Below, piece after piece: positions 1 through 64,000 of a stretch of 64,000 bases of DNA (positions are counted from its first letter, which is position 1; the number at the start of each line of letters is the position of its first letter). A program made the translations under genes and the position numbers. Source of the stretch: Ancylobacter mangrovi (GTDB taxonomy: Bacteria; Pseudomonadota; Alphaproteobacteria; Rhizobiales; Xanthobacteraceae); contig NZ_JANTHZ010000002.1 of assembly GCF_024752355.1 (NCBI RefSeq), positions 248,001-312,000 on the forward strand. Direction: 5' to 3'. Under the pieces are notes generated by a model, which was given only the letters and a program-made list of their open reading frames with translations, made no database searches and had not been told where the DNA came from.

Positions 1-548
1 GGCTGTTCCTCGGCATGCTGGTGGGCGCCTCGCCGACCGTCTATCGCGGCCTCTATCCGATCATGGTCGGCCTCAACTCGATCCCGAAGGTGGCAATCGT
101 CCCGATCCTCGTGATCTGGTTCGGCATCGGCACGATTCCGGCCATCCTGACCGCGTTCTCGATCGCCTTCTTCCCGATCATGGTGAACGTGGCGACCGGC
201 CTCGCCACCATCGAGCCGGAGCTTCAGGACGTGCTGCGCGCGCTCGGCGCCTCGAAGTGGCAGATCCTGCGCAAGGTCGGCCTGCCGCGCGCCATGCCGT
301 TCTTCTTCGCCTCGCTCAAGGTCGCCATCACCCTCGCCTTCATCGGCGCGGTCGTCGCCGAGACGGTCGCCTCCGATGTGGGCATCGGCTACCTCATGAT
401 GTCGGCGAGCGCGCGTTTCGACGTGCCGCTGGTGTTCGCCGGCCTGCTGGTGATCGCCCTCATGGGCGTCGTCATGTACGAGGCCTTCGCCATGGTCGAG
501 CGCCGCGTGACCTTCTGGGCGACGCGCTCCAGCCAGTCCGCCTCCTGA
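1..548 (+). CDS. ABC transporter permease, Tau/Ssu type (5' partial)
   Basis: Inner-membrane permease subunit of a nitrate/sulfonate/taurine-type ABC importer. The frame is open from base 3, so the start lies outside the window and only about the last 180 residues are seen. Visible are several hydrophobic segments and the cytoplasmic EAA loop (LRALGASKWQILRKVGLP), which contacts the ATPase. The downstream CE4 gene begins 26 bases after the stop and a binding-protein gene follows, so the three probably form one operon whose ATPase lies upstream of the window. The family is clear; the substrate is not. It is separate from the two-permease system at 11809-13346. Confidence 0.9.
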   Translation, partial: LFLGMLVGASPTVYRGLYPIMVGLNSIPKVAIVPILVIWFGIGTIPAILTAFSIAFFPIMVNVATGLATIEPELQDVLRALGASKWQILRKVGLPRAMPFFFASLKVAITLAFIGAVVAETVASDVGIGYLMMSASARFDVPLVFAGLLVIALMGVVMYEAFAMVERRVTFWATRSSQSAS

Positions 549-573
549 AAATTCAGTAAAGCAAAGTCGTACC

Positions 574-1491
574 ATGTCACTCGTGCTGCCCAAACATAAC
601 AGATACGCCTATTCGCCGATCTATGAGCGCCCCGATTACTCCTGGCCGCAGGAGAAGCGGCTGGCCTTCTGCGTCGTCACCAATCTCGAGGTCTACGCCT
701 ACCGCAAGGGAACCGGCTGGGACCCGGCCAAGATCGGCGAGCCGCAGAACCAGCGCAATTACGCCTGGCGCGACTACGGCAACCGCGTCGGCGTCTGGCG
801 CCTGTTCGACCTCTTCGACGAGCTCAAGCTGCCCGCCGCCCACAACATCAACTCGCTGCTCTATGACGATCACCCGCAGATCTTCGAGCGCATCCGTGCC
901 CGCGGGGACGAGCTCGTCGCCCACGGCCGGACCAATGCCGAGCGTCAGGGCGACCTTTGGGAACTCGACGAGGCGCGCCTTATCGACGACGTGACCAGCG
1001 CCATCCGCGCCAAGGAAGGCGCCGCCCCCAAGGGCTGGATGGGGCCGGCCGCCTCGGAGAGCAACACGACGCCCGACCTGCTCAAGGAAGCCGGCTACAA
1101 ATATGTCATGGACTGGCCGGCCGACGATCAGCCCTTCTGGCTGAAGACGCGCTCCGGGCCGCTGCTGTCCGTTCCCTATCCGGCGGAACTCAACGATTCC
1201 GCCTCCATCATCCACCGGCGCAACACGGCCGATCAGTTCGCCGACATGATCGTCGCCCAGTTCGACGAAATGATCGAGCAGTGCGAGAGCCAGCCGCTGG
1301 TGATGACGATATCGCTGCACGCCTTCGTCATCGGCCAGCCGTTCCGCATGCCGGCGCTGCGGCGGGCCCTGCGTCACTGCGTCGAGCATCCCAGGCGCGA
1401 CCGCGTCTGGTGGACGACCCCGGGAGCCGTGGCGGACCATTGCTACGCGCTGCCGGCGGGCATCGTTCCCGGCGAAGGCCCGTCCCTGTGA
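574..1491 (+). CDS. PuuE-like CE4/polysaccharide deacetylase-family protein
   Basis: Protein of 305 residues with the NodB/CE4 fold pattern of the allantoinase PuuE subgroup. The usual catalytic Asp-Asp pair is absent; the equivalent strand reads VVTNLEVYAY (about residues 34-43). A single His sits in VAHGR (residue 117), where metal-dependent NodB enzymes have HxxxH. A late SLHAF motif is kept. There is no signal peptide, so it is probably cytoplasmic. PuuE-type enzymes open cyclic amides without a bound metal, so amide or ring hydrolysis of an imported compound is a reasonable inference; polysaccharide as substrate is unlikely. It sits between a permease and a binding-protein gene and is about the size of the homologous gene at 2577. 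Confidence 0.8.
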   Translation: MSLVLPKHNRYAYSPIYERPDYSWPQEKRLAFCVVTNLEVYAYRKGTGWDPAKIGEPQNQRNYAWRDYGNRVGVWRLFDLFDELKLPAAHNINSLLYDDHPQIFERIRARGDELVAHGRTNAERQGDLWELDEARLIDDVTSAIRAKEGAAPKGWMGPAASESNTTPDLLKEAGYKYVMDWPADDQPFWLKTRSGPLLSVPYPAELNDSASIIHRRNTADQFADMIVAQFDEMIEQCESQPLVMTISLHAFVIGQPFRMPALRRALRHCVEHPRRDRVWWTTPGAVADHCYALPAGIVPGEGPSL

Positions 1492-1526
1492 AATCTCCCT
1501 CCACTCCATCGAAGAAAAGGACCGCC

Positions 1527-2564
1527 ATGCGCGCTCACGTCACCGCAGCCCTTCTCGCTGGCATCTGCATGCTGTCGCCCGCCTCGGCGCAAACCGTCGA
1601 GAAGCCCGATGTGAAGATCTCGTTGGACTGGGCATTCCAGGGCCCGCAGTCCGTCTTCCTCTATGGCGCCGCCCTCGACGAGTTCAAGAAGCGGGGCATC
1701 GACGCCACCATCGACCGCGGCAGCGGCTCCGGCGACACCATCACCCGTGTCGCCTCCGGTGCGTACCAGTTCGGCTGGGCCGACATCGCCACCATGGTCA
1801 AGTTCAACGCCCAGAACCCCGGCAAGGAGCTGGTGGCCGTCTATGTGACGGGCGGCAACTCGCCGCTCGCCGTCGTCACCGTGAAGGGTCGCGGCATCGA
1901 TACGCCGAAGGATCTCGCTGGCAAGACGCTGACCGCCACCGCCGGCAGCGCCGCGCTGGCGCTGTTCAACATCTTCGCGAAGGACGCCGGCTTCGATCCC
2001 AAGTCGGTCACCTGGAAGCAGGTGAGCGGCGCCCTGCGCGAGCCGATGATGGTGCGCGGCGAGGCGGACGCGGCGGCCGGCTTCACCACCTCGAGCGTCA
2101 TGAGCGTCGTCGAGCTGGGCGTGAAAAAGGACGACGTCGAGGTCTTCAAGTACAACGACTACGGCCTGAAGCAGTACGGGACGGCGCTGCTGGTGCGTCC
2201 CGAATTCGCCAAGGAGAACCCGAAGACCGTCGCCGCGGTGGTCGCTGCCGTGAACGCCTCGTTCATGGACGCGATCCGCAATCCCAAGGCGTCGGTCGAG
2301 GCGATCAAGGCGCGCGACTCGCTCGCCAATCTCGACATCGAATGCGTGCGTCTGGTGGACGGGCTGCGCGATCTCACCCTCACCGACGAGTTCAAGACCA
2401 AGGGTATCTCCTCGGTGGACGACGCCCGCATCGCCGCCTCCATCCAGGAGATCAAGGACGCCTACGAGTTGAAGGCGGACATTCCGGCCGACAAGGTGTT
2501 CACCGACGCCTACCTCCCGGCGCAGGCGGAGCGCATGCCCCCCGCGCTCGGTAGCTGCGAGTGA
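1527..2564 (+). CDS. ABC substrate-binding protein, NMT1/THI5 type
   Basis: Periplasmic binding protein of 345 residues for the permease encoded at the left edge. I chose the ATG at 1527 because it is followed by a signal peptide (MRAHVTAALLAGICMLSPASAQ); the open frame extends further upstream without such a sequence. The mature protein begins with the family's typical pattern (VKISLDWAFQGPQSVF) and contains RGSGSGDTITRVASG, which recurs almost exactly in the binding protein at 33285. Family members bind small N- or S-containing molecules (taurine, nitrate, pyrimidines); the ligand here cannot be told. It sits between two PuuE-like genes, so its ligand is probably their substrate or precursor. 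Confidence 0.88.
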   Translation: MRAHVTAALLAGICMLSPASAQTVEKPDVKISLDWAFQGPQSVFLYGAALDEFKKRGIDATIDRGSGSGDTITRVASGAYQFGWADIATMVKFNAQNPGKELVAVYVTGGNSPLAVVTVKGRGIDTPKDLAGKTLTATAGSAALALFNIFAKDAGFDPKSVTWKQVSGALREPMMVRGEADAAAGFTTSSVMSVVELGVKKDDVEVFKYNDYGLKQYGTALLVRPEFAKENPKTVAAVVAAVNASFMDAIRNPKASVEAIKARDSLANLDIECVRLVDGLRDLTLTDEFKTKGISSVDDARIAASIQEIKDAYELKADIPADKVFTDAYLPAQAERMPPALGSCE

Positions 2565-2576
2565 CGAGAGAGACAA

Positions 2577-3464
2577 ATGAGCGATGACATCGGCGCGACG
2601 CTTCGCGCCCGAGCCCCCTACACGCCCATCCACAAGCGGCCCCCGCTGCATCTGCCCGGAGATGCACGGGTTGCCGTGTGGACGATCGTCAATGTCGAGA
2701 ACTGGTCACCCGCCGCGCCGATGCCGCGCACCGTGCTGCCCCCTCCCATGGGGCAGCCTCTCCTTCCGGACGTGCCGAACTGGGCCTGGCACGAATACGG
2801 GATGAGGATCGGCTTCTGGCGGTTCCTCGAAACGCTGTCCTCGCGAGGGCTCAAGGCAAGCTTCGCCGTCAACGGCACCGCTTGCGAGATCTATCGCGAG
2901 GCGTGCGAGGCCGCGCACGAGGCGGGCTGGGACTTCATGGGGCATGGCTTCATCCAGCGTCCCATGCACCGGGTCGAGGACCAGCGCCAGGCGATCGCCG
3001 ACACGATCGAGGCGATCCGCAAGATGACCGGGGCGCCGCCGCGCGGCTGGGAAAGCCCCGGCCTCACCGAGACCGACGAGACGCTCGACCTGCTCGCGGA
3101 AGCCGGGATCGAATATGTGGCGGACTGGGTGCTCGACGATCAGCCCATTCCGCTGAAGACCCGCACCGGCAACATCGTCTCGGTGCCCTACACGGTCGAG
3201 ATCAATGACGTGGTGATGAGCGCGGTGCAGCTCCAGCCGTCGGACGAGATCCTGCGGCGCGGACGCGACCAGTTCGACCGCCTGTATCTCGACGGCGAGA
3301 AGGCGCCGCGCGTCATGGCGATCACCATCCACCCCTATCTGACCGGGGTGCCGCACCGGATCAAGTATCTGGAAATGCTCTACGACTACATCCTCGGCCA
3401 CGACAAGGTCGTGATGTGGACGGGCGCGGAGATCCTGGACTGGTACCGCGGCCAGACGGCCTGA
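2577..3464 (+). CDS. PuuE-like CE4/polysaccharide deacetylase-family protein
   Basis: Protein of 295 residues, a second PuuE-type CE4 homologue starting 12 bases after the binding-protein gene, with GAGAGA upstream of the ATG. The NodB Asp pair is replaced by VNVENW (residues 38-43). GHGFIQRPMH gives His123 and His131, a wider spacing than the canonical HxxxH. A late TIHPYLTG motif is present. There is no signal peptide. It diverges clearly from the 574 gene, so this is not a recent duplication; the two may act on successive intermediates or form one enzyme. A cyclic-amide or C-N hydrolase role is inferred from the PuuE family and from the transporter context. Confidence 0.8.
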   Translation: MSDDIGATLRARAPYTPIHKRPPLHLPGDARVAVWTIVNVENWSPAAPMPRTVLPPPMGQPLLPDVPNWAWHEYGMRIGFWRFLETLSSRGLKASFAVNGTACEIYREACEAAHEAGWDFMGHGFIQRPMHRVEDQRQAIADTIEAIRKMTGAPPRGWESPGLTETDETLDLLAEAGIEYVADWVLDDQPIPLKTRTGNIVSVPYTVEINDVVMSAVQLQPSDEILRRGRDQFDRLYLDGEKAPRVMAITIHPYLTGVPHRIKYLEMLYDYILGHDKVVMWTGAEILDWYRGQTA

Positions 3465-3774
3465 ACGGTAGAACGGCGATCCCGAACCAGACGGATCGGG
3501 ATCGCCACCTCCCCCGCATCGAAAGACGCCGGCGCCGCGCCCTCGTGCCCCGCTTCGGCGCCATCGACCCCGCGCGTCCTTCCCCGACCGCCGCCCCGCA
3601 AATTGCACCCGCCTGCGAGGAGCGCCGCGGCTCCGCTGGGGTGCCGAAATTCTATGCATCGACTGATTTAATAAGTCGCTTGACTGAATTTATGGAATTG
3701 GCACGCTTGGCGGCATTGAGCGATCCATCCCGGCAGGCTCCCGCGACGCCTCCGGCAACGAAGGAGCGGCATCG
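3465..3774. other. intergenic region carrying the motif upstream of the 3775 operon
   Basis: About 310 bases without a supported gene. The first two thirds are GC-rich. From about 3645 the sequence turns AT-rich and contains the repeated 21-bp motif listed separately. AAGGAG lies just before the GTG start at 3775. I see no convincing terminator for the upstream operon. Confidence 0.6.
3670..3690. promoter_or_regulatory. putative TetR operator, copy 1
   Basis: A 21-base sequence beginning AATAAGTCGCTTGACTGAAT is found identically at 10996-11016. It contains the inverted repeat AGTC-GCTT-GACT. Both copies lie a short distance upstream of importer genes, and a TetR gene lies inside the second unit, so a TetR operator is the simplest reading. 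The embedded TTGACT could also be a -35 element, but I find no matching -10 box at the usual distance. Confidence 0.6.
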
Positions 3775-4800
3775 GTGGGCATCAAACGAGTACTTGCGGG
3801 CCTCGCCCTGGCGGCGGCCGTTGTTCCGGCCCTGCTTCAGGCTCCCGCCCTGGCGGACGAGCCGCTGAAGATCCGTATCGGATGGGGCAGCATGCCGGCG
3901 CACCTCATCCCCGCGCTCTATCAGGACACGTCGGCGCTCAAGCATTACGGCAAGAGCTACGTCGTCGAGCCGCAGCAGTTCAGCGCCAGCACGCCGCAGA
4001 TCACGGCGCTCGCCTCCGGCGACATCGACTTCGCCGCCTTCTCCCCGTCCGCCTTCGTGCTCGGCGTCGTCAACGCCAATCTCGACCTGCAGGTCGTGGC
4101 CGACATCATCCAGGACGGCAAGCCCGGCCACTATTCGCAGTCGATCTATGTGAAGGCGGATTCGCCGATCAAGACGGTGCAGGACCTGAAGGGCAAGACC
4201 GTCGGCGTGAACGGCCTCGGATCCGCCGTCGACAACGCGCTGCGCGCCATGCTCGCCAAGAACGGCATGAACCCGAAGACCGATGTGCGCGTGGTCGAGA
4301 CCAGCTTCGCCAACATCCTGCCCATGCTGAACGACGGCAAGATCGACGCCGGCCCGATCCAGCAGCCGATGGCGAGCAAGCTCGTCAAGGAAGGCAAGTA
4401 CCGCCTCCTGTTCAATTCCGCCGATGCCATGGGCCCGACCCAGTTCGTCGCCCTCGTCGGGCGCAAGTCGTTCCTCGACGCCCACCGCGCCCAGTTGATG
4501 GACTTCTTCGAGGACCACGTCCGGGCGATCCGGTGGATCATGGACCCGAAGAACCGCGACAAGGCGCTGCCGATCATCGCCAAGGCCTCGGTGCGCCCGG
4601 TCGAGCAGATGAGCTACCTGTTCACCGACATCGACTATTACCGCGATCCCTGGGGCCTGCCCGACATCGCCGGCCTGCAGCGCGCCATCAACGTTTCCGC
4701 CGAGCTCGGCGTGGTGCCGAAGACGATCGAGGTCAGCCCCGACCATGTCGACCTGTCCTTCGTCGAGGAGGCCAAGAAGCGCATCGAGGCGAACCCCTGA
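3775..4800 (+). CDS. ABC substrate-binding protein, NMT1/THI5 type
   Basis: Periplasmic binding protein of 341 residues. The start is GTG, with AAGGAG eight bases upstream, and is followed by a clear signal peptide (VLAGLALAAAVVPALLQAPALA). The mature protein shows the class II binding-protein pattern with QDLKGKTVGVNGLGSAVDNALR in the ligand-cleft region. No ATPase or permease gene is adjacent. The same upstream motif precedes the ATPase-permease-permease unit at 11055-13346, so I infer that these form one transporter encoded in two transcription units. It leads the operon C45 hydrolase, oxidoreductase, LVIVD protein, CobW. The ligand is unknown. Confidence 0.87.
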   Translation: MGIKRVLAGLALAAAVVPALLQAPALADEPLKIRIGWGSMPAHLIPALYQDTSALKHYGKSYVVEPQQFSASTPQITALASGDIDFAAFSPSAFVLGVVNANLDLQVVADIIQDGKPGHYSQSIYVKADSPIKTVQDLKGKTVGVNGLGSAVDNALRAMLAKNGMNPKTDVRVVETSFANILPMLNDGKIDAGPIQQPMASKLVKEGKYRLLFNSADAMGPTQFVALVGRKSFLDAHRAQLMDFFEDHVRAIRWIMDPKNRDKALPIIAKASVRPVEQMSYLFTDIDYYRDPWGLPDIAGLQRAINVSAELGVVPKTIEVSPDHVDLSFVEEAKKRIEANP

Positions 4801-4808
4801 GCCGGTCC

Positions 4809-5939
4809 ATGGCCCCGATCCAGCAGCAGATGCCGGTCCTCGACGTAGGCGAGGACCCCTTCGAACGCGGCGAGACGCACGGACGCGTCTTCGCCGCCTC
4901 GGTCGCGAGCAATCTCGAGACCTATCTGCGCCGCTTCGAGGCTTCGGGCCTCGACCGCGACGCGGCGCGGGCGGAAGGCGCGCGCTGGCTCGCGGCCATG
5001 CAGCGCCAGAACGCGGACTATTGCGCCGAGATGGCGGGCATAGCCAAAGGTTCGGAGCGCAGCGAGGCGGAGATCGCGCTTCTCAACGCCCGCTACGAGC
5101 TCGCCTTCACCCTGTTCGGCAAGGACGCGCAGGCCCGCGAGGACCTGCTTTCCGTCGGCCCCGACGGCTGCACCACCTTCGGGCTGCTGCCCGAGGTGGC
5201 GGCGAACGGCCACACATGGCTCGGCCAGAACTGGGACTGGCTCGAAGGCGTGCACGGCCATTGCCTCGTGCTGCGGGCGACCCGCCGCCACGCGCCGAGC
5301 TTCCTGTGCCTGACCGAAGCCGGCATCGCCGGCGGCAAGATGGGCGTCAACGAATGCGGTGTGGGGCTGGTCGAGAACGGCCTCGCCTCCAGCCGCGACG
5401 GGGCCAACCCCTTCCAGAAGCCGTTCCACATGCGCTGCCGCGAGGTGCTCGATGCCGGGCGCTTCGACGACGCGCTGCGCCCGATCCTCGACACGAAACG
5501 GACCTGCTCGGCGAATTTCGTGGTCGGCCATGCCGATGGCGAGATCATCGATATCGAGACCAGCCCGGACCACGTCACCTATCTCTATCCGGACGGCGGC
5601 ATCGTCACCCATTCCAATCACTTCGTGGGCACCGGCCACGGCGAATCGCAAATGGAAAAGGTCGGCCCGAGCACCCTTTTCCGCGCCGCCCGGCTGAAGC
5701 GCCTGCTGGCGATGAAGGGCGGCAAGCTGGCGCCGGACGACATGCAGGCGGCCGCGCGCGACACGTTCGGCGCTCCCAACGGCATCTGCCGTTCGCCCGA
5801 CCCCCGCCTGCCGGAAGCCAAGCGGACCATGACCGCCGCCTCGGTGCTGATCGACCTCGGCGCGCGCACCATGCATGTCGCCAACGGGCCGCCGACCGAT
5901 TTCGCCTACCACCCGGTCCCGCTCGATCCCCGGGGCTGA
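4809..5939 (+). CDS. C45 family autoproteolytic acyltransferase/hydrolase
   Basis: Ntn-hydrolase of 376 residues related to isopenicillin-N acyltransferase. Family members cleave themselves before an internal Cys, which then becomes the N-terminal nucleophile for amide hydrolysis or acyl transfer. The expected site is Gly-Cys in DGCTTFGL (Cys121), followed by the typical GHTWLGQNWDW segment. No secretion signal is seen, so it is probably cytoplasmic. I chose the ATG at 4809, eight bases after the previous stop; the longer open frame upstream overlaps the binding-protein gene. Beside an importer and CE4 amidase-like genes it probably removes an acyl group from the imported compound. The substrate is unknown. 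Confidence 0.83.
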   Translation: MAPIQQQMPVLDVGEDPFERGETHGRVFAASVASNLETYLRRFEASGLDRDAARAEGARWLAAMQRQNADYCAEMAGIAKGSERSEAEIALLNARYELAFTLFGKDAQAREDLLSVGPDGCTTFGLLPEVAANGHTWLGQNWDWLEGVHGHCLVLRATRRHAPSFLCLTEAGIAGGKMGVNECGVGLVENGLASSRDGANPFQKPFHMRCREVLDAGRFDDALRPILDTKRTCSANFVVGHADGEIIDIETSPDHVTYLYPDGGIVTHSNHFVGTGHGESQMEKVGPSTLFRAARLKRLLAMKGGKLAPDDMQAAARDTFGAPNGICRSPDPRLPEAKRTMTAASVLIDLGARTMHVANGPPTDFAYHPVPLDPRG

Positions 5940-5985
5940 GCGTGGTCCTTTTCTTCCCGACACTGAAAGCTTGCTAAGGAGACGC

Positions 5986-7173
5986 ATGGCGACCCGCTCC
6001 ATCCGCATCGTCATGGACGGCGTGACCGGCCGGCTCGGACAGAACCAGCACCTCGCGCGCTCGGTCATGTCGATCGCCCGCGACGGGGGATTGCCGCTGG
6101 CGAATGGCGACCGGCTGATGCCCGAGCCGATCCTGCTCGGCCGCAACCCGGACAAGCTGGCCGCGCTCGCGCTCGCCCATGGCGGCCTCGAATGGACGAC
6201 GGACGCCGCCCGTGTCCTCGCGGACCCGTCGGTGGCGATCTATTTCGACGTGGCGGCGACCGCCGGCCGCGTCGAGCGCGCCCGGCGCGCCATCGCGGCG
6301 GGCAAGCACATCTATCTGGAGAAGCCGATCGCGGGCGATTTCGCTTCCGCGGTCGGCCTCGCTTCCGCCGCCTCCAAAGTCGGGGTGAAGAACGGCGTGG
6401 TGCAGGACAAGCTGTACCTGCCGGGCCTCGCCAAGCTGGCGCTGCTGCGCGACACCGGGTTCTTCGGGAAGATCCTTTCAGCCCGGCTCGATTTCGGCTG
6501 GTGGGTGTTCGACGGCACGCTGCGCCCGGCCCAGCGCGCGAGCTGGAACTACCGCAAGGCGGCGGGCGGCGGGCTGGTCCTCGATATGTTCCCGCACTGG
6601 CGCTACATCATCGACCACCTCGTCGGGCCGATCCGCGCGGTGAGCTGCCGCTGCGCCACGCGCGTGCCGCGCCGCATCGACGAGAACGGGCAATCCTACG
6701 AGGTCGATGTCGAGGACGAGGCGGCCGCCACCTTCGAGCTCGAGGGCGGCGTGCTGGTGCAGGTCGGCAGCTCCTGGGCCACCCGCGTGAAGCGCGACGA
6801 CCTGTTCCAGCTCCAGATCGACGGCACCGGAGGCTCGGCCGTCGCCGGCCTGCACGACTGCCGCATCCAGCCGGCCGCCGCGACCCCCAAGGCATTGTGG
6901 GACGTCGACGTGCCGCCGCGCACCGATTTCGACGCCGAATGGCTGGACGTTCCCGATGTCGGCCCGCATGTGAACAGCTACCGCCGGGGGTGGGAACTCT
7001 TCCTGCGCCATGTCATGGAGGGGACGCCCTTTCCCTCGCCGCTGATCGAGGGCGCCAAGGGCGTGCAACTGGCCGAGGGCTGCTACCGCAGCGACGCCGA
7101 ACGGCGCTGGATCGAACTGCCGCCCCTCGACACCGAAGACGTCACCTCCTTTTCCAGATTAGTGCAGGCGTGA
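5986..7173 (+). CDS. Gfo/Idh/MocA family oxidoreductase
   Basis: NAD(P)-dependent dehydrogenase-type protein of 395 residues. AAGGAG four bases before the ATG at 5986 fixes the start. The N-terminal Rossmann strand reads MDGVTGRLGQNQH, so the glycine loop is an unusual GxTGRxGxxQ rather than GxGxxG. EKPIAG follows, the family's typical EKP motif, with a C-terminal substrate domain after it (for example GGGLVLDMFPHWRY). It is closely related to the gene at 14105, with the same LPxxxGDxLMPxPI segment and the same late GVQLAE motif. The dehydrogenase chemistry is inferred from the family; the substrate is probably a polyol-, sugar- or amide-derived compound. Confidence 0.85.
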   Translation: MATRSIRIVMDGVTGRLGQNQHLARSVMSIARDGGLPLANGDRLMPEPILLGRNPDKLAALALAHGGLEWTTDAARVLADPSVAIYFDVAATAGRVERARRAIAAGKHIYLEKPIAGDFASAVGLASAASKVGVKNGVVQDKLYLPGLAKLALLRDTGFFGKILSARLDFGWWVFDGTLRPAQRASWNYRKAAGGGLVLDMFPHWRYIIDHLVGPIRAVSCRCATRVPRRIDENGQSYEVDVEDEAAATFELEGGVLVQVGSSWATRVKRDDLFQLQIDGTGGSAVAGLHDCRIQPAAATPKALWDVDVPPRTDFDAEWLDVPDVGPHVNSYRRGWELFLRHVMEGTPFPSPLIEGAKGVQLAEGCYRSDAERRWIELPPLDTEDVTSFSRLVQA

Positions 7174-7174
7174 A

Positions 7175-8380
7175 ATGAGCGACACCTACGGCTTTCGCCT
7201 CCTCGGCGAGGATCTGCTTTCCGGCTTCGGCGCCGTCGGCGAAGGCATGTCGATGCAGCTGACCGGCGACAAGCGGCGGATCATGTGGCTGGCCCATGAA
7301 GGGCCGCCGAAGAACTTCACCGGCGTCGACGTGAGCGATCCGCGCCGGCCGAAGGTCATCGCGCAGACCGACATGCCGCACGGCAAGGTGCGCTCGAATT
7401 CGCTCGAAGTGTGCGGCGACCTGCTGGCCGTCGCCTACCAGACCGTCGAACCCGGCATGACGCCCGCCGGCATTGAGCTGTTCGACATCTCCGTGCCGGA
7501 AAATCCGCGCTCGATCTCGTTCTTCGATTGCTCGGGCCCCTATTCGCGCGGCGTGCACTGCCTGTGGTTCGTCGACGGGCGGACCATCCACTTCGCCGGC
7601 GGCGCGGCGGATTTCCAGCCGCACGACCAGAAGGACGACCAGATCTACCGCATCCTCGACGTGGCGGACCCCGCGCGGCCGCACGAGATCGGGCGCTGGT
7701 GGATGCCGGGCACCCGCGTCGGCGACGACGCGCCCCGGCCCGAGCGCCTGCCGATCGATTCCGGCTTCCGCGCCCACAACACCAATGTCTACCCCGACCG
7801 GCCCGACCGGGCCTATGTCGGCTATCTCGACGGCGGCGCCTTCGTGCTCGACATCGCCGACATGGGCAATCCGCGCCTCGTCTCGGCCTGGAATCCCCAC
7901 CCTCCCTATCCGGGCTTCACCCATACGGTGCTGCCGCTGTTCTCGCGCGACCTGCTTATCGTCTCGGACGAATGCGTGCGCGACGACGGCAAGGACTGGC
8001 CGAAGCTGACCTGGGTGGTGGATGCCCGGCGCGAGACCAATCTGGTGCCCATCGCCACCCTCCCGCTGCCGGCGGTGGAAGAATACGGCCCCCGCGGCGG
8101 GCGCTACGGCTCGCACAACCTGCATGAGAACCGCCCGGGCGAGGTCTCGTTCAAGTCCGACACGCTGATCTTCGGCACCTATTTCAATGGCGGCCTGCGC
8201 GTGCACGACCTCTCGAACCCGCTCCAGCCGAAGGAGGTCGCCGCCTTCGTGCCGCCGGCCCCGGCGGGCTCGCGCGTGCCGGCGGTGCAGATCAACGACG
8301 TGTTCGTCGACGAGAACATGCTGGTCTATGCCGGCGAGCGGCAGACGGGCGGCCTCTACATCCTCGAGCCGACCTTCTGA
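7175..8380 (+). CDS. LVIVD-repeat beta-propeller-like protein
   Basis: Protein of 401 residues starting one base after the previous stop, so it is translationally coupled. It contains repeated strand units of the LVIVD type, such as GVDVSDPRRPKVIAQTDM, LFDISVPENPRSISFFD and VLDIADMGNPRLVSAWN, which predict a beta-propeller. Such proteins are usually secreted or surface proteins, but no signal peptide is visible here. Several conserved His and Asp residues (RAHNTNVYPDRPDRAYVGYL, GSHNLHENRPGE) suggest a metal or substrate site rather than a pure scaffold. Within this operon it may be an enzyme such as a lactonase or cyclase; that is speculation. Confidence 0.72.
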   Translation: MSDTYGFRLLGEDLLSGFGAVGEGMSMQLTGDKRRIMWLAHEGPPKNFTGVDVSDPRRPKVIAQTDMPHGKVRSNSLEVCGDLLAVAYQTVEPGMTPAGIELFDISVPENPRSISFFDCSGPYSRGVHCLWFVDGRTIHFAGGAADFQPHDQKDDQIYRILDVADPARPHEIGRWWMPGTRVGDDAPRPERLPIDSGFRAHNTNVYPDRPDRAYVGYLDGGAFVLDIADMGNPRLVSAWNPHPPYPGFTHTVLPLFSRDLLIVSDECVRDDGKDWPKLTWVVDARRETNLVPIATLPLPAVEEYGPRGGRYGSHNLHENRPGEVSFKSDTLIFGTYFNGGLRVHDLSNPLQPKEVAAFVPPAPAGSRVPAVQINDVFVDENMLVYAGERQTGGLYILEPTF

Positions 8381-8386
8381 TCCGCC

Positions 8387-9427
8387 ATGGCGCCGGTTCC
8401 GGTCACCGTCCTCACGGGCTTCCTCGGCAGCGGCAAGACCACGCTGCTGAACCGGCTGCTCGCCGCCCCCGACATGGCGGAGACGGCGGTGATCATCAAC
8501 GAATTCGGCGCCATCGCGCTCGACCATCTTCTGGTCGAGCAGGCGATCGAGAACACGATCACGCTGCAGAGCGGCTGCGTGTGCTGCACCATACGGGGCG
8601 ATCTCGTCGACACGCTGCTCTCCCTCCACGAGCGCAGCGCGCGCGGCGAGATACCGCGCATCGCCCGCGTCGTGGTGGAGACGACCGGCCTCGCCGAACC
8701 CGGCGCGATCATCCAGACCCTCACCGAGGATCGGGTCTTGACGCCGCTGTTCCGCCTCCACGGGGTGGTGACGACGCTCGACGCGGTCAATGGCGCGGCG
8801 CAGCTCGCCCGCTATGCCGAGGCGGTGAAGCAGATCGCGGCGGCGAGCCTCGTCCTGCTCACCAAGACCGACCTCGCGGGCGAGGGAGAGGTCGCCGCGC
8901 TCAAGGAGGACGTGGCCCGGCTCAATCCGACCGCCTTGATCGAGGCGGCGGTCTCCGGCGACATCGCGCCCGACCGGGTCTTCGACGGCCCGGCATGGGA
9001 ACCCGGCGATCACGACCCCCAATGGCTGCCGGCCACTCCGTTCGGAAACGCCCGCCCGGTGGCGGTGGCGCCCAGCCATCGCGGGCGCATGCGCTACCGC
9101 GACACGCCGACCGTCGAAGCCGTCTGCCTCACGCTCGACGATCCCGTCAGCCCCGAGGCGCTGTCGCTCTGGCTGTTCTCGCTGGTCTCGCTGCGCGCCG
9201 CCGACCTGCTGCGGCTGAAGGGCCTCGTGAACCTCGCCGGGCATGGACAGCCGGTGGCGGTGCACGGCGTCCAGCATCTCATCCATCCGCTGCGCGAACT
9301 GGCCGACTGGCCGGACGACGACCGTCGCACCCGGCTGGTGGTCATCGGCCGCGACCTGCCCGCGGCCGGATTGAGGGAAAGCCTGATGGCGGCCGTCCAC
9401 GCCCATCCGGCGCGCGAGGCCGCCTGA
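8387..9427 (+). CDS. CobW/COG0523-family GTPase, probable metallochaperone
   Basis: G3E GTPase of 346 residues starting six bases after the LVIVD gene. The Walker A loop [11 protein letters not shown] is at residues 11-21, the metal-binding CxCC motif in GCVCCTI has Cys64, Cys66 and Cys67, and TKTD is the guanine-specificity motif. The C-terminal half is the CobW_C domain. Family members deliver Zn, Fe or Co to a client enzyme, often one encoded next door. Likely clients here are the metal-type CE4 protein at 10124 or another protein of this locus. That link is inferred from position only. Confidence 0.88.
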
Positions 9428-9432
9428 TGCGG

Positions 9433-10062
9433 TCAGAAGCTCACGCGCGGCAGCAAGGGTCCGCAGGGCAGCACTTCCCCGGCCCAGAAGGGCTCGCCGG
9501 TCCTCAGGATCGCCGCGAAATCCTCCGATCCCGTGATGTCGAGCACCGCGACGCCGGCACGCGTCAGCGCAGCCCGTCGTTCCGCGTCCCGGCGCGGGCT
9601 CATGGTGCCGCGGCCGACAAAGGCGACGCAGCGCCCGCCACCGGGAAAGAACGCGACGTCGACACGCTCGGCGGCGTGTCCGGAAATCGGCAGATGCGCA
9701 CGCGGCAGCGGCCGCGGGGCCGAGAACCGGAAGTCGCGGTAGCCGAACAGCCCGCGATAGGGCGCGAGCCGCGCCTCGAGTTCGGTCCGCGCCGCCTCCA
9801 CGCTGGCATCCACCCAGGCGAAGTAGTCCTTCACCAGCCGCCGGGCCGCGGCGTTCCAGGGGCCGCATTCGGCCTCGATCGCGGCCGAAAGCCCCTTGAA
9901 GGCGTCGTTCTCCGCGTCGAGCGGATCGCCGCTCCAGCGCACGGAATTGAGCCGCCAGCCGCGGCCGTCGGCATCGGGCGTCGCCGCCGGCGCCGTGTCG
10001 GATCCGGTGTCGGTGTCGCTCGCATAGGCCACGCGCAGCAGGCGCGGTGTCGTCACATCCAT
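9433..10062 (-). CDS. unrecognised protein, 209 residues
   Basis: I do not recognise this gene. It is read on the minus strand, convergent with the CobW gene (five bases between stops) and divergent from the CE4 gene at 10124. It has no signal peptide, membrane segment or cysteine-rich motif apart from isolated Cys residues. A central segment (AAARRLVKDYFAWVDASVEAARTELEARLAPY) predicts long amphipathic helices; the second half contains beta-like stretches (VDVAFFPGGGRCVAFVGRG) and ends DFAAILRTGEPFWAGE. It is the only minus-strand gene in the first 19 kb, and codon use looks ordinary for the window. Confidence 0.65.
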   Translation of the reverse strand: MDVTTPRLLRVAYASDTDTGSDTAPAATPDADGRGWRLNSVRWSGDPLDAENDAFKGLSAAIEAECGPWNAAARRLVKDYFAWVDASVEAARTELEARLAPYRGLFGYRDFRFSAPRPLPRAHLPISGHAAERVDVAFFPGGGRCVAFVGRGTMSPRRDAERRAALTRAGVAVLDITGSEDFAAILRTGEPFWAGEVLPCGPLLPRVSF

Positions 10063-10123
10063 TCGTCACATCCGCGGCGGAGCTGATCCGCCGCCCTTTC
10101 CCGTCGCTTCAGGAGGCTGTTCC

Positions 10124-10960
10124 ATGTCGCGCCACATCGTCTGCCTGACATTCGACTTCGACACCGCCTCCGGCTTCATCGCCCGCGGCCTGGCGACCCC
10201 CACCCCGCTCTCGCGCGGCGAGTTCGGCGCCCGAGTCGGGGCCGGCCGCATTCTCGACCTTTGCAAGCGGCACGCCATACCCACCACCTGGTTTACACCG
10301 GGCTTCACCATCGAGAGCTTCCCGAAGGAATGCGAGGCGGTGGTCGCCGGCGGCCATGAGATCGCCCATCACAGCTGGGCGCATGTGCCCCCGGCGATGC
10401 AGTCGCGCGAGGAGGAGGAGGCGGACATGGTTCGCGCCATCCAGTCCATCCGCTCGCTGACCGGCGCCGCGCCGCGCGGCTATCGCTCGCCCTCCTGGGA
10501 CCTCAGCGCCAACACCATCGACCTGCTCGTCAAGCACGGCTTCGACTATGACAGCAGCCTGATGGGTGACGACTACGTCCCCTACAAGGCGCGCAATGGC
10601 GACGCGGCCAAGGTGGGCGAGGTGCTTCATTTCGGCACCGAGAGCGGGCTGATAGAAATGCCCATCAGCTGGACCATGGACGACCACCCGCATTTCGAAT
10701 TCTACCGCACGCCCGATTTCCTGATGCCGGGCCTTCAGTCCCCGCGCCTGGTGATGGAAAGCTGGAAGGACGAGTTCCGCTACATGCGCCAGAGCAGCGA
10801 CTGGGGCGTGCTCACCTACACCATGCATCCCTATGTGATCGGCCGCGGCTACCGGATGCTCGCGCTGGAGGACCTCGTCGAATTCCTCGCCCGGGAAGGC
10901 GCCGTGTTCATGACCATGGCCGAGGCCGCCAGGGAAGCGCGCCTGCGGCTGGAGGCGTGA
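10124..10960 (+). CDS. CE4 polysaccharide deacetylase-family hydrolase with intact metal site
   Basis: Protein of 278 residues with a strong AGGAGG ribosome-binding site. Unlike the CE4 genes at 574 and 2577 it keeps the metal-site pattern: TFDFDT (Asp11, Asp13) and HEIAHHSWAH, which gives HSxxH at His83-His87. Later APRGYRSPSW and YTMHPYVIG complete the usual motif order. It lacks a signal peptide, so a cytoplasmic C-N hydrolase acting on a small amide or imide is more likely than a cell-wall deacetylase. It lies between the CobW operon and the TetR-linked ABC operon. A metal-dependent mechanism is expected from the motifs; the substrate is unknown. Confidence 0.85.
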   Translation: MSRHIVCLTFDFDTASGFIARGLATPTPLSRGEFGARVGAGRILDLCKRHAIPTTWFTPGFTIESFPKECEAVVAGGHEIAHHSWAHVPPAMQSREEEEADMVRAIQSIRSLTGAAPRGYRSPSWDLSANTIDLLVKHGFDYDSSLMGDDYVPYKARNGDAAKVGEVLHFGTESGLIEMPISWTMDDHPHFEFYRTPDFLMPGLQSPRLVMESWKDEFRYMRQSSDWGVLTYTMHPYVIGRGYRMLALEDLVEFLAREGAVFMTMAEAAREARLRLEA

Positions 10961-10995
10961 GGACAGGTGCCGCCAACATAGGCGATCGATGATTA

Positions 10996-11016
10996 AATAA
11001 GTCGCTTGACTGAATT
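10996..11016. promoter_or_regulatory. putative TetR operator, copy 2
   Basis: Second identical copy of the 21-base motif at 3670-3690, with core AGTC-GCTT-GACT. It lies about 40 bases upstream of the ATPase gene that starts at 11055, in an AT-rich pocket of an otherwise GC-rich stretch. Because the TetR gene at 13343 is in the unit that follows, autoregulation is likely. Confidence 0.62.
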
Positions 11017-11054
11017 GTTGCCCGCGGCAGTATCGGTCCCGAAAGGCCTTCGCG

Positions 11055-11828
11055 ATGAAAACGGCTGCCGTCGCCATCAACCGCCTGTCCTACAGCTACG
11101 CGGCCTCCGACGGGCGCAGCGTGCTTGCCCTGTCGGACGTGTCGCTCGTGGTCGAGCAGGGCTCGTTCGTCTCCCTGCTCGGACCGTCGGGCTGTGGAAA
11201 GTCGACATTGCTCTATCTGATCGGCGGCTTCCTGAAGCAGGAAGGCACCGCGATCCATGTCGACGGCGTACCGGTGACCGGCCCCGGCCCGGATCGCGGC
11301 ATCGTCTTCCAGCAATTCGCGCTGTTCCCCTGGCGCACCGTGCTCGGGAACGTCGTCTACGGCATGGAGAAGCAGCGCGTTCCAAGGGCCGAACGGCTGG
11401 ACCGCGCCCACAAGCTGATCCGCGACGTCGGTCTCGCCGGCTTCGAGGCGAGCTATCCCTCGCAGCTCTCCGGCGGCATGCGCCAGCGCGCGGCCATCGC
11501 CCGCACGCTGGCGGTCGACCCGGCCATCCTGCTGATGGACGAACCGTTCGGCGCGCTCGACGCCCAGACGCGCGGCATCATGCAGGAGCAGCTGAGGCAG
11601 ATCTGGCAGGCCACCGGCAAGACGGTGATTTTCGTGACGCATGACGTGCGCGAGGCGGTCTATCTTTCACAGAAGGTGGTCGTCATGTCGAAGCGGCCCG
11701 GCACGATCAAGGAGATCATCGACACCTCGTTCGAGGGAAGCGAGGCCGATGCACGGGTGCAGAGCGCGGTCGAGGACATCTGGCAGCAGGTGAAACTGGA
11801 GTTCGCCGATGCGCCCGCTCACGCTTGA
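11055..11828 (+). CDS. ABC transporter ATP-binding protein, Tau/Ssu type
   Basis: ATPase of 257 residues. Visible in order are Walker A (GPSGCGKST, residues 43-51), the Q-loop ([12 protein letters not shown]), the signature LSGGMRQR, Walker B ([12 protein letters not shown]) and the switch His (VTHDVREA). This motif set matches nitrate/sulfonate/taurine importers. AAGG precedes the start, and the gene overlaps the next permease by 20 bases. It energises the two permeases that follow, probably with the binding protein encoded at 3775. Confidence 0.92.
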
Positions 11829-12582
11829 GAAGCACCCAGTGCTGGGCGGGATCGTCCGCTACAGCCCCCTGCTGCTGCTCGCCGCCGCCTGGGAGGCGAG
11901 TTCGCGTCTCGGGCTCGTCAACGAATACGCCCTGCCGCCGCTGTCGACCGTGCTGGTGGCCTGGTTCCAGTTCCTCAAGGACCCCTCGTTCTACTACCAC
12001 GCGGGCATGTCGCTGATGCGCGCGGCGACCGGCCTGTCGCTGGCGATCGTGCTGGGGGTGACGCTTGGCATCTCGATGGCGAGCTTCCGCTGGGTGGAGG
12101 CGACCTTCGGCCCCATCGTGCAGATGTTCTACCCCATGCCCAAATCAGCGCTGATCCCGCTGACCATACTGTGGTTCGGGCTGGGCCACCTGTCGAAGAT
12201 CTTCCTCATCTTCCTCGGCTGCCTTCTGCCGATGACGCTGTCGAGCTTCAACGGGGCCCGCGGAACCGACAAGGTGCTGCTGTGGTCCGCCTCCAGCCTC
12301 GGCGCCTCGCGCTGGAACCGCATCCGCGACGTGGTGTTCCCGGCGAGCCTTCCCTCGATCATGGCGGGCATGCGCACGGCGCTGGCGCTCGCCTTCGTGC
12401 TCTTCGTCTCGTCCGAGCTCATCATCGCCAATGAGGGCCTCGGCTATCTCATCCGCATGACCGGCGACGGCGGCCAGTATCCCGCGATGTTCGCCGTGGT
12501 GCTCACCGTCGTGTCGATGGGCTTTCTCGCCGACCGGCTCCTGATTGCGATCACGCACCGGGTGCTCAGATGGCGCGCCTGA
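11809..12582 (+). CDS. ABC transporter permease, Tau/Ssu type (first of two)
   Basis: Inner-membrane permease of 257 residues with about six hydrophobic segments. The EAA-loop region reads [21 protein letters not shown]. It starts inside the ATPase gene and overlaps the next permease gene by 13 bases, so the three are coupled. Most Tau/Ssu systems have a single homodimeric permease; two adjacent, clearly different permeases suggest a heterodimeric channel here. Confidence 0.9.
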
Positions 12583-13346
12583 ACGTCGCCTGGCTCAAGC
12601 GCCTGCTGCCGATCATCGGGCTGCTCGTCATCTGGCAGGCGGTCGCCGCGTCCCATGTCACCAGCGCCTTCCTGCTGCCCTCCGTCGTGACGGTGGCGGA
12701 GCGCGTGTGGAGCGACATCGCCAGCGGCACCCTCGCGGGCAAGGTCGGCCTGACGCTCTATCGCGCTTTGGCCGGCTTCCTCATCGCGACCGTCGCCGGC
12801 GTCACCGTCGGCCTGTCGATGTCGATCCTGCCGGTGGTGCGGTGGTTCTTCGACCCCCTGATCTCGGTCGGCTTCCCCACGCCCAAGATCGCGCTGCTGC
12901 CGATCTTCATGCTCTGGCTCGGCCTCGGCGACGAGACCAAGATCGCGATGATCACCTTCGCCTGCTTCTTCGCCATCACGACCAATGCCTATGCCGGGGC
13001 GCTCGGCGTCGAGCGCGCGTTCATCTGGTCGGCACAGATGCTCGGCGCGTCGCGGCGGCAGATCCTGACGGACATCATCCTGCCGGCGGCCACGCCGCAG
13101 ATCCTCACCGGCATGCAGATCGCCCTGCCCGTCTCGCTGATTTCCACCCTGGTCACGGAAATGATCATGGGCGGCGGCGGCCTCGGCGGGGGGCTTCTGG
13201 AAGCCTCCCGCTACGCCGACTCGCCGGGCGTGTTCGCCGCGATCGTGGAGATCGCCGCCGCTGGCGCTATCGTGATCAATGTGATGTTTGCGTTGCGCAA
13301 GCGCCTGCTGCGCTGGCACGAGGAAACGCAGACCCGCGATCAATGA
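12570..13346 (+). CDS. ABC transporter permease, Tau/Ssu type (second of two)
   Basis: Inner-membrane permease of 258 residues, partner of the preceding gene. The EAA-loop region reads WSAQMLGASRRQILTDIILP, and hydrophobic segments run along most of its length. A Gly-rich turn (GGGGLGGGLLEAS) follows the loop. Its stop overlaps the TetR start by four bases (ATGA), tying transporter and regulator into one transcript. Confidence 0.9.
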   Translation: MARLNVAWLKRLLPIIGLLVIWQAVAASHVTSAFLLPSVVTVAERVWSDIASGTLAGKVGLTLYRALAGFLIATVAGVTVGLSMSILPVVRWFFDPLISVGFPTPKIALLPIFMLWLGLGDETKIAMITFACFFAITTNAYAGALGVERAFIWSAQMLGASRRQILTDIILPAATPQILTGMQIALPVSLISTLVTEMIMGGGGLGGGLLEASRYADSPGVFAAIVEIAAAGAIVINVMFALRKRLLRWHEETQTRDQ

Positions 13347-14062
13347 GCGAACGGAACATGAGCGACATCACCCATCTCGACCGCAGGCGTGCCGCAGGCG
13401 CCCAGACCCGCCAACGGATCGTCGAGGTCGCCGAGAGCCTGTTCGCCAGCCAGGGCTACGATGCGGTCGGGTTGCGTGACATCGTCCGCGTCGCCGAGAT
13501 CAACTCGGCGGCGGTTCACTATCATTTCGGCACCAAGGAAGCGCTGTTCCTCCACATTCTTCGCCTGCGCGCGGAGCCGATCGCCTCCGCCCGCGCCCAG
13601 GCTTTCCAGGCGCTGCGGGCGAGAGGGCCCCTCGTCCTGTCGGAGGTCATCGAAGCCTTTCTGCGCCCCGCGCTCGATCAGCCGCTGCACGAGCCGCGCC
13701 GGGCCAACTACGCCGAGCTTCGCGCCCGGCTGTCGGGCGAGCAGGAACCGGCGGTGCGGGCGCTGCTGGCGGAAATCTTCGACCCGTCGACCCGCATGTT
13801 CCTCGCCGCCATCCGCGACTGCCTGCCCGAGCTGCCGGAAAGCGAGATCTATTACCGCTTCCACTTCCTGCTCGGCACCATGGTCTACGCCATGGCCAAT
13901 CCCGGTCGCATCCAGGATCTGAGCCTCGGCGACACCAATCCCTTCGACCTCGATGAGGTGCTGGCTCATCTGGTGCCCTTCATCGAGGCGGGATTCCGCG
14001 CCGCGCCCCTGCCGGCGGCCCGGGCCCGGAAGCGCCCGGCCGCTCGCAAGAAGCAGCCCTGA
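13343..14062 (+). CDS. TetR-family transcriptional regulator
   Basis: Regulator of 239 residues. The N-terminal helix-turn-helix is typical (TRQRIVEVAESLFASQGYDA, then AVHYHFGTKEALFLHIL). The C-terminal half is helical and ends in a basic tail (ARARKRPAARKKQP). The ATG at 13343 overlaps the permease stop as ATGA; a second in-frame ATG lies five codons later. Family members are usually repressors released by a small ligand, here probably the transported compound. The repeated motif at 3670 and 10996 is the best candidate operator. Confidence 0.88.
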   Translation: MSERNMSDITHLDRRRAAGAQTRQRIVEVAESLFASQGYDAVGLRDIVRVAEINSAAVHYHFGTKEALFLHILRLRAEPIASARAQAFQALRARGPLVLSEVIEAFLRPALDQPLHEPRRANYAELRARLSGEQEPAVRALLAEIFDPSTRMFLAAIRDCLPELPESEIYYRFHFLLGTMVYAMANPGRIQDLSLGDTNPFDLDEVLAHLVPFIEAGFRAAPLPAARARKRPAARKKQP

Positions 14063-14104
14063 CATCCAAGAAGCCGCAACGAGTTCACAGCAACCGAGGA
14101 CATC

Positions 14105-15253
14105 ATGGCAACGCATCGCGTCGGCATCATCATGCATGGTGCGACAGGCGGGCTCGCTCGCAAGCAGCATGTCGGCGCGCTCGCCGCGATCCGGAAGGAA
14201 GGCGGCCTTCCGCTGCCATCGGGTGACGTCCTCATGCCCGACCCGATCTTCGTGGGGCGCAGCGCCGAGCGGCTCGCGGCGCTGGTGGATGAGGTCGGCT
14301 TCGGCCGAACCGGCACCGACCTCGCCGCGGCGCTGGAGAATGCCGAGGACACGGTCTTCTTCGATGCCGCCGCGACTGCGCTGCGCTTCGACGTGCTGTC
14401 GAAGGCGATCGATGCCGGCAAGCACATCTATTGCGAGAAGCCTATCGCCGGCTCCACCGCGCAGGCGATGGAGCTCGTCCATCGGGCGGAGAAGGCCGGC
14501 GTCAAGCACGGCACGGTGCAGGACAAGATGTTTCTGCCGGGCTTTGCCAATCTTGAGATGGTGACGCGTTCCGGCTTCCTGGGCCGCATCCTCGAGGTCC
14601 GGCTGGAGATGGGGCGCTGGATCTTCGACGGGACGCTGCAGGACGGCGGGCGCCCGAGCTGGAACTACCAGAGCGCGGGAGGGGGCGGCCTGATCCTCGA
14701 TATGTTCCCCCATTGGCGCTACATGCTGGAGGGCCTGATCGGCCCGCTCGCGGCGATAAGCTGCCGCTGGCGGACCCAGATCCCGCGCCGCGTCGACGAG
14801 GCCGGCCGGCCCTATGACGTGGATGTGGAGGATTGCGTCTTCGCGCAGGTGGAGTTCGAGAACGGCGTCATCGGCTCGGTCAATTCGAGCTGGACCACGC
14901 GCCCGCGCCGGGACGCCGCCATCGTCGTCCAGATCGACGGCACCGAAGGCTCGGCCGTCGCCGGCCCGCAGATCTGCTACACCCAGGCGGGGGTCAATTC
15001 GCGCCGCTTCAAGCCCTCCGCCGACAGCCCGACGCCGGAAGACTTCTACGACGACTGGCAGCCGGTGCCGCAGAATACGGCGCCGAGGAACGGCTACCGG
15101 ATGGGCTGGGAGCGTTTCCTGCGCTACGTCGCGGCGGGAGACGACGCGTATCCCTATTCGCTGAGGCAGGGGGTGAAGGGCGTCCAGCTCGCCGAGCTCG
15201 CCTATCGCAGCCACGAAGAGCGCCGCTGGATCGACATTCCGGCCCTCGCCTGA
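14105..15253 (+). CDS. Gfo/Idh/MocA family oxidoreductase (paralogue of 5986)
   Basis: Dehydrogenase-type protein of 382 residues with GAGG upstream of its ATG. The Rossmann loop reads HGATGGLARKQH, the same unusual GxTGxxxxxQH pattern as at 5986, and it carries the EKPIAG motif. Both proteins share GGGLxLDMFPHWRY, RVDE/RIDE and GVKGVQLAE-like segments, so they are paralogues of roughly half-identical sequence by eye. Both lie in units preceded by the shared motif, so they may catalyse two oxidations in the same pathway or form a heteromer. It follows the TetR gene by 42 bases and ends the operon. Confidence 0.85.
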   Translation: MATHRVGIIMHGATGGLARKQHVGALAAIRKEGGLPLPSGDVLMPDPIFVGRSAERLAALVDEVGFGRTGTDLAAALENAEDTVFFDAAATALRFDVLSKAIDAGKHIYCEKPIAGSTAQAMELVHRAEKAGVKHGTVQDKMFLPGFANLEMVTRSGFLGRILEVRLEMGRWIFDGTLQDGGRPSWNYQSAGGGGLILDMFPHWRYMLEGLIGPLAAISCRWRTQIPRRVDEAGRPYDVDVEDCVFAQVEFENGVIGSVNSSWTTRPRRDAAIVVQIDGTEGSAVAGPQICYTQAGVNSRRFKPSADSPTPEDFYDDWQPVPQNTAPRNGYRMGWERFLRYVAAGDDAYPYSLRQGVKGVQLAELAYRSHEERRWIDIPALA

Positions 15254-15686
15254 AGCACGTTCCCGGGCCTCGCCTTTCGCCGCGCGCCTTGAAGGCGCGG
15301 CGCCACGCATCGCCGCCGACGGGTTTCCCGGTTTGCCTGCCGGGTCCGACGGGGTTCCTGTCCTCGTCGGGCCGGCTGGCGGGCGTCGGCGCGCAGGGTG
15401 CCAAGCGTTTCCAACCGCGCATCGAATGCGGGCCGCGCCGGCTCACCGTGTCGAGCGCGATCGGCCAGCCCCCCGCGCGGCGGAGCCGCGCCCTGCCAAT
15501 TGGCCCGATCTCCATACTCCTTTTCACATATTTTCTGTCGTCGGAAGACGTATTTCCGCTCCACGACCAGTACACTTCCAGATTATCTAATTAGGTACTA
15601 CAATTACCGGCTCCGACGCTTGGATTTATCGCGGGCTTGCTCGATATTTATTTAGAAATATCCAGAAACAATTTGCAACGGCAGAG
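15254..15686. other. intergenic region, GC-rich then AT-rich
   Basis: About 430 bases without a supported gene. Near the left end is a GC hairpin (CGCGCC-TTGAA-GGCGCG, 15283-15299) without a T-run, which could weakly terminate the preceding operon. From about 15500 to 15680 base composition falls sharply to AT-rich, with CTAATTAG near 15590. This probably holds the promoter of the 15687 gene. I cannot identify a clear -35/-10 pair. Confidence 0.5.
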
Positions 15687-17477
15687 ATGGACACCACGCA
15701 GAGTTCCCACCTGCAGACGCGTTCACTGTCCGCCGGATTTCCCTCCTCCGGCAACCGTCCAGCATCACCGGTCCTCGGACCCACCGCGCCATGGCCCGCC
15801 ACCGGCACGCTTTCGCCCCAGCGAGCCGACGGCCTGTCGCCCACCTCGTCCCGCATCGCCAGCTTCGCGCTGATGACCCTGATCGTGATCCTCGCGCTGG
15901 CGCTGCGCGTGAGCGTGGCGCAGTCCTTCGCCGGCATGGTCGACGGGGAAGGCTCGGAATATCTGACCCTCGCGAAGAACCTTCTCGCCGGCCACGGCTA
16001 TGTCGGCATCTCCACGCCCGGCGTGAACCTGTTCTTTCCCCCGCTCTTCCCGATGGCCATCGCCGGGCTCGGGGCGCTCGTCGACGATGTCGATCTCGCC
16101 GGGCGCATGCTGAGCATCGCGCTGGGCGCCGCCCTGACGATCCCGGTCTATTTCATCGCCCAGGAGCTCTACGGGCGCACCGTCGCCGTGATGGCCGCCA
16201 GCCTCGTCGCGGTCCATCCCTTCCTCGTCAGCCTCGCCACGACCGTGCAGGTGGAGAGCGCCTATGCGCTCGGCATACTGACGGGAATGGTCCTGCTGCT
16301 GCGCGCCTTCCGCGTGCGCACGGTGCTCTCCTTCGCGGTGGCGGGGCTGGTGTTCGGCCTCTCCTTCCTGGTCCGGGGCGAGGCGCTGGTGTTCATGCTG
16401 CTGGCGCTGGCCCTGCTGGCCTGCCAGTGCCTCGCCGTGAAGGCGATGCCGGCCGGAAAGCTCGCCCGGCGCGCCGGCGTCCTGCTGCTCGCGTTCGGCC
16501 TCGTCGCCGCGCCCTATGTGGTCTGGCTGTCGCAGCAGGTCGGGCAGTTCAAGCTGGAGGGCAAGAGCCCGCTCAACATCACGGTCCAGCGCGCCAAGCA
16601 GGCCGGCATCGGGGAATATGGCGGCGCCTTCCTCATCGGCCCGGACCTCGAGGAACAGGGCGCCTACAACGTCCCGAGCGTGGAGACGGTCCGCTCCTTC
16701 TCCATGACGCCTTCCCAGCTTGCCGATTACCTCGTCTCCAACACCTCCGAGCTGATGGGCAACACGCTGCGCACCATCACTACCTCGGGCAGTCTCGGCT
16801 ACCCGCTGCTCCTTCCTCTGGTGCTGCTGGGCCTCGTCGCCTCGGCGTGGAGCAGCCGGACGCTGCCGGTGCAGCTTACCCTGCTCGGGCTGGTCGGCAT
16901 GTCGATCTTCGCCACCTATTTCATCTACTTCACCAGCCTGCGCTTCTTCGTGCCGTTGCTGCTGTGCATGTGCATCTGGGCGGCGGCCGGGCTGTGGCGG
17001 ATACGCGAATGGGCCGGCGAGACGGCGGATGCCGTCGGGCTGTCGCCACGCCTGTCATGGGTGGCCTCGGGCCTGACGCTCGCCCTGGCGGCGAGCGCGC
17101 TTCTCGCCCCGCCCCTGGTGCAGGCAGCGAATGCGCTGGTCTACACCCGCGACACGCGCCAGTTCGTGGAGCAGGCCCAGGCGCTGCAGGCGCCGGCCGG
17201 GCAGGAGCTGCGGATCGCCGCCGCCACTGCGGTGCCGAGCTATCACGCGCATGCCCAGCATGTCTGGCTGCCCTACACGGAGAGCGAGGCGACGGCGCTT
17301 CGCTACCTCGAGAAAAAGGGAGCCAATTTCGTCATCGTTCGCGGCGAGGACGGCCCGCGCGCGCCCTATCTCGCGCGCTGGGTCGCCCGGGGGATCATCG
17401 ATCGCCGGGCGCAGCTCGTCAGCAAATTCGACGTCGGCCACGACGAGGTGAGGATCTATCGCCTCGACTGGAACTGA
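15687..17477 (+). CDS. GT39/ArnT-like membrane glycosyltransferase
   Basis: Integral membrane protein of 596 residues with a long polar N-terminus (about 55 residues) and then many hydrophobic segments. The acidic loop after the first membrane helix (MVDGEGSEYLTLAKNLL) matches the catalytic region of polyprenyl-phosphate-sugar-using transferases of the ArnT/PMT superfamily, and PPLFPMAIAGLGAL follows in the usual place. The C-terminal part (about residues 480-596) is a soluble periplasmic domain. It probably moves a sugar from a lipid phosphate carrier to a cell-envelope acceptor. The two downstream genes supply a lipid carrier synthase and a flippase-like protein. The start is uncertain because no strong ribosome-binding site is seen. 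Confidence 0.8.
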   Translation: MDTTQSSHLQTRSLSAGFPSSGNRPASPVLGPTAPWPATGTLSPQRADGLSPTSSRIASFALMTLIVILALALRVSVAQSFAGMVDGEGSEYLTLAKNLLAGHGYVGISTPGVNLFFPPLFPMAIAGLGALVDDVDLAGRMLSIALGAALTIPVYFIAQELYGRTVAVMAASLVAVHPFLVSLATTVQVESAYALGILTGMVLLLRAFRVRTVLSFAVAGLVFGLSFLVRGEALVFMLLALALLACQCLAVKAMPAGKLARRAGVLLLAFGLVAAPYVVWLSQQVGQFKLEGKSPLNITVQRAKQAGIGEYGGAFLIGPDLEEQGAYNVPSVETVRSFSMTPSQLADYLVSNTSELMGNTLRTITTSGSLGYPLLLPLVLLGLVASAWSSRTLPVQLTLLGLVGMSIFATYFIYFTSLRFFVPLLLCMCIWAAAGLWRIREWAGETADAVGLSPRLSWVASGLTLALAASALLAPPLVQAANALVYTRDTRQFVEQAQALQAPAGQELRIAAATAVPSYHAHAQHVWLPYTESEATALRYLEKKGANFVIVRGEDGPRAPYLARWVARGIIDRRAQLVSKFDVGHDEVRIYRLDWN

Positions 17478-17506
17478 ATACCTTCGCGGCCAGCCGGGAC
17501 ACGGAC

Positions 17507-19000
17507 ATGCTGAGCAAGGGATCCCTTCAGATCGAGGTGCCGGCCACGCTGACGAAGGCGATGGGCCAGGGTGAGCCGGTCATCGGGCCGCCGCTCGTCG
17601 TCGACCTCGACGGCACGCTGCTTCGTTCCGACCTGCTGGTCGAATCGGCCTTCGCCCATGTGGGGGCGAGACCCTCGCGCCTGCCCGTTCTGCTGCGCGC
17701 GCTGCTGCGCGGCAAGGCCGCCCTCAAGGCCGCGATCGCGCGGGAGACGCCGATCGACGAGACCAGCCTGCCCTATGACGAGCGCGTGCTCGAGCTCATC
17801 CACGATGCGCGGGCGCAGGGGCGGGAGGTCTATATCGCGTCCGCCAGCAACGAGCGCTACGTGGCCGCGGTCGCCGGGCATGTCGGGGCCGATGGCTGGT
17901 TCGCCTCCAGCGACAGCGAGAACCTGTCGTCCCACGCCAAGACGCGGCGCCTCGTCGAGGCGTTCGGCGAGGGCGGGTTCGACTATGTCGGCGACGACAG
18001 GGCCGACCTGCCGGTGTGGGCGACAGCGCGCGAATGCATCGCCGTGCATCCCTCGGCCGGGGTGAGACGCGCCCTGACGGCCATCAATGCCGACGCCCGC
18101 TTCATCGAGCCGCGCACGCACCGGGGCCGGGCCTGGTTCAAGCTGCTGCGGGTCCATCAATGGGCGAAGAACGCGCTCGTCTTCGTGCCGATGGTGACGT
18201 CCCACAATTTCGACCTCGGCTCGGTGGTGGCGTCGGTCGCCGCCTTCTTCGCCTTCTCCTTCGCCGCCTCGGCGATCTACATCCTCAACGATCTCGTCGA
18301 CATCGACGCCGACCGCAAGCATCCCTCCAAGCGTCGGCGCCCGCTCGCCGCCGGCACGGTGCCGATCCTGACCTCGATCCCGGTCGCGGCCGGGCTGATG
18401 GGCGCTGGAATAGCCGTGGCGCTGGCGATCGGCCCGCTCTTCGCCGCGACGCTGCTGACCTATCTCGCGCTCACCACCGCCTACACCTTCTTCCTCAAGC
18501 GCAAGCTGCTGGTGGACATCGTCACCCTGGCGGCGCTCTACACGATCCGGATCATCGGCGGCGCGGTGGCGATCGACGTGCCCGTGTCCGAATGGCTGCT
18601 CGGCTTCTCGCTGTTCATCTTCACCTCGCTGGCCCTGATCAAGCGCTATGTGGAAATGGCGGCCCGGCTCGACGCCAGCCTGCCGGACCCGAACAACCGC
18701 AACTACCGCAAGGCTGATCTCGACATCGTCGCCGCGCTGGCGGCGGCGACCGGCTACAACGCGGTCACGTTCTTCGCGATCTACATCTCGTCCGACCACG
18801 TGCGCGCGATCTACGCCTATCCGCAACTGCTCTGGCTGGTCTGCCCGGTGCTCATCTACTGGCTCGGCCGCGCCCTTCTCATGGCGCATCGCCGGGACCT
18901 CGACGACGACCCGATCGTCTTCGCCATCCGCGACCGCAACAGCCACCTCGCCCTGCTCATCATCGGCGCCATCCTGCTCGTGGCGACGGGTCCGCTCTAG
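17507..19000 (+). CDS. HAD phosphatase fused to UbiA prenyltransferase (NoeC/DPPR-synthase-like)
   Basis: Two-domain protein of 497 residues. Residues about 28-200 are a HAD hydrolase: motif I DLDGTL (33-38), ASASNERY, and GDDRADLP as the late acidic motif. Residues about 210-497 are a UbiA-type membrane prenyltransferase with NDLVDIDADRKHPSKRRRPLAAG starting at Asn261 and many hydrophobic helices. The nearest described relatives are decaprenyl-phosphate phosphoribose synthases (mycobacterial Rv3806c) and NoeC of Azorhizobium, which attach phosphoribose to a polyprenyl phosphate. The HAD half could then remove the 5-phosphate. The fusion therefore predicts a polyprenyl-phosphoryl-pentose made by a single protein. 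The activity is inferred. Confidence 0.83.
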   Translation: MLSKGSLQIEVPATLTKAMGQGEPVIGPPLVVDLDGTLLRSDLLVESAFAHVGARPSRLPVLLRALLRGKAALKAAIARETPIDETSLPYDERVLELIHDARAQGREVYIASASNERYVAAVAGHVGADGWFASSDSENLSSHAKTRRLVEAFGEGGFDYVGDDRADLPVWATARECIAVHPSAGVRRALTAINADARFIEPRTHRGRAWFKLLRVHQWAKNALVFVPMVTSHNFDLGSVVASVAAFFAFSFAASAIYILNDLVDIDADRKHPSKRRRPLAAGTVPILTSIPVAAGLMGAGIAVALAIGPLFAATLLTYLALTTAYTFFLKRKLLVDIVTLAALYTIRIIGGAVAIDVPVSEWLLGFSLFIFTSLALIKRYVEMAARLDASLPDPNNRNYRKADLDIVAALAAATGYNAVTFFAIYISSDHVRAIYAYPQLLWLVCPVLIYWLGRALLMAHRRDLDDDPIVFAIRDRNSHLALLIIGAILLVATGPL

Positions 19001-19039
19001 GCCCCCGCAACGGATCAACGGCACAGGAACTCGAACATC

Positions 19040-19417
19040 ATGCGACCTGTCGATCTCCTGATGGTGCTCATCAGCGTCGCGCTGTCGTCCCTGTCGCAGG
19101 TGGTGCTGAAACGTGGCATGACCAGCGCGCCGGTTCGGGCCGCGCTCGAGGGCGGGGGCATCGGCGACACGCTGATCGCCCTGGTGACCTCGCCCTTCGT
19201 GACCGGCGGCCTCGCCTGCTTCGGCATGAGCGCGGTGGTCTGGCTGTTCGTGCTGTCGCGCATCCCGCTGTCGCTCGCCTACCCCTTCGTCGCACTCGGC
19301 ATCGTGGCGACGGTGTTCGCGGGTTCGACGCTGTTCGGCGAGAGCCCGACCCCGCAATCGCTCATGGGGGTCGCGCTCATCGTCTCCGGCGTGGTCATGG
19401 TCGGGCTGGCGAAATAG
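19040..19417 (+). CDS. small EamA/SMR-family transporter, probable lipid-sugar flippase
   Basis: Membrane protein of 125 residues, the size of SMR and ArnE/ArnF proteins, with four hydrophobic segments and the family's glycine/proline pattern (VWLFVLSRIPLSLAYPFVALGIVATVFAG). It follows the HAD-UbiA gene by 39 bases. In ArnE/F systems such proteins help flip polyprenyl-phosphate sugars across the inner membrane, which fits the two upstream genes. A drug-efflux role is possible but less likely in this context. Its stop faces the stop of the crotonase gene at 19469. Confidence 0.78.
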   Translation: MRPVDLLMVLISVALSSLSQVVLKRGMTSAPVRAALEGGGIGDTLIALVTSPFVTGGLACFGMSAVVWLFVLSRIPLSLAYPFVALGIVATVFAGSTLFGESPTPQSLMGVALIVSGVVMVGLAK

Positions 19418-19468
19418 CCCGACCATCCGGGATCGAGACGATTTTCGTTAGCCGGCTATATATCGGCG

Positions 19469-20215
19469 CTATTTGTGCTGGCCTCGATAGCCCTCGATCC
19501 GCGCGTGCAGCCCCGGCAACACGAGCGAGCGCACCATGTCGGCGAGGTCGGCGTCGCCCGTGTCGGTGGCGGTCAGGCGCAGGATGCGGGCGGTCGCTTC
19601 CGCCGACAGCCCCGCATGCTCGTCGAGTATCGACCGTGAGGTCGCGACGAGCTCGTCCTCCCCCACGAGGTGGGTCAGCAGGCCGATATCGAGCGCCTCC
19701 TGCGCGCCGACGAGGCGGTTGCCGAGCAGGATCGCGCGCGCCGCGTCGGTGCCGACCACCGCCGCCAGCCGGCGCGTGCCAAGCGCGACGCCGAAGCGGA
19801 ATCCCGGGAAGCGGAACTTCGCCCGCGGCGTGCCGATGCGATAGGCGCACGCCGCCGCGAGATCCGCCCCCGCGCCGAACGCCGCCCCCTGCACCAGCGC
19901 GAAGGAGGGGACGGGCGCGCCCGCCACCGCGTTCAGCAACAGTTCGATGCGCGCGAAGCGCAGCAGCAGGTCGCCCTCGCTCTGGTCCTCGATGCCGGTG
20001 AAGTCGAAGCCGCCGCAGAAGGCGCGCCCCTCGCCGGTGAAGGCGACCGGCACCGAGTCCGCGCAGGCGGCCTGGAAGGCCTGCGCCAGCGCATCCACCG
20101 AAGGGGCGTCGAGCGCGTTGGACTTGTCCGGGCGGGCGAGGGCGAGGAGGCGGAGCCTACCGTCGGCGGCGGAAGAGACCGCTACAGGGCCCTGGCGATG
20201 CTGCGTTGCGTCCAT
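19469..20215 (-). CDS. crotonase-superfamily protein with altered active site
   Basis: Protein of 248 residues with the enoyl-CoA hydratase/isomerase fold. Oxyanion-hole segments are recognisable (AFCGGFDFTG and VQGAAFGAGADLA). Of the two hydratase glutamates, the first (usual GGGCELA) is replaced by Asp in GAGADLA, and the second (usual PE) by Gly in FRFPGFRFG. A standard hydratase reaction is therefore unlikely; isomerase, hydrolase or decarboxylase-like chemistry on an acyl-CoA is possible. Its start overlaps the end of the CoA-transferase gene by 34 bases, so the two are coupled, and it is the last gene of the minus-strand operon that starts at 23090. Confidence 0.8.
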   Translation of the reverse strand: MDATQHRQGPVAVSSAADGRLRLLALARPDKSNALDAPSVDALAQAFQAACADSVPVAFTGEGRAFCGGFDFTGIEDQSEGDLLLRFARIELLLNAVAGAPVPSFALVQGAAFGAGADLAAACAYRIGTPRAKFRFPGFRFGVALGTRRLAAVVGTDAARAILLGNRLVGAQEALDIGLLTHLVGEDELVATSRSILDEHAGLSAEATARILRLTATDTGDADLADMVRSLVLPGLHARIEGYRGQHK

Positions 20216-21387
20216 TCGCGATAAACCTCGTCATTGTGCTCGCCGAGATCGGGCGGCCGACGCTCGATCTCGAAGGAGTAACCCGTCATGGCGACCGGAA
20301 AGCCTACGGTCTCGGCCCGGGCGCCGTTCGGCATCGTCATCGGCCGCACCCAGCCGGCGTGGCGCACATGCGGGTCGTGCAGTATGTCGGCGAAATCGTT
20401 GATCGGCGCGCAGGGCACCCCCTTGGCGTCGAAATCGGCGAGCCATTCCGCCGCGGTGCGGGTGGAGAAGATCAGCTGCAGGATCGCCGTGAGCTCGTCC
20501 TGATGGCGCGCCCGCAACGACTGGGTAGCGAAGCGCGGATCGTCCGGCAGGTCCGGCCGGCCGACGATGGCGCAGGTGTCGCGCCAGAGCTTGTCGTTGC
20601 CCGCCGCTATGGTGAACGGCTTGTCGGAAGCCTCGAAGCCGGCATAGGGCGCGTTGCGCGGATGCGCGGAGCCGAGGCGGCGGGGCGCCTTGCCGGTGCC
20701 GAAATACTCGCTGGTCTGCAGCGCCGAGATGCCGAGCAGCGAGCCGAGGATCGAGCAGTCGATATGCGCGCCCTCGCCGGTCTCGCGCGCACGCATCACC
20801 GCCGCCAGGATCACGAAGGCGGCGTAGAGGCCGGTGGCGAAGTCGCCGACCGGCACGCCGCATTTGACCGGCGGCCCGTCCGCCTCGCCGGTGACGCTCA
20901 TGAGGCCGCTCATCGCCTGGCCGGTGACGTCGAAGGCGCCCTTCTGCGCATAGGGGCCGTTCTGGCCGTAGCCGGTGATCGAGCAGTAGACGAGGCGCGG
21001 GTTGCGCTTCTTGAGGTCCTCATAGGACAGGCCGGAGCGCGCCAGCGCGCCGGGACGGAAGTTCTCGACGAAGACGTCGGCATTCTCCACCAGCGCGTAG
21101 AGCCGGGCGAGGTCGTCCTTGTTCTTGATGTCGAGCGCGACCGACCGCTTGTTCCGGTTCAGCGAGGAGAAATTGCCGCTGAAGCTCTCCGATCCGCCGT
21201 CCTCGGCGCCGTGCAGAGGCGGCCAGCCGCGCATGCCGTCGCCCCCGTCGGGCCGCTCGACCTTCACCACGTCCGCGCCGAGATCGGCGAGCAGGCAGCC
21301 GGTGAACGGGCCCGCGGCGATCTGGGCGAACTCGAGGACGCGAAGACCGGACAGCGGCTTCGACGCGGGCGGGTACGCGGCACTCAT
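20182..21387 (-). CDS. CaiB/BaiF class III CoA-transferase
   Basis: Acyl-CoA transferase of 401 residues that moves CoA between carboxylic acids. Typical features are the N-terminal LSGLRVLEFAQIAAGPFTG, DVVKVERPDGGD, VENFRPGA, and GPYAQKGAFDVTGQA, which contains the expected catalytic Asp. I chose the ATG at 21387 because it overlaps the flavin-reductase stop as ATGA; a longer frame adds six residues. It probably activates the acid taken up by the MHS permease, or a product of the monooxygenase step, so that the crotonase-like protein can act. Confidence 0.88.
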   Translation of the reverse strand: MSAAYPPASKPLSGLRVLEFAQIAAGPFTGCLLADLGADVVKVERPDGGDGMRGWPPLHGAEDGGSESFSGNFSSLNRNKRSVALDIKNKDDLARLYALVENADVFVENFRPGALARSGLSYEDLKKRNPRLVYCSITGYGQNGPYAQKGAFDVTGQAMSGLMSVTGEADGPPVKCGVPVGDFATGLYAAFVILAAVMRARETGEGAHIDCSILGSLLGISALQTSEYFGTGKAPRRLGSAHPRNAPYAGFEASDKPFTIAAGNDKLWRDTCAIVGRPDLPDDPRFATQSLRARHQDELTAILQLIFSTRTAAEWLADFDAKGVPCAPINDFADILHDPHVRHAGWVRPMTMPNGARAETVGFPVAMTGYSFEIERRPPDLGEHNDEVYREWTQRSIARAL

Positions 21388-21899
21388 GCCACCTTCCTTT
21401 CGCATTCCAGGGCGGCATAGGCACCGCGGTGATAGAGCAACGGCTCGCCGCCATGGACGTGGACATGGTCGACGGCGCCGATAATGATCGAATGGTCACC
21501 GCCGGGACAGACCTCCCGGATCGAGCATTCCGCCGCCGCGACCACGTCCTCGATGATGGGGCTGCCGCGCCGGCCGGGCCGGTGCCGGATTTCCGCGAAC
21601 TTGTCCGACTGCTTCGAGGCGAACACACGCGAGATCGCGGCCTGCTCGCGCGACAGGAAATGCAGGACGAAATGGCCGCTCTCCAGCAGCGCGGCGAGCG
21701 TGTTCGAGCGCTGGTCGAGGCAGATGAGGAAGAGCGGCGGCTCCAGCGACAGCGAGGTCACGGCGGTGATGGTGACGCCGTGCAGCGCGCCGCCCGGATC
21801 GGTGGTGGTGACGACCGCGACTCCGGTGGCGAAATGGCCGGCGAAGGTGCGCAACTCGCCGGGCGAGATCGCGTTGGCAAAGGTGAGGGTTTCCGACAT
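21384..21899 (-). CDS. flavin reductase family protein (HpaC/RutF-like)
   Basis: Protein of 171 residues with the FMN-binding split-barrel pattern (GHFATGVAVVTT, GVTITAVTSLSLEPPLFLICLD). Such proteins reduce FMN or FAD with NAD(P)H and hand it to a partner monooxygenase. The partner is almost certainly the LLM enzyme encoded 27 bases upstream at 21927-23090. The next gene overlaps its stop by four bases. Confidence 0.87.
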   Translation of the reverse strand: MSETLTFANAISPGELRTFAGHFATGVAVVTTTDPGGALHGVTITAVTSLSLEPPLFLICLDQRSNTLAALLESGHFVLHFLSREQAAISRVFASKQSDKFAEIRHRPGRRGSPIIEDVVAAAECSIREVCPGGDHSIIIGAVDHVHVHGGEPLLYHRGAYAALECERKVA

Positions 21900-21926
21900 G
21901 GCAGGTCTCCCGGTACGCAGGAAGGA

Positions 21927-23090
21927 TCAGGCGGCGGCGGCCAGGGGCGCGTCGAGGCGCAGGCCCGCCTCGCGCATCAGCGGCATCACGCGGGCGCCGA
22001 AGAATTCGAGGTCGGGGATGAAGTCGTAGAAGTTCACCTGCACCCCGTCGCAACCCGCCTGCTTCAGCCGCATGAAGCCCTCGACCACCTGGGCCGGCGT
22101 GCCGACGATGTGGACGTTGCCGCCGATGGTCCATTGCTCGCGCGTCGCCGCCTTCCACGAGGTCTGGTCGCCGCCGGTGAAGGTCCGGTAGAAATTCTCC
22201 GCCGCCACCGGGTCCTGGTGCCTCAGAATGGCGTCGTACTGCGCCCGGGCCTCGGCCTCGGTCTCGCGGCAGATGACGTGCGGGTTGATCAGGGTGCGGA
22301 TGTCGCGCCCCTGCGCCGCCGCGGCCTCCTTGATCTTCCTGTTGTGCGCCGGCAGCGCCTCGCAGGCCGCGTCGAGATTGGCGCCGGCGGGGCTGGTGAC
22401 GAAGATCAGGTCGGAATGCCGGACCGCATAGGCGAGCCCGGCGCCGGAGGAAGAGGCGTTGACGAGCAGGCACTTGCCTCCGGCTGGCTTGGGGGCGACG
22501 AAGGCATCCTTCATCTTCCAGAAGCGGCCGTCGACGGTGAGGTTCTCGTCCTCGGACCACAGGCGCTTCATCATGCTCACGAACTCGTCGGCCATGACGT
22601 AGCGCTGGTCGTGCTCGATCTGCTCGAGGCCGAACATCTCGAACTCGCTCTTCTTGTAGCCGGTGACCATGTTGAGACCCCAGCGCCCGCCGCTCATCTC
22701 GGAGATGGTGGCGCCGAACTTGGCGAGGTGCAGCGGGTGCCAGCCATAGAGGATGTGCACGGTAGAGACGAGCAGGATGCGCTCGGTGAGCGCGGCGAGC
22801 CCGGCGGTGACGAGCAGCGGGTCGGTCGCCTTCTCGCGGAACTTCATCTCGCCGCCATAGCCGCCCTTGCCCATCCACTGGGCGAGGCCGAAGACGAGGT
22901 CGAAGCCGAGCTTCTCCGCCATCACCGTGCAGCGGGCATTGTAGTCGAAGGTCCAGGACGTGCCCCGCGGCGCCGTCGAGGGGCTCCAGGCGCCCGACTG
23001 GATCGGCAGGAACAGCCCGAGCATCAGCGGGTTGCGCTTGGCCGCCTCGAGCGGCGACAGGCGGGTGGGGTCCGACGTCTTGTCCGACAT
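21927..23090 (-). CDS. LLM-class flavin-dependent monooxygenase, RutA/SfnG-like
   Basis: FMNH2-dependent oxygenase of 387 residues with the bacterial luciferase-like barrel. Its N-terminal segment (GLFLPIQSGAWSPS, AEKLGFDLVFGL) and ISEMSGGRWGLNMVTGYKKSEFEMFG resemble pyrimidine oxygenase RutA and alkanesulfonate/sulfone monooxygenases. These cleave C-N or C-S bonds using reduced flavin from a partner reductase, encoded just downstream here. It is the first gene of an operon whose promoter region contains repeated TTTTCGAT elements. The substrate is unknown; an N-heterocycle or sulfone is the family expectation. Confidence 0.87.
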   Translation of the reverse strand: MSDKTSDPTRLSPLEAAKRNPLMLGLFLPIQSGAWSPSTAPRGTSWTFDYNARCTVMAEKLGFDLVFGLAQWMGKGGYGGEMKFREKATDPLLVTAGLAALTERILLVSTVHILYGWHPLHLAKFGATISEMSGGRWGLNMVTGYKKSEFEMFGLEQIEHDQRYVMADEFVSMMKRLWSEDENLTVDGRFWKMKDAFVAPKPAGGKCLLVNASSSGAGLAYAVRHSDLIFVTSPAGANLDAACEALPAHNRKIKEAAAAQGRDIRTLINPHVICRETEAEARAQYDAILRHQDPVAAENFYRTFTGGDQTSWKAATREQWTIGGNVHIVGTPAQVVEGFMRLKQAGCDGVQVNFYDFIPDLEFFGARVMPLMREAGLRLDAPLAAAA

Positions 23091-23182
23091 GGCGCGTGTC
23101 TCCCGGTAGCGTGGAGGTCCAGCGATCTCTTGGAGATATTTGGACGCTTATTTGGACGACTTACGTAAATTCAGCGTAGTGG

Positions 23183-23250
23183 TCGAAGTTTTCGATGAAA
23201 AGCGATAGTTTTCGATCCAATAACTTCGATATATTCGATGTCGATCGCGA
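23183..23250. promoter_or_regulatory. cluster of TTTTCGAT elements upstream of the LLM operon, probable LysR site
   Basis: This AT-rich stretch contains GTTTTCGAT at 23188-23196 and again at 23208-23216, then TTCGAT twice more at 23225 and 23234. The segment 23198-23216 matches 24923-24941, between the LysR and MFS genes, at 17 of 19 positions (AAAGCGATnGTTTTCGAT). Sharing between two promoter regions of one locus suggests binding by the LysR protein encoded at 24983. Confidence 0.6.
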
Positions 23251-23308
23251 AAAAGGGAGCGGCCGGAACCGGGGCGGCGCCCGGTCCCGGCCGCAGTTGC
23301 GCTCAGCT

Positions 23309-24688
23309 TCAGGTCGAAGGCGAGACGATGGTGGCGGAGACTGCGGTGCGGTCGTCGCGCACCCAGCCCTCATTGGTGGAGTAGTCGTCCCGCGAGCGGT
23401 CACGCAGGAAGCAGGCCGAGACGAAGCTGATCGCCGCGATCACCGCGATGTAGACGCTTATGGCGGTCGAGGTGCCGTAGGTGTGCAGCAGATAGGCGGC
23501 GATCATCGGCGCCGGGCCGCCCGAGGTGATGGAAGCGAGCTGGTAGCCGATGGACGAGCCGGAATAGCGCACGCTCGGCGGGAAGCTCTCGGCGATGAAG
23601 GCCGCCTGCGGGGCGTACTGCATGTCGTGGATCGGCAGCGACATCAGGATGGCGAGGACGACCAGGAACGGGATCTTCGAGTCCAGCATCCAGAAATAGG
23701 GGAAGGCGAAGGCCATCATGGCGAAGGCGCCGATCAGGTACATCCGCTTGCGGCCGATGCGGTCCGACAGATGGCCGAAGAACGGCGTGGTGAAGAGCGA
23801 CAGCGCCGCCGCCACCAGCACGATGTTGAACAGGTAGGAGCGGTCGAGACCGAGATTCTTGGTCCCGTAGGCCAGGAGGAAGGTGGTGAACAGGACGAAC
23901 GGGGCCTGCTGTCCGGTGCGGATGAGGCAGGTCAGGACGATCTCGCGCCAGTAGCCGCGCACCGCTTCGAGCACCGGCGTGCTGGCGATCTCCTTCTTCT
24001 CCTGCATGTTGCGGAACACCGGCGTCTCGAGCACGCCGAGGCGGATATAGAGGCCGATGACGATCAGCAGGGCGCTGAACAGGAACGGAATCCGCCAGCC
24101 GACGGTCTCGAACCATTCGGTCGAGCCGGCATAGGAGGTGAGGGTCAGCGCCGCCACCGCGAGCAGCATGCCGAGCGGCGAGCCGAACTGCGGCCAGCTC
24201 GCCGCGAGGCCGCGGCGCTTGTCGAAGCGCGACCATTCGGTCGCCACCGCGATGGCGCCGCCCCATTCGCCGCCGACGCCGATGCCCTGCAGCACGCGCA
24301 GCAGCGTCAGCGCGATGGCGCCCCAGATGCCGATAGACTCGTAGGTCGGCACCAGGCCGATGAGCACCGTGCTGCCGCCCATCAGCAGCAGCGTCGCCAC
24401 CAGCGTGCCCTTGCGCCCGATCCGGTCGCCGAAATGGCCGAAGATCATGGCGCCGATCGGACGGGCGACGAAGCCGAGGAAGAAGGTGGAAAAGGCGAGC
24501 AGCGTCGCCGAATAAGGATCGTGCGAGGGGAAATAGAGCTTGCCGAAGACGATCGCGGCGACGAGGCCGTACAGGTAGAAATCGTACCATTCGATCATGG
24601 TGCCGATCGTCGAGGCGATCACGGCGCGGCGCGCATGGCGTGCCATATCGGCGTCACCCAAGGGCGACGTCTTCACATGTGAAGCCAT
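23309..24688 (-). CDS. MHS-family MFS transporter (metabolite:H+ symporter)
   Basis: Membrane permease of 459 residues with the 12-helix major facilitator layout. The N-terminal GTMIEWYDFYLYG and FGHFGDRIGRKGTL are hallmarks of the metabolite:proton symporter group, which takes up dicarboxylates, shikimate, betaines or aromatic acids. A second in-frame ATG 14 codons later is an alternative start. It is divergent from the LysR gene and upstream of the LLM operon, with 218 bases between. It probably imports the acid that the CoA-transferase operon degrades. Confidence 0.9.
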   Translation of the reverse strand: MASHVKTSPLGDADMARHARRAVIASTIGTMIEWYDFYLYGLVAAIVFGKLYFPSHDPYSATLLAFSTFFLGFVARPIGAMIFGHFGDRIGRKGTLVATLLLMGGSTVLIGLVPTYESIGIWGAIALTLLRVLQGIGVGGEWGGAIAVATEWSRFDKRRGLAASWPQFGSPLGMLLAVAALTLTSYAGSTEWFETVGWRIPFLFSALLIVIGLYIRLGVLETPVFRNMQEKKEIASTPVLEAVRGYWREIVLTCLIRTGQQAPFVLFTTFLLAYGTKNLGLDRSYLFNIVLVAAALSLFTTPFFGHLSDRIGRKRMYLIGAFAMMAFAFPYFWMLDSKIPFLVVLAILMSLPIHDMQYAPQAAFIAESFPPSVRYSGSSIGYQLASITSGGPAPMIAAYLLHTYGTSTAISVYIAVIAAISFVSACFLRDRSRDDYSTNEGWVRDDRTAVSATIVSPST

Positions 24689-24922
24689 CTCTCTCTCCTA
24701 GGCGCCCCCATTGGCGGGAGGCGTGTTTCCAAATCCCTAGACGCACGACATCGGCCGGTTGAATCCGGGCCTGCCGGGCACGCATCCGCTCGCGCCCGCC
24801 GCGGACGACGTGCGTGTCACGGTGTGCGCCGCAGTATCGCGCGCAGCAATTTCATTGTTGTTTGTAGACGAGGCACCACTGCACCTTGTCGATTGGCACC
24901 ATAGGTTTCAGCTTTCTTGATT

Positions 24923-24941
24923 GAAAGCGATTGTTTTCGAT
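24923..24941. promoter_or_regulatory. putative LysR binding site between LysR and MFS genes
   Basis: The sequence GAAAGCGATTGTTTTCGAT matches the site upstream of the LLM operon at 17 of 19 positions and is a partial palindrome (GAAA-N8-TTTC). It sits 42 bases upstream of the LysR start in the divergent promoter region, where LysR proteins usually bind to control themselves and the divergent gene. Confidence 0.62.
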
Positions 24942-24982
24942 GGATACTGTACGAGATAGTCGATGGAATATGGTGCAATGCA

Positions 24983-25906
24983 ATGAATTTCCGGCAACTC
25001 GAAACATTCCTGGAAATCGTCAGGCTCGGAAGCTTCGCAGCTGCAGCAAACAAGCTCCACGCAACGCAATCGACCGTCTCGGCGCGCATCCAGGAGCTCG
25101 AGAGCGATCTCGGGGTGGTGCTGTTCGACCGCAGCCAGCGCAGGGCCACGGTGACGGCGAAGGGGCGCGAGCTGCTGGGCTATGCCGAACGCGCCCTCGA
25201 CCTCCAGGAGGAGATCCGCCAGCAGGTCGCGCCGCGCCACACGCTGTCGGGCGTGGTGCGGGTGGGCGTCGCCGAGCTGGTCGCCATGACGTGGCTCGCG
25301 CGTTTCGCCGCGACCATCCGCGAGCGCTATCCCAACATCAGCCTCGAGCTCGACATCGCGCTCACCACGCCGCTGCGCAGCCGGCTGATGTCGGGCGAGC
25401 TCGACATCGCCTTCATCCCGGGCGACATGGCCGACCCGATGCTGGTGGCCCGCCCGCTGGGGTCGGTAACCTTCCGCTGGATGGCCGGCGCCGATTTCGA
25501 GCTGCCGGCGCGCCCTCTCGTCCCGCCGGACTTCGCGGCGCTGCGCATCCTCTCGCTGGGCGAGAACTCAATCCACTACCAGACGACGTCGGCCTGGCTG
25601 GAGGCGAGCGGCTCGAAGCTGCGCCCGGACCTGTGCAACAGCATGAGCGTGGTGTCGACGCTCACCGCGGCGGGCGTCGGCATCAGCCTGCTTCCGCCGA
25701 GCTGCTACGCGAGGGAGATCGAGGACGGCAGCCTGCGGGTGCTGCCCGCCGATCCCGAGCCGGAGCCGGTGCGGTTCTCCGCCGTCTACAAGCGGCGGCG
25801 GCTGGCGACGCTGCAGGAGCTGATCGCGGAGACCGCCAGCGAGATGAGCACGTTCGAGCCGCTCGTAGAGAGCCGGCCCGGGGAGAGCCGGCCGGAAGAG
25901 GGCTGA
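24983..25906 (+). CDS. LysR-family transcriptional regulator
   Basis: Regulator of 307 residues with the standard N-terminal winged helix (MNFRQLETFLEIVRLGSFAAAANKLHATQ) and a C-terminal periplasmic-binding-like effector domain. I chose the ATG at 24983 because the HTH begins exactly there; the frame extends 22 codons further upstream into the binding-site region. It is divergent from the MHS permease. The shared motif upstream of the LLM operon suggests that it controls both units. The inducer is probably the imported acid or a CoA intermediate. Confidence 0.9.
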   Translation: MNFRQLETFLEIVRLGSFAAAANKLHATQSTVSARIQELESDLGVVLFDRSQRRATVTAKGRELLGYAERALDLQEEIRQQVAPRHTLSGVVRVGVAELVAMTWLARFAATIRERYPNISLELDIALTTPLRSRLMSGELDIAFIPGDMADPMLVARPLGSVTFRWMAGADFELPARPLVPPDFAALRILSLGENSIHYQTTSAWLEASGSKLRPDLCNSMSVVSTLTAAGVGISLLPPSCYAREIEDGSLRVLPADPEPEPVRFSAVYKRRRLATLQELIAETASEMSTFEPLVESRPGESRPEEG

Positions 25907-25949
25907 GGGCCGCCGCGCCCGCCCGCGCGCTTCCCGCGGCGGGGAGCCG

Positions 25950-26660
25950 TCAGACGATCAGGCTGCGGTCGTGGTCGCCGGGGCGTCTCAGCCGGCGCTC
26001 GACCAGCGTCGAGGCGCCCTGAAGCAGGATTACCAGCGCCACGTAGAAGAACGCCGCCAGCAAATAGGCCTGGAGGTTGAGGAAGGTCGCGGCGGCGACG
26101 TTCTGCGCCGTGCGCATCAGCTCGGTCACGCCGATCACGGAGGCGAGCGACGTACCCTTCAGGATGATGATGAACTCGTTGCCGAGCGGCGGGAACGCGA
26201 TGCGGAACGCCTGCGGCAGCAATATGCGGCGCAGCGCCGTCGGATAGGTCATGCCGATCGAGCGGGCCGCGTCCATCTGGTCGGCCGGCACCGCCATCAT
26301 GCTGGCGCGCAGGATCTCCGCCACATAGGCCCCCGCATTGACCGCGAAGGCGAGCGTCGCCGAGGCCAGCCGGTTGTCGAGCGGGCTGAACAGCGCCACC
26401 ATCCCCGGTATCCCCGACTGCACCGCCCAGGCCGGCAGGCCGAAATAGACCACATAGAGCAGCACCAGCGGCGGCACGCCGCGGAACACGGCGACATAGG
26501 AGACGCAGATCGCCCGCAGCACCCTGCTGCGCGACTGGCGCCCCAGCGCCACCAGCAGGCCCAGCACCAGCGCGCCCGCCATGGCGAGGACGGTCAGGCC
26601 GAGCCCGACCAGCGTGCCCATGAAATAACGCGGGGCATAGGCCAGCGCGAACTCGATCAT
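25950..26660 (-). CDS. polar amino-acid-type ABC transporter permease
   Basis: Permease of 236 residues of the HisM/GlnP family with several membrane helices and the expected EAA segment (DAARSIGMTYPTALRRILLPQAFR). The ATG at 26660 overlaps the ATPase stop as ATGA. Only one permease gene is present, so a homodimer is expected. It closes the operon HyuB-HyuA-binding protein-ATPase-permease, and its end lies 44 bases from the convergent LysR gene end. Confidence 0.9.
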   Translation of the reverse strand: MIEFALAYAPRYFMGTLVGLGLTVLAMAGALVLGLLVALGRQSRSRVLRAICVSYVAVFRGVPPLVLLYVVYFGLPAWAVQSGIPGMVALFSPLDNRLASATLAFAVNAGAYVAEILRASMMAVPADQMDAARSIGMTYPTALRRILLPQAFRIAFPPLGNEFIIILKGTSLASVIGVTELMRTAQNVAAATFLNLQAYLLAAFFYVALVILLQGASTLVERRLRRPGDHDRSLIV

Positions 26661-27496
26661 GAATGGCCTCCAGCGCGCAGGAACGCCTCGATGCGCGGCG
26701 TCGGCGGCGCCTCGAAGAAGGTGCGCGTGGGCAGGTCCGCGACCACGCGGCCATTCTCCATGAACACCATCCGGTCGGCCGCCTCGCGGGCGAATTTCAG
26801 CTCGTGGGTCACGACCAGCATGGTCCGCCGCTCCTCGCTGAGGCGGCGCATCACCGCCAGCACCTCGCCCACGAGCTCGGGGTCGAGCGCGGAGGTCGCC
26901 TCGTCGAACAGGAGGAGCTCGGGCTGCATGCACAGCGCCCGGGCGATGCCCACGCGCTGCTGCTGGCCGCCGGAGAGCTCGTCGGGAAAGGCGTCGATCT
27001 TCCCTTCGAGGCCCACCTCGCGCAGCGCCTCGCGCGCCCGCGCCTCGGCCGCCTCGCGCGGCAGGCCGAGCACGTGGACCGGACCCTCGATCAGGTTGCC
27101 GAGCACGTTGCGGTGGGGGAACAGCGCGAAGCGCTGGAACACCATGCCGGTGCGCCGGCGCTGGCGTGCCACCACGGCGTCGTGCGCGGGCCGCAGCTGC
27201 CCGCCGTTCTCGCGATAGCCGATCAGCTCGTCGCCGAGATAGATGCGGCCCTCGTCATAGGGGGTGAGGAAGTTCACGCAGCGCAGCAGCGTGGTCTTGC
27301 CCGCCCCGCTCGGCCCGACGATGGCGACCGTCTCGCCGCGCGCCATCTCGAGATCGATCCCCGAGAGGATCTGCCGTCCGCCGAGCGACTTGCCCAGCCC
27401 GGCGATGCGCAGGATGGGCGGCTCGCCACCGGGGCGAGCCGTCTTCTCCGGCGCCGCAGGCGTCGCACCCGCGCCGCTCACGGCCGCTTCACTCAC
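26657..27496 (-). CDS. polar amino-acid-type ABC transporter ATP-binding protein
   Basis: ATPase of 279 residues in the GlnQ/HisP group. It has Walker A (GPSGAGKTTLL), VFQRFALFPHRNVLGNL at the Q-loop, LSGGQQQR as signature, LLFDEATSALDPE as Walker B and VTHELKFAREA with the switch His. I chose the GTG at 27496 because it overlaps the binding-protein stop as GTGA; a frame start nine codons earlier is possible. An insert between the Q-loop and Walker A regions (GENGGQLRPAHDAVVARQRRR split by basic residues) is a little longer than usual. Confidence 0.88.
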   Translation of the reverse strand: MSEAAVSGAGATPAAPEKTARPGGEPPILRIAGLGKSLGGRQILSGIDLEMARGETVAIVGPSGAGKTTLLRCVNFLTPYDEGRIYLGDELIGYRENGGQLRPAHDAVVARQRRRTGMVFQRFALFPHRNVLGNLIEGPVHVLGLPREAAEARAREALREVGLEGKIDAFPDELSGGQQQRVGIARALCMQPELLLFDEATSALDPELVGEVLAVMRRLSEERRTMLVVTHELKFAREAADRMVFMENGRVVADLPTRTFFEAPPTPRIEAFLRAGGHS

Positions 27497-28278
27497 GGCA
27501 GGACGCTGGTGTTGCCGAACCACTTCATGGCGATCTTTTCCATCGTGCCGTCCTTCTTCATCTCGGCGATCGCCTTGTTCACCTGCGCGAGGCCGGCGGC
27601 ATCGCCCTTGCGCAGCGCCACCGCGTTCAGCTTGACGTCGGGCGTGAGGGGCTTGGCGACCACCTTCAGCTTGTCGGGATATTTGGTGGCGACGATGTAG
27701 CTGCCGTTCACGCTCTCCACCGCCACGACGTCGATGCGCCCGAGCAGCAGGTCATTATAGGCATCGACGACGGTGTTGTAGCTCGCCGGCTCCACGCCCC
27801 CGATCTTCGACAGCGCGGTGGCGGCGGAAGTGTTGCCCATCACGCCGACCTTGAGCTTGGAAAGATCGGCGGCGGTCAGGTCGGTGTTCTTCGAATCCGC
27901 GCGGACCACGCCGATGATGGTCTGCTTCATGATCGGGTCGGAGAAGTCGACCACCTTCTTGCGCTCGTCGGTGACGACGATGCTGGTGATGGCGTCGATC
28001 TTCTTGGCCTGCAGCGCCGGGATGATGCCGTCCCACGCCATGCCCTGATAGTCGACGGGAACGCCCATGTGCTTGCCGAGCGCGGTGGCGAAGTCGACGT
28101 CGAAGCCGACCAGCTTGCCGCTCTCGTCGGTGAAGGAGATCGGCCGGTAGTCGGGATCGGCGCCGACCTTCAGCGAGGTGAAGGCCTCCTGCGCGGCGGC
28201 GCGGGAGGGCAGCGCCTGGATGCCGATGAAGGCGGCGACCGCGAGGCTCGCGGCTTTGAGCAGAATGTCAGGCTTCAT
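27493..28278 (-). CDS. polar amino-acid-type ABC substrate-binding protein
   Basis: Periplasmic binding protein of 261 residues (SBP_bac_3 family). The ATG at 28278 has AAGGAG eight bases upstream and is followed by a signal peptide ending near LPSRAAAQ. Typical segments are VGADPDYRPISFTDESGKLVGFDVDFA and GIIPALQAKKIDAI. Its start overlaps the end of hyuA by 11 bases, so uptake and hydrolysis genes are coupled. The ligand may be a hydantoin, 5-oxoproline or related N-carbamoyl or amino acid; that is inferred from the HyuAB neighbours. Confidence 0.9.
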   Translation of the reverse strand: MKPDILLKAASLAVAAFIGIQALPSRAAAQEAFTSLKVGADPDYRPISFTDESGKLVGFDVDFATALGKHMGVPVDYQGMAWDGIIPALQAKKIDAITSIVVTDERKKVVDFSDPIMKQTIIGVVRADSKNTDLTAADLSKLKVGVMGNTSAATALSKIGGVEPASYNTVVDAYNDLLLGRIDVVAVESVNGSYIVATKYPDKLKVVAKPLTPDVKLNAVALRKGDAAGLAQVNKAIAEMKKDGTMEKIAMKWFGNTSVLP

Positions 28279-30361
28279 GGGATTCTCCTTCTGGAAGGGC
28301 CGCTTCCGGGCCTTGTTGGGATCGGATCGTGACGAGCAGGGCACGCGAGCCGGGCAGCACCTCGACCGTGTCGCCGCGGCCGAGCACGGTGACGCTGTCG
28401 AACTGCTCGACGATGAGGGGGCCGCAGCCGATCCAGCCCTCGGCGAGATCGGCGCGCTGATAGACCGGGCATTCGGCGATGTCGTCCTCGGCGAAGTGCA
28501 CGCGGCGCGCACCGAGCGGCCCGCCGCTCACCGCCGGTCCCGGCTCGACGCCCATATTGACCGCGCTCGGCTCGCTGACCCGCAGGCGCAGGTTCAGCAG
28601 CTCCACCGCCAGCGTGTCGGAGGCGTGGCCGTAGCGGGCGCGGTGCTCGGCAAGGAAGGCGCGGCGGGCGGCCGCGAGGCCCGCGAGGTCGAGGCCCGGC
28701 AGCGCCACGGTGAGGGCATAGGACTGCCCGCGATAGCGCAGGTCGAGCGACCAGTCCTCGTGCAGCCGCGCGGGGTCGAGCCCGTCGGCCTCGGCGCGCG
28801 CGAGCAGGCCTGAGCGCATCTCGCCGGTGATGGCGGCGAGGTCCTCCTGCGCCACCGCCGCCAGATCGTGCAGCCAAGTCCGCTGGGTGTCGTAGGAGAT
28901 GTCGACCGAGAGGATGCCGTGCGCGGAGAACACCCCGGTGTAGAACGGCACCAGCACCTGCGGGATGTCGAGCGCGCGGGCGACGTCGATCGCGTGCAGC
29001 GGCCCGGCACCGCCGAAGGCGACCAGCGTGGCGCGGCGCGGGTCCTGCCCGCGCTCGACCGACATGGTGCGCACCGCCCGCACCATGTTGGCGGTGGTGA
29101 CCTGAAGGATGCCGTGCGCGGCGCGCTGCCAGGACACGCCCAGCGGCGCGGCCACCTTCTCCTCGATGGCGCGGATCGCCGCCTCGCGGTCGAGCGCGAA
29201 GCTGCCGCCCAGCATGCCGGAGGGGCTGAGCCGGTTCAGCGCGAGATGCGCATCGGTCACGGTCGGCTCGGTGCCGCCGCGGCCGTAGCAAACCGGGCCA
29301 GGCGAGGCGCCCGCGCTCTGCGGGCCGACCTTCAGCAGCCCCGCCTTGTCGAGATGGGCGATCGAGCCGCCGCCGGCGCCGATGGTCTCGATCTCGGCCG
29401 AGGCGACCGCGACCGGATAGCCGCCGATACGGCGCTCGTCGGTGATCGCGATGCGCCCCTCGCGCAGGAAGGCGACGTCCGAGCTGGTGCCGCCGACGTC
29501 GAGGGTCAGCACCAGGTCAAGCTCGTGCAGCTCGGCGAGCTGGCGCGCGGCGACGACGCCGCCGGCCGGGCCGGACATGGCGCATTTGATCGGAAACCGG
29601 CGCGCCTCGGACCGGGTCATCGAGCCGCCGGCCGAGCCCATGATGAAGCAGCGTCCGCCGACATCGGCGCCGAGCGATTCCAGTCCTTCGAGGAACGCCG
29701 CCATGATCGGCATGGTCGCCGCGTTCAGCGCCGTCGCGGTCGCGCGCTCATACTCGCGGAACACCGGCAGCACCTCGCTCGACAGCGAGAGCGGCACGCC
29801 CAGCGGCGCGAGACTCTCGGCAACGCGCTTCTCGTGCTCGGGCGAGACGAAGGAGTAGAGCAGGCATACCGCCACTGCGTCCGGCTTCTCCTCGCGCAGC
29901 GCCTCGACCACGCGGGCCAGCGCCGCCTCGTCGAGCGGGCGCAGGACGTTGCCGTCGTGATCGAGCCGCTCGGGCACCTCCACGCGCCGCTCGCGCGGCA
30001 CCACGACGGGCGCGCGCCGCTTGTGCAGGTCGTAGGAGGAGGCCCGCGTCATGCGCGCGATCTCGAGCACGTCGCGGAACCCTTCCGTCGTCACCAGCGC
30101 GGTGCGCCCGAGCCGGTTCTCCAAGAGCGCATTGGTGACCACCGTGGTGCCGACCACCACCGCCGCGAGGTCGGCGAGCGGGCGCTCCATCGTGGCGGCG
30201 AGGCTCGTCAGCGCGTCGATGATATCGCGCCCCTGCTGGCCCGGCCGGTGCAGCACCTTGTCGATCCGCATGATCCGGCGGGCCGGATCGGCGAGGACGA
30301 CATCGATGAAGGTGCCGCCGACATCGACCGCAGCGAGCAGGCCGTTCGCGTTGGTGCTCAT
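28268..30361 (-). CDS. hyuA: hydantoinase/5-oxoprolinase subunit A (HyuA family)
   Basis: Protein of 697 residues with an actin-like ATPase fold. The N-terminal AAVDVGGTFIDVVLAD is the phosphate-1 motif, followed by VVVGTTVVTNALLE, and ALTLDVGG-type motif LVLTLDVGGTSSDVAFL near residue 280. Subunit A works with subunit B in ATP-dependent opening of 5-oxoproline, N-methylhydantoin or related rings, or in acetone/acetophenone carboxylases. The start overlaps the hyuB stop as ATGA, as expected for a heteromeric enzyme. The exact ring substrate cannot be told from sequence. Confidence 0.9.
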   Translation of the reverse strand: MSTNANGLLAAVDVGGTFIDVVLADPARRIMRIDKVLHRPGQQGRDIIDALTSLAATMERPLADLAAVVVGTTVVTNALLENRLGRTALVTTEGFRDVLEIARMTRASSYDLHKRRAPVVVPRERRVEVPERLDHDGNVLRPLDEAALARVVEALREEKPDAVAVCLLYSFVSPEHEKRVAESLAPLGVPLSLSSEVLPVFREYERATATALNAATMPIMAAFLEGLESLGADVGGRCFIMGSAGGSMTRSEARRFPIKCAMSGPAGGVVAARQLAELHELDLVLTLDVGGTSSDVAFLREGRIAITDERRIGGYPVAVASAEIETIGAGGGSIAHLDKAGLLKVGPQSAGASPGPVCYGRGGTEPTVTDAHLALNRLSPSGMLGGSFALDREAAIRAIEEKVAAPLGVSWQRAAHGILQVTTANMVRAVRTMSVERGQDPRRATLVAFGGAGPLHAIDVARALDIPQVLVPFYTGVFSAHGILSVDISYDTQRTWLHDLAAVAQEDLAAITGEMRSGLLARAEADGLDPARLHEDWSLDLRYRGQSYALTVALPGLDLAGLAAARRAFLAEHRARYGHASDTLAVELLNLRLRVSEPSAVNMGVEPGPAVSGGPLGARRVHFAEDDIAECPVYQRADLAEGWIGCGPLIVEQFDSVTVLGRGDTVEVLPGSRALLVTIRSQQGPEAALPEGESHEA

Positions 30362-32046
30362 GCGGCTTCTCCCTCGACGCGGCGGCGGTCGTAGCCGGCC
30401 CTCAGGTCGCTGGCGAGCGCCTCGGGGTCGCGCTCCTCCGGCCGTCCGTAGCCGCCGCCGCCCGCGGTCTCGATCTCGATCAGCGAGCCTTCCGGCGCGA
30501 ACAGGTCCATGAAGCGGTCGACACGGCGCGTGGTGCCGTCCGGGCTAACGATGCGGATCCGGGTCGGCGCGCCCGGCTCGCCGCCGTCGAGGCCGGCGGG
30601 GCCGCGGGTCGGCATGCTGACCTGGAACGAGCAGCGCGCAGAGGTGAGCAGGCGGAACGCGCGGCGCAGGCCGAAGCCGCCGCGGAAGCGGCCGGCGCCG
30701 CCGGAATCCTCGACGATCTCGTAGCGCTCGATGCGCATCGGCAGGCTCATTTCCAGCAGTTCCACCGGCGTGTCGTGGAGATTGGCGATCGGCGGGATCA
30801 TGCCGCTCTCGCCGTCGGCGACGCAGCTCGCGCCCGAGCCGCCGCCCAGCGCCTCGCCATAGGCGAACAGCCGGCCGGTGCGCGGATCGGTGCCGCCGAG
30901 CGAGAACACGCCGCCCCCGCCCGAGCCGGCCAGCACCCGCTCGGGATAGAGCGGGGCCAGCGCGTCGAGCAGCGCCTCGAAGGTGTGGTAGGAGACCTGC
31001 GCCGCCGCCGAGATGGCGGCGGGGTAGCGCGGGTTGAGGATGCTGCCGTCCGGCGCCGTGATGTGCAGCGCGCGATACATGCCGGCATTGGCGGGGATGC
31101 CCTCGCCGAGCGTGATCCGCACCGCCATGAAGACGCAGGCCAGCGTCGCCGACAGGCACGAGTTGAACGGGCCGACCACCTGGTCGCCGGTGCCCGCGAA
31201 ATCGACCTCCAGCACGTCCTCGCGCGGGGTGAGCGCGACCCGGATCGGGATCGTCGTCGGCCCGTAATCGGCCAGCGCCTGCCCGCGCAGCGTGCCGCTC
31301 GGCAGCTCGGCGACCACCCTGCGGGTCGCGGCTTCCGCCATGTCGAGGATCCGCGCGGCGGCGGAGAGCAGATCGTCCGCGCTGTAGCGCTGGGTCAGCT
31401 CGTCGATGCGCCGCTGCGCCACCTCGATGGTGGCGATCTGCGCGTCGAGATCGGCGAGCCGCTCCTCGGGCAGGCGCGAATTGGCGGCGATCACCCGGCG
31501 CAGGCCCGGGTCGACCCGCCCGGCGGAGGCGAGCCGGACCGGCGGCAGGCGCAGGCCCTCATGGAAGATCTCGGTGGCCCCGGCCGGCATGCTGCGCGGC
31601 GCCATGCCGCCGACATCGGTGTGATGGGCCATGCTGGCGGCGAAGCCGATCAGCCGCCCCTCGGCGAAGAGCGGGCCGGCGACGATGAAGTCCGGCAGGT
31701 GGTTGGCGCCGTGATAGGGGTCGTTGACGATGAACACGTCGCCGGGCGCCATTTCCTCCGGCGGGAAATCGAGCAGCACATGAGGCAGCGCGGTCGCCAT
31801 GACGCCGAGATGGACCGGGATGTGCTCGGCCTGCACCACGATCTCGCCCCGGGCGGTATAGAGGCAGCAGGAGCAGTCGCGCCGCTCCTTGATGTTCGGC
31901 GAATGGCTGGAGCGCACGAGCGATTCCGCCATCTCGTCGCAGATGCCGCTGAAACTGTTTCGCACCAGCTCCACGGCAATATTATCGAGACGCGCATGAT
32001 CGGGGGGCGGAAGGGGGGACAAGGGCGGCGGGTCCTCGCGGTACAT
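30358..32046 (-). CDS. hyuB: hydantoinase/5-oxoprolinase subunit B (HyuB family)
   Basis: Protein of 562 residues, partner of HyuA. Early LDNIAVELVRNSFSGICDEMAESLVRSSHSPNIKERRDCSC and later GGSGASCVADGESG and YEIVEDSGGAGRFRGG segments are typical, each split here over a longer region. I chose the ATG at 32046; four codons upstream is only a TTG. It is the first gene of the operon and is divergent from an IclR gene 60 bases away. HyuAB enzymes hydrolyse cyclic imides with ATP; its coupling to an amino-acid importer suggests scavenging of such a ring compound. Confidence 0.9.
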   Translation of the reverse strand: MYREDPPPLSPLPPPDHARLDNIAVELVRNSFSGICDEMAESLVRSSHSPNIKERRDCSCCLYTARGEIVVQAEHIPVHLGVMATALPHVLLDFPPEEMAPGDVFIVNDPYHGANHLPDFIVAGPLFAEGRLIGFAASMAHHTDVGGMAPRSMPAGATEIFHEGLRLPPVRLASAGRVDPGLRRVIAANSRLPEERLADLDAQIATIEVAQRRIDELTQRYSADDLLSAAARILDMAEAATRRVVAELPSGTLRGQALADYGPTTIPIRVALTPREDVLEVDFAGTGDQVVGPFNSCLSATLACVFMAVRITLGEGIPANAGMYRALHITAPDGSILNPRYPAAISAAAQVSYHTFEALLDALAPLYPERVLAGSGGGGVFSLGGTDPRTGRLFAYGEALGGGSGASCVADGESGMIPPIANLHDTPVELLEMSLPMRIERYEIVEDSGGAGRFRGGFGLRRAFRLLTSARCSFQVSMPTRGPAGLDGGEPGAPTRIRIVSPDGTTRRVDRFMDLFAPEGSLIEIETAGGGGYGRPEERDPEALASDLRAGYDRRRVEGEAA

Positions 32047-32106
32047 GTTGCACCGCAATCGAAGCGCCGGCCGGGTTCTTCAACAAGGGCAAGTTGGTTC
32101 ACATAC

Positions 32107-32868
32107 ATGAACGACGAGGTGAAGAGCGCGGTACGCGTGCTGGAGATCCTGGAGCTCCTCGCCCGGGCGCGCAAACCCGTATCGCTGAAGGACGTGGCGT
32201 ATGAGCTGGGCTACCCGAAGAGCAGCGCGCTGGGGCTGATGCGCACGCTGGTCGGGCGCGGCTACGCCTCGCGCACCGAGGACGACCTCTATGTGCTGAA
32301 CGAGGCCTGCCGCAATGGGCCGGGGTGGATCAACGGCCCGGAAGCCGGGCTGGTGGCGCATGCGGGCCCTATCATTAGCCGGCTCCGCAACAAGGTCGGC
32401 GAGACCATCATGCTGGGCGTGCTCAACCATGAATGCCGACTGCGCACGGTGGTCAAATGCACCGGCACGCGCGAGCTCAACTACGACACGCCGTTCTCCG
32501 GCGGCCTGCCGTCCTATTGCTCGGCGATGGGGCGGGTGCTTCTGGCCGGGCGCGAGCGGCGGGAGGTGGACCATTATCTCGCCCATGAGCGGCTGGTGAA
32601 GTACACCCGCTTCACCGTCGTCGACCGGCTGACGATCCGCCGGCGCATCGATCAGGCCGCGCGCGAGGGCTTCGCCATCTCCGACCAAGAGATGGACCTC
32701 GGCTCGACCGGCATCGCCGCACCGGTGTGCGACGCCGCCGGCCGGGTGATCGCCGCGCTCGACATCGCCGCGATCTCGAGCCGCTATATGGAGCGGCGCG
32801 AGGAGATGATCGACGACGTGCGCGAACACGCCGCGCAGCTCAGCGCCCTGATGCGCGAGGACGGTTAG
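32107..32868 (+). CDS. IclR-family transcriptional regulator
   Basis: Regulator of 253 residues. The N-terminal winged helix (VKSAVRVLEILELLARARKPVSLKDVAYEL) is followed by the IclR effector domain (TIMLGVLNHECRLRTVVKC, LPSYCSAMGRVLLAG). The ATG at 32107 is chosen from the HTH position; the long upstream frame runs antisense through hyuB. The 60-base divergent gap to hyuB must hold both promoters and the operator, so it probably controls the hyuB-hyuA-ABC operon and itself. Confidence 0.9.
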   Translation: MNDEVKSAVRVLEILELLARARKPVSLKDVAYELGYPKSSALGLMRTLVGRGYASRTEDDLYVLNEACRNGPGWINGPEAGLVAHAGPIISRLRNKVGETIMLGVLNHECRLRTVVKCTGTRELNYDTPFSGGLPSYCSAMGRVLLAGRERREVDHYLAHERLVKYTRFTVVDRLTIRRRIDQAAREGFAISDQEMDLGSTGIAAPVCDAAGRVIAALDIAAISSRYMERREEMIDDVREHAAQLSALMREDG

Positions 32869-33284
32869 GGGTAAGGACGATTAGGCACACGCACGCGCAT
32901 TGCGCGGGTGCAAGCGATGCGCCGGGAACGGCGCACCTTTCGATGCCGCGGGGCGGCTTTCGGCCCGCGTCGGAGGCTGCGGGCGCCCTCCTGGAGGCAA
33001 ATCGCCGAAGGAATCGATACCCGCCCAGCGGGCCGGCATCGCGCCCAAAGATTAGCCGTCCTTTGATTAGATAACATCCAGAGATTGCAGATGAATCTGT
33101 TGCTGGGCGCAGTATCGCACTGATAACGTCCTGTGAGCTAGTCATACTAATGATAGACACACCGGATCGGACCCGGGCGGATTTCGCCGCAGTCCGGACG
33201 GTGCCCGGGCCGGCGGGCGTCGAAGGCTCGAACGCCCGAGAGGACATGACCTGACGGTCACCATCCAGAGGGGAGTTTGCACCG
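32869..33284. other. intergenic region upstream of the 33285 operon
   Basis: About 416 bases with no supported gene. The right half is relatively AT-rich. A small inverted repeat TCAT-ACTA-ATGA lies at 33142-33153 and could be an operator. AGAGGGGAG lies just before the start at 33285. I see no clear terminator for the IclR gene. Confidence 0.45.
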
Positions 33285-34328
33285 ATGCCGAACTGCGCCG
33301 AAGCACGGACCAGCCGACCTGTGACGAAGATGGGCGGCGCGCTCGCGCTGGTCGCGGCCGCCGCGGTGCTGGCCTGCACGCTCGGCCCGTCTCCGGCGCG
33401 CGCCGCGGATCAGGTCCGCCTCGCGCTGCCATGGCTGGTCAGCGGCAAGAACGCCGCCTTCTTCGTCGGGCAGGCCAAGGGCTTCTACGCCGACGAGGGG
33501 CTCGACGTCACGATCTCGCGCGGCAGCGGCTCGGGCGACACCATCAAGCGCATCGCCGCCGGCGAATCCACCTTCGGCCTCGCCGACTCGGCCGCCATCC
33601 TCGCCGCCCAGGCCAATGATGGCTCGCCGGTGAAGATCGTCGCCATGATGTCCGGCAAGTCGTCGGTGGCGATCCTCTACGTCACGGAATCGGGCATCAA
33701 GACGCCCGCCGACCTCAAGGGCAGGAAGATCGGCCGCTCCGCCGCCGGCGCCTCGGTCAATATGTTCCCGGCCTTCCTGAAGGCCAACAATCTGGACCGC
33801 ACCAGCTTCGAAGAGGTGGTGACGGCCCCGGCGACCTTCCTGCCACTGCTGCTGTCGCGGCAGGTCGACGCGGTGCTCGACCAGAGCTCCTATCTCGTGC
33901 GCTACCGCAAGGGCGCGGCCAAGGAAGGGCTCCACATCGACGCCTTCGGCTTCGGCGACTACGGCGTGCAGGTCTATGGCAATGCGCTGATCGCCAGCGA
34001 CGAGCTCATCAAATCGAACCCGGACCTCATCCGGCGCTTCGTGCGGGCCTCGATCAAGGCCACCGAATGGTCGTTCGCCCACATGCCCGAGGCGGTCGAG
34101 ATCCTGCGCAAGTCCAACCCGCAGATCGAGACCGACGTCGGCGAGGCGGAGCTGCTCGACGAGAAGGACTCGGCGATGACGCCCGAGGAGGCCAAGCACG
34201 GCCTCGGCTATGTCGATGCCGACCGCATGACGCAGATGCAGAAGGACCTGGTGGACCTCATCGGCCTGAAGAAGGTCCTGCCGCTCGACCAGATCTACAC
34301 GCTCGACTTCCTGCCCAAGAAGAGCTGA
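33285..34328 (+). CDS. ABC substrate-binding protein, NMT1/THI5 type
   Basis: Periplasmic binding protein of 347 residues with a strong ribosome-binding site. The N-terminus has 15 polar residues before a hydrophobic core (MGGALALVAAAAVLACTLG) ending at ARAA, so the start may instead be the Met at residue 16. The mature part contains RGSGSGDTIKRIAAG, nearly the same as in the 1527 protein, so the two binding proteins are paralogues. It leads an operon with an LLM monooxygenase, ATPase and permease. The ligand is probably a sulfonate- or amine-like compound attacked by that monooxygenase. Confidence 0.88.
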   Translation: MPNCAEARTSRPVTKMGGALALVAAAAVLACTLGPSPARAADQVRLALPWLVSGKNAAFFVGQAKGFYADEGLDVTISRGSGSGDTIKRIAAGESTFGLADSAAILAAQANDGSPVKIVAMMSGKSSVAILYVTESGIKTPADLKGRKIGRSAAGASVNMFPAFLKANNLDRTSFEEVVTAPATFLPLLLSRQVDAVLDQSSYLVRYRKGAAKEGLHIDAFGFGDYGVQVYGNALIASDELIKSNPDLIRRFVRASIKATEWSFAHMPEAVEILRKSNPQIETDVGEAELLDEKDSAMTPEEAKHGLGYVDADRMTQMQKDLVDLIGLKKVLPLDQIYTLDFLPKKS

Positions 34329-34396
34329 CCGCAAGCTCACCGCCACACGGGGCCCGGGCACTATCCGGTCCCCGCCCGGCCGGGCGCGAGCCCGCA

Positions 34397-34428
34397 CCGG
34401 CGCCCCCGCCGGCCCGTTCCGGCGCCGG
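34397..34428 (+). other. GC-rich stem-loop between binding-protein and monooxygenase genes
   Basis: The arms CCGGCGCC (34397-34404) and GGCGCCGG (34421-34428) are perfect reverse complements with a 16-base loop. There is no T-run. The hairpin could protect the 3' end of the binding-protein mRNA and lower read-through. In GC-rich sequence such pairings also arise by chance. Confidence 0.4.
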
Positions 34429-34450
34429 CCACCAGAGGAGTCGCCCGAGC

Positions 34451-35788
34451 GTGAGCACCGCGAAACGGCAGATGAAGCTCGGGGCGTTCTTCCACCCGAC
34501 GGGCCATCACATCGCCGCCTGGCACCATCCCGGCGCCCAGATCGACGCTGGCACCAACTTCGCCCATTACGTCGAGATGACGCAGATGGCGGAGGCGGCG
34601 AAGTTCGACCTCGTCTTCCTCGCCGATGCGGTGGCGACCCGCGACGGGGACCTCGAGGGCCTGTCGCGCTGGCCCCAATATATGTGCTTCTTCGACCCGG
34701 TCGTGCTGCTGTCCGGGCTCGCCGCCGCGACCAACCGGATCGGCCTCGTCGCCACCGCGACCACGAGCTACAACGAGCCCTACAACCTCGCGCGCAAATA
34801 CGCCTCGCTCGACCATCTGAGCGGCGGGCGCGCCGGCTGGAACGTGGTGACGTCGGGCAACGTCAGCGAGGCCTATAATTTCGGGCGCGAGGCCCATTAC
34901 GGCCATGGCGAGCGCTACCAGCGCGCCTCCGAGTTCGTCGACGTCGTGAAGGGGCTGTGGGACAGCTATGACGACGACGCCTTCGTCCGCGACCGCGCCT
35001 CCGGGCGCTACCTGCTGCCCGAGAAGCTCCATTTCCTCGACCACCATGGCGAACACTTCGCGGTGCGCGGCCCGCTGAACATCGCCCGGCCGCCGCAGGG
35101 CTACCCGGTGCTGTTCCAGGCGAGCGCGTCGGATGTCGGCAAGGACCTCGCGGCGCGGATCGCCGAGGTGCTGTTCACACCGCTGCACGATCTCGAGCGG
35201 GCGCAGGCCTTCTACCGGGACATGAAGGCGCATGCGGCGACCTTCGGGCGCACCGCCGACGACCTTCTGGTCATGCCGGGCCTCAACGTCGTCGTCGGCA
35301 CGAGCCGGAAGGAGGCCGAGGAGAAGCTCGACTTCCTCAACCGGTCGATCCATCCGGCGGTCGGCAAGGAGCTGCTCTCGAACGCGCTGGGCGGCATCGA
35401 CCTTTCCGAGGTCGACGTCGACAAGCCGCTGCCCGACCACATCATCCCGGCCGAGCAGCGCCGCACCAACCCGCGCTATGCCTACCTGTTCAAGGAAAAG
35501 CTGACGGTGCGCCAGATGTACCAGCGCTACGGCGCGGCCCGTGGCCAGCGCACCGTGATCGGCACGCCGACGGAGATCGCCGACCAGATGGAGCGCTGGT
35601 TCGTCGAGCGCGGCGTGGACGGTTTCCTGGTGCAACCCCCTGTGCTGCCGCTCGGCCTGCGCGAATTCATCGAGATGGTGGTGCCGGAATTGCAGGATCG
35701 GGGCCTGTTCCGGACGGACTACACCGGCACGACGCTGCGCGAGCATCTGGGCCTGCGCCGTCCTGCGGGAATCCATGCGGTTCACTGA
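34451..35788 (+). CDS. LLM-class flavin monooxygenase, NtaA/SnaA/DszA family
   Basis: FMNH2-dependent monooxygenase of 445 residues. Family hallmarks are KLGAFFHPTGHHIAAW at the N-terminus, SLDHLSGGRAGWNVVTS, and a large insertion compared with SsuD. Relatives cleave C-N bonds (nitrilotriacetate) or oxidise organosulfur compounds (dibenzothiophene sulfone). I chose the GTG at 34451, with AGAGGAG about 11 bases upstream; the ATG seven codons later is an alternative. No flavin reductase is encoded nearby, so it must borrow one. It lies between the binding-protein gene and the ATPase gene of the same importer. Confidence 0.87.
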   Translation: MSTAKRQMKLGAFFHPTGHHIAAWHHPGAQIDAGTNFAHYVEMTQMAEAAKFDLVFLADAVATRDGDLEGLSRWPQYMCFFDPVVLLSGLAAATNRIGLVATATTSYNEPYNLARKYASLDHLSGGRAGWNVVTSGNVSEAYNFGREAHYGHGERYQRASEFVDVVKGLWDSYDDDAFVRDRASGRYLLPEKLHFLDHHGEHFAVRGPLNIARPPQGYPVLFQASASDVGKDLAARIAEVLFTPLHDLERAQAFYRDMKAHAATFGRTADDLLVMPGLNVVVGTSRKEAEEKLDFLNRSIHPAVGKELLSNALGGIDLSEVDVDKPLPDHIIPAEQRRTNPRYAYLFKEKLTVRQMYQRYGAARGQRTVIGTPTEIADQMERWFVERGVDGFLVQPPVLPLGLREFIEMVVPELQDRGLFRTDYTGTTLREHLGLRRPAGIHAVH

Positions 35789-35861
35789 ATGCGGCGCCAT
35801 CGCGGGCCGCAACGTCGCGTGCGCGCACTGCGCGCCGATGCCGAAGCAGAAAGGATGATGG

Positions 35862-36698
35862 ATGACGATGGCCCTGCCGATGAGGCGATCGTCCGCGCGG
35901 GCGGCAGAGCTGGCGCCGGCTCCGTCCACGGATGATCCCATTCTCCAGTTCCGCAATCTGTCGATGGACTATACCGGCCGCTCCGGCCGGGTGACTCGCG
36001 CCCTCGACGGCATCGACGCCAGCGTCGGCCGCGACGAGTTCGTCACCCTGCTCGGCCCCAGCGGCTGCGGCAAGAGCACGCTGATGAAGATCGCGGCAAG
36101 CGTGGTGCGGGCCACCGGCGGCGAGGTGCTGTTCGAGGGTCGCCCGCTGGCGAAGCCGACCTCGCGCATCGGCATGGTCTTCCAGCAGCCGATCCTGATG
36201 CCGTGGCGCAGCGTGCTCGACAACGTGCTGTTCCCGATCGAGATGATGGGCCGCTCGCCGCGCAAGCATGCCGAGCAGGCGCGCGAACTCCTGGAGCTGG
36301 TGGGGCTCAAGGGCTTCGAGAGCGCCATGCCGAGCGAGCTTTCCGGCGGCATGCAGCAGCGCGTCGCGATCTGCCGGGCGCTCATCTACGATCCCGTGCT
36401 GCTGATGATGGACGAGCCCTTCGCCGCGCTCGACGCCATGACCCGCGAGGATCTCGGCATCGAGCTGCTGCGCATCTGGAGCGAGCGGCGCAAGACGGTG
36501 CTGTTCGTCACGCACAGCATCCAGGAAGGCATCCTCCTCGCCGACCGCGTGCTGGTGATGACCGCCCGCCCCGGGCGCATCGCCGCGTCCATCCCGATCA
36601 CGCTGCCGCGCCCCCGCGGCATGGACATGGTGTCAACCGATGAATACGGCCGCTACGCTCAGCAAATCCGCTCCATCATCGCCGGAGCCGGCCACTGA
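35862..36698 (+). CDS. ABC transporter ATP-binding protein, Tau/Ssu type
   Basis: ATPase of 278 residues. Walker A is [12 protein letters not shown], the Q-loop segment VFQQPILMPWRSVLDNV, the signature LSGGMQQR, Walker B LLMMDEPFAALDAM and the switch VTHSIQEGI. The pattern matches nitrate/sulfonate/taurine importers. It follows the monooxygenase gene by 73 bases and its 3' end overlaps the permease gene. Confidence 0.92.
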   Translation: MTMALPMRRSSARAAELAPAPSTDDPILQFRNLSMDYTGRSGRVTRALDGIDASVGRDEFVTLLGPSGCGKSTLMKIAASVVRATGGEVLFEGRPLAKPTSRIGMVFQQPILMPWRSVLDNVLFPIEMMGRSPRKHAEQARELLELVGLKGFESAMPSELSGGMQQRVAICRALIYDPVLLMMDEPFAALDAMTREDLGIELLRIWSERRKTVLFVTHSIQEGILLADRVLVMTARPGRIAASIPITLPRPRGMDMVSTDEYGRYAQQIRSIIAGAGH

Positions 36699-37488
36699 CC
36701 GTCCCGTCCCCTCGCGGGTGATGCGCTTCGTGCGCGAGAACGCCGCCGCGGTGCTCGTCTTCGCAGTGCTGATCGCGGTGTGGGAGCTCTCCTGCGAGTG
36801 GGGCGACGTGCCGACCTGGCTGCTGCCCTCGCCGAGCCGCATCCTCGTCGAGCTGTGGGGCGCGCGGGCGATATTGCCGCTCCATCTCTACACCACGACC
36901 ATCGAGGTGCTGCTCGGCTTCTGCCTGAGCGTGGTGGTCGGCGTGCCACTGTCGATCCTGATCGTGCTGTCGCCGCTGGCGCGCAAGGTGGTCTATCCGA
37001 TCCTCGTCGTGCTGCAGTCGGTGCCGAAGGTGGCGCTGGCGCCGATTCTGCTCATCTGGATCGGCTACGGCACCGAATCCAAGGTACTGATCGCCTCGGT
37101 GACGGCGTTCTTCCCGATCGTCATCAACACCTCGGCCGGCATGGCGGCGGTGCCGCGTGAGCTGCTCGAGCTCAGCCGCTCGCTCGACTCGCCCAGCCTC
37201 AAGGTGTTCTGGAAGGTCCGGCTGCCCTTCGCCATGCCCTATCTGTTCAGCGGCATGAAGGTGGCCATGGCGCTGGCGCTGATCGGCGCCGTGGTCGGCG
37301 AGTTCGTCGGTTCGGACCGGGGGCTCGGCTACCTGATCCTGACCTTCTCCAGCACGATGAACACCGCCCTCGTCTTCGGGGCGATAACGCTGCTGGCGAT
37401 CCTCGGCATCTGCCTGTTCTATCTCGTCAGCGGCGCCGAGCGCCTTTTCTGCCCGTGGTATGTCGGCAATGACGAGGGCCGGCTCTAG
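36640..37488 (+). CDS. ABC transporter permease, Tau/Ssu type
   Basis: Permease of 282 residues with six or so membrane helices and the EAA loop (ELSRSLDSPSLKVFWKVRLPFAMP). The listed start overlaps the ATPase gene by 59 bases, which is long; the ATG at 36721 (MRFVREN) is a plausible alternative that removes the overlap and loses only a polar N-terminus. It is the last gene of the operon and converges on the PQQ dehydrogenase gene. Confidence 0.88.
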   Translation: MNTAATLSKSAPSSPEPATDRPVPSRVMRFVRENAAAVLVFAVLIAVWELSCEWGDVPTWLLPSPSRILVELWGARAILPLHLYTTTIEVLLGFCLSVVVGVPLSILIVLSPLARKVVYPILVVLQSVPKVALAPILLIWIGYGTESKVLIASVTAFFPIVINTSAGMAAVPRELLELSRSLDSPSLKVFWKVRLPFAMPYLFSGMKVAMALALIGAVVGEFVGSDRGLGYLILTFSSTMNTALVFGAITLLAILGICLFYLVSGAERLFCPWYVGNDEGRL

Positions 37489-37557
37489 AGGGCCCTCGAC
37501 GCGGCACGGCGCGCACCACTCGCAATGGCGATGCGCCGATAGGATGTCCGGCCGACC

Positions 37558-39972
37558 CTATTTCGGCAGGGCGTAGGCGATCACCTCGTCGCCGATCGGC
37601 GTTTCCATGAAGTGGTGGCCGCCGGTCATGATGACGACGTATTGCCGGCCGTTGGCCTCGTAGGTCATGGGCGTCGCCTGCCCGCCCGCCGGCAGCTTGT
37701 CCTCCCACACCGTCTTGCCGGTCTCGATGTCGATCGCCCGGATCAGGTCGTCGGTGGCGGCGGCGATGAAGATCAGGCCGCCGGCGGTGACGAGCGCGCC
37801 GCCATTGTTGGGCGTGCCGATGTTCACCGGCAGCATGGAGGGTATGCCGAACGGCCCGTTGTTGAGCGCCTGGCCGAGGGGACGGTCCCACAGCGTCTTG
37901 CCCGACTTCAGGTCGAAGGCCTGGATGCCTCCATAGGGGGGCTGCTTGCACAGCAGGCCGGTGAAGGGCAGGCGCCATCCGGCATTGACGTTGATGGCGT
38001 AGGGCGCGCCCGCCTGCGGGTCGCCGGCGCCCTCGGCGCCGCCGCCGAGATCGCCGCCACGCGCCTCGCCGCGCGGCGTCCAGCCCAGCTTGTCGGCCTC
38101 CGCGCGCGGCACCAGCCGGTTGTAGTTCGGCATGTCGTTGTAGTTGGCGATGACGATGCCGCGCTTGGGGTCGACCGCCACGCCGCCCCAGTCCGAGCCG
38201 CCATTATAGCCGGGATACTCCACCGAATGGGTGTCGCTGGTCGGCGGCGTGTAGAAGCCCTTGTAGGACGCCTCGCGGAACTGGATGCGGCAGGCCATCT
38301 GGTCGATCGGCGACATGCCCCACATCGAGGCCTCGGTCAGGTCGGGCTTGCGCAGCGTGTGGTAGAGCGAGAAGGGCTGGGTGGGCGAGCGCTGGTCCGG
38401 CTCCACCCCGCCCTGCGCCACCGGCCGCTCCTCGACGCCGGTCAGCGGCTTTCCGGTGCGGCGGTCGAGGATGTAGATGTCGCCCTTCTTGCTGGGCAGC
38501 ACCAGCGCCGGCACCGTGCCGTTCGCCGTCGGGTAGTCGACCAGCGTCGCCTGCGAGCCGAGATCGTAGTCCCACACGTCCTTGTGCACGGTCTGGAACG
38601 TCCACACCGGCTTGCCGGTGGTCACGTCGATCGCGGTGAGCGAGGAGCTGTAGGCGTTCTCGGCGTCCGAGCGGCTGCCGCTCCAGTAGTCGACGGCCGA
38701 ATTGCCGAGCGGCAGGTAGACATAGCCGAGCGCCTCGTCGCCGGTCGCGGTGGTCCACATGTTGGGCGTGCCGCGTGTGTAGATCTTGCCCTCCGGCGGC
38801 GGGTTGGGCAGGTCCGGCTGGGTCATGTCCCAGCCCCAGCGCTGCGCGCCGGTGACCGCGTCGAAGCCCTTGATCACGCCCGACGGGGCGTCGCGCTTCT
38901 GGCCGTCGAGTATCTGGTGCCCGATCACGATCACGCCGCGCACGATGGTCGGCGCGGAGGTCATCGACACCATGCCGGGCACGATGCTGCCCATGTTCTG
39001 AGAGGTCGAGACCTGCCCGTCCTCGCCGAAGTCGGCGCAGGGCTTGCCGGTGCGCGCATCGACCGCGATCAGCCGGGCGTCGAGCGTGCCCTCGATGATG
39101 CGCGTCGCGCAGGCGGCATCCGCGCTGGCGCCCGGCACCACGTAATAGGCCACGCCGCGGCAGGCCGCCGTGTAGGGAATGGCCTGGTCCGGCACGCCGG
39201 GGTCGTAGCGCCAGCGCTGCTCGCCGGTCGCCGCGTCATAGGCGATCATGATGTTCTTCGGCGTGCAGACATAGAGCAGCCCGCCGACCTTGAGCGGCGT
39301 GTTCTCGGCGCCGTACTTGCCGGCGGCGAAGTCGGACTGCGGCATGTCGCCGGTATGCACCAGCCAGGCGCGCTTCAGCTCGCCGACATTGCCGGCGTTG
39401 ATCTGGTCGAGCGGCGAGTAGCGCCGGGCGCTGTAGGTGCCGCCATAGGCGGGCCAGTTCTCGCCCACCTTCTGCAGCGAGGGCTCGCCCATGCCGGCCT
39501 CGGTGGCGCCGGGAACCGGGCTCTTCAGGAAGGACGGGGCGCTGTAGGCGATGGCCGCGCCGACCACGACCGCGATCACCAGCACGCCGACGATCGCGCC
39601 CCAGGCGGTGCGCCAGCCACAGGTGTAGGGCCGCATCGCCGGCAGCGCGGCGAGCACGAAGACGAGCAGCACCAGCGGCGCCACGGTGCGCGGCACCAGG
39701 GCCCAGCCATTGGCGCCGACCTCCCAGAAGGCCCAGACGACGGTCGCCAGGAAGACAATCACATAGAGCCAGACGCCGAGGCTTCGTCGCATCGCAATGA
39801 GCACGCCCGAGACCAGGAGGCCGGCTCCGGCGAGGGCGTAATAGGGTGAGCCGCCGAGGCTGATCAGCCACACACCCCCCACGAGCAGGGTGATGCCGAT
39901 CAGCGCGAGGACGGCGCCGAGGATGCGAGTCGCCCACACGGATGCGGTGCGCGCGTGATGGATGTCTGACAT
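37558..39972 (-). CDS. gcd: membrane-bound PQQ-dependent glucose/quinate-type dehydrogenase
   Basis: Quinoprotein of 804 residues. The first 150 or so residues form about five membrane helices that bind ubiquinone; the rest is an eight-bladed propeller facing the periplasm. NTPLKVGGLLYVCTPKNIM, HKDVWDYDLGSQ with the catalytic-type Asp, and PSKKGDIYILDRRTG with the PQQ-contacting Lys follow the order in E. coli Gcd. Typical substrates are glucose, quinate or other polyols, oxidised with electrons passed to quinone. No PQQ biosynthesis genes are in the window. It is monocistronic by position, with 206 bases to the next gene. Confidence 0.88.
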   Translation of the reverse strand: MSDIHHARTASVWATRILGAVLALIGITLLVGGVWLISLGGSPYYALAGAGLLVSGVLIAMRRSLGVWLYVIVFLATVVWAFWEVGANGWALVPRTVAPLVLLVFVLAALPAMRPYTCGWRTAWGAIVGVLVIAVVVGAAIAYSAPSFLKSPVPGATEAGMGEPSLQKVGENWPAYGGTYSARRYSPLDQINAGNVGELKRAWLVHTGDMPQSDFAAGKYGAENTPLKVGGLLYVCTPKNIMIAYDAATGEQRWRYDPGVPDQAIPYTAACRGVAYYVVPGASADAACATRIIEGTLDARLIAVDARTGKPCADFGEDGQVSTSQNMGSIVPGMVSMTSAPTIVRGVIVIGHQILDGQKRDAPSGVIKGFDAVTGAQRWGWDMTQPDLPNPPPEGKIYTRGTPNMWTTATGDEALGYVYLPLGNSAVDYWSGSRSDAENAYSSSLTAIDVTTGKPVWTFQTVHKDVWDYDLGSQATLVDYPTANGTVPALVLPSKKGDIYILDRRTGKPLTGVEERPVAQGGVEPDQRSPTQPFSLYHTLRKPDLTEASMWGMSPIDQMACRIQFREASYKGFYTPPTSDTHSVEYPGYNGGSDWGGVAVDPKRGIVIANYNDMPNYNRLVPRAEADKLGWTPRGEARGGDLGGGAEGAGDPQAGAPYAINVNAGWRLPFTGLLCKQPPYGGIQAFDLKSGKTLWDRPLGQALNNGPFGIPSMLPVNIGTPNNGGALVTAGGLIFIAAATDDLIRAIDIETGKTVWEDKLPAGGQATPMTYEANGRQYVVIMTGGHHFMETPIGDEVIAYALPK

Positions 39973-40178
39973 GGTCGTTCCGCGCTCTTCTGGGGGGACA
40001 GTGCAGAAGAAACCGGCCCCGGGCGCGTATGGTTCCGGATTTTCTGCCCTTCCCCAGCGCGAAAAGACTACTTACCTACCGGCATTTGCGGGCTCCGAAG
40101 CAACCTGCCGCGACGTCAGCGGCGCCTTGAAGTTCCACGATTTCCGACGGCCTGCGCGGGCGGTGTGGAGGTCCCCGC

Positions 40179-40379
40179 CTATTGCGGCGGCGGCGTCATG
40201 ATGGGCGCGACGCCCGGCCCGACGGCGAACTCGTCGCTGACGAAGCCGATCACCGCGAGAATGAGCAGCATGATGACGAGGACGATGAGAAGACCCCGCA
40301 TCCCGTAGGCGCGGTGGCCGAAGAAACCTCCCCCGCCGAGCAGGAGGAGGATGAGGATCACGATCAGAAGGGTCTGCAT
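40179..40379 (-). CDS. small membrane protein, 66 residues
   Basis: Short protein with two very hydrophobic stretches (TLLIVILILLLLGGGGFFG and GLLIVLVIMLLILAVIGFV) and a Pro-rich tail (MTPPPQ). The ATG at 40379 has GGGGAGAG upstream. It resembles many small two-helix proteins of Hyphomicrobiales of unknown function. It lies between the PQQ dehydrogenase gene and a protease gene, all read on the minus strand, and may be transcribed alone. Confidence 0.7.
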   Translation of the reverse strand: MQTLLIVILILLLLGGGGFFGHRAYGMRGLLIVLVIMLLILAVIGFVSDEFAVGPGVAPIMTPPPQ

Positions 40380-40521
40380 GGCGCTCTCCCCGATGGCCTG
40401 TCCCAATTGGGCTTGTGCCGACTGGGCCCTGTCCCGGAACCATCACGGCAATGCGCCGCGCCGGCTCCCGGTTCCCGGCCGTCGGTTCCCCTGGGTCGCG
40501 GGCCGCGGTTCGCGTGTCGCG

Positions 40522-43086
40522 CTAGCGGATGCAGCTTATGGCGGCGGAGAAGGACTGGGCCTTCTCCGCGAGATCCGCCGATTTGAGCGCCTCGCCGGGC
40601 GCCCCGGCCGTATAGCCGACGCCCTTCGCCTCGAGGAAGCTGACGGCGATCGCCGTCTTGATGGCGAAATTGATGTTCTGCGGGATGTCGTCGGTCACGG
40701 CGGCGACGGCGACGGCGTTGATCTTCGACACCACCACGCCAACCACGTTGCCAGCCTCGTCGAGCAGCGGCCCGCCGCTGTTGCCGGGCTGCACTGGCGC
40801 CGAGATCTGCAGGCGCCGCGTATCGTCGCCCATGCCGGCGGTCGCGGTCACCGTGCCCTTGGTGAAGTTGCCCGAGCTCGCCAGCAGGCCGCTGAGCGGA
40901 TAGCCGAACACGGCGACGTCCTCGCCGAGCCGCACGCCGCTGCGCAGCTTCGCGACGGCACGTGAGCGCGCACTGGTCCTCACCAGCGCCAGATCGTTGG
41001 TCTCGTCGCGCCCGAGCACGGTGCCCGGCGCCCCCTCGCCGCCGACGGCGACCGTCACGCTGGTGCAGCCCCTGACCACATGCGCGTTGGTCAGCAGCTC
41101 GTCGGCGGTGACGAAGAAGCCGGAGCCGGTGGTCTCTTCGGTCGCGTCGGGGTCCACCGGCGCCGCGTGCGCGATGGTCGGCTCGGCGCGCCGGTCGGGG
41201 GCCAGCGCGACCTCCGCGAGAGGTTCGGGCGGCGAACGGCGCTGGCCGAGCTCGTTCTCGGCGCGGAACAGGTCCGACATCACGGTCGACAGGCGCTCGC
41301 CATGGACGGGCGAATCCGACGGCCAGATCAGGGTGAAGCCGACGACGCCCCCCGGCGTCTCCTCGAAGCGCGTGTACTGGGACATCTGGCCCAGATGCGA
41401 GCTGATGACGAAGAAGTCCGGCTTCACCACCGAATAGTCGATGACGTGCTCCTTCAACGCGCCGGTGAGGACCTGATAGCCGAAGATGGCCGAGACGCGC
41501 GGGAGGTAGGAGAAGGAGACCGACACGTCGTCCTGCGCCGAGCTGAAGGAGAGGCCGCCATCGGTGCGGGCGACGAGCGGAGCGAGGCCGCTCGGCACCC
41601 AAAGCGCGGCGCGGGTGCCGGGATGCGTCACCCGCTCGAGCGACCACATGCGCAGCAGTGGCGAAGCGGCCTGCCGTAGCGCCTCGTAGTCGCCGTCGCC
41701 GACGATGCCGCTCGGCACCCGCCCGAGGTCGCGCTGGAAGGAGCGGATCGCCGCCATCAGCTTCGGCCCGAAGCTGTCGCCCGCCACGGCGGGCCAGTAT
41801 CCGGTCACGGCGAGCAGCACCTGGATGTCCTGCTGCTTCTTCAGCGGCATGGCGAGGAAGGCCGCGCGGGCCTGCTTCAGGGTCGTGGAGGCGGGTGGCT
41901 GGGTCGCGGGTGGCTGGGTCGCGGCGGTCGGGCTCTCCCCGCCCGGCGCATCGCCATAGCCGGTCTCCTTCATGAAGCGGCGCAGCCCCTCGGGAAAGGG
42001 CAGCTTGCGGCGGCTGGCGGCCGGGCAATCCTTCAGCGCGACCGACACGGCGCAGGTGTCGAGGCCGAAATCCGAGTTGCGGTCGTAGAGCGGCAGCATG
42101 CGCTCCCAGGCCTCATTGCCCTCGCCGATCCGGGTCCTGGCCGCGACCCATGCGGCGAGGAAGCCGTTGGCGTGCCACTGGTCGGGCTCCAGCTTCGCGT
42201 AGAACTCCATCCACCGCGCGTCCTGCACCAGACGGTGGCGGAAGGCGGGGCGCATCGTCACCTCGTCGAGCTCGGTGCCGTCCAGCCGGTCGATGAGGAT
42301 CGGCTGCATCGATCCGGCATAGGAATCAAAGGTGTAGAGGAAGCGCTCGTCGCCGCGGACGATCTCCGCCGCGCCGTCGCCGTCCACGTCCTCGAAGTCC
42401 AGCCCGCCGCCGTCCCGCGTGCCGAGATCGACGAAGCGCCAGTCGCCCGCGCGCGAGCGGGTGAGCGCGATCGAGGTCGTGCAGCAATGCGCGCCGCCGG
42501 AGAAGGCGTCGAACACGATCTCGGGCGTGGCGTTGGTCCGGTCGAGCTCGACCAGCGTGAGGGAGGATTCGTAGTCGACCGCCTCCGGGAAAGCGTGGCG
42601 CAGGTCGAACGCCACCCCGCCGGCGTCGCGGCCGACGAGATGCGCGGTCCATCCCTCCGGCGCGCGCTCGCGGGTGAGCGTGACGCTGAGGCCGTCCATC
42701 CTCGCTGTGCCGGGCGTGTCCTTGGTGACCGTCGCGCGCGCCTGCTCCACCTCGGAGGCGCGCCAGACGGTCTGCATGTAGCCCGAGCCCTTCGACAGCA
42801 GCGCGTCGGCCGGCAGGGGCGGCCAGTCGATCTGGCGGCGGATCGCCTCCAGCGTGCCCGCGCGCGGCTCCAGCGTGACGGCGTACCAGCCGTTCTTCGC
42901 CTTCACCACCCGCGCCTTGCCGCCATAGGCGCGCGCGATGCCGATGGCGACATCGATGTCGCCGGTGCTGGCGAGCGTGACCCAGTGCGTGCCGGGAGGC
43001 GGCACGAAGCTTTCGGCGGCGGCGATGGCGGGGCCGAGCGGGGCCGTCGCCGCGACGAGCAGCAGGACCGGAAGACGACGCGCCAT
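40522..43086 (-). CDS. secreted trypsin-like (S1C) serine protease with long N-terminal region
   Basis: Protein of 854 residues. The ATG at 43086 starts a signal peptide (MARRLPVLLLVAATAPLGPAIAAAES). The first half includes a segment with charged beta-strands that compares measured values (GGAHCCTTSIALTRS, LDFEDVDGDGAAEIVRGDE, an FG-GAP-like motif). Then come an ATQPP repeat, a peptidoglycan-binding-like stretch (SFGPKLMAAIRSFQRDLG), and a C-terminal protease: GSGFFVTADELLTNAHVV with the His, NDLALVRT with the Asp, and PGNSGGPLLDEAGNVVG with the Ser. All three catalytic residues are present. The protein is probably periplasmic and may act on or near the cell wall. There is no PDZ domain, unlike DegP. 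Confidence 0.82.
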   Translation of the reverse strand: MARRLPVLLLVAATAPLGPAIAAAESFVPPPGTHWVTLASTGDIDVAIGIARAYGGKARVVKAKNGWYAVTLEPRAGTLEAIRRQIDWPPLPADALLSKGSGYMQTVWRASEVEQARATVTKDTPGTARMDGLSVTLTRERAPEGWTAHLVGRDAGGVAFDLRHAFPEAVDYESSLTLVELDRTNATPEIVFDAFSGGAHCCTTSIALTRSRAGDWRFVDLGTRDGGGLDFEDVDGDGAAEIVRGDERFLYTFDSYAGSMQPILIDRLDGTELDEVTMRPAFRHRLVQDARWMEFYAKLEPDQWHANGFLAAWVAARTRIGEGNEAWERMLPLYDRNSDFGLDTCAVSVALKDCPAASRRKLPFPEGLRRFMKETGYGDAPGGESPTAATQPPATQPPASTTLKQARAAFLAMPLKKQQDIQVLLAVTGYWPAVAGDSFGPKLMAAIRSFQRDLGRVPSGIVGDGDYEALRQAASPLLRMWSLERVTHPGTRAALWVPSGLAPLVARTDGGLSFSSAQDDVSVSFSYLPRVSAIFGYQVLTGALKEHVIDYSVVKPDFFVISSHLGQMSQYTRFEETPGGVVGFTLIWPSDSPVHGERLSTVMSDLFRAENELGQRRSPPEPLAEVALAPDRRAEPTIAHAAPVDPDATEETTGSGFFVTADELLTNAHVVRGCTSVTVAVGGEGAPGTVLGRDETNDLALVRTSARSRAVAKLRSGVRLGEDVAVFGYPLSGLLASSGNFTKGTVTATAGMGDDTRRLQISAPVQPGNSGGPLLDEAGNVVGVVVSKINAVAVAAVTDDIPQNINFAIKTAIAVSFLEAKGVGYTAGAPGEALKSADLAEKAQSFSAAISCIR
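41891..41920. repeat. 15-bp perfect tandem duplication inside the protease gene
   Basis: The unit GCGGGTGGCTGGGTC occurs twice in direct succession. Read on the minus strand it encodes two copies of ATQPP in the linker between the N-terminal region and the peptidoglycan-binding-like part. The length is a multiple of three, so the frame is kept. It is probably a slippage product in a flexible linker. Confidence 0.85.
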
Positions 43087-43219
43087 GCCACCTTGCCCCC
43101 TCTCTGGAACCGGCAGCATACCGCCCGGGAAGGCCCCCGCAATCCCGAGCGAGAGGTATCGAAGAGCTACGGCGTATTGGCGTGCGGCCCGCGGTGCCGC
43201 GGGCCGGCCGGATGCGGCG

Positions 43220-44035
43220 TCACTCGAAGGGCGCGAACTGCTCGGCGCGCCATTTCAGCGCCGCGGAAAGTCCCTCGCTGCGGCGGATGGTGTCGAAGGT
43301 CTCGGCCTCGGGCGAGCCGACCGCGTCCATGCTGGCGCAGATCTCCGCGCCGTACTCGATCGCGTTGCGCAGGCCCATGATCTCGAAGCTCTGGTTGATG
43401 GCCCGCTTGTTCGCCTTCAGGCACTCCATCGACACGCGCGACATGCGCAGCGCGATCTTGCGCACCTCGGCGGCGACGTCGGCCTTGGGGAACACCTTGT
43501 CGACGAGGCCGAGGCGGAACGCCTCCTCCGCATCGATCGTGTCGCCGGAATAGATCAGCGCGCGCGAGCGCTGGCCGAGCAGCCACGGCATGATCATGGT
43601 GGCGATGCCGGCCGAGAAGCGCGCCTCGATGGCGGCGAACTTCGAGACGTCCGAGCAGTAGCGCATGTCGCAGCACATCGCGAATTCGAGCGCGCCGGCG
43701 AAGCAGAAGCCGTCCACCATGGCGATGACGGGCTTGGAGCAGTCCCACACCGAATAGGTGAAGGTGATGTCCTTGTGCATGCGCGCGCGCCAGTCGGCCA
43801 GCGAGCGCTTGGGCAGCTCGGCGGATTCCTTGATGTCGTAGCCGGAGGAGAACGCCTTGCCGCCCGCGCCGGTGATGATCGCCACCCGAACCTCCGGGTC
43901 CGCGTCGACCTCCTTCATCACGGCGATGATCTCGTCGACCAGCGGCTGGCTCAGCGCGTTGTGGCGGTCGGGGCGGTTGAGCGTGATCGTGGCAACGCGG
44001 TCTTCGACGTCGTAGATGAGATGCTGGTAGGTCAT
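43220..44035 (-). CDS. enoyl-CoA hydratase/isomerase family protein
   Basis: Crotonase-fold protein of 271 residues. The oxyanion-hole segments are FSSGYDIKESA and VDGFCFAGALEFAMCCD, and both catalytic glutamates appear present (ALEFA and AIEARFSAG). I chose the ATG at 44035, with AAGG seven bases upstream; a GTG two codons earlier overlaps the synthetase stop. It is the last gene of the acuI-ABC-synthetase operon and probably hydrates the acyl-CoA made by the upstream synthetase. In acrylate metabolism this would be an AcuH-like step, but other substrates are possible. Confidence 0.87.
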   Translation of the reverse strand: MTYQHLIYDVEDRVATITLNRPDRHNALSQPLVDEIIAVMKEVDADPEVRVAIITGAGGKAFSSGYDIKESAELPKRSLADWRARMHKDITFTYSVWDCSKPVIAMVDGFCFAGALEFAMCCDMRYCSDVSKFAAIEARFSAGIATMIMPWLLGQRSRALIYSGDTIDAEEAFRLGLVDKVFPKADVAAEVRKIALRMSRVSMECLKANKRAINQSFEIMGLRNAIEYGAEICASMDAVGSPEAETFDTIRRSEGLSAALKWRAEQFAPFE

Positions 44036-44037
44036 GA

Positions 44038-46104
44038 TCACGCCTTCGCGGTGTGGGTTTCGAACAGCACGTCGACGCCGGCCACGCCATCGGGGCCGAC
44101 GATGAGCGGATTGATCTCGATGGCGGCGAAACGGTCGGCCAGCGCCGCGCCGACCTCCGACAGGCGCGCGATGGCGCGGGCGGCGGCGTCGAAGTCGAAC
44201 GGCGCCTTGCCGCGAACGCCGCGCAGCAGCGTGCCGGCGACGGTCTCGTCCAGCATCCGGCGCGCCATCTCCTCGTCGACCGGGCCCATGCGCAGGCTCG
44301 ACTGCGCTGTGACCTCGACCAGCACCCCGCCGGGGCCGGCGAGGGTGAAGCTGCCGAAGCCGGGCTCGTTGCGGATGCCGAGGATCAGCTCGACGCCGGG
44401 GCTCGCCATCGCCTGCACCACCACCATCGCGTCGGGTCCCGCCCCGTTGGCGGCGAGGATCGCCGACAGCTCGGCGAAGGCCGCGCGCACGCCCGCCTCG
44501 TCGCCGAGGCCGAGCTTGACGAGGCCGAGCTCAGTCTTGTGCGGCAGCGAGGGCGCGACACCCTTCAGCACGACGGGGTAGCCATAGGCGGATGCCAGCG
44601 CGACGGCCTCGTCGGCGTCGGCGGCCTTGCCGGTCTGCACCATCGGCACGCCGGCCTCGCGCAGGAAGGCGAAGCGGGAGGGCTCGTCCTCGGGCAGCGG
44701 CGGCAGGGCAGGCGCCGGCGCGATCTCCCGCGCCAGCGGGGTGCGCAGCGCCTTGATGGCGGCGAGCGCGGGGCGCATGCCGGACAGATAGGCGATGCCG
44801 GCGGTGTCGAGCACCGCGCGCACCTCGGCATTCACGCCGGTGCCCGAGGTGTTGTTGATGAAGCAGAACCGCTTGTCGGTGGGGATCGAGCCGCAGATCT
44901 CGCCCATGATGATGGCGTAAGGCACGTCGCCACCGCCCTGGCCCGGCGCATCGACCGAGACGGCGACGATGCCGACGCTCGGGTCGGCGGCCAGCGCCTC
45001 CATCTGCAGCCGGAAGCGCTCGGCGTTGAAGCCGAGCCCCCAGGCGTCGAGCGGGTTGCCGATGCGCGAATAGGGCGGGAAGGCCGGGCGCAGTGCCGCC
45101 AGCGTCTCGGGCGCCAGCGGCGGATAGGGAAGGCCCATGTCGTGGCCGAGATCGGCGAACAGCGCCGCCTCGCCGCCCGACAGCGTGACGACCACCGTGT
45201 TCGGGGTCGGCGGCGGCGCCGGGTTGGCCGCCAGCAGGGTCGCGGTCTCCAGCATCTCGTCGAGATCGTGCACGCGGATGATGCCGAGCGCGTCGAAATA
45301 GGCGTCGTAGAGCTTGTCGTCGCCGGCGAGGCCGCCCGTGTGGGCCTGCACCGCGACGCGCCCGCCCTCGCTGCTGCCGAGCTTGACGGCGATCACCCGC
45401 TTGCCGGCTGCTGCGGCGGCTCGGGCGGCGGCGGCGAAGCGCTCCGGCTCGCGGATGGTCTCCACGAACAGCATGATCACCGACACGCGGGGATCGGCGG
45501 CGACGCTCGCCAGATAGTCGGCGACGCCGACCACAGCCTCGTTGCCGGCGGTGATGACATAGGCGAGGCCCAGCTTGCGTTCGTCCTCGCTGAGGATGAT
45601 GGCGACCGAGCCGCTCTGCGAGATCACCGCCACCGGGCCGGGGCGGATCGGCGTCATGTAGCGCGGCGTCCAGATCGCGGCGCGGTCGTGCACGTTGACG
45701 AGACCGATATTGTTGGGGCCGGAGATCGCGATCCCCTCGGCGCGCGCCACCGCCTCGATGCGCTGCTGCAGCGCCACGCCGTCGGCGTCGCCGTCGGCAT
45801 AGCCGTTGGCGTTCAGGAACAGCGCCTTGATGCCGAGCTTCGCCGCCTCCTCGACCAGATCGGGACCCGCCGTCGCCGGCACGGCGAGGAAGGCCGCGTC
45901 CGGCGGCTCCGGCAGCTCGGAGAGCGAGGGGTAGCAGGGAAGCCCGAGTATCTCCTCATAGCGCGGGTTGACCGGCAGGATCCGGCCCTCATAGCCCATG
46001 ACCTGCAGGTTCTTGACCACGCGGGTGCCGGTGGCTTCCTCGCGCTGCGAGGCGCCGACCACGGCGATGGAGCGTGGGCTCAGCAGGCGTTCGATGGCAC
46101 TCAC
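44038..46104 (-). CDS. ADP-forming-type acyl-CoA synthetase (fused alpha-beta)
   Basis: Protein of 688 residues related to acetate-CoA ligase (ADP-forming) and protein acetyltransferases. It has an N-terminal CoA-binding domain ([20 protein letters not shown]), two succinyl-CoA-ligase-like domains with [19 protein letters not shown] at about residues 250-270, and a C-terminal ATP-grasp domain ([27 protein letters not shown]). No GNAT domain follows, so enzyme rather than Pat-type regulator is favoured. The GTG at 46104 overlaps the ATPase stop as GTGA. It probably activates the imported acid to its CoA ester for the next gene. Confidence 0.87.
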
Positions 46105-46952
46105 AGGACTTTCCCTCCATCAGCGACGGACGGGGCGTCCGTGAAGATCTGATTGCGTTCGACCCAGGTCTCCAGGAACTGCGCCAGCCGCTCGCTGCCG
46201 GGGTTGCGGAACAGCGTCTGCGGCGGCCCCTGCTCGACGATGGCGCCGTGATCGATGAAGATCACGCGGTCGGCGACCTGCGCCGCGAAGCCCATCTCGT
46301 GGGTCACGACGACCATGGTCAGCCCGTCGTCGGCGAGCCGCTTGATGACCTGGAGCACCTCGCCCACCAGCTCGGGGTCGAGCGCGGAGGTCGGCTCGTC
46401 GAACAGGATCAGCTCGGGGTCGATCGCCAGCGCCCGGGCGATGCCCACGCGCTGCTGCTGGCCGCCGGAGAGCTGGTTCGGGTAGGCGTCGAGCTTGGCG
46501 GCGAGGCCGACGCGGTCCAGCACCTGGCGGGCCTTGGCCTCGGCCTCGGCGCGCGGCTTGCGCTGCACCACGACGAGGGGCTGGGCGACGTTCTCCAGCA
46601 CCGAGAGGTGCGGCCACAGATTGAACTGCTGGAACACCATCGAGATGCCGCGGCGCACCCGCGCCACGTTCTCGCGGCTGTCGGGCACGCGCCGGCCCTT
46701 GAGGTCCTCGCGATAGCCGAGCAGGCGACCGCCCACCCGCACCTCGCCCTCGGCGAAGTCCTCGAGGAAGTTCACGCAGCGCAGCAGCGTGCTCTTGCCG
46801 GAACCGGAGGGGCCGATGATGCACAGCACCTCGGAGCGGTTCACCTCCATCGAGACGTTGTGCAGCACCTGGTGGGCGCCGTACCACTTCGACAGGTTGC
46901 GGACGACGACCAGCGGCTCGCGGTCCGGGGCGGCGGAGGTTGGGGTGGTCAT
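46101..46952 (-). CDS. polar amino-acid-type ABC transporter ATP-binding protein
   Basis: ATPase of 283 residues in the GlnQ/HisP group: Walker [13 protein letters not shown]-loop segment [17 protein letters not shown], signature LSGGQQQR, Walker [15 protein letters not shown] and switch [11 protein letters not shown]. Its ATG overlaps the preceding permease stop and its stop overlaps the synthetase start, so it sits in a run of coupled genes. Confidence 0.92.
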
Positions 46953-47614
46953 GCCGATGTCTCCAGATACCGTGCGGCCCGGATCTCGGCGCGGCGTCCC
47001 AGCGAGGCGGTAAGCTCGACCAGGACCCAGTAGCCGACCGACAGGGCGAGATAGGGCTCGACGAAGGCGAAGGTGTCGAGGGTCAGTCCGGTCACCTGGA
47101 AGGTGAGCTCGGGCACGGTGATGATGGACAGGATCGCCGTGTCCTTGAGCACGAAGATCGCGATGTTCACCAGCGGCGGCAGCACCAGCACCAGCATCTG
47201 CGGCACCACGATGTGGCGCAGGGTCTGGCTGCGCGAATAGCCGAAGGCGCGGGCGGCGCCGATCTGTCCCGGCGGGATCGCCTCGAGGCCGGCGCAGACG
47301 ATCTCCGTGCAGTAGGCCCCGCCATAGAGGCCGAGGCCGATGATGCCGGCCGGCAGCGCGTCGAGCGTGATGCCGATGGACGGGCCGGCATAGTAGAGCA
47401 CGAAGAGCTGCACCAGCAGCGGCGTGCCGCGGAAGAACTCGACATAGGCGCGCACCAGCGCCTTGGTCGGCCGCCGCCCCGCCGCCAGCAGGAAGCCGAG
47501 CGGGGCGCCGATCGCCATCGCCAGCGCGCAGCCCGCCAGCCAGATCTCGACGGTGAGCAGGAAGCCGCTCAGCAGGCTCGGCCAGGCGTCGGTGAAGATG
47601 CTGAAATCGATCAC
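46949..47614 (-). CDS. polar amino-acid-type ABC transporter permease (second)
   Basis: HisM/GlnP-type permease of 221 residues with several membrane helices and an EAA segment ([21 protein letters not shown]). I chose the GTG at 47614 because it overlaps the upstream permease stop as GTGA; the longer frame runs through that gene. It forms a heterodimer with the permease encoded at 47611-48276. Confidence 0.88.
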
Positions 47615-48276
47615 AGCCGGAACTCCGGCCGGCCGCGCCGCAACCTGCCCACCGAACGGTGGCTGAAATGGGCGAGCGTCAGGTTGATGGCGAGGTAGAT
47701 GAAGGCGATGGCCGGGTACCACAGCAGCGGCTGCACGTCGCGGGCGACGATGTTCTGCGCCACCCGGGTCATGTCCGCCACCCCGACGACGGAGACCAGC
47801 GAGGACGCCTTCAGGATGGCGATCATCTCGTTGACCATCATCGGCATGGCGGCGCGGATCGCCTGCGGCAGCAGGATGTGGCGCCAGCTCTGGTAGCGGG
47901 AATAGGAGAAGGCGAGCGCTGCCTCCCTCTGCCCGGCCGGAATGATGAGGAAGCCGCCGCGCAGATTCTCGGCCTGGTAAGCGGCCGTGCACACGCCGAG
48001 CCCCAGCGCCGCCGCCGCGAAGGACGGCAGCTCAAGCCCGACGAAGGGCAGCAGGTAGTAGATCAGCAGCAGCAGCACCAGCAGCGGCACGCCGCGGAAG
48101 AAGCTCACATAGAAATGCCCGAGCAGGCGGGCGATGCGGCTTCCCGACATGTTCGCCGCGCAGACCGGCAGCGCGATGGCGAAGCCGATGGCGATCGCGC
48201 ACAGCGAGATCGCCACGGTGACGCCGGCGCCGGTCGCGATGAGGCGCAGCCCGGTCAGATAGGCGGAGTGGTCCAA
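47611..48276 (-). CDS. polar amino-acid-type ABC transporter permease (first)
   Basis: HisM/GlnP-type permease of 221 residues with an EAA segment ([21 protein letters not shown]). No ATG fits the N-terminus; TTG at 48276 with GAGG eight bases upstream gives a sensible start ([12 protein letters not shown]). The gap of 75 bases to the binding-protein gene contains a perfect stem-loop, listed separately. An unusual start codon plus the hairpin would keep permease levels below those of the binding protein. Confidence 0.85.
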
Positions 48277-48309
48277 GATCAGCCTCGTCCAGGTCCCGCG
48301 GTGCGGCGG

Positions 48310-48338
48310 GCAGGACCGGACGCGCGGCCCGGTCCTGC
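48310..48338 (-). other. perfect 10-bp stem-loop between binding-protein and permease genes
   Basis: GCAGGACCGG (48310-48319) and CCGGTCCTGC (48329-48338) are exact reverse complements around a nine-base loop. It lies just after the binding-protein stop and has no T-run. Such intercistronic hairpins protect the upstream mRNA and give excess binding protein over membrane subunits, as in the malE-malF region. That role is inferred here. Confidence 0.68.
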
Positions 48339-48351
48339 GTCGTCCGGTGGA

Positions 48352-49182
48352 TCAGTAGTTGGGCTCGGGCACCTTGTCGTAGGGCAGGGGCATTTCCGCG
48401 CCGAACCACTTGATCTGCAGTTCCTTCATCTTGCCGTTCTTGTTGTACTTGGCGATGCCTTCGTTGATCGCCGCCAGCAGCGACTCGCTCTCCGGCTCCT
48501 TGCGCAGCGGCCAGGCCTGGTAGCTCGGCTGGCCGAAGGCGGGCTTCACGACCTCGAATTCGGGCCGGGTCTTGGCGAGATAGGTCAGGTTCGGCAGCGA
48601 GCCGGAGGCCGCGACGGTGCGGCCGGCGAGCACGTCGGCATAGGCGTTGGTGCTGCCGATATAGATCTTGATGTCCGCCGGCGGCTTCAGCGTGGCGGAG
48701 AACTCCTCCAGCGTCTTGAGCTGGGACGAACCCTTGGTGCCGCCCACCGGCTTGCCGGCGATGTCCTCGGGCTTGGTGATCGAGGTGTCGCCGGCGCGCT
48801 TCACCAGCGCGACCGTCGCGTCGCCGATCGGCAGCGTGAAGTAGTAGCGCTCCATGCGTGCCTTGTTGATGGTGGTACCGGCGACCACCATGTCGAACTT
48901 CTTGGCCTCGAGCGCGGGCAGGACGCTGGCCCAGGGAAGGTCGATCCACTTGACCTTCAGGCCCATGTCCTTGGCGATCAGGGTGATGAGGTCGACGTCG
49001 AAGCCGACCGGCTTATCGCCGTCGAGGAATTCGAACGGGGCGTACTGGAATTCGGTGCCGACGACGAGCTCGCCGCGCGCCTTGGCGTCGCTCAGGACGT
49101 CGGCCTGGGCGCCCACCGCCATGGCGGAGACGAACAGAACCGTTGCCACGCAACGCTTCATCACACCTTGCATGCTGAACAT
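48352..49182 (-). CDS. polar amino-acid-type ABC substrate-binding protein
   Basis: Periplasmic binding protein of 276 residues (SBP_bac_3). AAAGGGGAA precedes the ATG at 49182; the signal peptide is around MKRCVATVLFVSAMAVGAQA. Segments GTEFQYAPFEFLDGDKPVGFDVDLITLIA and ASVLPALEAKKFDMVVAGTTI are typical. It follows acuI by 60 bases. The ligand is unknown, but the downstream acyl-CoA synthetase and crotonase suggest a small carboxylate or amino/betaine-type acid rather than a standard amino acid. Confidence 0.9.
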   Translation of the reverse strand: MFSMQGVMKRCVATVLFVSAMAVGAQADVLSDAKARGELVVGTEFQYAPFEFLDGDKPVGFDVDLITLIAKDMGLKVKWIDLPWASVLPALEAKKFDMVVAGTTINKARMERYYFTLPIGDATVALVKRAGDTSITKPEDIAGKPVGGTKGSSQLKTLEEFSATLKPPADIKIYIGSTNAYADVLAGRTVAASGSLPNLTYLAKTRPEFEVVKPAFGQPSYQAWPLRKEPESESLLAAINEGIAKYNKNGKMKELQIKWFGAEMPLPYDKVPEPNY

Positions 49183-49242
49183 GATCGTTCCCCTTTGGTT
49201 GGGTCTCTGGAATTTTGTCGATGGCGGGCTTGGCTGCCCGCT

Positions 49243-50238
49243 TCAGTGTTCGGGAAGCTTGACGACGACGCGCCCCCGCACGGCGCCGCGTACGATGTCG
49301 GCCGCCTTGTCGGCGACCTCGCCCAGCCCGATCTCCTCGACCACCTCGCCCGGCAGGCCGTCGGGAAGCAGCTCCGACAGCCGCCGCCAGGCGGTGGTCC
49401 GGCGATCGATGGGGCAGCGCACGGAATCGATGCCGAGCAGGCTGACGCCGCGAATGATGAAGGGCATGACGGTGCCGGGAAGATCCGCGCCGCCGACCAG
49501 CCCGCAGGCCGCGACCGCCCCGCCATAGGCGGTGGCCGCCAGCGCCGAGACGAGGGTCTGCCCGCCGACCGTGTCGACCGCCCCGCCCCAGCGCTCGGAC
49601 GCCAGCGGGCGGGAAGGCTGCGCGAGCTCGGCGCGCGGCACGATGGTCTCGGCGCCGAGTTCGCGCAGATAGGCCCCGTGCTCGGGACGCCCGGTGGCGG
49701 CGGCGACGCGGTAGCCGAGCTTCGCCAGCAGCGCCACCGCGACGCTGCCGACCCCGCCGCTCGCTCCGGTCACCAGAACCTCGCGGGCGCGGTCGATGCC
49801 GTGGCGCTCCAGCGCGTCGACGCACAGCATCGCGGTCAGGCCCGCCGTGCCGAAGCTCATGGTCTGTTCCAGCGACATCGCCTGCGGGCGCGCGACCAAC
49901 CAGTCGCCCTTGGCCCGCGCCTTCTGCGCCATGCCGCCCCAGTTGGTCTCGCCCACGCCCCAGCCGGTCAGCACCACTTCGGCGCCGGCGGGAAAGCGCG
50001 CGTCGCGGCTCTCCTCGACCACGCCTGCGAGGTCGATGCCCGGCACCATGGGAAAGTTGCGCACGATCCTGCCCTTGCCGGTGATCGCCAGCCCGTCCTT
50101 ATAGTTCAGGCTGGAATAGCGCACGGCGATGGTGACCTCGCCGGCCGGCAGGTCGTCGTCGCGCATCGTCTCGACGGAGGCCGTGGTCGCGCCGTCGGCC
50201 TGGCGCAGGACGAGGGCTTGGAATGCGTTACCGGACAT
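49243..50238 (-). CDS. acuI: acrylyl-CoA reductase-like MDR oxidoreductase (AcuI/YhdH family)
   Basis: NADPH-dependent medium-chain reductase of 331 residues. YSSLNYKDGLAITGKG and VPGIDLAGVVEESRD are characteristic of AcuI/YhdH, and GASGGVGSVAVALLAKLG is the nucleotide-binding loop. No zinc-ligand set is present, as expected. Family enzymes reduce acrylyl-CoA to propionyl-CoA and protect against the toxic enoyl-CoA. I chose the ATG at 50238; the frame extends 15 codons upstream. It is the first gene of the seven-gene minus-strand run and is divergent from the FadR-type regulator. Confidence 0.86.
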   Translation of the reverse strand: MSGNAFQALVLRQADGATTASVETMRDDDLPAGEVTIAVRYSSLNYKDGLAITGKGRIVRNFPMVPGIDLAGVVEESRDARFPAGAEVVLTGWGVGETNWGGMAQKARAKGDWLVARPQAMSLEQTMSFGTAGLTAMLCVDALERHGIDRAREVLVTGASGGVGSVAVALLAKLGYRVAAATGRPEHGAYLRELGAETIVPRAELAQPSRPLASERWGGAVDTVGGQTLVSALAATAYGGAVAACGLVGGADLPGTVMPFIIRGVSLLGIDSVRCPIDRRTTAWRRLSELLPDGLPGEVVEEIGLGEVADKAADIVRGAVRGRVVVKLPEH

Positions 50239-50302
50239 GGGGCACCTGTGACTGCGAACCTCTTCGAGCGTGTTGCAGTGCATCAGTTTCGACGGCCGTT
50301 GC

Positions 50303-50319
50303 TATTTGTCAAACAAATA
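50303..50319. promoter_or_regulatory. perfect palindrome between acuI and the FadR-type gene, probable operator
   Basis: TATTTGT-CAA-ACAAATA is an exact 7-bp inverted repeat with a 3-bp centre, lying 65 bases upstream of the acuI start. Its symmetry and AT-rich flanks fit a GntR/FadR-family operator, and the regulator is encoded divergently at 50498. Binding would repress the acuI operon. Confidence 0.68.
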
Positions 50320-50497
50320 TTTTATTAGAGAGATAGACATTGCTTCAGCGTCCGGCACCGCCGATGCGCGTTGCCCATGGCGGGCGGCGCGGCACGCACG
50401 CCGGCCTTTTGCGGAATGCGCACGCAGGCTCCAGAATGCCGGCATCTGCGCACTGATTCACAGGCCCGTGGCGGCGGACACCGCCAATGGAGTTACG

Positions 50498-51256
50498 ATG
50501 CCGATCGAGATCGAGCCCGTGGTCACAACGGGAGTCGCCAAGCAGATCGCCGAGAATATCCGCTCCGCGATCATGGACGGGCGGCTGAAGAGCGACGAGC
50601 GCCTGCCGACCGAGAGCGAGCTGGCCGAACAGTACGGCGTCTCGCGTCCCACCATCCGGGAGGCGCTGAAGCGGCTGGCGGCGCAGAACCTCATACGCTC
50701 GCGGCGCGGGCCGGCGGGCGGCAACTTCGTCGCCCGGCCGCAGCCCGACGACCTGGCCGAGGGCCTGAGCAGCGCGGTGCGCCTGATGGTCGGCGTGGGC
50801 GCCTTCGACCTCGACGAGATCGCCCGCACCCGCATGGAGATGGAGGCGATCTGCTGCCGGCTGGCGGCCGACAACCGCACCGACGAGCATCTGGCGCGCA
50901 TGCGTGCGGAGCTTGAGGTGCAGCGGTCGCACGAGACCAGCGACGTCGACTTCTGCGCCTCGGACGTGCGCTTCCACCGCGCGCTGGTGGATGCCGCCGG
51001 CAACCGCCTGCTCGGCTTCCTGATGGTCACGCTGATCGAGGCGCTGCTGCCGGTCTCCAACCTCATCGCCTTCCTCATCCCGGAGCGCGAGCAGATCATC
51101 GCCTTCCACCGCGCCATCCTCGCCGGCCTCGAGGCGCATGACGCCGAGGCGGCCGTGGAGGCCTCGAACGCCCTCATCGCCTATCTGCGCGACCGCCACG
51201 AGCGCGCCATCGCCGTGCCCCGCACGCGCCACGCGGTCCAGCAGGCCAAGAGCTGA
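50498..51256 (+). CDS. GntR-family regulator, FadR subfamily (FCD domain)
   Basis: Regulator of 252 residues. The winged helix at residues about 8-75 (VAKQIAENIRSAIMDGRLKSDERLPTESELAEQYGVSRPTIREALK) is followed by an all-helical FCD effector domain; the segment is quoted in short parts only for recognition: RLPTESELAEQYGVSRPT. GGAG six bases before the ATG at 50498 fixes the start. It is divergent from acuI with a 259-base gap holding the palindrome at 50303. The effector is probably an acid or CoA ester of that pathway. Confidence 0.9.
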   Translation: MPIEIEPVVTTGVAKQIAENIRSAIMDGRLKSDERLPTESELAEQYGVSRPTIREALKRLAAQNLIRSRRGPAGGNFVARPQPDDLAEGLSSAVRLMVGVGAFDLDEIARTRMEMEAICCRLAADNRTDEHLARMRAELEVQRSHETSDVDFCASDVRFHRALVDAAGNRLLGFLMVTLIEALLPVSNLIAFLIPEREQIIAFHRAILAGLEAHDAEAAVEASNALIAYLRDRHERAIAVPRTRHAVQQAKS

Positions 51257-51296
51257 CGCGCGCCTGAGGGAAACCGCTCGGCCCCGGGACGCGCCC

Positions 51297-52355
51297 TCAC
51301 TTCGGCGGCGCGACCGAGCCGCCGCCGGCGATGGTCGGCTCCAGCCTGAAGGCGGGCGCGGTCGGGCGGCCTTCCACCCGCGCGGCGATGTAGTCCAGCG
51401 CCGCGCGGCCGCAGGTCTCGAGGCCGAGATCGACCCGCGTCATGCGTGCGCCCCACTCGCCGATGGCCCGCCCGCCGATGCCGATGACGGAGATGTCCTC
51501 GGGAACCGACCGCCCGGTCGCCGTCACCGCGCGTATGACGTTGATCGAGGTCACGCCGGAGGCCGCGACGATGGCGGTGATGGTCGGGCGCTGCTCGAAC
51601 ATCTGGGCGATGGCCGGCGCCACCCACGAGGCGCCGAACTCGGTCTCGACCAGATGCACCGAAAGGCCCGCCTCCTCGCAGGCCGCGGTGATGCCGGCTA
51701 CGCGCTGGGTGAGGACGCGGTTGCGGATCGGTCCGACCAGGATGCCGATCTCACGATGGCCGACCGAGATCAGCTCGCGCGCAGCGCAGCGCCCGGCCTC
51801 GACATTGTCGGTGTGGAAGGCGGGGCTCTCGAGGTCGCGCGGGCTCAGCGTCGTCACGATCACGCCGCTGCGCTCCATCTTCTCGACCAGCAGGGCGAGG
51901 TCGTCGTGATAGGTGAACTGGTCGAAGCCGCCGCCGGCGAGGATCAGACCGGCCACGCGGTGCTCCCATAGCCGGCGGCAGTAGTCGAGCTCCAGCCGGG
52001 GATCGCGCTGCATGTTGCAGACCATGGTCAGCATGCGGCTGGTGGTCTCCGAATAGCAGGTCACCGTCTCGGCGATCTCGCCATAATAGGGATCGAGCAT
52101 GTTGCCGATGACGAGGCCGACCAGGGCCGGCGCGCCGGCACGCAGGGTGCGGGCCATCACGTTCGGTACGTAGCCGAGCTCGATCGCGGCCGCGCGCACC
52201 CGCTCCTTCAGGCTTTCCTCGACCGGCCAGCCCTGGTCGCGCAGCACCCGGCCGGCGGTGCTGACCGACACGCCGGCCGAGGCGGCGACGTCCGCCAGGG
52301 TCGGCGCGCGCATCGCCCGGCCCGTCTTCGTCGCGTCTTCCCTGCCGATCGCCAT
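51297..52355 (-). CDS. LacI-family transcriptional regulator
   Basis: Regulator of 352 residues. The N-terminal HTH (PTLADVAASAGVSVSTAGRVL) and hinge (NVMARTLRAGAPALVGLVIG) lead into a sugar-binding-protein-like effector domain. I chose the ATG at 52355; a GTG eight codons upstream is possible. It is divergent from the TTT transporter genes, and two LacI-type palindromes lie in between. It probably represses the transporter-enolase operon until a sugar acid or similar inducer appears. Confidence 0.9.
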   Translation of the reverse strand: MAIGREDATKTGRAMRAPTLADVAASAGVSVSTAGRVLRDQGWPVEESLKERVRAAAIELGYVPNVMARTLRAGAPALVGLVIGNMLDPYYGEIAETVTCYSETTSRMLTMVCNMQRDPRLELDYCRRLWEHRVAGLILAGGGFDQFTYHDDLALLVEKMERSGVIVTTLSPRDLESPAFHTDNVEAGRCAARELISVGHREIGILVGPIRNRVLTQRVAGITAACEEAGLSVHLVETEFGASWVAPAIAQMFEQRPTITAIVAASGVTSINVIRAVTATGRSVPEDISVIGIGGRAIGEWGARMTRVDLGLETCGRAALDYIAARVEGRPTAPAFRLEPTIAGGGSVAPPK

Positions 52356-52391
52356 CCCGCGCTCCGGTCCTCTCGTCACTCGAATTCGATA

Positions 52392-52397
52392 TTGACA
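52392..52397 (+). promoter_or_regulatory. putative -35 element of the TTT operon promoter
   Basis: A consensus TTGACA lies just left of the tandem operators, about 100 bases upstream of the 52498 start. The -10 position would fall inside the first operator, so repressor binding would block polymerase directly. No good TATAAT match is seen, so the promoter call is tentative. Confidence 0.45.
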
Positions 52398-52409
52398 ATT
52401 TAAGCGTTC

Positions 52410-52444
52410 GAGACAACGTTATCTCACGTCAGACAACGTTGTCT
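52410..52444. promoter_or_regulatory. two tandem LacI-type operators
   Basis: Site 1, GAGACAACGTTATCTC (52410-52425), has a single mismatched pair. Site 2, AGACAACGTTGTCT (52431-52444), is a perfect 14-bp palindrome. Both have the central CG typical of LacI-family operators, and their centres are 20 bases apart, about two helical turns, so two dimers could bind on the same face. The LacI gene starts 55 bases to the left and the TTT operon 54 bases to the right. Confidence 0.82.
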
Positions 52445-52497
52445 CAACAACGGAATTTAATCAGCGCCCGAATGGGCGCGCATTTTCGGGAGGAATC

Positions 52498-53526
52498 ATG
52501 CTTTCAGCGCTCATCCTCACGGGAGCGGCCGGCCGTCGCTCGTCCGTGCTCCTGCCGTCCGTGCTCCTGCGCGGCGCCGCGGCCCTCGCGCTCGCGACCT
52601 GCCTCACGACCTCTCTCGTCGGCACCGCCAGCGCCCAGGACGGCTTCACGCCCAAGGGCCCGGTCACGATGATCGTCCCCTTCGGCCCCGGCGGCGGCAG
52701 CGACCTGATGGCCCGCTCCATGGCGGCCGGCATCACCACGGTCCACCCCGACGTGCAGGTCGCGGTCGAGAACCGTCCCGGCGGCAACGGCGTCATCGGC
52801 TACAATTATCTGCGCCAGAACAAGGGCAACCCGCAGATGCTGCTGGCCTCGGAGACCGCGGCGGTCGCCCTGCCGCTACTGATCCAGCCGCCGCCGTTCC
52901 AGTGGACCGACTTCACGCCGGTCGCCCAGATCGCCGCCGATTCCCAGCTCCTCGTGGTGCCCTACAACGCACCTTACAAGGGGCTCGACGACTTCCTCGC
53001 GGCGGCGAAGCAGAAGAAGTTCCGCGTCGGCCTGACCTCGACCACCAGCTCCGACGCCATCGTCGCCAACCTGCTCTCGCGCAGCCAGAACGTCGCGTTC
53101 CAGCCGGTGGTGCTCGAATCCGGCTCGGCCTCGGTGGCGCGGCTGCTGAACGGCGACATCGAGTTCACCATCCTCAACCCGAGCGAGACCATCGGCCAGC
53201 TGAAGGCCAAGATGCTGCGCCCGCTCGCCGCCTTCTCGGAGGTGCGCTACCCGGCCGACTCGCCGCTGGGCTCGGTGCCGACCGCCAAGGAGCAGGGCGT
53301 CGACGTGTCCTTCGCCCAGTATCGCGGCCTCTACGCCGCCGGCGGCATCACCAAGGATCAGGCCGACTACTGGGCCGACACCATGGAAGCCTGGACCAAG
53401 ACCCCCGCCTACAAGGACTACATCGCCAAGAACAACCTGTTCCCGGAGTTCCGCCGCGGCGACGACTTCAAGGCCTACCTTGAGAAGACGCAGGCGACGC
53501 TCAAGCAGGCGCTCAAGAAGGATTGA
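52498..53526 (+). CDS. TTT-family (TctC/Bug) substrate-binding protein
   Basis: Periplasmic binding protein of 342 residues with GGGAGGAATC before the ATG. The leader is long (about 47 residues, ending TASAQ) because a 15-bp tandem duplication encodes SVLLP-SVLLR; the hydrophobic core follows (GAAALALATCLTTSLVG). The mature protein has GPVTMIVPFGPGGGSDLMARSMA and VENRPGGNGVIGYNYL, classic Bug/TctC patterns for carboxylate ligands. It is the first gene of the operon with TctB- and TctA-like genes. Confidence 0.9.
   Translation: MLSALILTGAAGRRSSVLLPSVLLRGAAALALATCLTTSLVGTASAQDGFTPKGPVTMIVPFGPGGGSDLMARSMAAGITTVHPDVQVAVENRPGGNGVIGYNYLRQNKGNPQMLLASETAAVALPLLIQPPPFQWTDFTPVAQIAADSQLLVVPYNAPYKGLDDFLAAAKQKKFRVGLTSTTSSDAIVANLLSRSQNVAFQPVVLESGSASVARLLNGDIEFTILNPSETIGQLKAKMLRPLAAFSEVRYPADSPLGSVPTAKEQGVDVSFAQYRGLYAAGGITKDQADYWADTMEAWTKTPAYKDYIAKNNLFPEFRRGDDFKAYLEKTQATLKQALKKD
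52541..52570. repeat. 15-bp perfect tandem duplication in the signal-peptide region
   Basis: CGTCCGTGCTCCTGC is present twice head to tail. It adds five residues to the leader of the TTT binding protein without changing frame. The duplication lengthens the positively charged and early hydrophobic part of the signal peptide. Confidence 0.88.
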
Positions 53527-53531
53527 GCACC

Positions 53532-54074
53532 ATGAAGTTCCTGCGGACGTCGGAACGGTCGGCCGGAGAAGTCATCTGCGCCCTCTCGTTCCTGGCTCTG
53601 GGTGCCTTCGTCGTTCTCGACGGGCTCCAGTATCCGGTCATGGCCGACGGTATCGTCGGCCCTGGCCTCATGCCTCTGGTGTGGGGCGCCAGCCTGGCGG
53701 CGGTCGCCGTCGTGCTCGTGGTGAACGCGCTCCGGGGCGCGTCCGTCATGGACGACCTGCCGCCGCCGGTCGACGGGGAGAACCTGTCGATCGCCGACTT
53801 CGCCGAGGACGACACCGAGGCGGCCGGAAAGCCCACCACGGTCGCCGGCATCCTCATCCTGATGGGCCTGTCCGTGGTGCTCGCGCCCGCGGTCGGCCTC
53901 ATCCCGATGCTCGGCGTGCTGGTCTTCGTGTGCGTTTTCGCCTTCGAGCGCGAAGGCTTCCTCACCGCCGCGCTGATGGCGATCGGCTCGATGGCCGCCG
54001 CCTGGGCGCTGTTCGTCTGGCTGTTCGAGGTGCCTGTGCCGGTCGGGTCGGTCTGGCAGGCGATGGGGTTCTGA
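53532..54074 (+). CDS. TTT-family small membrane subunit (TctB-like)
   Basis: Protein of 180 residues with four hydrophobic segments (for example VICALSFLALGAFVVLDGL and GILILMGLSVVLAPAVGLIPMLGVLVFVCVF in pieces) and an acidic loop between them. This is the size and layout of TctB. The ATG at 53532 comes five bases after the binding-protein stop. It works with TctA in proton- or sodium-driven carboxylate uptake. Confidence 0.87.
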   Translation: MKFLRTSERSAGEVICALSFLALGAFVVLDGLQYPVMADGIVGPGLMPLVWGASLAAVAVVLVVNALRGASVMDDLPPPVDGENLSIADFAEDDTEAAGKPTTVAGILILMGLSVVLAPAVGLIPMLGVLVFVCVFAFEREGFLTAALMAIGSMAAAWALFVWLFEVPVPVGSVWQAMGF

Positions 54075-54076
54075 CC

Positions 54077-55600
54077 ATGGATTCCTTCTACGCGATCATG
54101 GGCGGCTTCAGCTCCGCCCTCACCTTCTGGAACATCGTCTACTGCGCCTTCGGGGTCACGCTCGGCACCGTCATCGGCCTGCTGCCGGGGCTCGGCTCCT
54201 CGACCGGCGTCGCCCTCCTGCTGCCGCTGACCCTCGGGCTCGACCCTCTGGCGGCGATGATCCTGCTCGCCGGCATCTATTACGGCGCGCAGTATGGCGG
54301 CACGATCTCCTCGGTGCTGGTGGCGACGCCCGGCGAGGCGAGTTCGGTGCCCACCGTGCTCGACGGCTACAAGCTGGCGCGGCAGGGGCGCGGGGGCGCG
54401 GCGCTCGCCGTCGCCGCCATCGCCTCCTTCCTGGCGGGTACGATCAGCATCGTCTTCCTCAGCGTGCTGCTGGTGCCGCTCGCCCAGATCGCCCTCAAGT
54501 TCGGCCCGCCCGAGACCTTCGCGCTGATGCTGTTCGGCATCATCAGCGTGGTCGGGCTCGCCAGCGGCGACCGGTTCAAGGGCTTCGCCATGGCCGCCAC
54601 CGGGGTGCTGATCTCCACCATCGGCATCGACGCCATGACCGGCACGGCGCGCTTCACCTTCGGCTTCACCGAGTTGCTGAACGGCTTCGACTTCCTCTAT
54701 GTCGTCATCGGCCTGTTTGCCATCAACGAGGTGCTCAAGGCCGTCGGCACGGGCCAGCCGGAGCCGCTGCGCACCCGCTTCCGCGACATGATCGTCACCC
54801 GCGAGGACATGCGCCGCTCGGCCATGCCGATCTTCCGCGGCGGCCTGCTCGGCTTCTTCTTCGGCATCATCCCCGGCGCGGGGGCGACGCTGGCCTCGTT
54901 CTTCTCCTACGACATCGAGCGGCGCATCGCCCGCAAGAAGGGGATCATGCTCGGTACCGGCCGGATCGAGGGCGTCGCCGGGCCCGAGGCGGCCAACAAC
55001 TCCTCGGTCAACGGCTCCTTCATCCCCACCCTCGCGCTCGGCATTCCCGGCTCGGCGACGACGGCGATCCTGCTCGGCGGCTTCCTGCTGTTCGGCATCC
55101 AGCCGGGGCCGCTGCTGGTGCGCGAGCAGCCGAGCCTGGTCTGGGGCCTCGTCGCCTCCTTCTATGTCGGCAACGTGCTGCTGCTGATCCTCAACCTGCC
55201 GCTGGCCCCCGTGTTCGCGCTGATGCTGAGGTTCCGCTACTGCTTCCTCTATCCCGGCATCCTGGTGGTCAGCATTCTCGGCGCCTACTCGCTCGAGAAC
55301 GACCTGTTCGGGATCTGGATCGTCATCGGCTCGGCGGCGCTCGGCCTCGGCCTCACCTCCTACGGCTACCCCGCCGCGCCGCTTATCCTCGGCCTCGTGC
55401 TCGGGCGCCCGCTCGAGACCTCGCTGGTCCAGACATCCTCGATGGGGACCGGCAGCCTGCTGTTCTTCTTCGAGCGGCCCATCGCCGTGGTGCTGCTGGC
55501 GCTCTCGCTCGCCAGCGTGATCGTACCCCCGCTCATGGCGCATCTGGACCGGCAGCGCAAAGCCCGATCGGACCAGGCGCTGGCCCGGCCCTCTCGCTAG
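54077..55600 (+). CDS. TTT-family large membrane subunit (TctA-like)
   Basis: Permease of 507 residues with about twelve membrane segments. GVTLGTVIGLLPGLGSSTG and GIIPGAGATLASFFSYDIER are the two internally repeated family motifs. ALGIPGSATTAILLGGFLL follows, as in TctA. The ATG at 54077 is two bases after the TctB stop. It is the transport channel for the carboxylate bound by the 52498 product. Confidence 0.92.
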   Translation: MDSFYAIMGGFSSALTFWNIVYCAFGVTLGTVIGLLPGLGSSTGVALLLPLTLGLDPLAAMILLAGIYYGAQYGGTISSVLVATPGEASSVPTVLDGYKLARQGRGGAALAVAAIASFLAGTISIVFLSVLLVPLAQIALKFGPPETFALMLFGIISVVGLASGDRFKGFAMAATGVLISTIGIDAMTGTARFTFGFTELLNGFDFLYVVIGLFAINEVLKAVGTGQPEPLRTRFRDMIVTREDMRRSAMPIFRGGLLGFFFGIIPGAGATLASFFSYDIERRIARKKGIMLGTGRIEGVAGPEAANNSSVNGSFIPTLALGIPGSATTAILLGGFLLFGIQPGPLLVREQPSLVWGLVASFYVGNVLLLILNLPLAPVFALMLRFRYCFLYPGILVVSILGAYSLENDLFGIWIVIGSAALGLGLTSYGYPAAPLILGLVLGRPLETSLVQTSSMGTGSLLFFFERPIAVVLLALSLASVIVPPLMAHLDRQRKARSDQALARPSR

Positions 55601-55665
55601 GCGCGCCCCGGCGCGCGACCCCGGCCAGCCCCATCAAACTCTTCTGTTGTGAATTGGAGACCTCA

Positions 55666-56886
55666 ATGAAAATTACGGCCGTCGAAACCTACCTCGTCTC
55701 GGCACCTCTCGACGTCATCTGGAACACCGGTATCGGCTCCGGTACCCGCCGGGACGAACTGCTCGTGGTGGTGCGCACCGACGAGAACGTCTACGGGCTC
55801 GGCTCGTCCTATCACGCCCATGCGCCGCTGGCGGTAAAGGCGCTGATCGACGAGAAGCTGGCGCCGATGGCGATCGGCGAGGACGCGCTCGACATCCAGG
55901 GCGTGTGGGAGAAGCTGCATTACGGGTCGGTCTATCTCGGCGCCGCCGCAGTCTCCGCGCTCTCGGGCATCGACATCGCGCTGTGGGACATCCTCGGCAA
56001 GGTGACCGGCCAGCCCATCGCCCGCCTGCTCGGCGGCGGCGGCGTCGACCGGGTGGTGGCCTATATCGGCTGCATGGTGCTCGGCCACAAGCCGATGGAA
56101 GACCTCCTCGCCGAGGCCAAGTCCTATGCCGACATGGGCTTCAAGGCGCTCAAGGTGCGCGGCGGCGCCGGCGTCGAGCGCGACATCGAGGTGGTGCGCG
56201 AGACCCGCAAGCTGCTCGGCCCCGGCGTCGACGTGATGATCGACATGAACGCCAGCTACAGCTGGCCGGAAGCCGTGCGGGTGGCGCGCGGCCTCGGCGA
56301 GGTCGGCGCCTTCTGGATGGAGGACCCGTTCGACTACACCGTCGCCAACCATCACGACGATGTCGGCCGCCTCACCAAGATGGCGCTGGTGCCGATCGCC
56401 TCGGGCGGCAACGTCTATACGCGCTACGACGTGCGCAACCTGTTCGAGCGCGGCGGCGTCGACTTCATCACGCCGGACGCGGTGAAGTGCGGCGGCATCT
56501 CCGAAGCGATGAAGGTCGCGCATCTGGCGAGCGCCGCCAACGTGCTGGTCGCGCCGCACACGCTGAACGGCCTCGGCCAGGTCGCCAACGTCCACTTCGC
56601 GGCGGCGATCCCCTCGCATGTGCGCGCCCATGTCGAATGGGACCCGGGCTCCAACAACCCGCTGCGCGACGACATGCTGACCAACCCCATCAAGGTGGTG
56701 GACGGCTTCCTGAAGGTGCCGACCGGCCCGGGCCTCGGCACCGACCTGAAGTGGGACGTGGTGCGCCAGCTTCCCTTCAGCACCGGCGAGGAGATCAAGG
56801 GACACGGCAAGCGCCGCTCGCGCCGCTGGAACCAGTCCGCCGCTGCGCCGGCGCCCTCGAAGGCCGCCGAGCCGGTCAACGCCTGA
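55666..56886 (+). CDS. enolase-superfamily (mandelate racemase/MLE) protein lacking one metal ligand
   Basis: Protein of 406 residues; GGAG before the ATG at 55666 fixes the start. The N-terminal capping domain and barrel are clear. Two magnesium ligands are visible, Asp193 (MIDMNASYSW) and Glu219 (WMEDPF). At the third position, where relatives have Glu in GEN, it reads IASGGNVYTRYD, that is Gly248. The catalytic Lys motif is KVR rather than KxK, and the His-Asp dyad is kept (VAPHT with ITPDAVKCGG). By its operon it should dehydrate or racemise the acid imported by the TTT system, but the missing ligand makes the chemistry uncertain. Confidence 0.87.
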   Translation: MKITAVETYLVSAPLDVIWNTGIGSGTRRDELLVVVRTDENVYGLGSSYHAHAPLAVKALIDEKLAPMAIGEDALDIQGVWEKLHYGSVYLGAAAVSALSGIDIALWDILGKVTGQPIARLLGGGGVDRVVAYIGCMVLGHKPMEDLLAEAKSYADMGFKALKVRGGAGVERDIEVVRETRKLLGPGVDVMIDMNASYSWPEAVRVARGLGEVGAFWMEDPFDYTVANHHDDVGRLTKMALVPIASGGNVYTRYDVRNLFERGGVDFITPDAVKCGGISEAMKVAHLASAANVLVAPHTLNGLGQVANVHFAAAIPSHVRAHVEWDPGSNNPLRDDMLTNPIKVVDGFLKVPTGPGLGTDLKWDVVRQLPFSTGEEIKGHGKRRSRRWNQSAAAPAPSKAAEPVNA

Positions 56887-56908
56887 ACGGACACGTCCAC
56901 TCATGCCC

Positions 56909-56938
56909 GGGGGAGCCGTCGAGGCTCCCCCTTTTTTT
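56909..56938 (+). terminator. rho-independent terminator of the TTT-enolase operon
   Basis: GGGGGAGCC (56909-56917) pairs perfectly with GGCTCCCCC (56923-56931) around a five-base loop, followed by seven T. It starts 23 bases after the enolase-superfamily stop. This is the clearest terminator in the window and marks the operon end before the convergent aldo/keto reductase gene. Confidence 0.92.
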
Positions 56939-56969
56939 CGTGAATTCGCCGGCCGCGGGGCCCGGCCAC

Positions 56970-58010
56970 TCAGCGCGCCGAGGCCATCATGTGCAGGCGG
57001 TACTCGCCCTGCCGCTCCAGCATCCAGCCGGGATATTCGGACGGCAGCGCGCTCGCCGCGTCGAGCGCCGCGAGTTCCTCGTCCGACAGGCGCACCTCGA
57101 CCGCGGCGAGGTTGTCGGCGAGCTGGTCCGGCCGCTTGGCGCCGATGATGACGCTCGTGACGACCTGCTGGTGCAGCAGCCAGGCGAGCGCGATCTGCGC
57201 GACGCTCACGCCATGGGCTTCGGCGATCGGGCGCATGGCGTCGATCACCGCATAGCCGCGGTCCCGGTTCACCGGCGGGAAGTCGAAGCTCGCGCGGCGC
57301 CCTTCGCTCGCGCCCTCGTCGGCCCGGCCGTACTTGCCCGAAAGCAGGCCGCCGGCGAGCGGGCTCCACACCATCAGCCCCAGCCCCTCGGACTTCAGCA
57401 TCGGCACGATCTCGCGCTCGAGGTCGCGCCCGGCCAGCGTGTAATAGGCCTGCAGCGACAGGATCGGCGCGAGCTGCCGGGCCTCGCCGATGCCGATCGC
57501 CTTGACGATCTGCCATGCCGCCCAGTTCGAGAGGCCGATGTAGCGCACATGCCCGTGGCGCACGAGCGTGTCGAGCGCCTCCAGCGTCTCGACCAGCGGC
57601 GTCGCCGGGTCGAAGCCGTGGATCTGGTAGAGGTCGATATGGTCGATCCGCAGCCGCTCCAGGCTCGCCTTGCACTGGTCGAGTATGTGCTTGCGCGAGG
57701 CGCCCCGCGCATTCGGGCCCTCGCCCATCGGGCCGAGCACCTTGGTGGCGATGACGAGGTCGTCGCGCGACAGGCCGAGATTGCGGATGGCGTTGCCGAG
57801 GATGCGCTCGCTCTCCCCGCCCGCATAGACGTTGGCGGTGTCGATGAAGTTCACGCCCGCCTCGACGGCGGCCTTCACCAGCGCGTCGGCCTCCTCCTGG
57901 CGGAGCTGGCCGATCTGGCCCCATATGCCTTCGCTGCCGCCGAAGGTCATGGTGCCGAGGCAGAGTTCGGAAACGAAAAGGCCGCTGGGGCCGAGCTGGC
58001 GATAGCGCAT
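56970..58010 (-). CDS. aldo/keto reductase
   Basis: NAD(P)H-dependent reductase of 346 residues. FVSELCLGTMTFGG, NFIDTANVYAGGESE with the catalytic Asp and Tyr, VIATKVLGP with the Lys, and DLYQIHGFDP with the His give the full tetrad. I chose the ATG at 58010 (MRYRQLGPSG); the frame extends upstream into the AraC promoter region. The gene is convergent with the enolase operon and divergent from the AraC gene, whose product probably controls it. Confidence 0.9.
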   Translation of the reverse strand: MRYRQLGPSGLFVSELCLGTMTFGGSEGIWGQIGQLRQEEADALVKAAVEAGVNFIDTANVYAGGESERILGNAIRNLGLSRDDLVIATKVLGPMGEGPNARGASRKHILDQCKASLERLRIDHIDLYQIHGFDPATPLVETLEALDTLVRHGHVRYIGLSNWAAWQIVKAIGIGEARQLAPILSLQAYYTLAGRDLEREIVPMLKSEGLGLMVWSPLAGGLLSGKYGRADEGASEGRRASFDFPPVNRDRGYAVIDAMRPIAEAHGVSVAQIALAWLLHQQVVTSVIIGAKRPDQLADNLAAVEVRLSDEELAALDAASALPSEYPGWMLERQGEYRLHMMASAR

Positions 58011-58161
58011 GGTCACGCTCCTTGTGCCGGGAAACGGGGTCGCCAAGAGATAGGCGCCGAGGGGCCCCGCCGCGACGCGGATCGTCGCAGTCTCTTGCCC
58101 GATTCTCTCAATCGCGCATTTGCGACTTTTCCCGTCCGCCTCCTGCGCTAGGAGTGAAGGC

Positions 58162-59094
58162 ATGAACGACGATCTCCTGCGCCGTCCCCGCGAGCTGCTG
58201 CTGAAGCAATGGCGATGCTTCGGCCGCGAGACCCCGCTCGACGGGCTGACCTTCACGGTGGCCGAGGCGCCGTCCGGCCTCATCCATTCGGTCTACCGCA
58301 CCTCGTTCTGCGGCGTGCTGCAGGGCGCCAAGCTCAGCCTGCTGGGCGAGCGGGCCTTTCGCTACGATACCGGCAAGTGCCTCGTCGCCTCGATGGACCT
58401 GCCCATCACCGCCCAGATCGTCGAGGCCAGCGCCGAGCGGCCCTACATGGCGTTCAGCCTCGCCATCGACCCGGCGATGATCGCCGAGCTGCTACTGGAC
58501 GAGCCCGAGCTGCCGGGCGCCGCCACCCTCACCACCATCGCGGTGGGGCGGATGGAGACGGAGCTCGTCGACCCACTGGCGCGGCTGTTCGCGCTGCTCG
58601 ACCGGCCGCGGGACCTCGCGGTGCTGGCGCCGCTGATCCGGCGCGAGATCGTCTGGCGGCTGCTCAACGGCCCGCACGGGGCGATGCTGCGGCAGGTCGG
58701 CCTCGCCGACAGCCGCATGGCGCGGATCGCCCGCGCCGTGGCGTGGATCCGCGATCACTATGCCGAGCCGCTCACCGTGCCCGACCTCGCCGCGCGGGCG
58801 GGCATGAGCGTGGCGAGCTTCCACCGCCATTTCCGCGCCGCCACCACCATGTCGCCGATCCGGTTCCAGAAGCAGATCCGGCTGCAGGAGGCCCGGCGCA
58901 TGCTGCTGAGCGAGGGGATGGAGGTCGCCGCCATCGGCTTCTCCATCGGCTATGAGAGCCCCTCGCAGTTCAGCCGCGACTATCGCCGCCAGTTCGGCGA
59001 GCCGCCCGGCCGCGACGGGGCGATGATCCGCGCCGGCGTGCTGGCTCCGCCCGCGCCGTGGGAGGCGGCCCGGCGGCCGGCGGAAACGCTCTAG
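58162..59094 (+). CDS. AraC-family transcriptional regulator
   Basis: Regulator of 310 residues with an N-terminal AraC_N-type domain (GVLQGAKLSLLGERAFRYD) and a C-terminal double HTH (EPLTVPDLAARAGMSVASFHRHF, then SIGYESPSQFSRDYRRQFGEPP). GGAGTGAAGG before the ATG at 58162 supports the start. Related regulators often sit beside an aldo/keto or short-chain reductase and activate it in response to an aldehyde. The gap to the reductase gene is 151 bases. Confidence 0.88.
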   Translation: MNDDLLRRPRELLLKQWRCFGRETPLDGLTFTVAEAPSGLIHSVYRTSFCGVLQGAKLSLLGERAFRYDTGKCLVASMDLPITAQIVEASAERPYMAFSLAIDPAMIAELLLDEPELPGAATLTTIAVGRMETELVDPLARLFALLDRPRDLAVLAPLIRREIVWRLLNGPHGAMLRQVGLADSRMARIARAVAWIRDHYAEPLTVPDLAARAGMSVASFHRHFRAATTMSPIRFQKQIRLQEARRMLLSEGMEVAAIGFSIGYESPSQFSRDYRRQFGEPPGRDGAMIRAGVLAPPAPWEAARRPAETL

Positions 59095-59133
59095 ATCAGT
59101 GCGTTCGGGCGTATTCCCGGCCCGCAAGCGCAC

Positions 59134-60240
59134 TCACAGATGGCCGGCGCGGCGCAGCAGGGCGCGGGCGGCCGGCGGCATGACGAGCAGCGTCACCAGC
59201 ATGCGGGTAGCCTGCACCGCGAGCACGAAGGCGAGGTTGGCCTTGATGCCGGTGGCGATGATGGCCACCGTGTCGATCCCGCCCGGGCTCATGGCGAGGT
59301 AGCAGGTCATCGGGTCGAGCCCGAACATCAGCGACACCGCGACGGCGACGAGCCCGCACAGGGCGATGAGCGCCACCGTCGCCGCAATGAGCTGCGGCAG
59401 CCGCGCCAGCACCGCGCGCAGCAGGCGCGGCTCGAAGCGCAGCCCGACGCTCCAGCCGATCAGCGCATAGCCCGCGAGCAGCACCGCCTGCGGCATGGCG
59501 AGGTGCAGCCCGAACACCGCCTGCACGGCGATGCCGATCAGCATCGGCAGCAGCATCGCGCCCGCCGGGATGGGGAGGAAACGGGCGGCGACCAGACCGA
59601 GCACATAGACGCCCGCGCCAACCGCATAGGGCCCGTAGGCGCCGTCGGCATGGGCCACCGGAACCGGCGCCGCGCCCGGCGTGGAGAGATAATGCGCGAC
59701 CATCGCGGCGGTGGCGGCGACGCTCGCCACCCGCAGATACTGCATGAAGGCGACGAGCCGGGCATCGGCGCCCGACGCATCGGCGATCGCGATCATCGCC
59801 GAGGCGCCGCCCGGCAGCATGCCCCACACCGCCGCGCGCACGTCAACCGTGCCGGTGACGACCAGCGCCTTGGCGATCAGAAGGCTCACCGTGAGCGTCA
59901 GCGCGCTGGCGACGACCACCTCGGTCGCATAGTCGGGAATGGCGAGCAGCACCTCGGCGGGCAGGGTGCTGGCGATCAGGCAGCCGACCGCGCACTGCCC
60001 GGCATGGAAGAAGCCGCGCGACACGCGGATGCGGTGCTCGATGCCGCAGAACGCCGCCGCCGCGAACATCGGGCCGAGCAACCCGCCGGCGGGCACCTCG
60101 AAATGGAGAAAGGCGGCGGTGACCACCACCGTGACGACCAGCACCGCTGCCCATTGCAGGGCGGGCGGCGAGGCGGCGAAACGGGCGGCGAGGCTGGGAG
60201 AAGTGCCCGGGCCGTCGGATGAAGGATCGCGCTTCGCCAT
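59134..60240 (-). CDS. AbrB-family membrane protein (duplicated Abr domain)
   Basis: Integral membrane protein of 368 residues. Two repeated halves each have several hydrophobic segments and glycine-rich turns (GCLIASTLPAEVLL, LPGGASAMIAIADASGAD and later MSPGGIDTVAIIATGIKANLAFVLAVQATR). It belongs to the group often annotated as AbrB transcriptional regulator or putative ammonia monooxygenase; both names are misleading because the protein has no DNA-binding domain. I chose the ATG at 60240. The function is unknown; transport is likely. Confidence 0.8.
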   Translation of the reverse strand: MAKRDPSSDGPGTSPSLAARFAASPPALQWAAVLVVTVVVTAAFLHFEVPAGGLLGPMFAAAAFCGIEHRIRVSRGFFHAGQCAVGCLIASTLPAEVLLAIPDYATEVVVASALTLTVSLLIAKALVVTGTVDVRAAVWGMLPGGASAMIAIADASGADARLVAFMQYLRVASVAATAAMVAHYLSTPGAAPVPVAHADGAYGPYAVGAGVYVLGLVAARFLPIPAGAMLLPMLIGIAVQAVFGLHLAMPQAVLLAGYALIGWSVGLRFEPRLLRAVLARLPQLIAATVALIALCGLVAVAVSLMFGLDPMTCYLAMSPGGIDTVAIIATGIKANLAFVLAVQATRMLVTLLVMPPAARALLRRAGHL

Positions 60241-60685
60241 CTCAGCGCAGTCCCCACGCCGGAAGGCGCCAAGGGTCGGCGCCCGGACGGCGACGGGTGC
60301 GGATGCGCTGGAAAGCGTCGCGGCCGGCGCTCCTGGCAAGGGCGCCGAAGGTGGCAGTCGGAAAGCGTGGGTGCATTGGCTGGCGTGTTGGACTACGGCA
60401 TGGACGGAACGGGTAGTCCAAGCAGAATCGAGAATATACGATATCGACCCGCCGAAAAGTCATGGCGGACGGACAGCCGTCGTGCCTGCGCGTCCGCCTC
60501 CGCCAGCCGCAAGCGTCGGAAAGACTTGGCATCCGGCCATCCGCGGCGCGGCCGACCGGCGCCGCGACCCACTTCAGACCCCCGATATTTGCATAGGTGT
60601 AATGCGCAATTACCCGGGGCGAAGGGTGCCGGGCGGCCGGCTCCGTGCCGTCGCCCCGCCCTCACGCGGCCGGCGGGCGCGCGGC
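60241..60685. other. intergenic region between the AbrB-family and NAGGN genes
   Basis: About 445 bases without a supported gene. A small inverted repeat GTAAT-GCGCA-ATTAC lies at 60599-60613, near the end of the NAGGN operon. It has no T-run, so it is at most a weak terminator or an operator for the AbrB-family gene. Nothing else stands out. Confidence 0.4.
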
Positions 60686-61849
60686 CTAGTCCTCCAGATC
60701 CTCGCTCTCGATGTCCGAGGAGAGCTCGGGCGAGGCTTCCTTGATCGGCTGGTGCGTGAAGCCCTTGAGGTTGGCGGTCGGCTGGAAATCGCGGGTGATC
60801 TCGACCGGGCTCAGCACATAGGCCGTCACCAGCTCGGCGAGCGAGCGCAGAGCGTGCATGTGGATGCGCTCATAGCCGTGCGAGCCGTCGACGCCGAAGG
60901 TGATGAGCGCCGTGCGCACATCCGCGCCCGCCACCACCGCGCTCGCCGAATCCGAACGGTAATAGCGGAACACGTCCTTCTGGTAGCGGATGTCGTTGGT
61001 CTGGCACAGCTCCTTGAGCTTCTTGGTGAGGTGGTAGTCGAACGGCCCGCTCTGGTCGGCGGTGGAGATGGTCACGCCGAACTCGTCGGAGTTCTGCCCC
61101 GGCGCGGTGGTGCCGTTGTCGATCACCACCAGCGAGGCGACGTCGGCCGTCAGCACCGAGGACGCGCCCACCCCCACCTCCTCGGCGATGGTGAACAGCC
61201 AGTGGATATCCACCGGCGTCTCGGCCTTCTCGTCGTGAATCGCCTTCAGCGCCGCCAGCATCACCGCGACGCCCGCCTTGTTGTCGAGATGGCGGGAGAC
61301 GATGAATCCGCTGTCGAGGAACTCGGCCTGCGGGTCGATGGCGACGATGTCGCCGACCTCGATGCCGAGATGGGCAAGGTCGCCGGCGTTACGCGCCCGC
61401 GCATCCACCCGCATCTCGACGAAGTCCCAGCCGATCGGGAGCTGATCCACCTCGTCGTTGAAGGTGTGGCCGGAGGCTTTCAGCGGCAGGATGGTGCCGC
61501 GATAGCCGCCCTTCTCGGTGAAGACCGTGGTGCGCGCGCCCTCGGCGAAGCGCGCCGACCAGGTGCCGATCGGCACCAGCGCGAGCCGGCCATTCTCCTT
61601 GAGGAACTTCACCTGCGCGCCGAGCGTGTCGACATGGGCGACCAGGGCCCGCGCACCCAGATGCGTGCCGCCATGGCGCACCGCGCGGATCGCGCCGCGC
61701 CGGGTCAGCTCGACATTGAGGTCGAAGCCCGCCAGCTCCTTGGCGACGAAGCGGACGATGGTATCGGTGTAGCCCGTGGGGCTGGGGATCGAGAGCAGCT
61801 TCTTGAGGATCTTGGCGAGATAGTCGGCGTCGATGGTCAGGCGTGTCAT
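60686..61849 (-). CDS. NAGGN-system M42 family peptidase
   Basis: Co-catalytic metallo-aminopeptidase-like protein of 387 residues. LVAHVDTLGAQ (His), SRHLDNKAGVAVML (Asp), FTIAEEVGVGAS (Glu pair) and LVVIDNGT (Asp) give the two-metal site. This M42 subgroup is always found with the NAGGN synthetase and amidotransferase and may trim or recycle the osmolyte dipeptide. Its ATG overlaps the synthetase stop (TAATG). It is the last gene of the operon. Confidence 0.88.
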   Translation of the reverse strand: MTRLTIDADYLAKILKKLLSIPSPTGYTDTIVRFVAKELAGFDLNVELTRRGAIRAVRHGGTHLGARALVAHVDTLGAQVKFLKENGRLALVPIGTWSARFAEGARTTVFTEKGGYRGTILPLKASGHTFNDEVDQLPIGWDFVEMRVDARARNAGDLAHLGIEVGDIVAIDPQAEFLDSGFIVSRHLDNKAGVAVMLAALKAIHDEKAETPVDIHWLFTIAEEVGVGASSVLTADVASLVVIDNGTTAPGQNSDEFGVTISTADQSGPFDYHLTKKLKELCQTNDIRYQKDVFRYYRSDSASAVVAGADVRTALITFGVDGSHGYERIHMHALRSLAELVTAYVLSPVEITRDFQPTANLKGFTHQPIKEASPELSSDIESEDLED

Positions 61850-63537
61850 TACTCCGCTCTCGCTTGGGGCGCCTCCAGCACCTGGCGCACGCTAGCGGGG
61901 ATGGCCAGCGGGAACAACAGATCGATGAAGCGCTCGGCCGTCGGCTGCGGCTCGTGGTTAGCGAGGCCCGGACGCTCATTGGCTTCGATGAAGGCATAAC
62001 CGGGCTGCATCGGCGACTTCACCATCAGGTCGACGCCCACCACCGGGATGTCGATGGCGCGGGCGACCTTCACCCCGGCATCGACGAGCAGCGGATGCAC
62101 CACGTCTGTGACGTCGTGGATGGTGCCGCCGGTGTGCAGGTTGGCGGTGCGGCGCACCTTCAGCTCCTGGCCCGCCGGCAGCACCGCGTCGAAGGCGAAG
62201 CCCGCCTCGCGCACGGTGCGCTCGGTCTCGCCGTCGCAGGGAATGCGCGATTCGCCCCCGGTCGCCGCCGCGCGGCGCCGGCTCTGCGCCTCGATCAGCT
62301 CGCGCACCGTGCTGCGCCCGTCGCCGACCACGGCCGCCGGCCGCCGGATCGCCGCCGCCACGACCTTGAAGTTGATGACCACGAGGCGCAGGTCCTCGCC
62401 CTCCACGCATTCCTCGACCAGCACCTCGCTCGACACGCGGCGCGCCTCGCCGATCGCGGTCTTGAGCTCGGCCAGCGAGGTGATTCCGACCGAGATGCCC
62501 TGCCCCTGCTCGCCATGGGCCGGCTTCACGACCAGCCGCCCGTGGCGTTCGAGAAAGGCGACCATCTCCTCCATCGGCACGGCGGTGGTGATCTGCTCGG
62601 GCACGCGCACGCCGGCCTCGGCGACGATGCGGCTCGTCACGGCCTTGTCGTCGCAGATCGACATCGCCACTGCCGAGGTGAGCTCCGACAGGCTCTCGCG
62701 GCAGCGTACCGAGCGCGCGCCGTAGGTCAGGCGGAAGAAGCCGCTCGCGGCGTCGATCGCCTCCACCACGATGCCGCGGCGGCGCGCCTCGTTGATGATG
62801 ATCCGGGCATAGGGGTTGAAGCCCTCGAGCAGTTCGGGGCCGGCGAACAGCTTCTCGTTGATCGGGTTCTTCCGCTTCACCGTGAAGTAGGGCACCCGCG
62901 CGAAGCCGAGCTTCTCGTAGAGCGCGATCGCCTGCGCGTTGTCGTGCATCACCGAGAGGTCGAGAAAGGCCGCGCCGGCTTCCGCCAGATGCTCGGCGAG
63001 CCGGCGCACCAGCGCCTCGCCGATGCCGGGCTGGCGCGCCTGCGGGTCCACGGCGAGGCACCACAGCGAGGCGCCGCGCTCGGGATCGTCGAAGGCGCGC
63101 ACATGGTCGACGCCGGTCACGGTGCCGACTACCTGATGCGTCGTCTCGTCCTCGGCCACGAGATAGACGATCGGGTCGGGGTCGCGCTCCCTGTCGAAGA
63201 ACTGCGGGGGCACCGTCACCATGCTGCGGGCGGCATAGATGCGGTTGATCGCCTCCGCGTCGGCCGGCGTCTCCACCGGCCGGATGACGAAGCCCGACAG
63301 CGGCCGATCCGAGGGGCGGTAGGCGGAAAGGTCCAGCCGGTAGGTGTGGGAGGGGTCGAGGAACACCTCCTGCGGGGCATGGGCCAGCAGCACGTGCGGG
63401 TCGAGCACATAGACCGCGATGTCGCGCCGGTCCGGCCCTTCCTCGCGCAGCGTCTCCAGAAGGTCGGACAGCTTCTCGAAGGTCTGGCCGAAGATCAGCC
63501 GTCCCCAGCCGACGTCGAATGCGCAATTGGGCGTCAC
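61849..63537 (-). CDS. ngg: N-acetylglutaminylglutamine synthetase
   Basis: Osmolyte biosynthesis enzyme of 562 residues. An N-terminal GNAT acetyltransferase (about residues 90-230, LAVDPQARQPGIGEALVRRLAEHL) is fused to an ATP-grasp ligase (about residues 260-555, with VVKPAHGEQGQGISVG and FIEANERPGL). It joins and acetylates two glutamines. The GTG start at 63537 has AAAGGAGGGGG upstream. It lies between the amidotransferase and the M42 gene in the standard NAGGN order. The dipeptide amide protects the cell from high osmolarity. Confidence 0.92.
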   Translation of the reverse strand: MTPNCAFDVGWGRLIFGQTFEKLSDLLETLREEGPDRRDIAVYVLDPHVLLAHAPQEVFLDPSHTYRLDLSAYRPSDRPLSGFVIRPVETPADAEAINRIYAARSMVTVPPQFFDRERDPDPIVYLVAEDETTHQVVGTVTGVDHVRAFDDPERGASLWCLAVDPQARQPGIGEALVRRLAEHLAEAGAAFLDLSVMHDNAQAIALYEKLGFARVPYFTVKRKNPINEKLFAGPELLEGFNPYARIIINEARRRGIVVEAIDAASGFFRLTYGARSVRCRESLSELTSAVAMSICDDKAVTSRIVAEAGVRVPEQITTAVPMEEMVAFLERHGRLVVKPAHGEQGQGISVGITSLAELKTAIGEARRVSSEVLVEECVEGEDLRLVVINFKVVAAAIRRPAAVVGDGRSTVRELIEAQSRRRAAATGGESRIPCDGETERTVREAGFAFDAVLPAGQELKVRRTANLHTGGTIHDVTDVVHPLLVDAGVKVARAIDIPVVGVDLMVKSPMQPGYAFIEANERPGLANHEPQPTAERFIDLLFPLAIPASVRQVLEAPQARAE

Positions 63538-63558
63538 GTCGTTCCCCCTCCTTTGCGC

Positions 63559-64000
63559 TCAGATGCCGTGCGACTGGAGCCACATCTCCAGAAGCGCGAC
63601 CTGCCAGAGCTCGGAGCCGCGCAGCGGCGTGATGTGCGACACCGGGTCGGCGAACAGCGTGTCGAGATAACCCTGCCGGAACAGGCCGCGCTCGCGCGCC
63701 TTCTGCGAACCCAGCACGTCCTGCACCATGGTGAGGTACTCGCCGGAGATGTATTTGAGCTGCGGCACCGGGAAATAGCCCTTCGGCCGGTCGATCACCT
63801 CATGCGGCACCACGAGCCGCGCCGCCTCCTTGAGCACGCCCTTGCCGCCATGGGCGAGCTTGAACTCCGGCGGGATGGTCGCGGCGAGCTCGACCAGCTC
63901 GTGGTCGAGGAAGGGCACGCGGGCCTCGAGGCCCCAGGCCATGGTCATGTTGTCGACCCGCTTGACCGGGTCGTCGACCAGCATCACCTGCGAATCGAGC
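63559..64000 (-). CDS. asnO: N-acetylglutaminylglutamine amidotransferase (C-terminal part)
   Basis: Asparagine-synthase-like enzyme, seen only for its last 146 residues because the gene runs off the right edge. LDSQVMLVDDPVKRVDNMTMAWGLEARVPFLDHE in parts matches the synthetase domain of the AsnB family (KVDxxxMAxGLEARVPFLD). It amidates the terminal carboxylate of N-acetylglutaminylglutamine. It starts the operon with the 61849 and 60686 genes, 21 bases upstream of the synthetase start. Confidence 0.88.
   Translation of the reverse strand, partial: LDSQVMLVDDPVKRVDNMTMAWGLEARVPFLDHELVELAATIPPEFKLAHGGKGVLKEAARLVVPHEVIDRPKGYFPVPQLKYISGEYLTMVQDVLGSQKARERGLFRQGYLDTLFADPVSHITPLRGSELWQVALLEMWLQSHGI

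Follow-up and report, generated by a model that had tools for sequence, protein, structure and literature searches.

An LVIVD beta-propeller gene paired with a COG0523 GTPase gene at a locus of two import modules in Ancylobacter mangrovi

The question raised by this locus of Ancylobacter mangrovi is whether its closely spaced genes serve a single pathway, and what an LVIVD protein and a CobW-type GTPase do among them. We analysed a stretch of 64,000 nucleotides (the window; contig NZ_JANTHZ010000002.1, positions 248,001 to 312,000), and these genes lie at positions 1 to 15,253 of it. A preliminary description had read them as one pathway in which a compound is imported, its amide bond or ring is hydrolysed in steps and the product is oxidised. 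We find that the locus is made up of two adjoining modules for the import and breakdown of small molecules rather than one pathway. The explanation as a whole, in which LVIVD would be a metal hydrolase of the second module, CobW would deliver its metal and several other genes would be local additions, is put forward with middling confidence.

Gene content of the two modules

Gene families were assigned with Pfam and NCBIfam profiles, which bore out those named earlier (NMT1-type, CE4, C45, Gfo/Idh, LVIVD, CobW and TetR), and no tRNA or Rfam matches were found in the window. Nearly all of the genes are on the plus strand with short gaps, as described before; the exception is X209, encoding 209 amino acids on the minus strand (9433 to 10062), which the earlier gene list, otherwise correct, had omitted. 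All other coordinates given below are on the plus strand.

Module A consists of a GntR regulator, a Tau-type ABC system, PuuE-like CE4 hydrolases and an NMT1-type binding protein. Its genes in the window are that of the permease Perm1 (1 to 548; PF00528 on 15 to 548, 1.9e-30), the 5' end of which is cut by the window edge, of the PuuE-like NodB-fold hydrolase CE4a (574 to 1491; PF01522), of the substrate-binding protein SBP1 (1527 to 2564; PF09084, 4.2e-29 on the longer frame 957 to 2564) and of a second PuuE-like hydrolase, CE4b (2577 to 3464; PF01522). This ABC set had been called partial and the other one complete. The latter holds, but the former is cut only by the window edge and is whole in the genome, where the GntR/FCD regulator, the ATPase ABC1 and the remainder of the permease lie directly to the left (L001:16270-18548), with ABC1 and the regulator preceding the full Perm1 gene (L001:17781-18548).

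Module B consists of an NMT1-type ABC set, X209, the LVIVD protein and the CobW GTPase. The importer genes are those of the NMT1_2/SsuA-like binding protein SBP2 (3775 to 4800; PF13379, 2.1e-20), the ATPase ABC2 (11055 to 11828; PF00005, 2e-28) and the permeases Perm2 (11809 to 12582) and Perm3 (12570 to 13346), both matching PF00528. Its clear core is formed by LVIVD (7175 to 8380), which is COG5276/MtrY-like, and CobW (8387 to 9427; PF02492, 1.6e-45, and PF07683, 6e-23). A TetR-family regulator (13343 to 14062; PF17939, 7.7e-32, and PF00440, 3.7e-14) follows the permeases.

The LVIVD protein and its CobW-type neighbour

LVIVD and CobW, to which the preliminary description gave no role, are the most informative pair of the locus. 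In 43 of 68 named LVIVD loci the two genes were found 500 bp or less apart. When these 68 loci were compared at thresholds of 42% identity and 55% coverage, relatives of X209 were present at 21, and the importer genes of module B recurred as well (ABC2 at 11, Perm2 and Perm3 at 9 each, and SBP2 at 7, with 51-55% identity). The LVIVD-CobW arrangement and the ABC-X209-LVIVD arrangement both recur.

The repeats of LVIVD were detected by PF08309 at 20.8 bits against a cut-off of 20.2, and the same model matched 51 of 52 aligned LVIVD members at an E value of 0.01. The AF2 model of the protein (pLDDT 92.6) has 28 strands, which we read as the seven blades of a propeller. Its first match in the PDB by Foldseek was 5hrm, the phosphotriesterase of Sphingobium sp. 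TCM1 (Sb-PTE), at 1.4e-14, and in an HMM profile search of the PDB 5hrm and 5ioj were the only matches; hhalign gave 96.3% for the pair, and the two proteins are homologous. The metal ligands of Sb-PTE we take to be E201, H258, H317, H389, E407 and H475; L136 has these residues at the positions given, and L137 shares all of them. In the sequence alignment H128, H201, H250, E266 and H314 of LVIVD fall on or near five of these six positions, and a counterpart of E201 was not found in LVIVD. These five residues are in or next to strands of the model, and none of them varies in the 69 close and 26 distant relatives compared, where identity falls to about 28%.

CobW carries the CobW and CobW_C domains and a CXCC motif (GCVCC), which are the metallochaperone features of COG0523, and it is a predicted metal-insertion partner of LVIVD. 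A role in cobalamin synthesis was rejected, as TIGR02475 reached 120.9 of 332.1 bits and the scanned window genes around CobW had no matches to cobalamin-synthesis families. According to parts of PMC2770081, it is not obvious for most COG0523 GTPases what their clients are; clustering of subfamily 5 genes with znuABC and with genes for WD40 propellers is also reported there, and therefore a propeller neighbour has a precedent. The terms COG5276 and LVIVD were not found in the main text of that paper, whose supplement lists the neighbours, and among open-licence papers none was found that connects LVIVD with either CobW or a phosphotriesterase. X209 had no match to any Pfam model; its predicted structure is alpha/beta with weak fold matches, possibly PD-(D/E)XK-like, and with matches of this weakness we did not name it a nuclease. 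It may be an accessory of module B.

What we propose is that the second NMT1-type ABC system would import a compound and that LVIVD, as a cytosolic seven-bladed propeller, would hydrolyse it at a site where four His and one Glu bind the metal, a site related to the binuclear one of Sb-PTE, with the metal being delivered or inserted by the adjacent GTPase. Metal binding, hydrolysis, the role of CobW, the link to the importer and the substrate class are all predictions of this proposal. Two particular substrates were considered and set aside. For a sulfonate, SfnB genes occur near two rhizobial plasmid relatives, SsuA-family scores were under cut-off and nothing decisive was seen in the window; for a triacetate-type compound, the BKACE that exceeds the 3,5-dioxohexanoate cut-off is in another region of the same genome (C19) and not in the window.

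The main rival to the hydrolase is a metal-handling propeller. LVIVD would then carry or store metal as AztD does for zinc, module B would serve metal homeostasis and CobW would pass the metal on inside the cell. This has in its favour that in AztABCD, according to parts of PMC6689063, a zinc-binding beta-propeller is encoded with an ABC importer and often associated with CobW-family genes, that the window LVIVD is likewise grouped with CobW and an ABC importer, and that subfamily 5 shows the neighbourhood mentioned above. However, AztD is described there as eight-bladed and predominantly periplasmic and its importer has a ZnuA-type binding protein, whereas the LVIVD model has seven blades and both binding proteins of the window match NMT1-type models, that of module B being NMT1/SsuA-like; a ZnuA-type (cluster A-I) protein was not found among them. 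An AztD-type export signal was not found either: in a simple hydropathy test on the window LVIVD protein only (the 52 aligned rows mostly start at match residue 3-6), its N-terminus had no strongly hydrophobic segment, the best 12-residue mean being 1.03 compared to 2.40 and 2.72 in the two binding proteins and 0.53-1.86 in the other window proteins put through this test. Moreover, other LVIVD relatives are near TctC-type or sugar-type importers. We consider a metal carrier unlikely.

Module A, the local genes and the single pathway

The PuuE model TIGR03212 was best-scoring for both CE4a (110.7 bits, 6.5e-32) and CE4b (121.8 bits, 2.7e-35), and the top PDB match of CE4a was PuuE (3cl6, 1.2e-25, residues 23-292). 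Neither reached the curated cut-off of 424.6 bits, and with scores this far below it we rejected both as allantoinases. Neither of the two, read by eye, has the second His expected in the CE4 metal motif; part of PMC10967932 describes PuuE as an enzyme that does not depend on metal. Relatives of CE4a adjoin relatives of ABC1 and Perm1 in four other genomes, with 55-56% identity in G055, G004 and G092 and 77% in G058, and in G058 a 66% identical SBP1 relative adjoins that of CE4a. Module A would import a small compound through its Tau/NMT1-type ABC system, and its PuuE-like enzymes would open an amide or imide bond. To judge from these likenesses, its predicted function fits the idea of amide hydrolysis, so that the earlier account is fair for the left part of the locus.

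The remaining genes are those of a C45 (AAT-like) Ntn hydrolase (4809 to 5939; PF03417, 3.1e-14), of CE4c (10124 to 10960; PF01522, 1.9e-17) and of two Gfo/Idh oxidoreductases, Gfo1 (5986 to 7173; PF22725, 5.5e-21 on the longer frame 5875 to 7173) and Gfo2 (14105 to 15253; PF22725, 4.8e-21; 3oqb, 1e-118). The oxidoreductases are 50% identical, in agreement with their description as paralogues. C45 is over the cut-off of NF040521 for C45 Ntn acyl hydrolases/transferases (244.4 bits against 85; 1.7e-72). CE4c is a NodB-fold hydrolase with an HSxxH motif, read by eye, and its top PDB match was HpPgdA (3qbu, 5.2e-53). These four enzymes are presumably local additions that probably process products.

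That one compound is imported, that the CE4 and C45 enzymes hydrolyse it in steps and that Gfo/Idh enzymes then oxidise it, with LVIVD and CobW as helpers or bystanders, seems to us doubtful. The arrangement on almost one strand with short gaps speaks for it, and so do three other loci. In G058, relatives from both modules are within about 25 kb (SBP2 55%, CE4b 74%, ABC1 65%, CE4a 77%, SBP1 66%, LVIVD 73% and CobW 45%); at L064 a 68% SBP1 relative is about 2 kb from LVIVD; and in G055 a 50% C45 relative adjoins a CE4 gene, a Peripla_BP_6 importer and HyuA/HyuB-type hydantoinase genes. On the other hand, at the thresholds used CE4a, CE4c, C45, Gfo1 and Gfo2 were each found at none of the 68 named LVIVD loci, so that the core does not have C45, CE4c or either Gfo/Idh gene as a conserved partner there; CE4b and SBP1 were found at one each and TetR at two, and CE4 relatives accompanied the LVIVD-CobW pair at only one of the 68. 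Looser matches among 76 loci were 6 for Gfo1, 3 for SBP1 and 8 for TetR. Sub-sets of the genes do recur, in G058 as given above and in the C19 region of the same genome, which has, within about 18 kb, relatives of SBP2 (57%), ABC2 (54%), Perm3 (50%), CE4b (64%), LVIVD (70%) and CobW (48%), and a 64% identical CE4b relative occurs also at L071. Against a single pathway, too, the presence of two ABC systems and of two regulators points to two substrates or more. The preliminary description had staked its pathway on the families occurring together elsewhere: the whole set was held by none of the 68 loci and was found together nowhere else, but two sub-modules of it do recur.

Comparison with known systems

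A non-catalytic propeller, such as one that serves the importer as scaffold or sensor, is improbable, since, although most of the structural neighbours listed for the LVIVD model are WD40 propellers, Sb-PTE outranks these in Foldseek E value and sequence identity and is the sole profile match, and the invariant His/Glu residues lie in or beside model strands. Sb-PTE, a haloalkylphosphorus hydrolase, is seven-bladed as is the LVIVD model and aligns sequentially over most of the protein. It differs in length (583 residues compared to 401), in the absence of CobW from the 8 annotated features of the single region examined (L136), and in E201, which is not conserved in LVIVD; therefore, we do not file LVIVD as a member of Sb-PTE.

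The enterobacterial relative of LVIVD matches MtrY (COG5276) of the methionine-salvage cluster, which is encoded directly after ABC importer genes and has all five of the corresponding residues. It differs in its methylthioribose context, in an identity of about 38% and in having no CobW among 11 annotated features examined. MtrY was called 'a mystery', with no assigned function, in the part of its naming paper (PMC3228920) drawn on here. We suggest, somewhat tentatively, that COG5276/LVIVD proteins including MtrY may form a family, so far unrecognised, of cytosolic beta-propeller hydrolases that depend on a metal and accompany small-molecule importers, with a dedicated COG0523 metal inserter in one branch. 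If so, COG0523 would gain a new client enzyme, the mystery gene of methionine salvage would be explained, and a pollutant-degrading phosphotriesterase would be linked to a natural family that could have given rise to such an enzyme. The recurrent LVIVD-CobW pair, with its modelled and invariant candidate metal site, offers a direct test of both the COG0523 client and the function of MtrY.

Finally, the neighbours of COG0523 subfamily 5 are WD40 propellers in the parts of PMC2770081 referred to above, whereas in the window it is an LVIVD propeller that adjoins CobW; compared at the level of the family and not of the subfamily, the window CobW has the two domains and the CXCC motif in common with CobW, YjiA and the nitrile hydratase activator.

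Gene content of the locus and its two modules

When the window (G000:C15:248001-312000, on contig C15 of the 4.9 Mb genome of A. mangrovi) was scanned with Pfam and NCBIfam, the gene families named in the preliminary description were borne out. The left ABC set, which had been regarded as partial, is cut by the window edge alone, and its GntR/FCD regulator, ATPase and permease genes were located at L001:16270-18548, immediately to the left of the window. One gene had been overlooked, namely X209, which encodes 209 residues and lies at 9433-10062 on the minus strand. X209 gave no Pfam family match; in 17 sequences its invariant positions include R37, Y80, F81, A115, L119 and P120, among others, and its structure model suggests an alpha/beta fold with weak PD-(D/E)XK-like matches.

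Two modules can be told apart. Module A consists of the GntR/FCD gene, the ATPase ABC1, the permease Perm1, two PuuE-like CE4 hydrolases (CE4a and CE4b) and the NMT1-type binding protein SBP1. Module B consists of the binding protein SBP2, ABC2, Perm2, Perm3, X209, the LVIVD beta-propeller gene (7175-8380) and the CobW GTPase gene (8387-9427). There were 29 NMT1 matches in the A. mangrovi genome, so that proteins of the SBP1 and SBP2 type are common there. A further one is encoded at 33315-34325, to the right of the locus, and is 31% identical to SBP1.

Matches were counted in 150 genomes of the order, A. mangrovi included, with E cut-offs set per protein. At 1e-40, CE4a was matched in 23 genomes, SBP1 in 33, SBP2 in five and the acyl hydrolase/transferase C45 in five; at 1e-60, the oxidoreductase Gfo2 was matched in 26 and the hydrolase CE4c in seven; and at 1e-20, the LVIVD protein was matched in 24, with at least 58% identity in five, A. 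mangrovi again counted. Module A was found in genome G058 (ABC1 65%, CE4a 77%, SBP1 66% and CE4b 74%). In G055, G004 and G092, a CE4a relative of 55-56% adjoins relatives of ABC1 and Perm1, and in G065, G132, G101 and G019, SBP1 relatives of 32-34% adjoin CE4a relatives. Module B is complete at loci L065, L067, L068, L069, L070, L072 and L121; L071 has all of it except SBP2, which is cut by the locus end, and L123 is cut after ABC2 with the remaining genes present. At L065, L067 and L068 the second permease gene is followed by X209 in the same direction, and the LVIVD-CobW genes are oriented facing X209. Both modules are present in G058 within a span of about 25 kb. The preliminary description had proposed one pathway encoded by the entire gene set, to be checked by a search for conserved co-occurrence; such co-occurrence held for modules A and B, each of which recurs, and not for the locus overall, which is a mix of catabolic genes surrounding these two conserved modules.

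Other catabolic genes were observed at related loci. A BKACE gene at L034:2794-3726 (A. mangrovi contig C19) lies upstream of an SBP2-ABC set, and its product scored 547.3 bits against a curated cut-off of 430 for 3,5-dioxohexanoate:acetyl-CoA acetone transferase; a gene at L044:2498-3442 in G058 resembles it by appearance and is likewise upstream of an SBP2-ABC set. Near LVIVD-CobW copies, a histidinol-dehydrogenase-family protein is encoded at L034:16034-17392, where it passes TIGR00069, and a look-alike, again judged by appearance, at L071:4914-6233. At L047:8679-18309 in G055, a gene for a Peripla_BP_6 binding protein stands in a row with C45, CE4 and transporter genes and with hydantoinase genes of the HyuA/HyuB type.

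The LVIVD-CobW core

The part of interest in the locus is the LVIVD-CobW core. A search for relatives of the LVIVD protein gave 68 loci, nearly all titled Alpha- or Betaproteobacteria. CobW was present in 45 of these and within 500 bp of the LVIVD gene in 43, X209 in 21 and SBP2 in seven. Where 3 kb was available on both sides of the LVIVD gene (40 loci), CobW was present in 24 and absent from 16. Eight of the loci (L106, L110-L112, L116, L119, L120 and L128) come from MAGs whose records bear the name Bordetella parapertussis or Chitinophaga pinensis; the identities of their LVIVD genes fall within the range seen for MAGs of Betaproteobacteria, and the record names look doubtful.

On an LVIVD tree of 69 rows (50 with CobW, 15 without it and four unlabelled), the CobW label changed three times compared to 13.6 times when shuffled, and, among the rows listed, a single betaproteobacterial branch of 18 rows took in 12 of the 15 that lack CobW, together with two that have it. 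On a CobW tree built from 52 proteins within 4 kb of an LVIVD gene and 22 other CobW proteins from ten genomes, the LVIVD-neighbour label changed three times compared to 19.3 when shuffled; comparisons with shuffled labels address clustering alone. The A. mangrovi genome has three LVIVD-CobW pairs, that on contig C18 with CobW on the opposite strand, and a fourth LVIVD match of 37% on C20.

Importers and the proposed role of the core

The proposed explanation for the core is that the NMT1-type ABC set would bring a substrate into the cell, where a cytosolic LVIVD protein may hydrolyze it at a predicted metal site (candidate ligands H128, H201, H250, E266 and H314), with CobW as the putative source of the metal. 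Other importers also occur at LVIVD loci. Genes for Bug-like binding proteins, 84 in all, form one linked cluster, whose middle member was assessed by eye and which is represented in 40 of 76 loci, and L070 and L035 encode TctC-type proteins matching PF03401. In three of five plasmid regions with LVIVD relatives of 35-39%, the relative is the gene directly after an ABC importer gene; in the fourth, one short gene lies between the two, and in the fifth the relative is preceded by GntR and enolase-superfamily genes. On a Klebsiella plasmid (L168:5869-7110) the LVIVD protein adjoins mtnK/mtnA and fits MtrY, and all five candidate ligands are present.

A serious rival is that the LVIVD propeller handles metal itself. 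The type of binding protein at the locus speaks against this, the LVIVD protein is without a clear export signal, and the blade number in its structure model argues against handling of the AztD kind. It is a serious rival nevertheless because of two known systems: AztD, described in a passage of PMC6689063 as a propeller that binds zinc and that frequently has CobW genes nearby, and the WD40-propeller genes which, according to a section of PMC2770081, cluster with COG0523 subfamily 5, so that a propeller adjoining CobW has a precedent.
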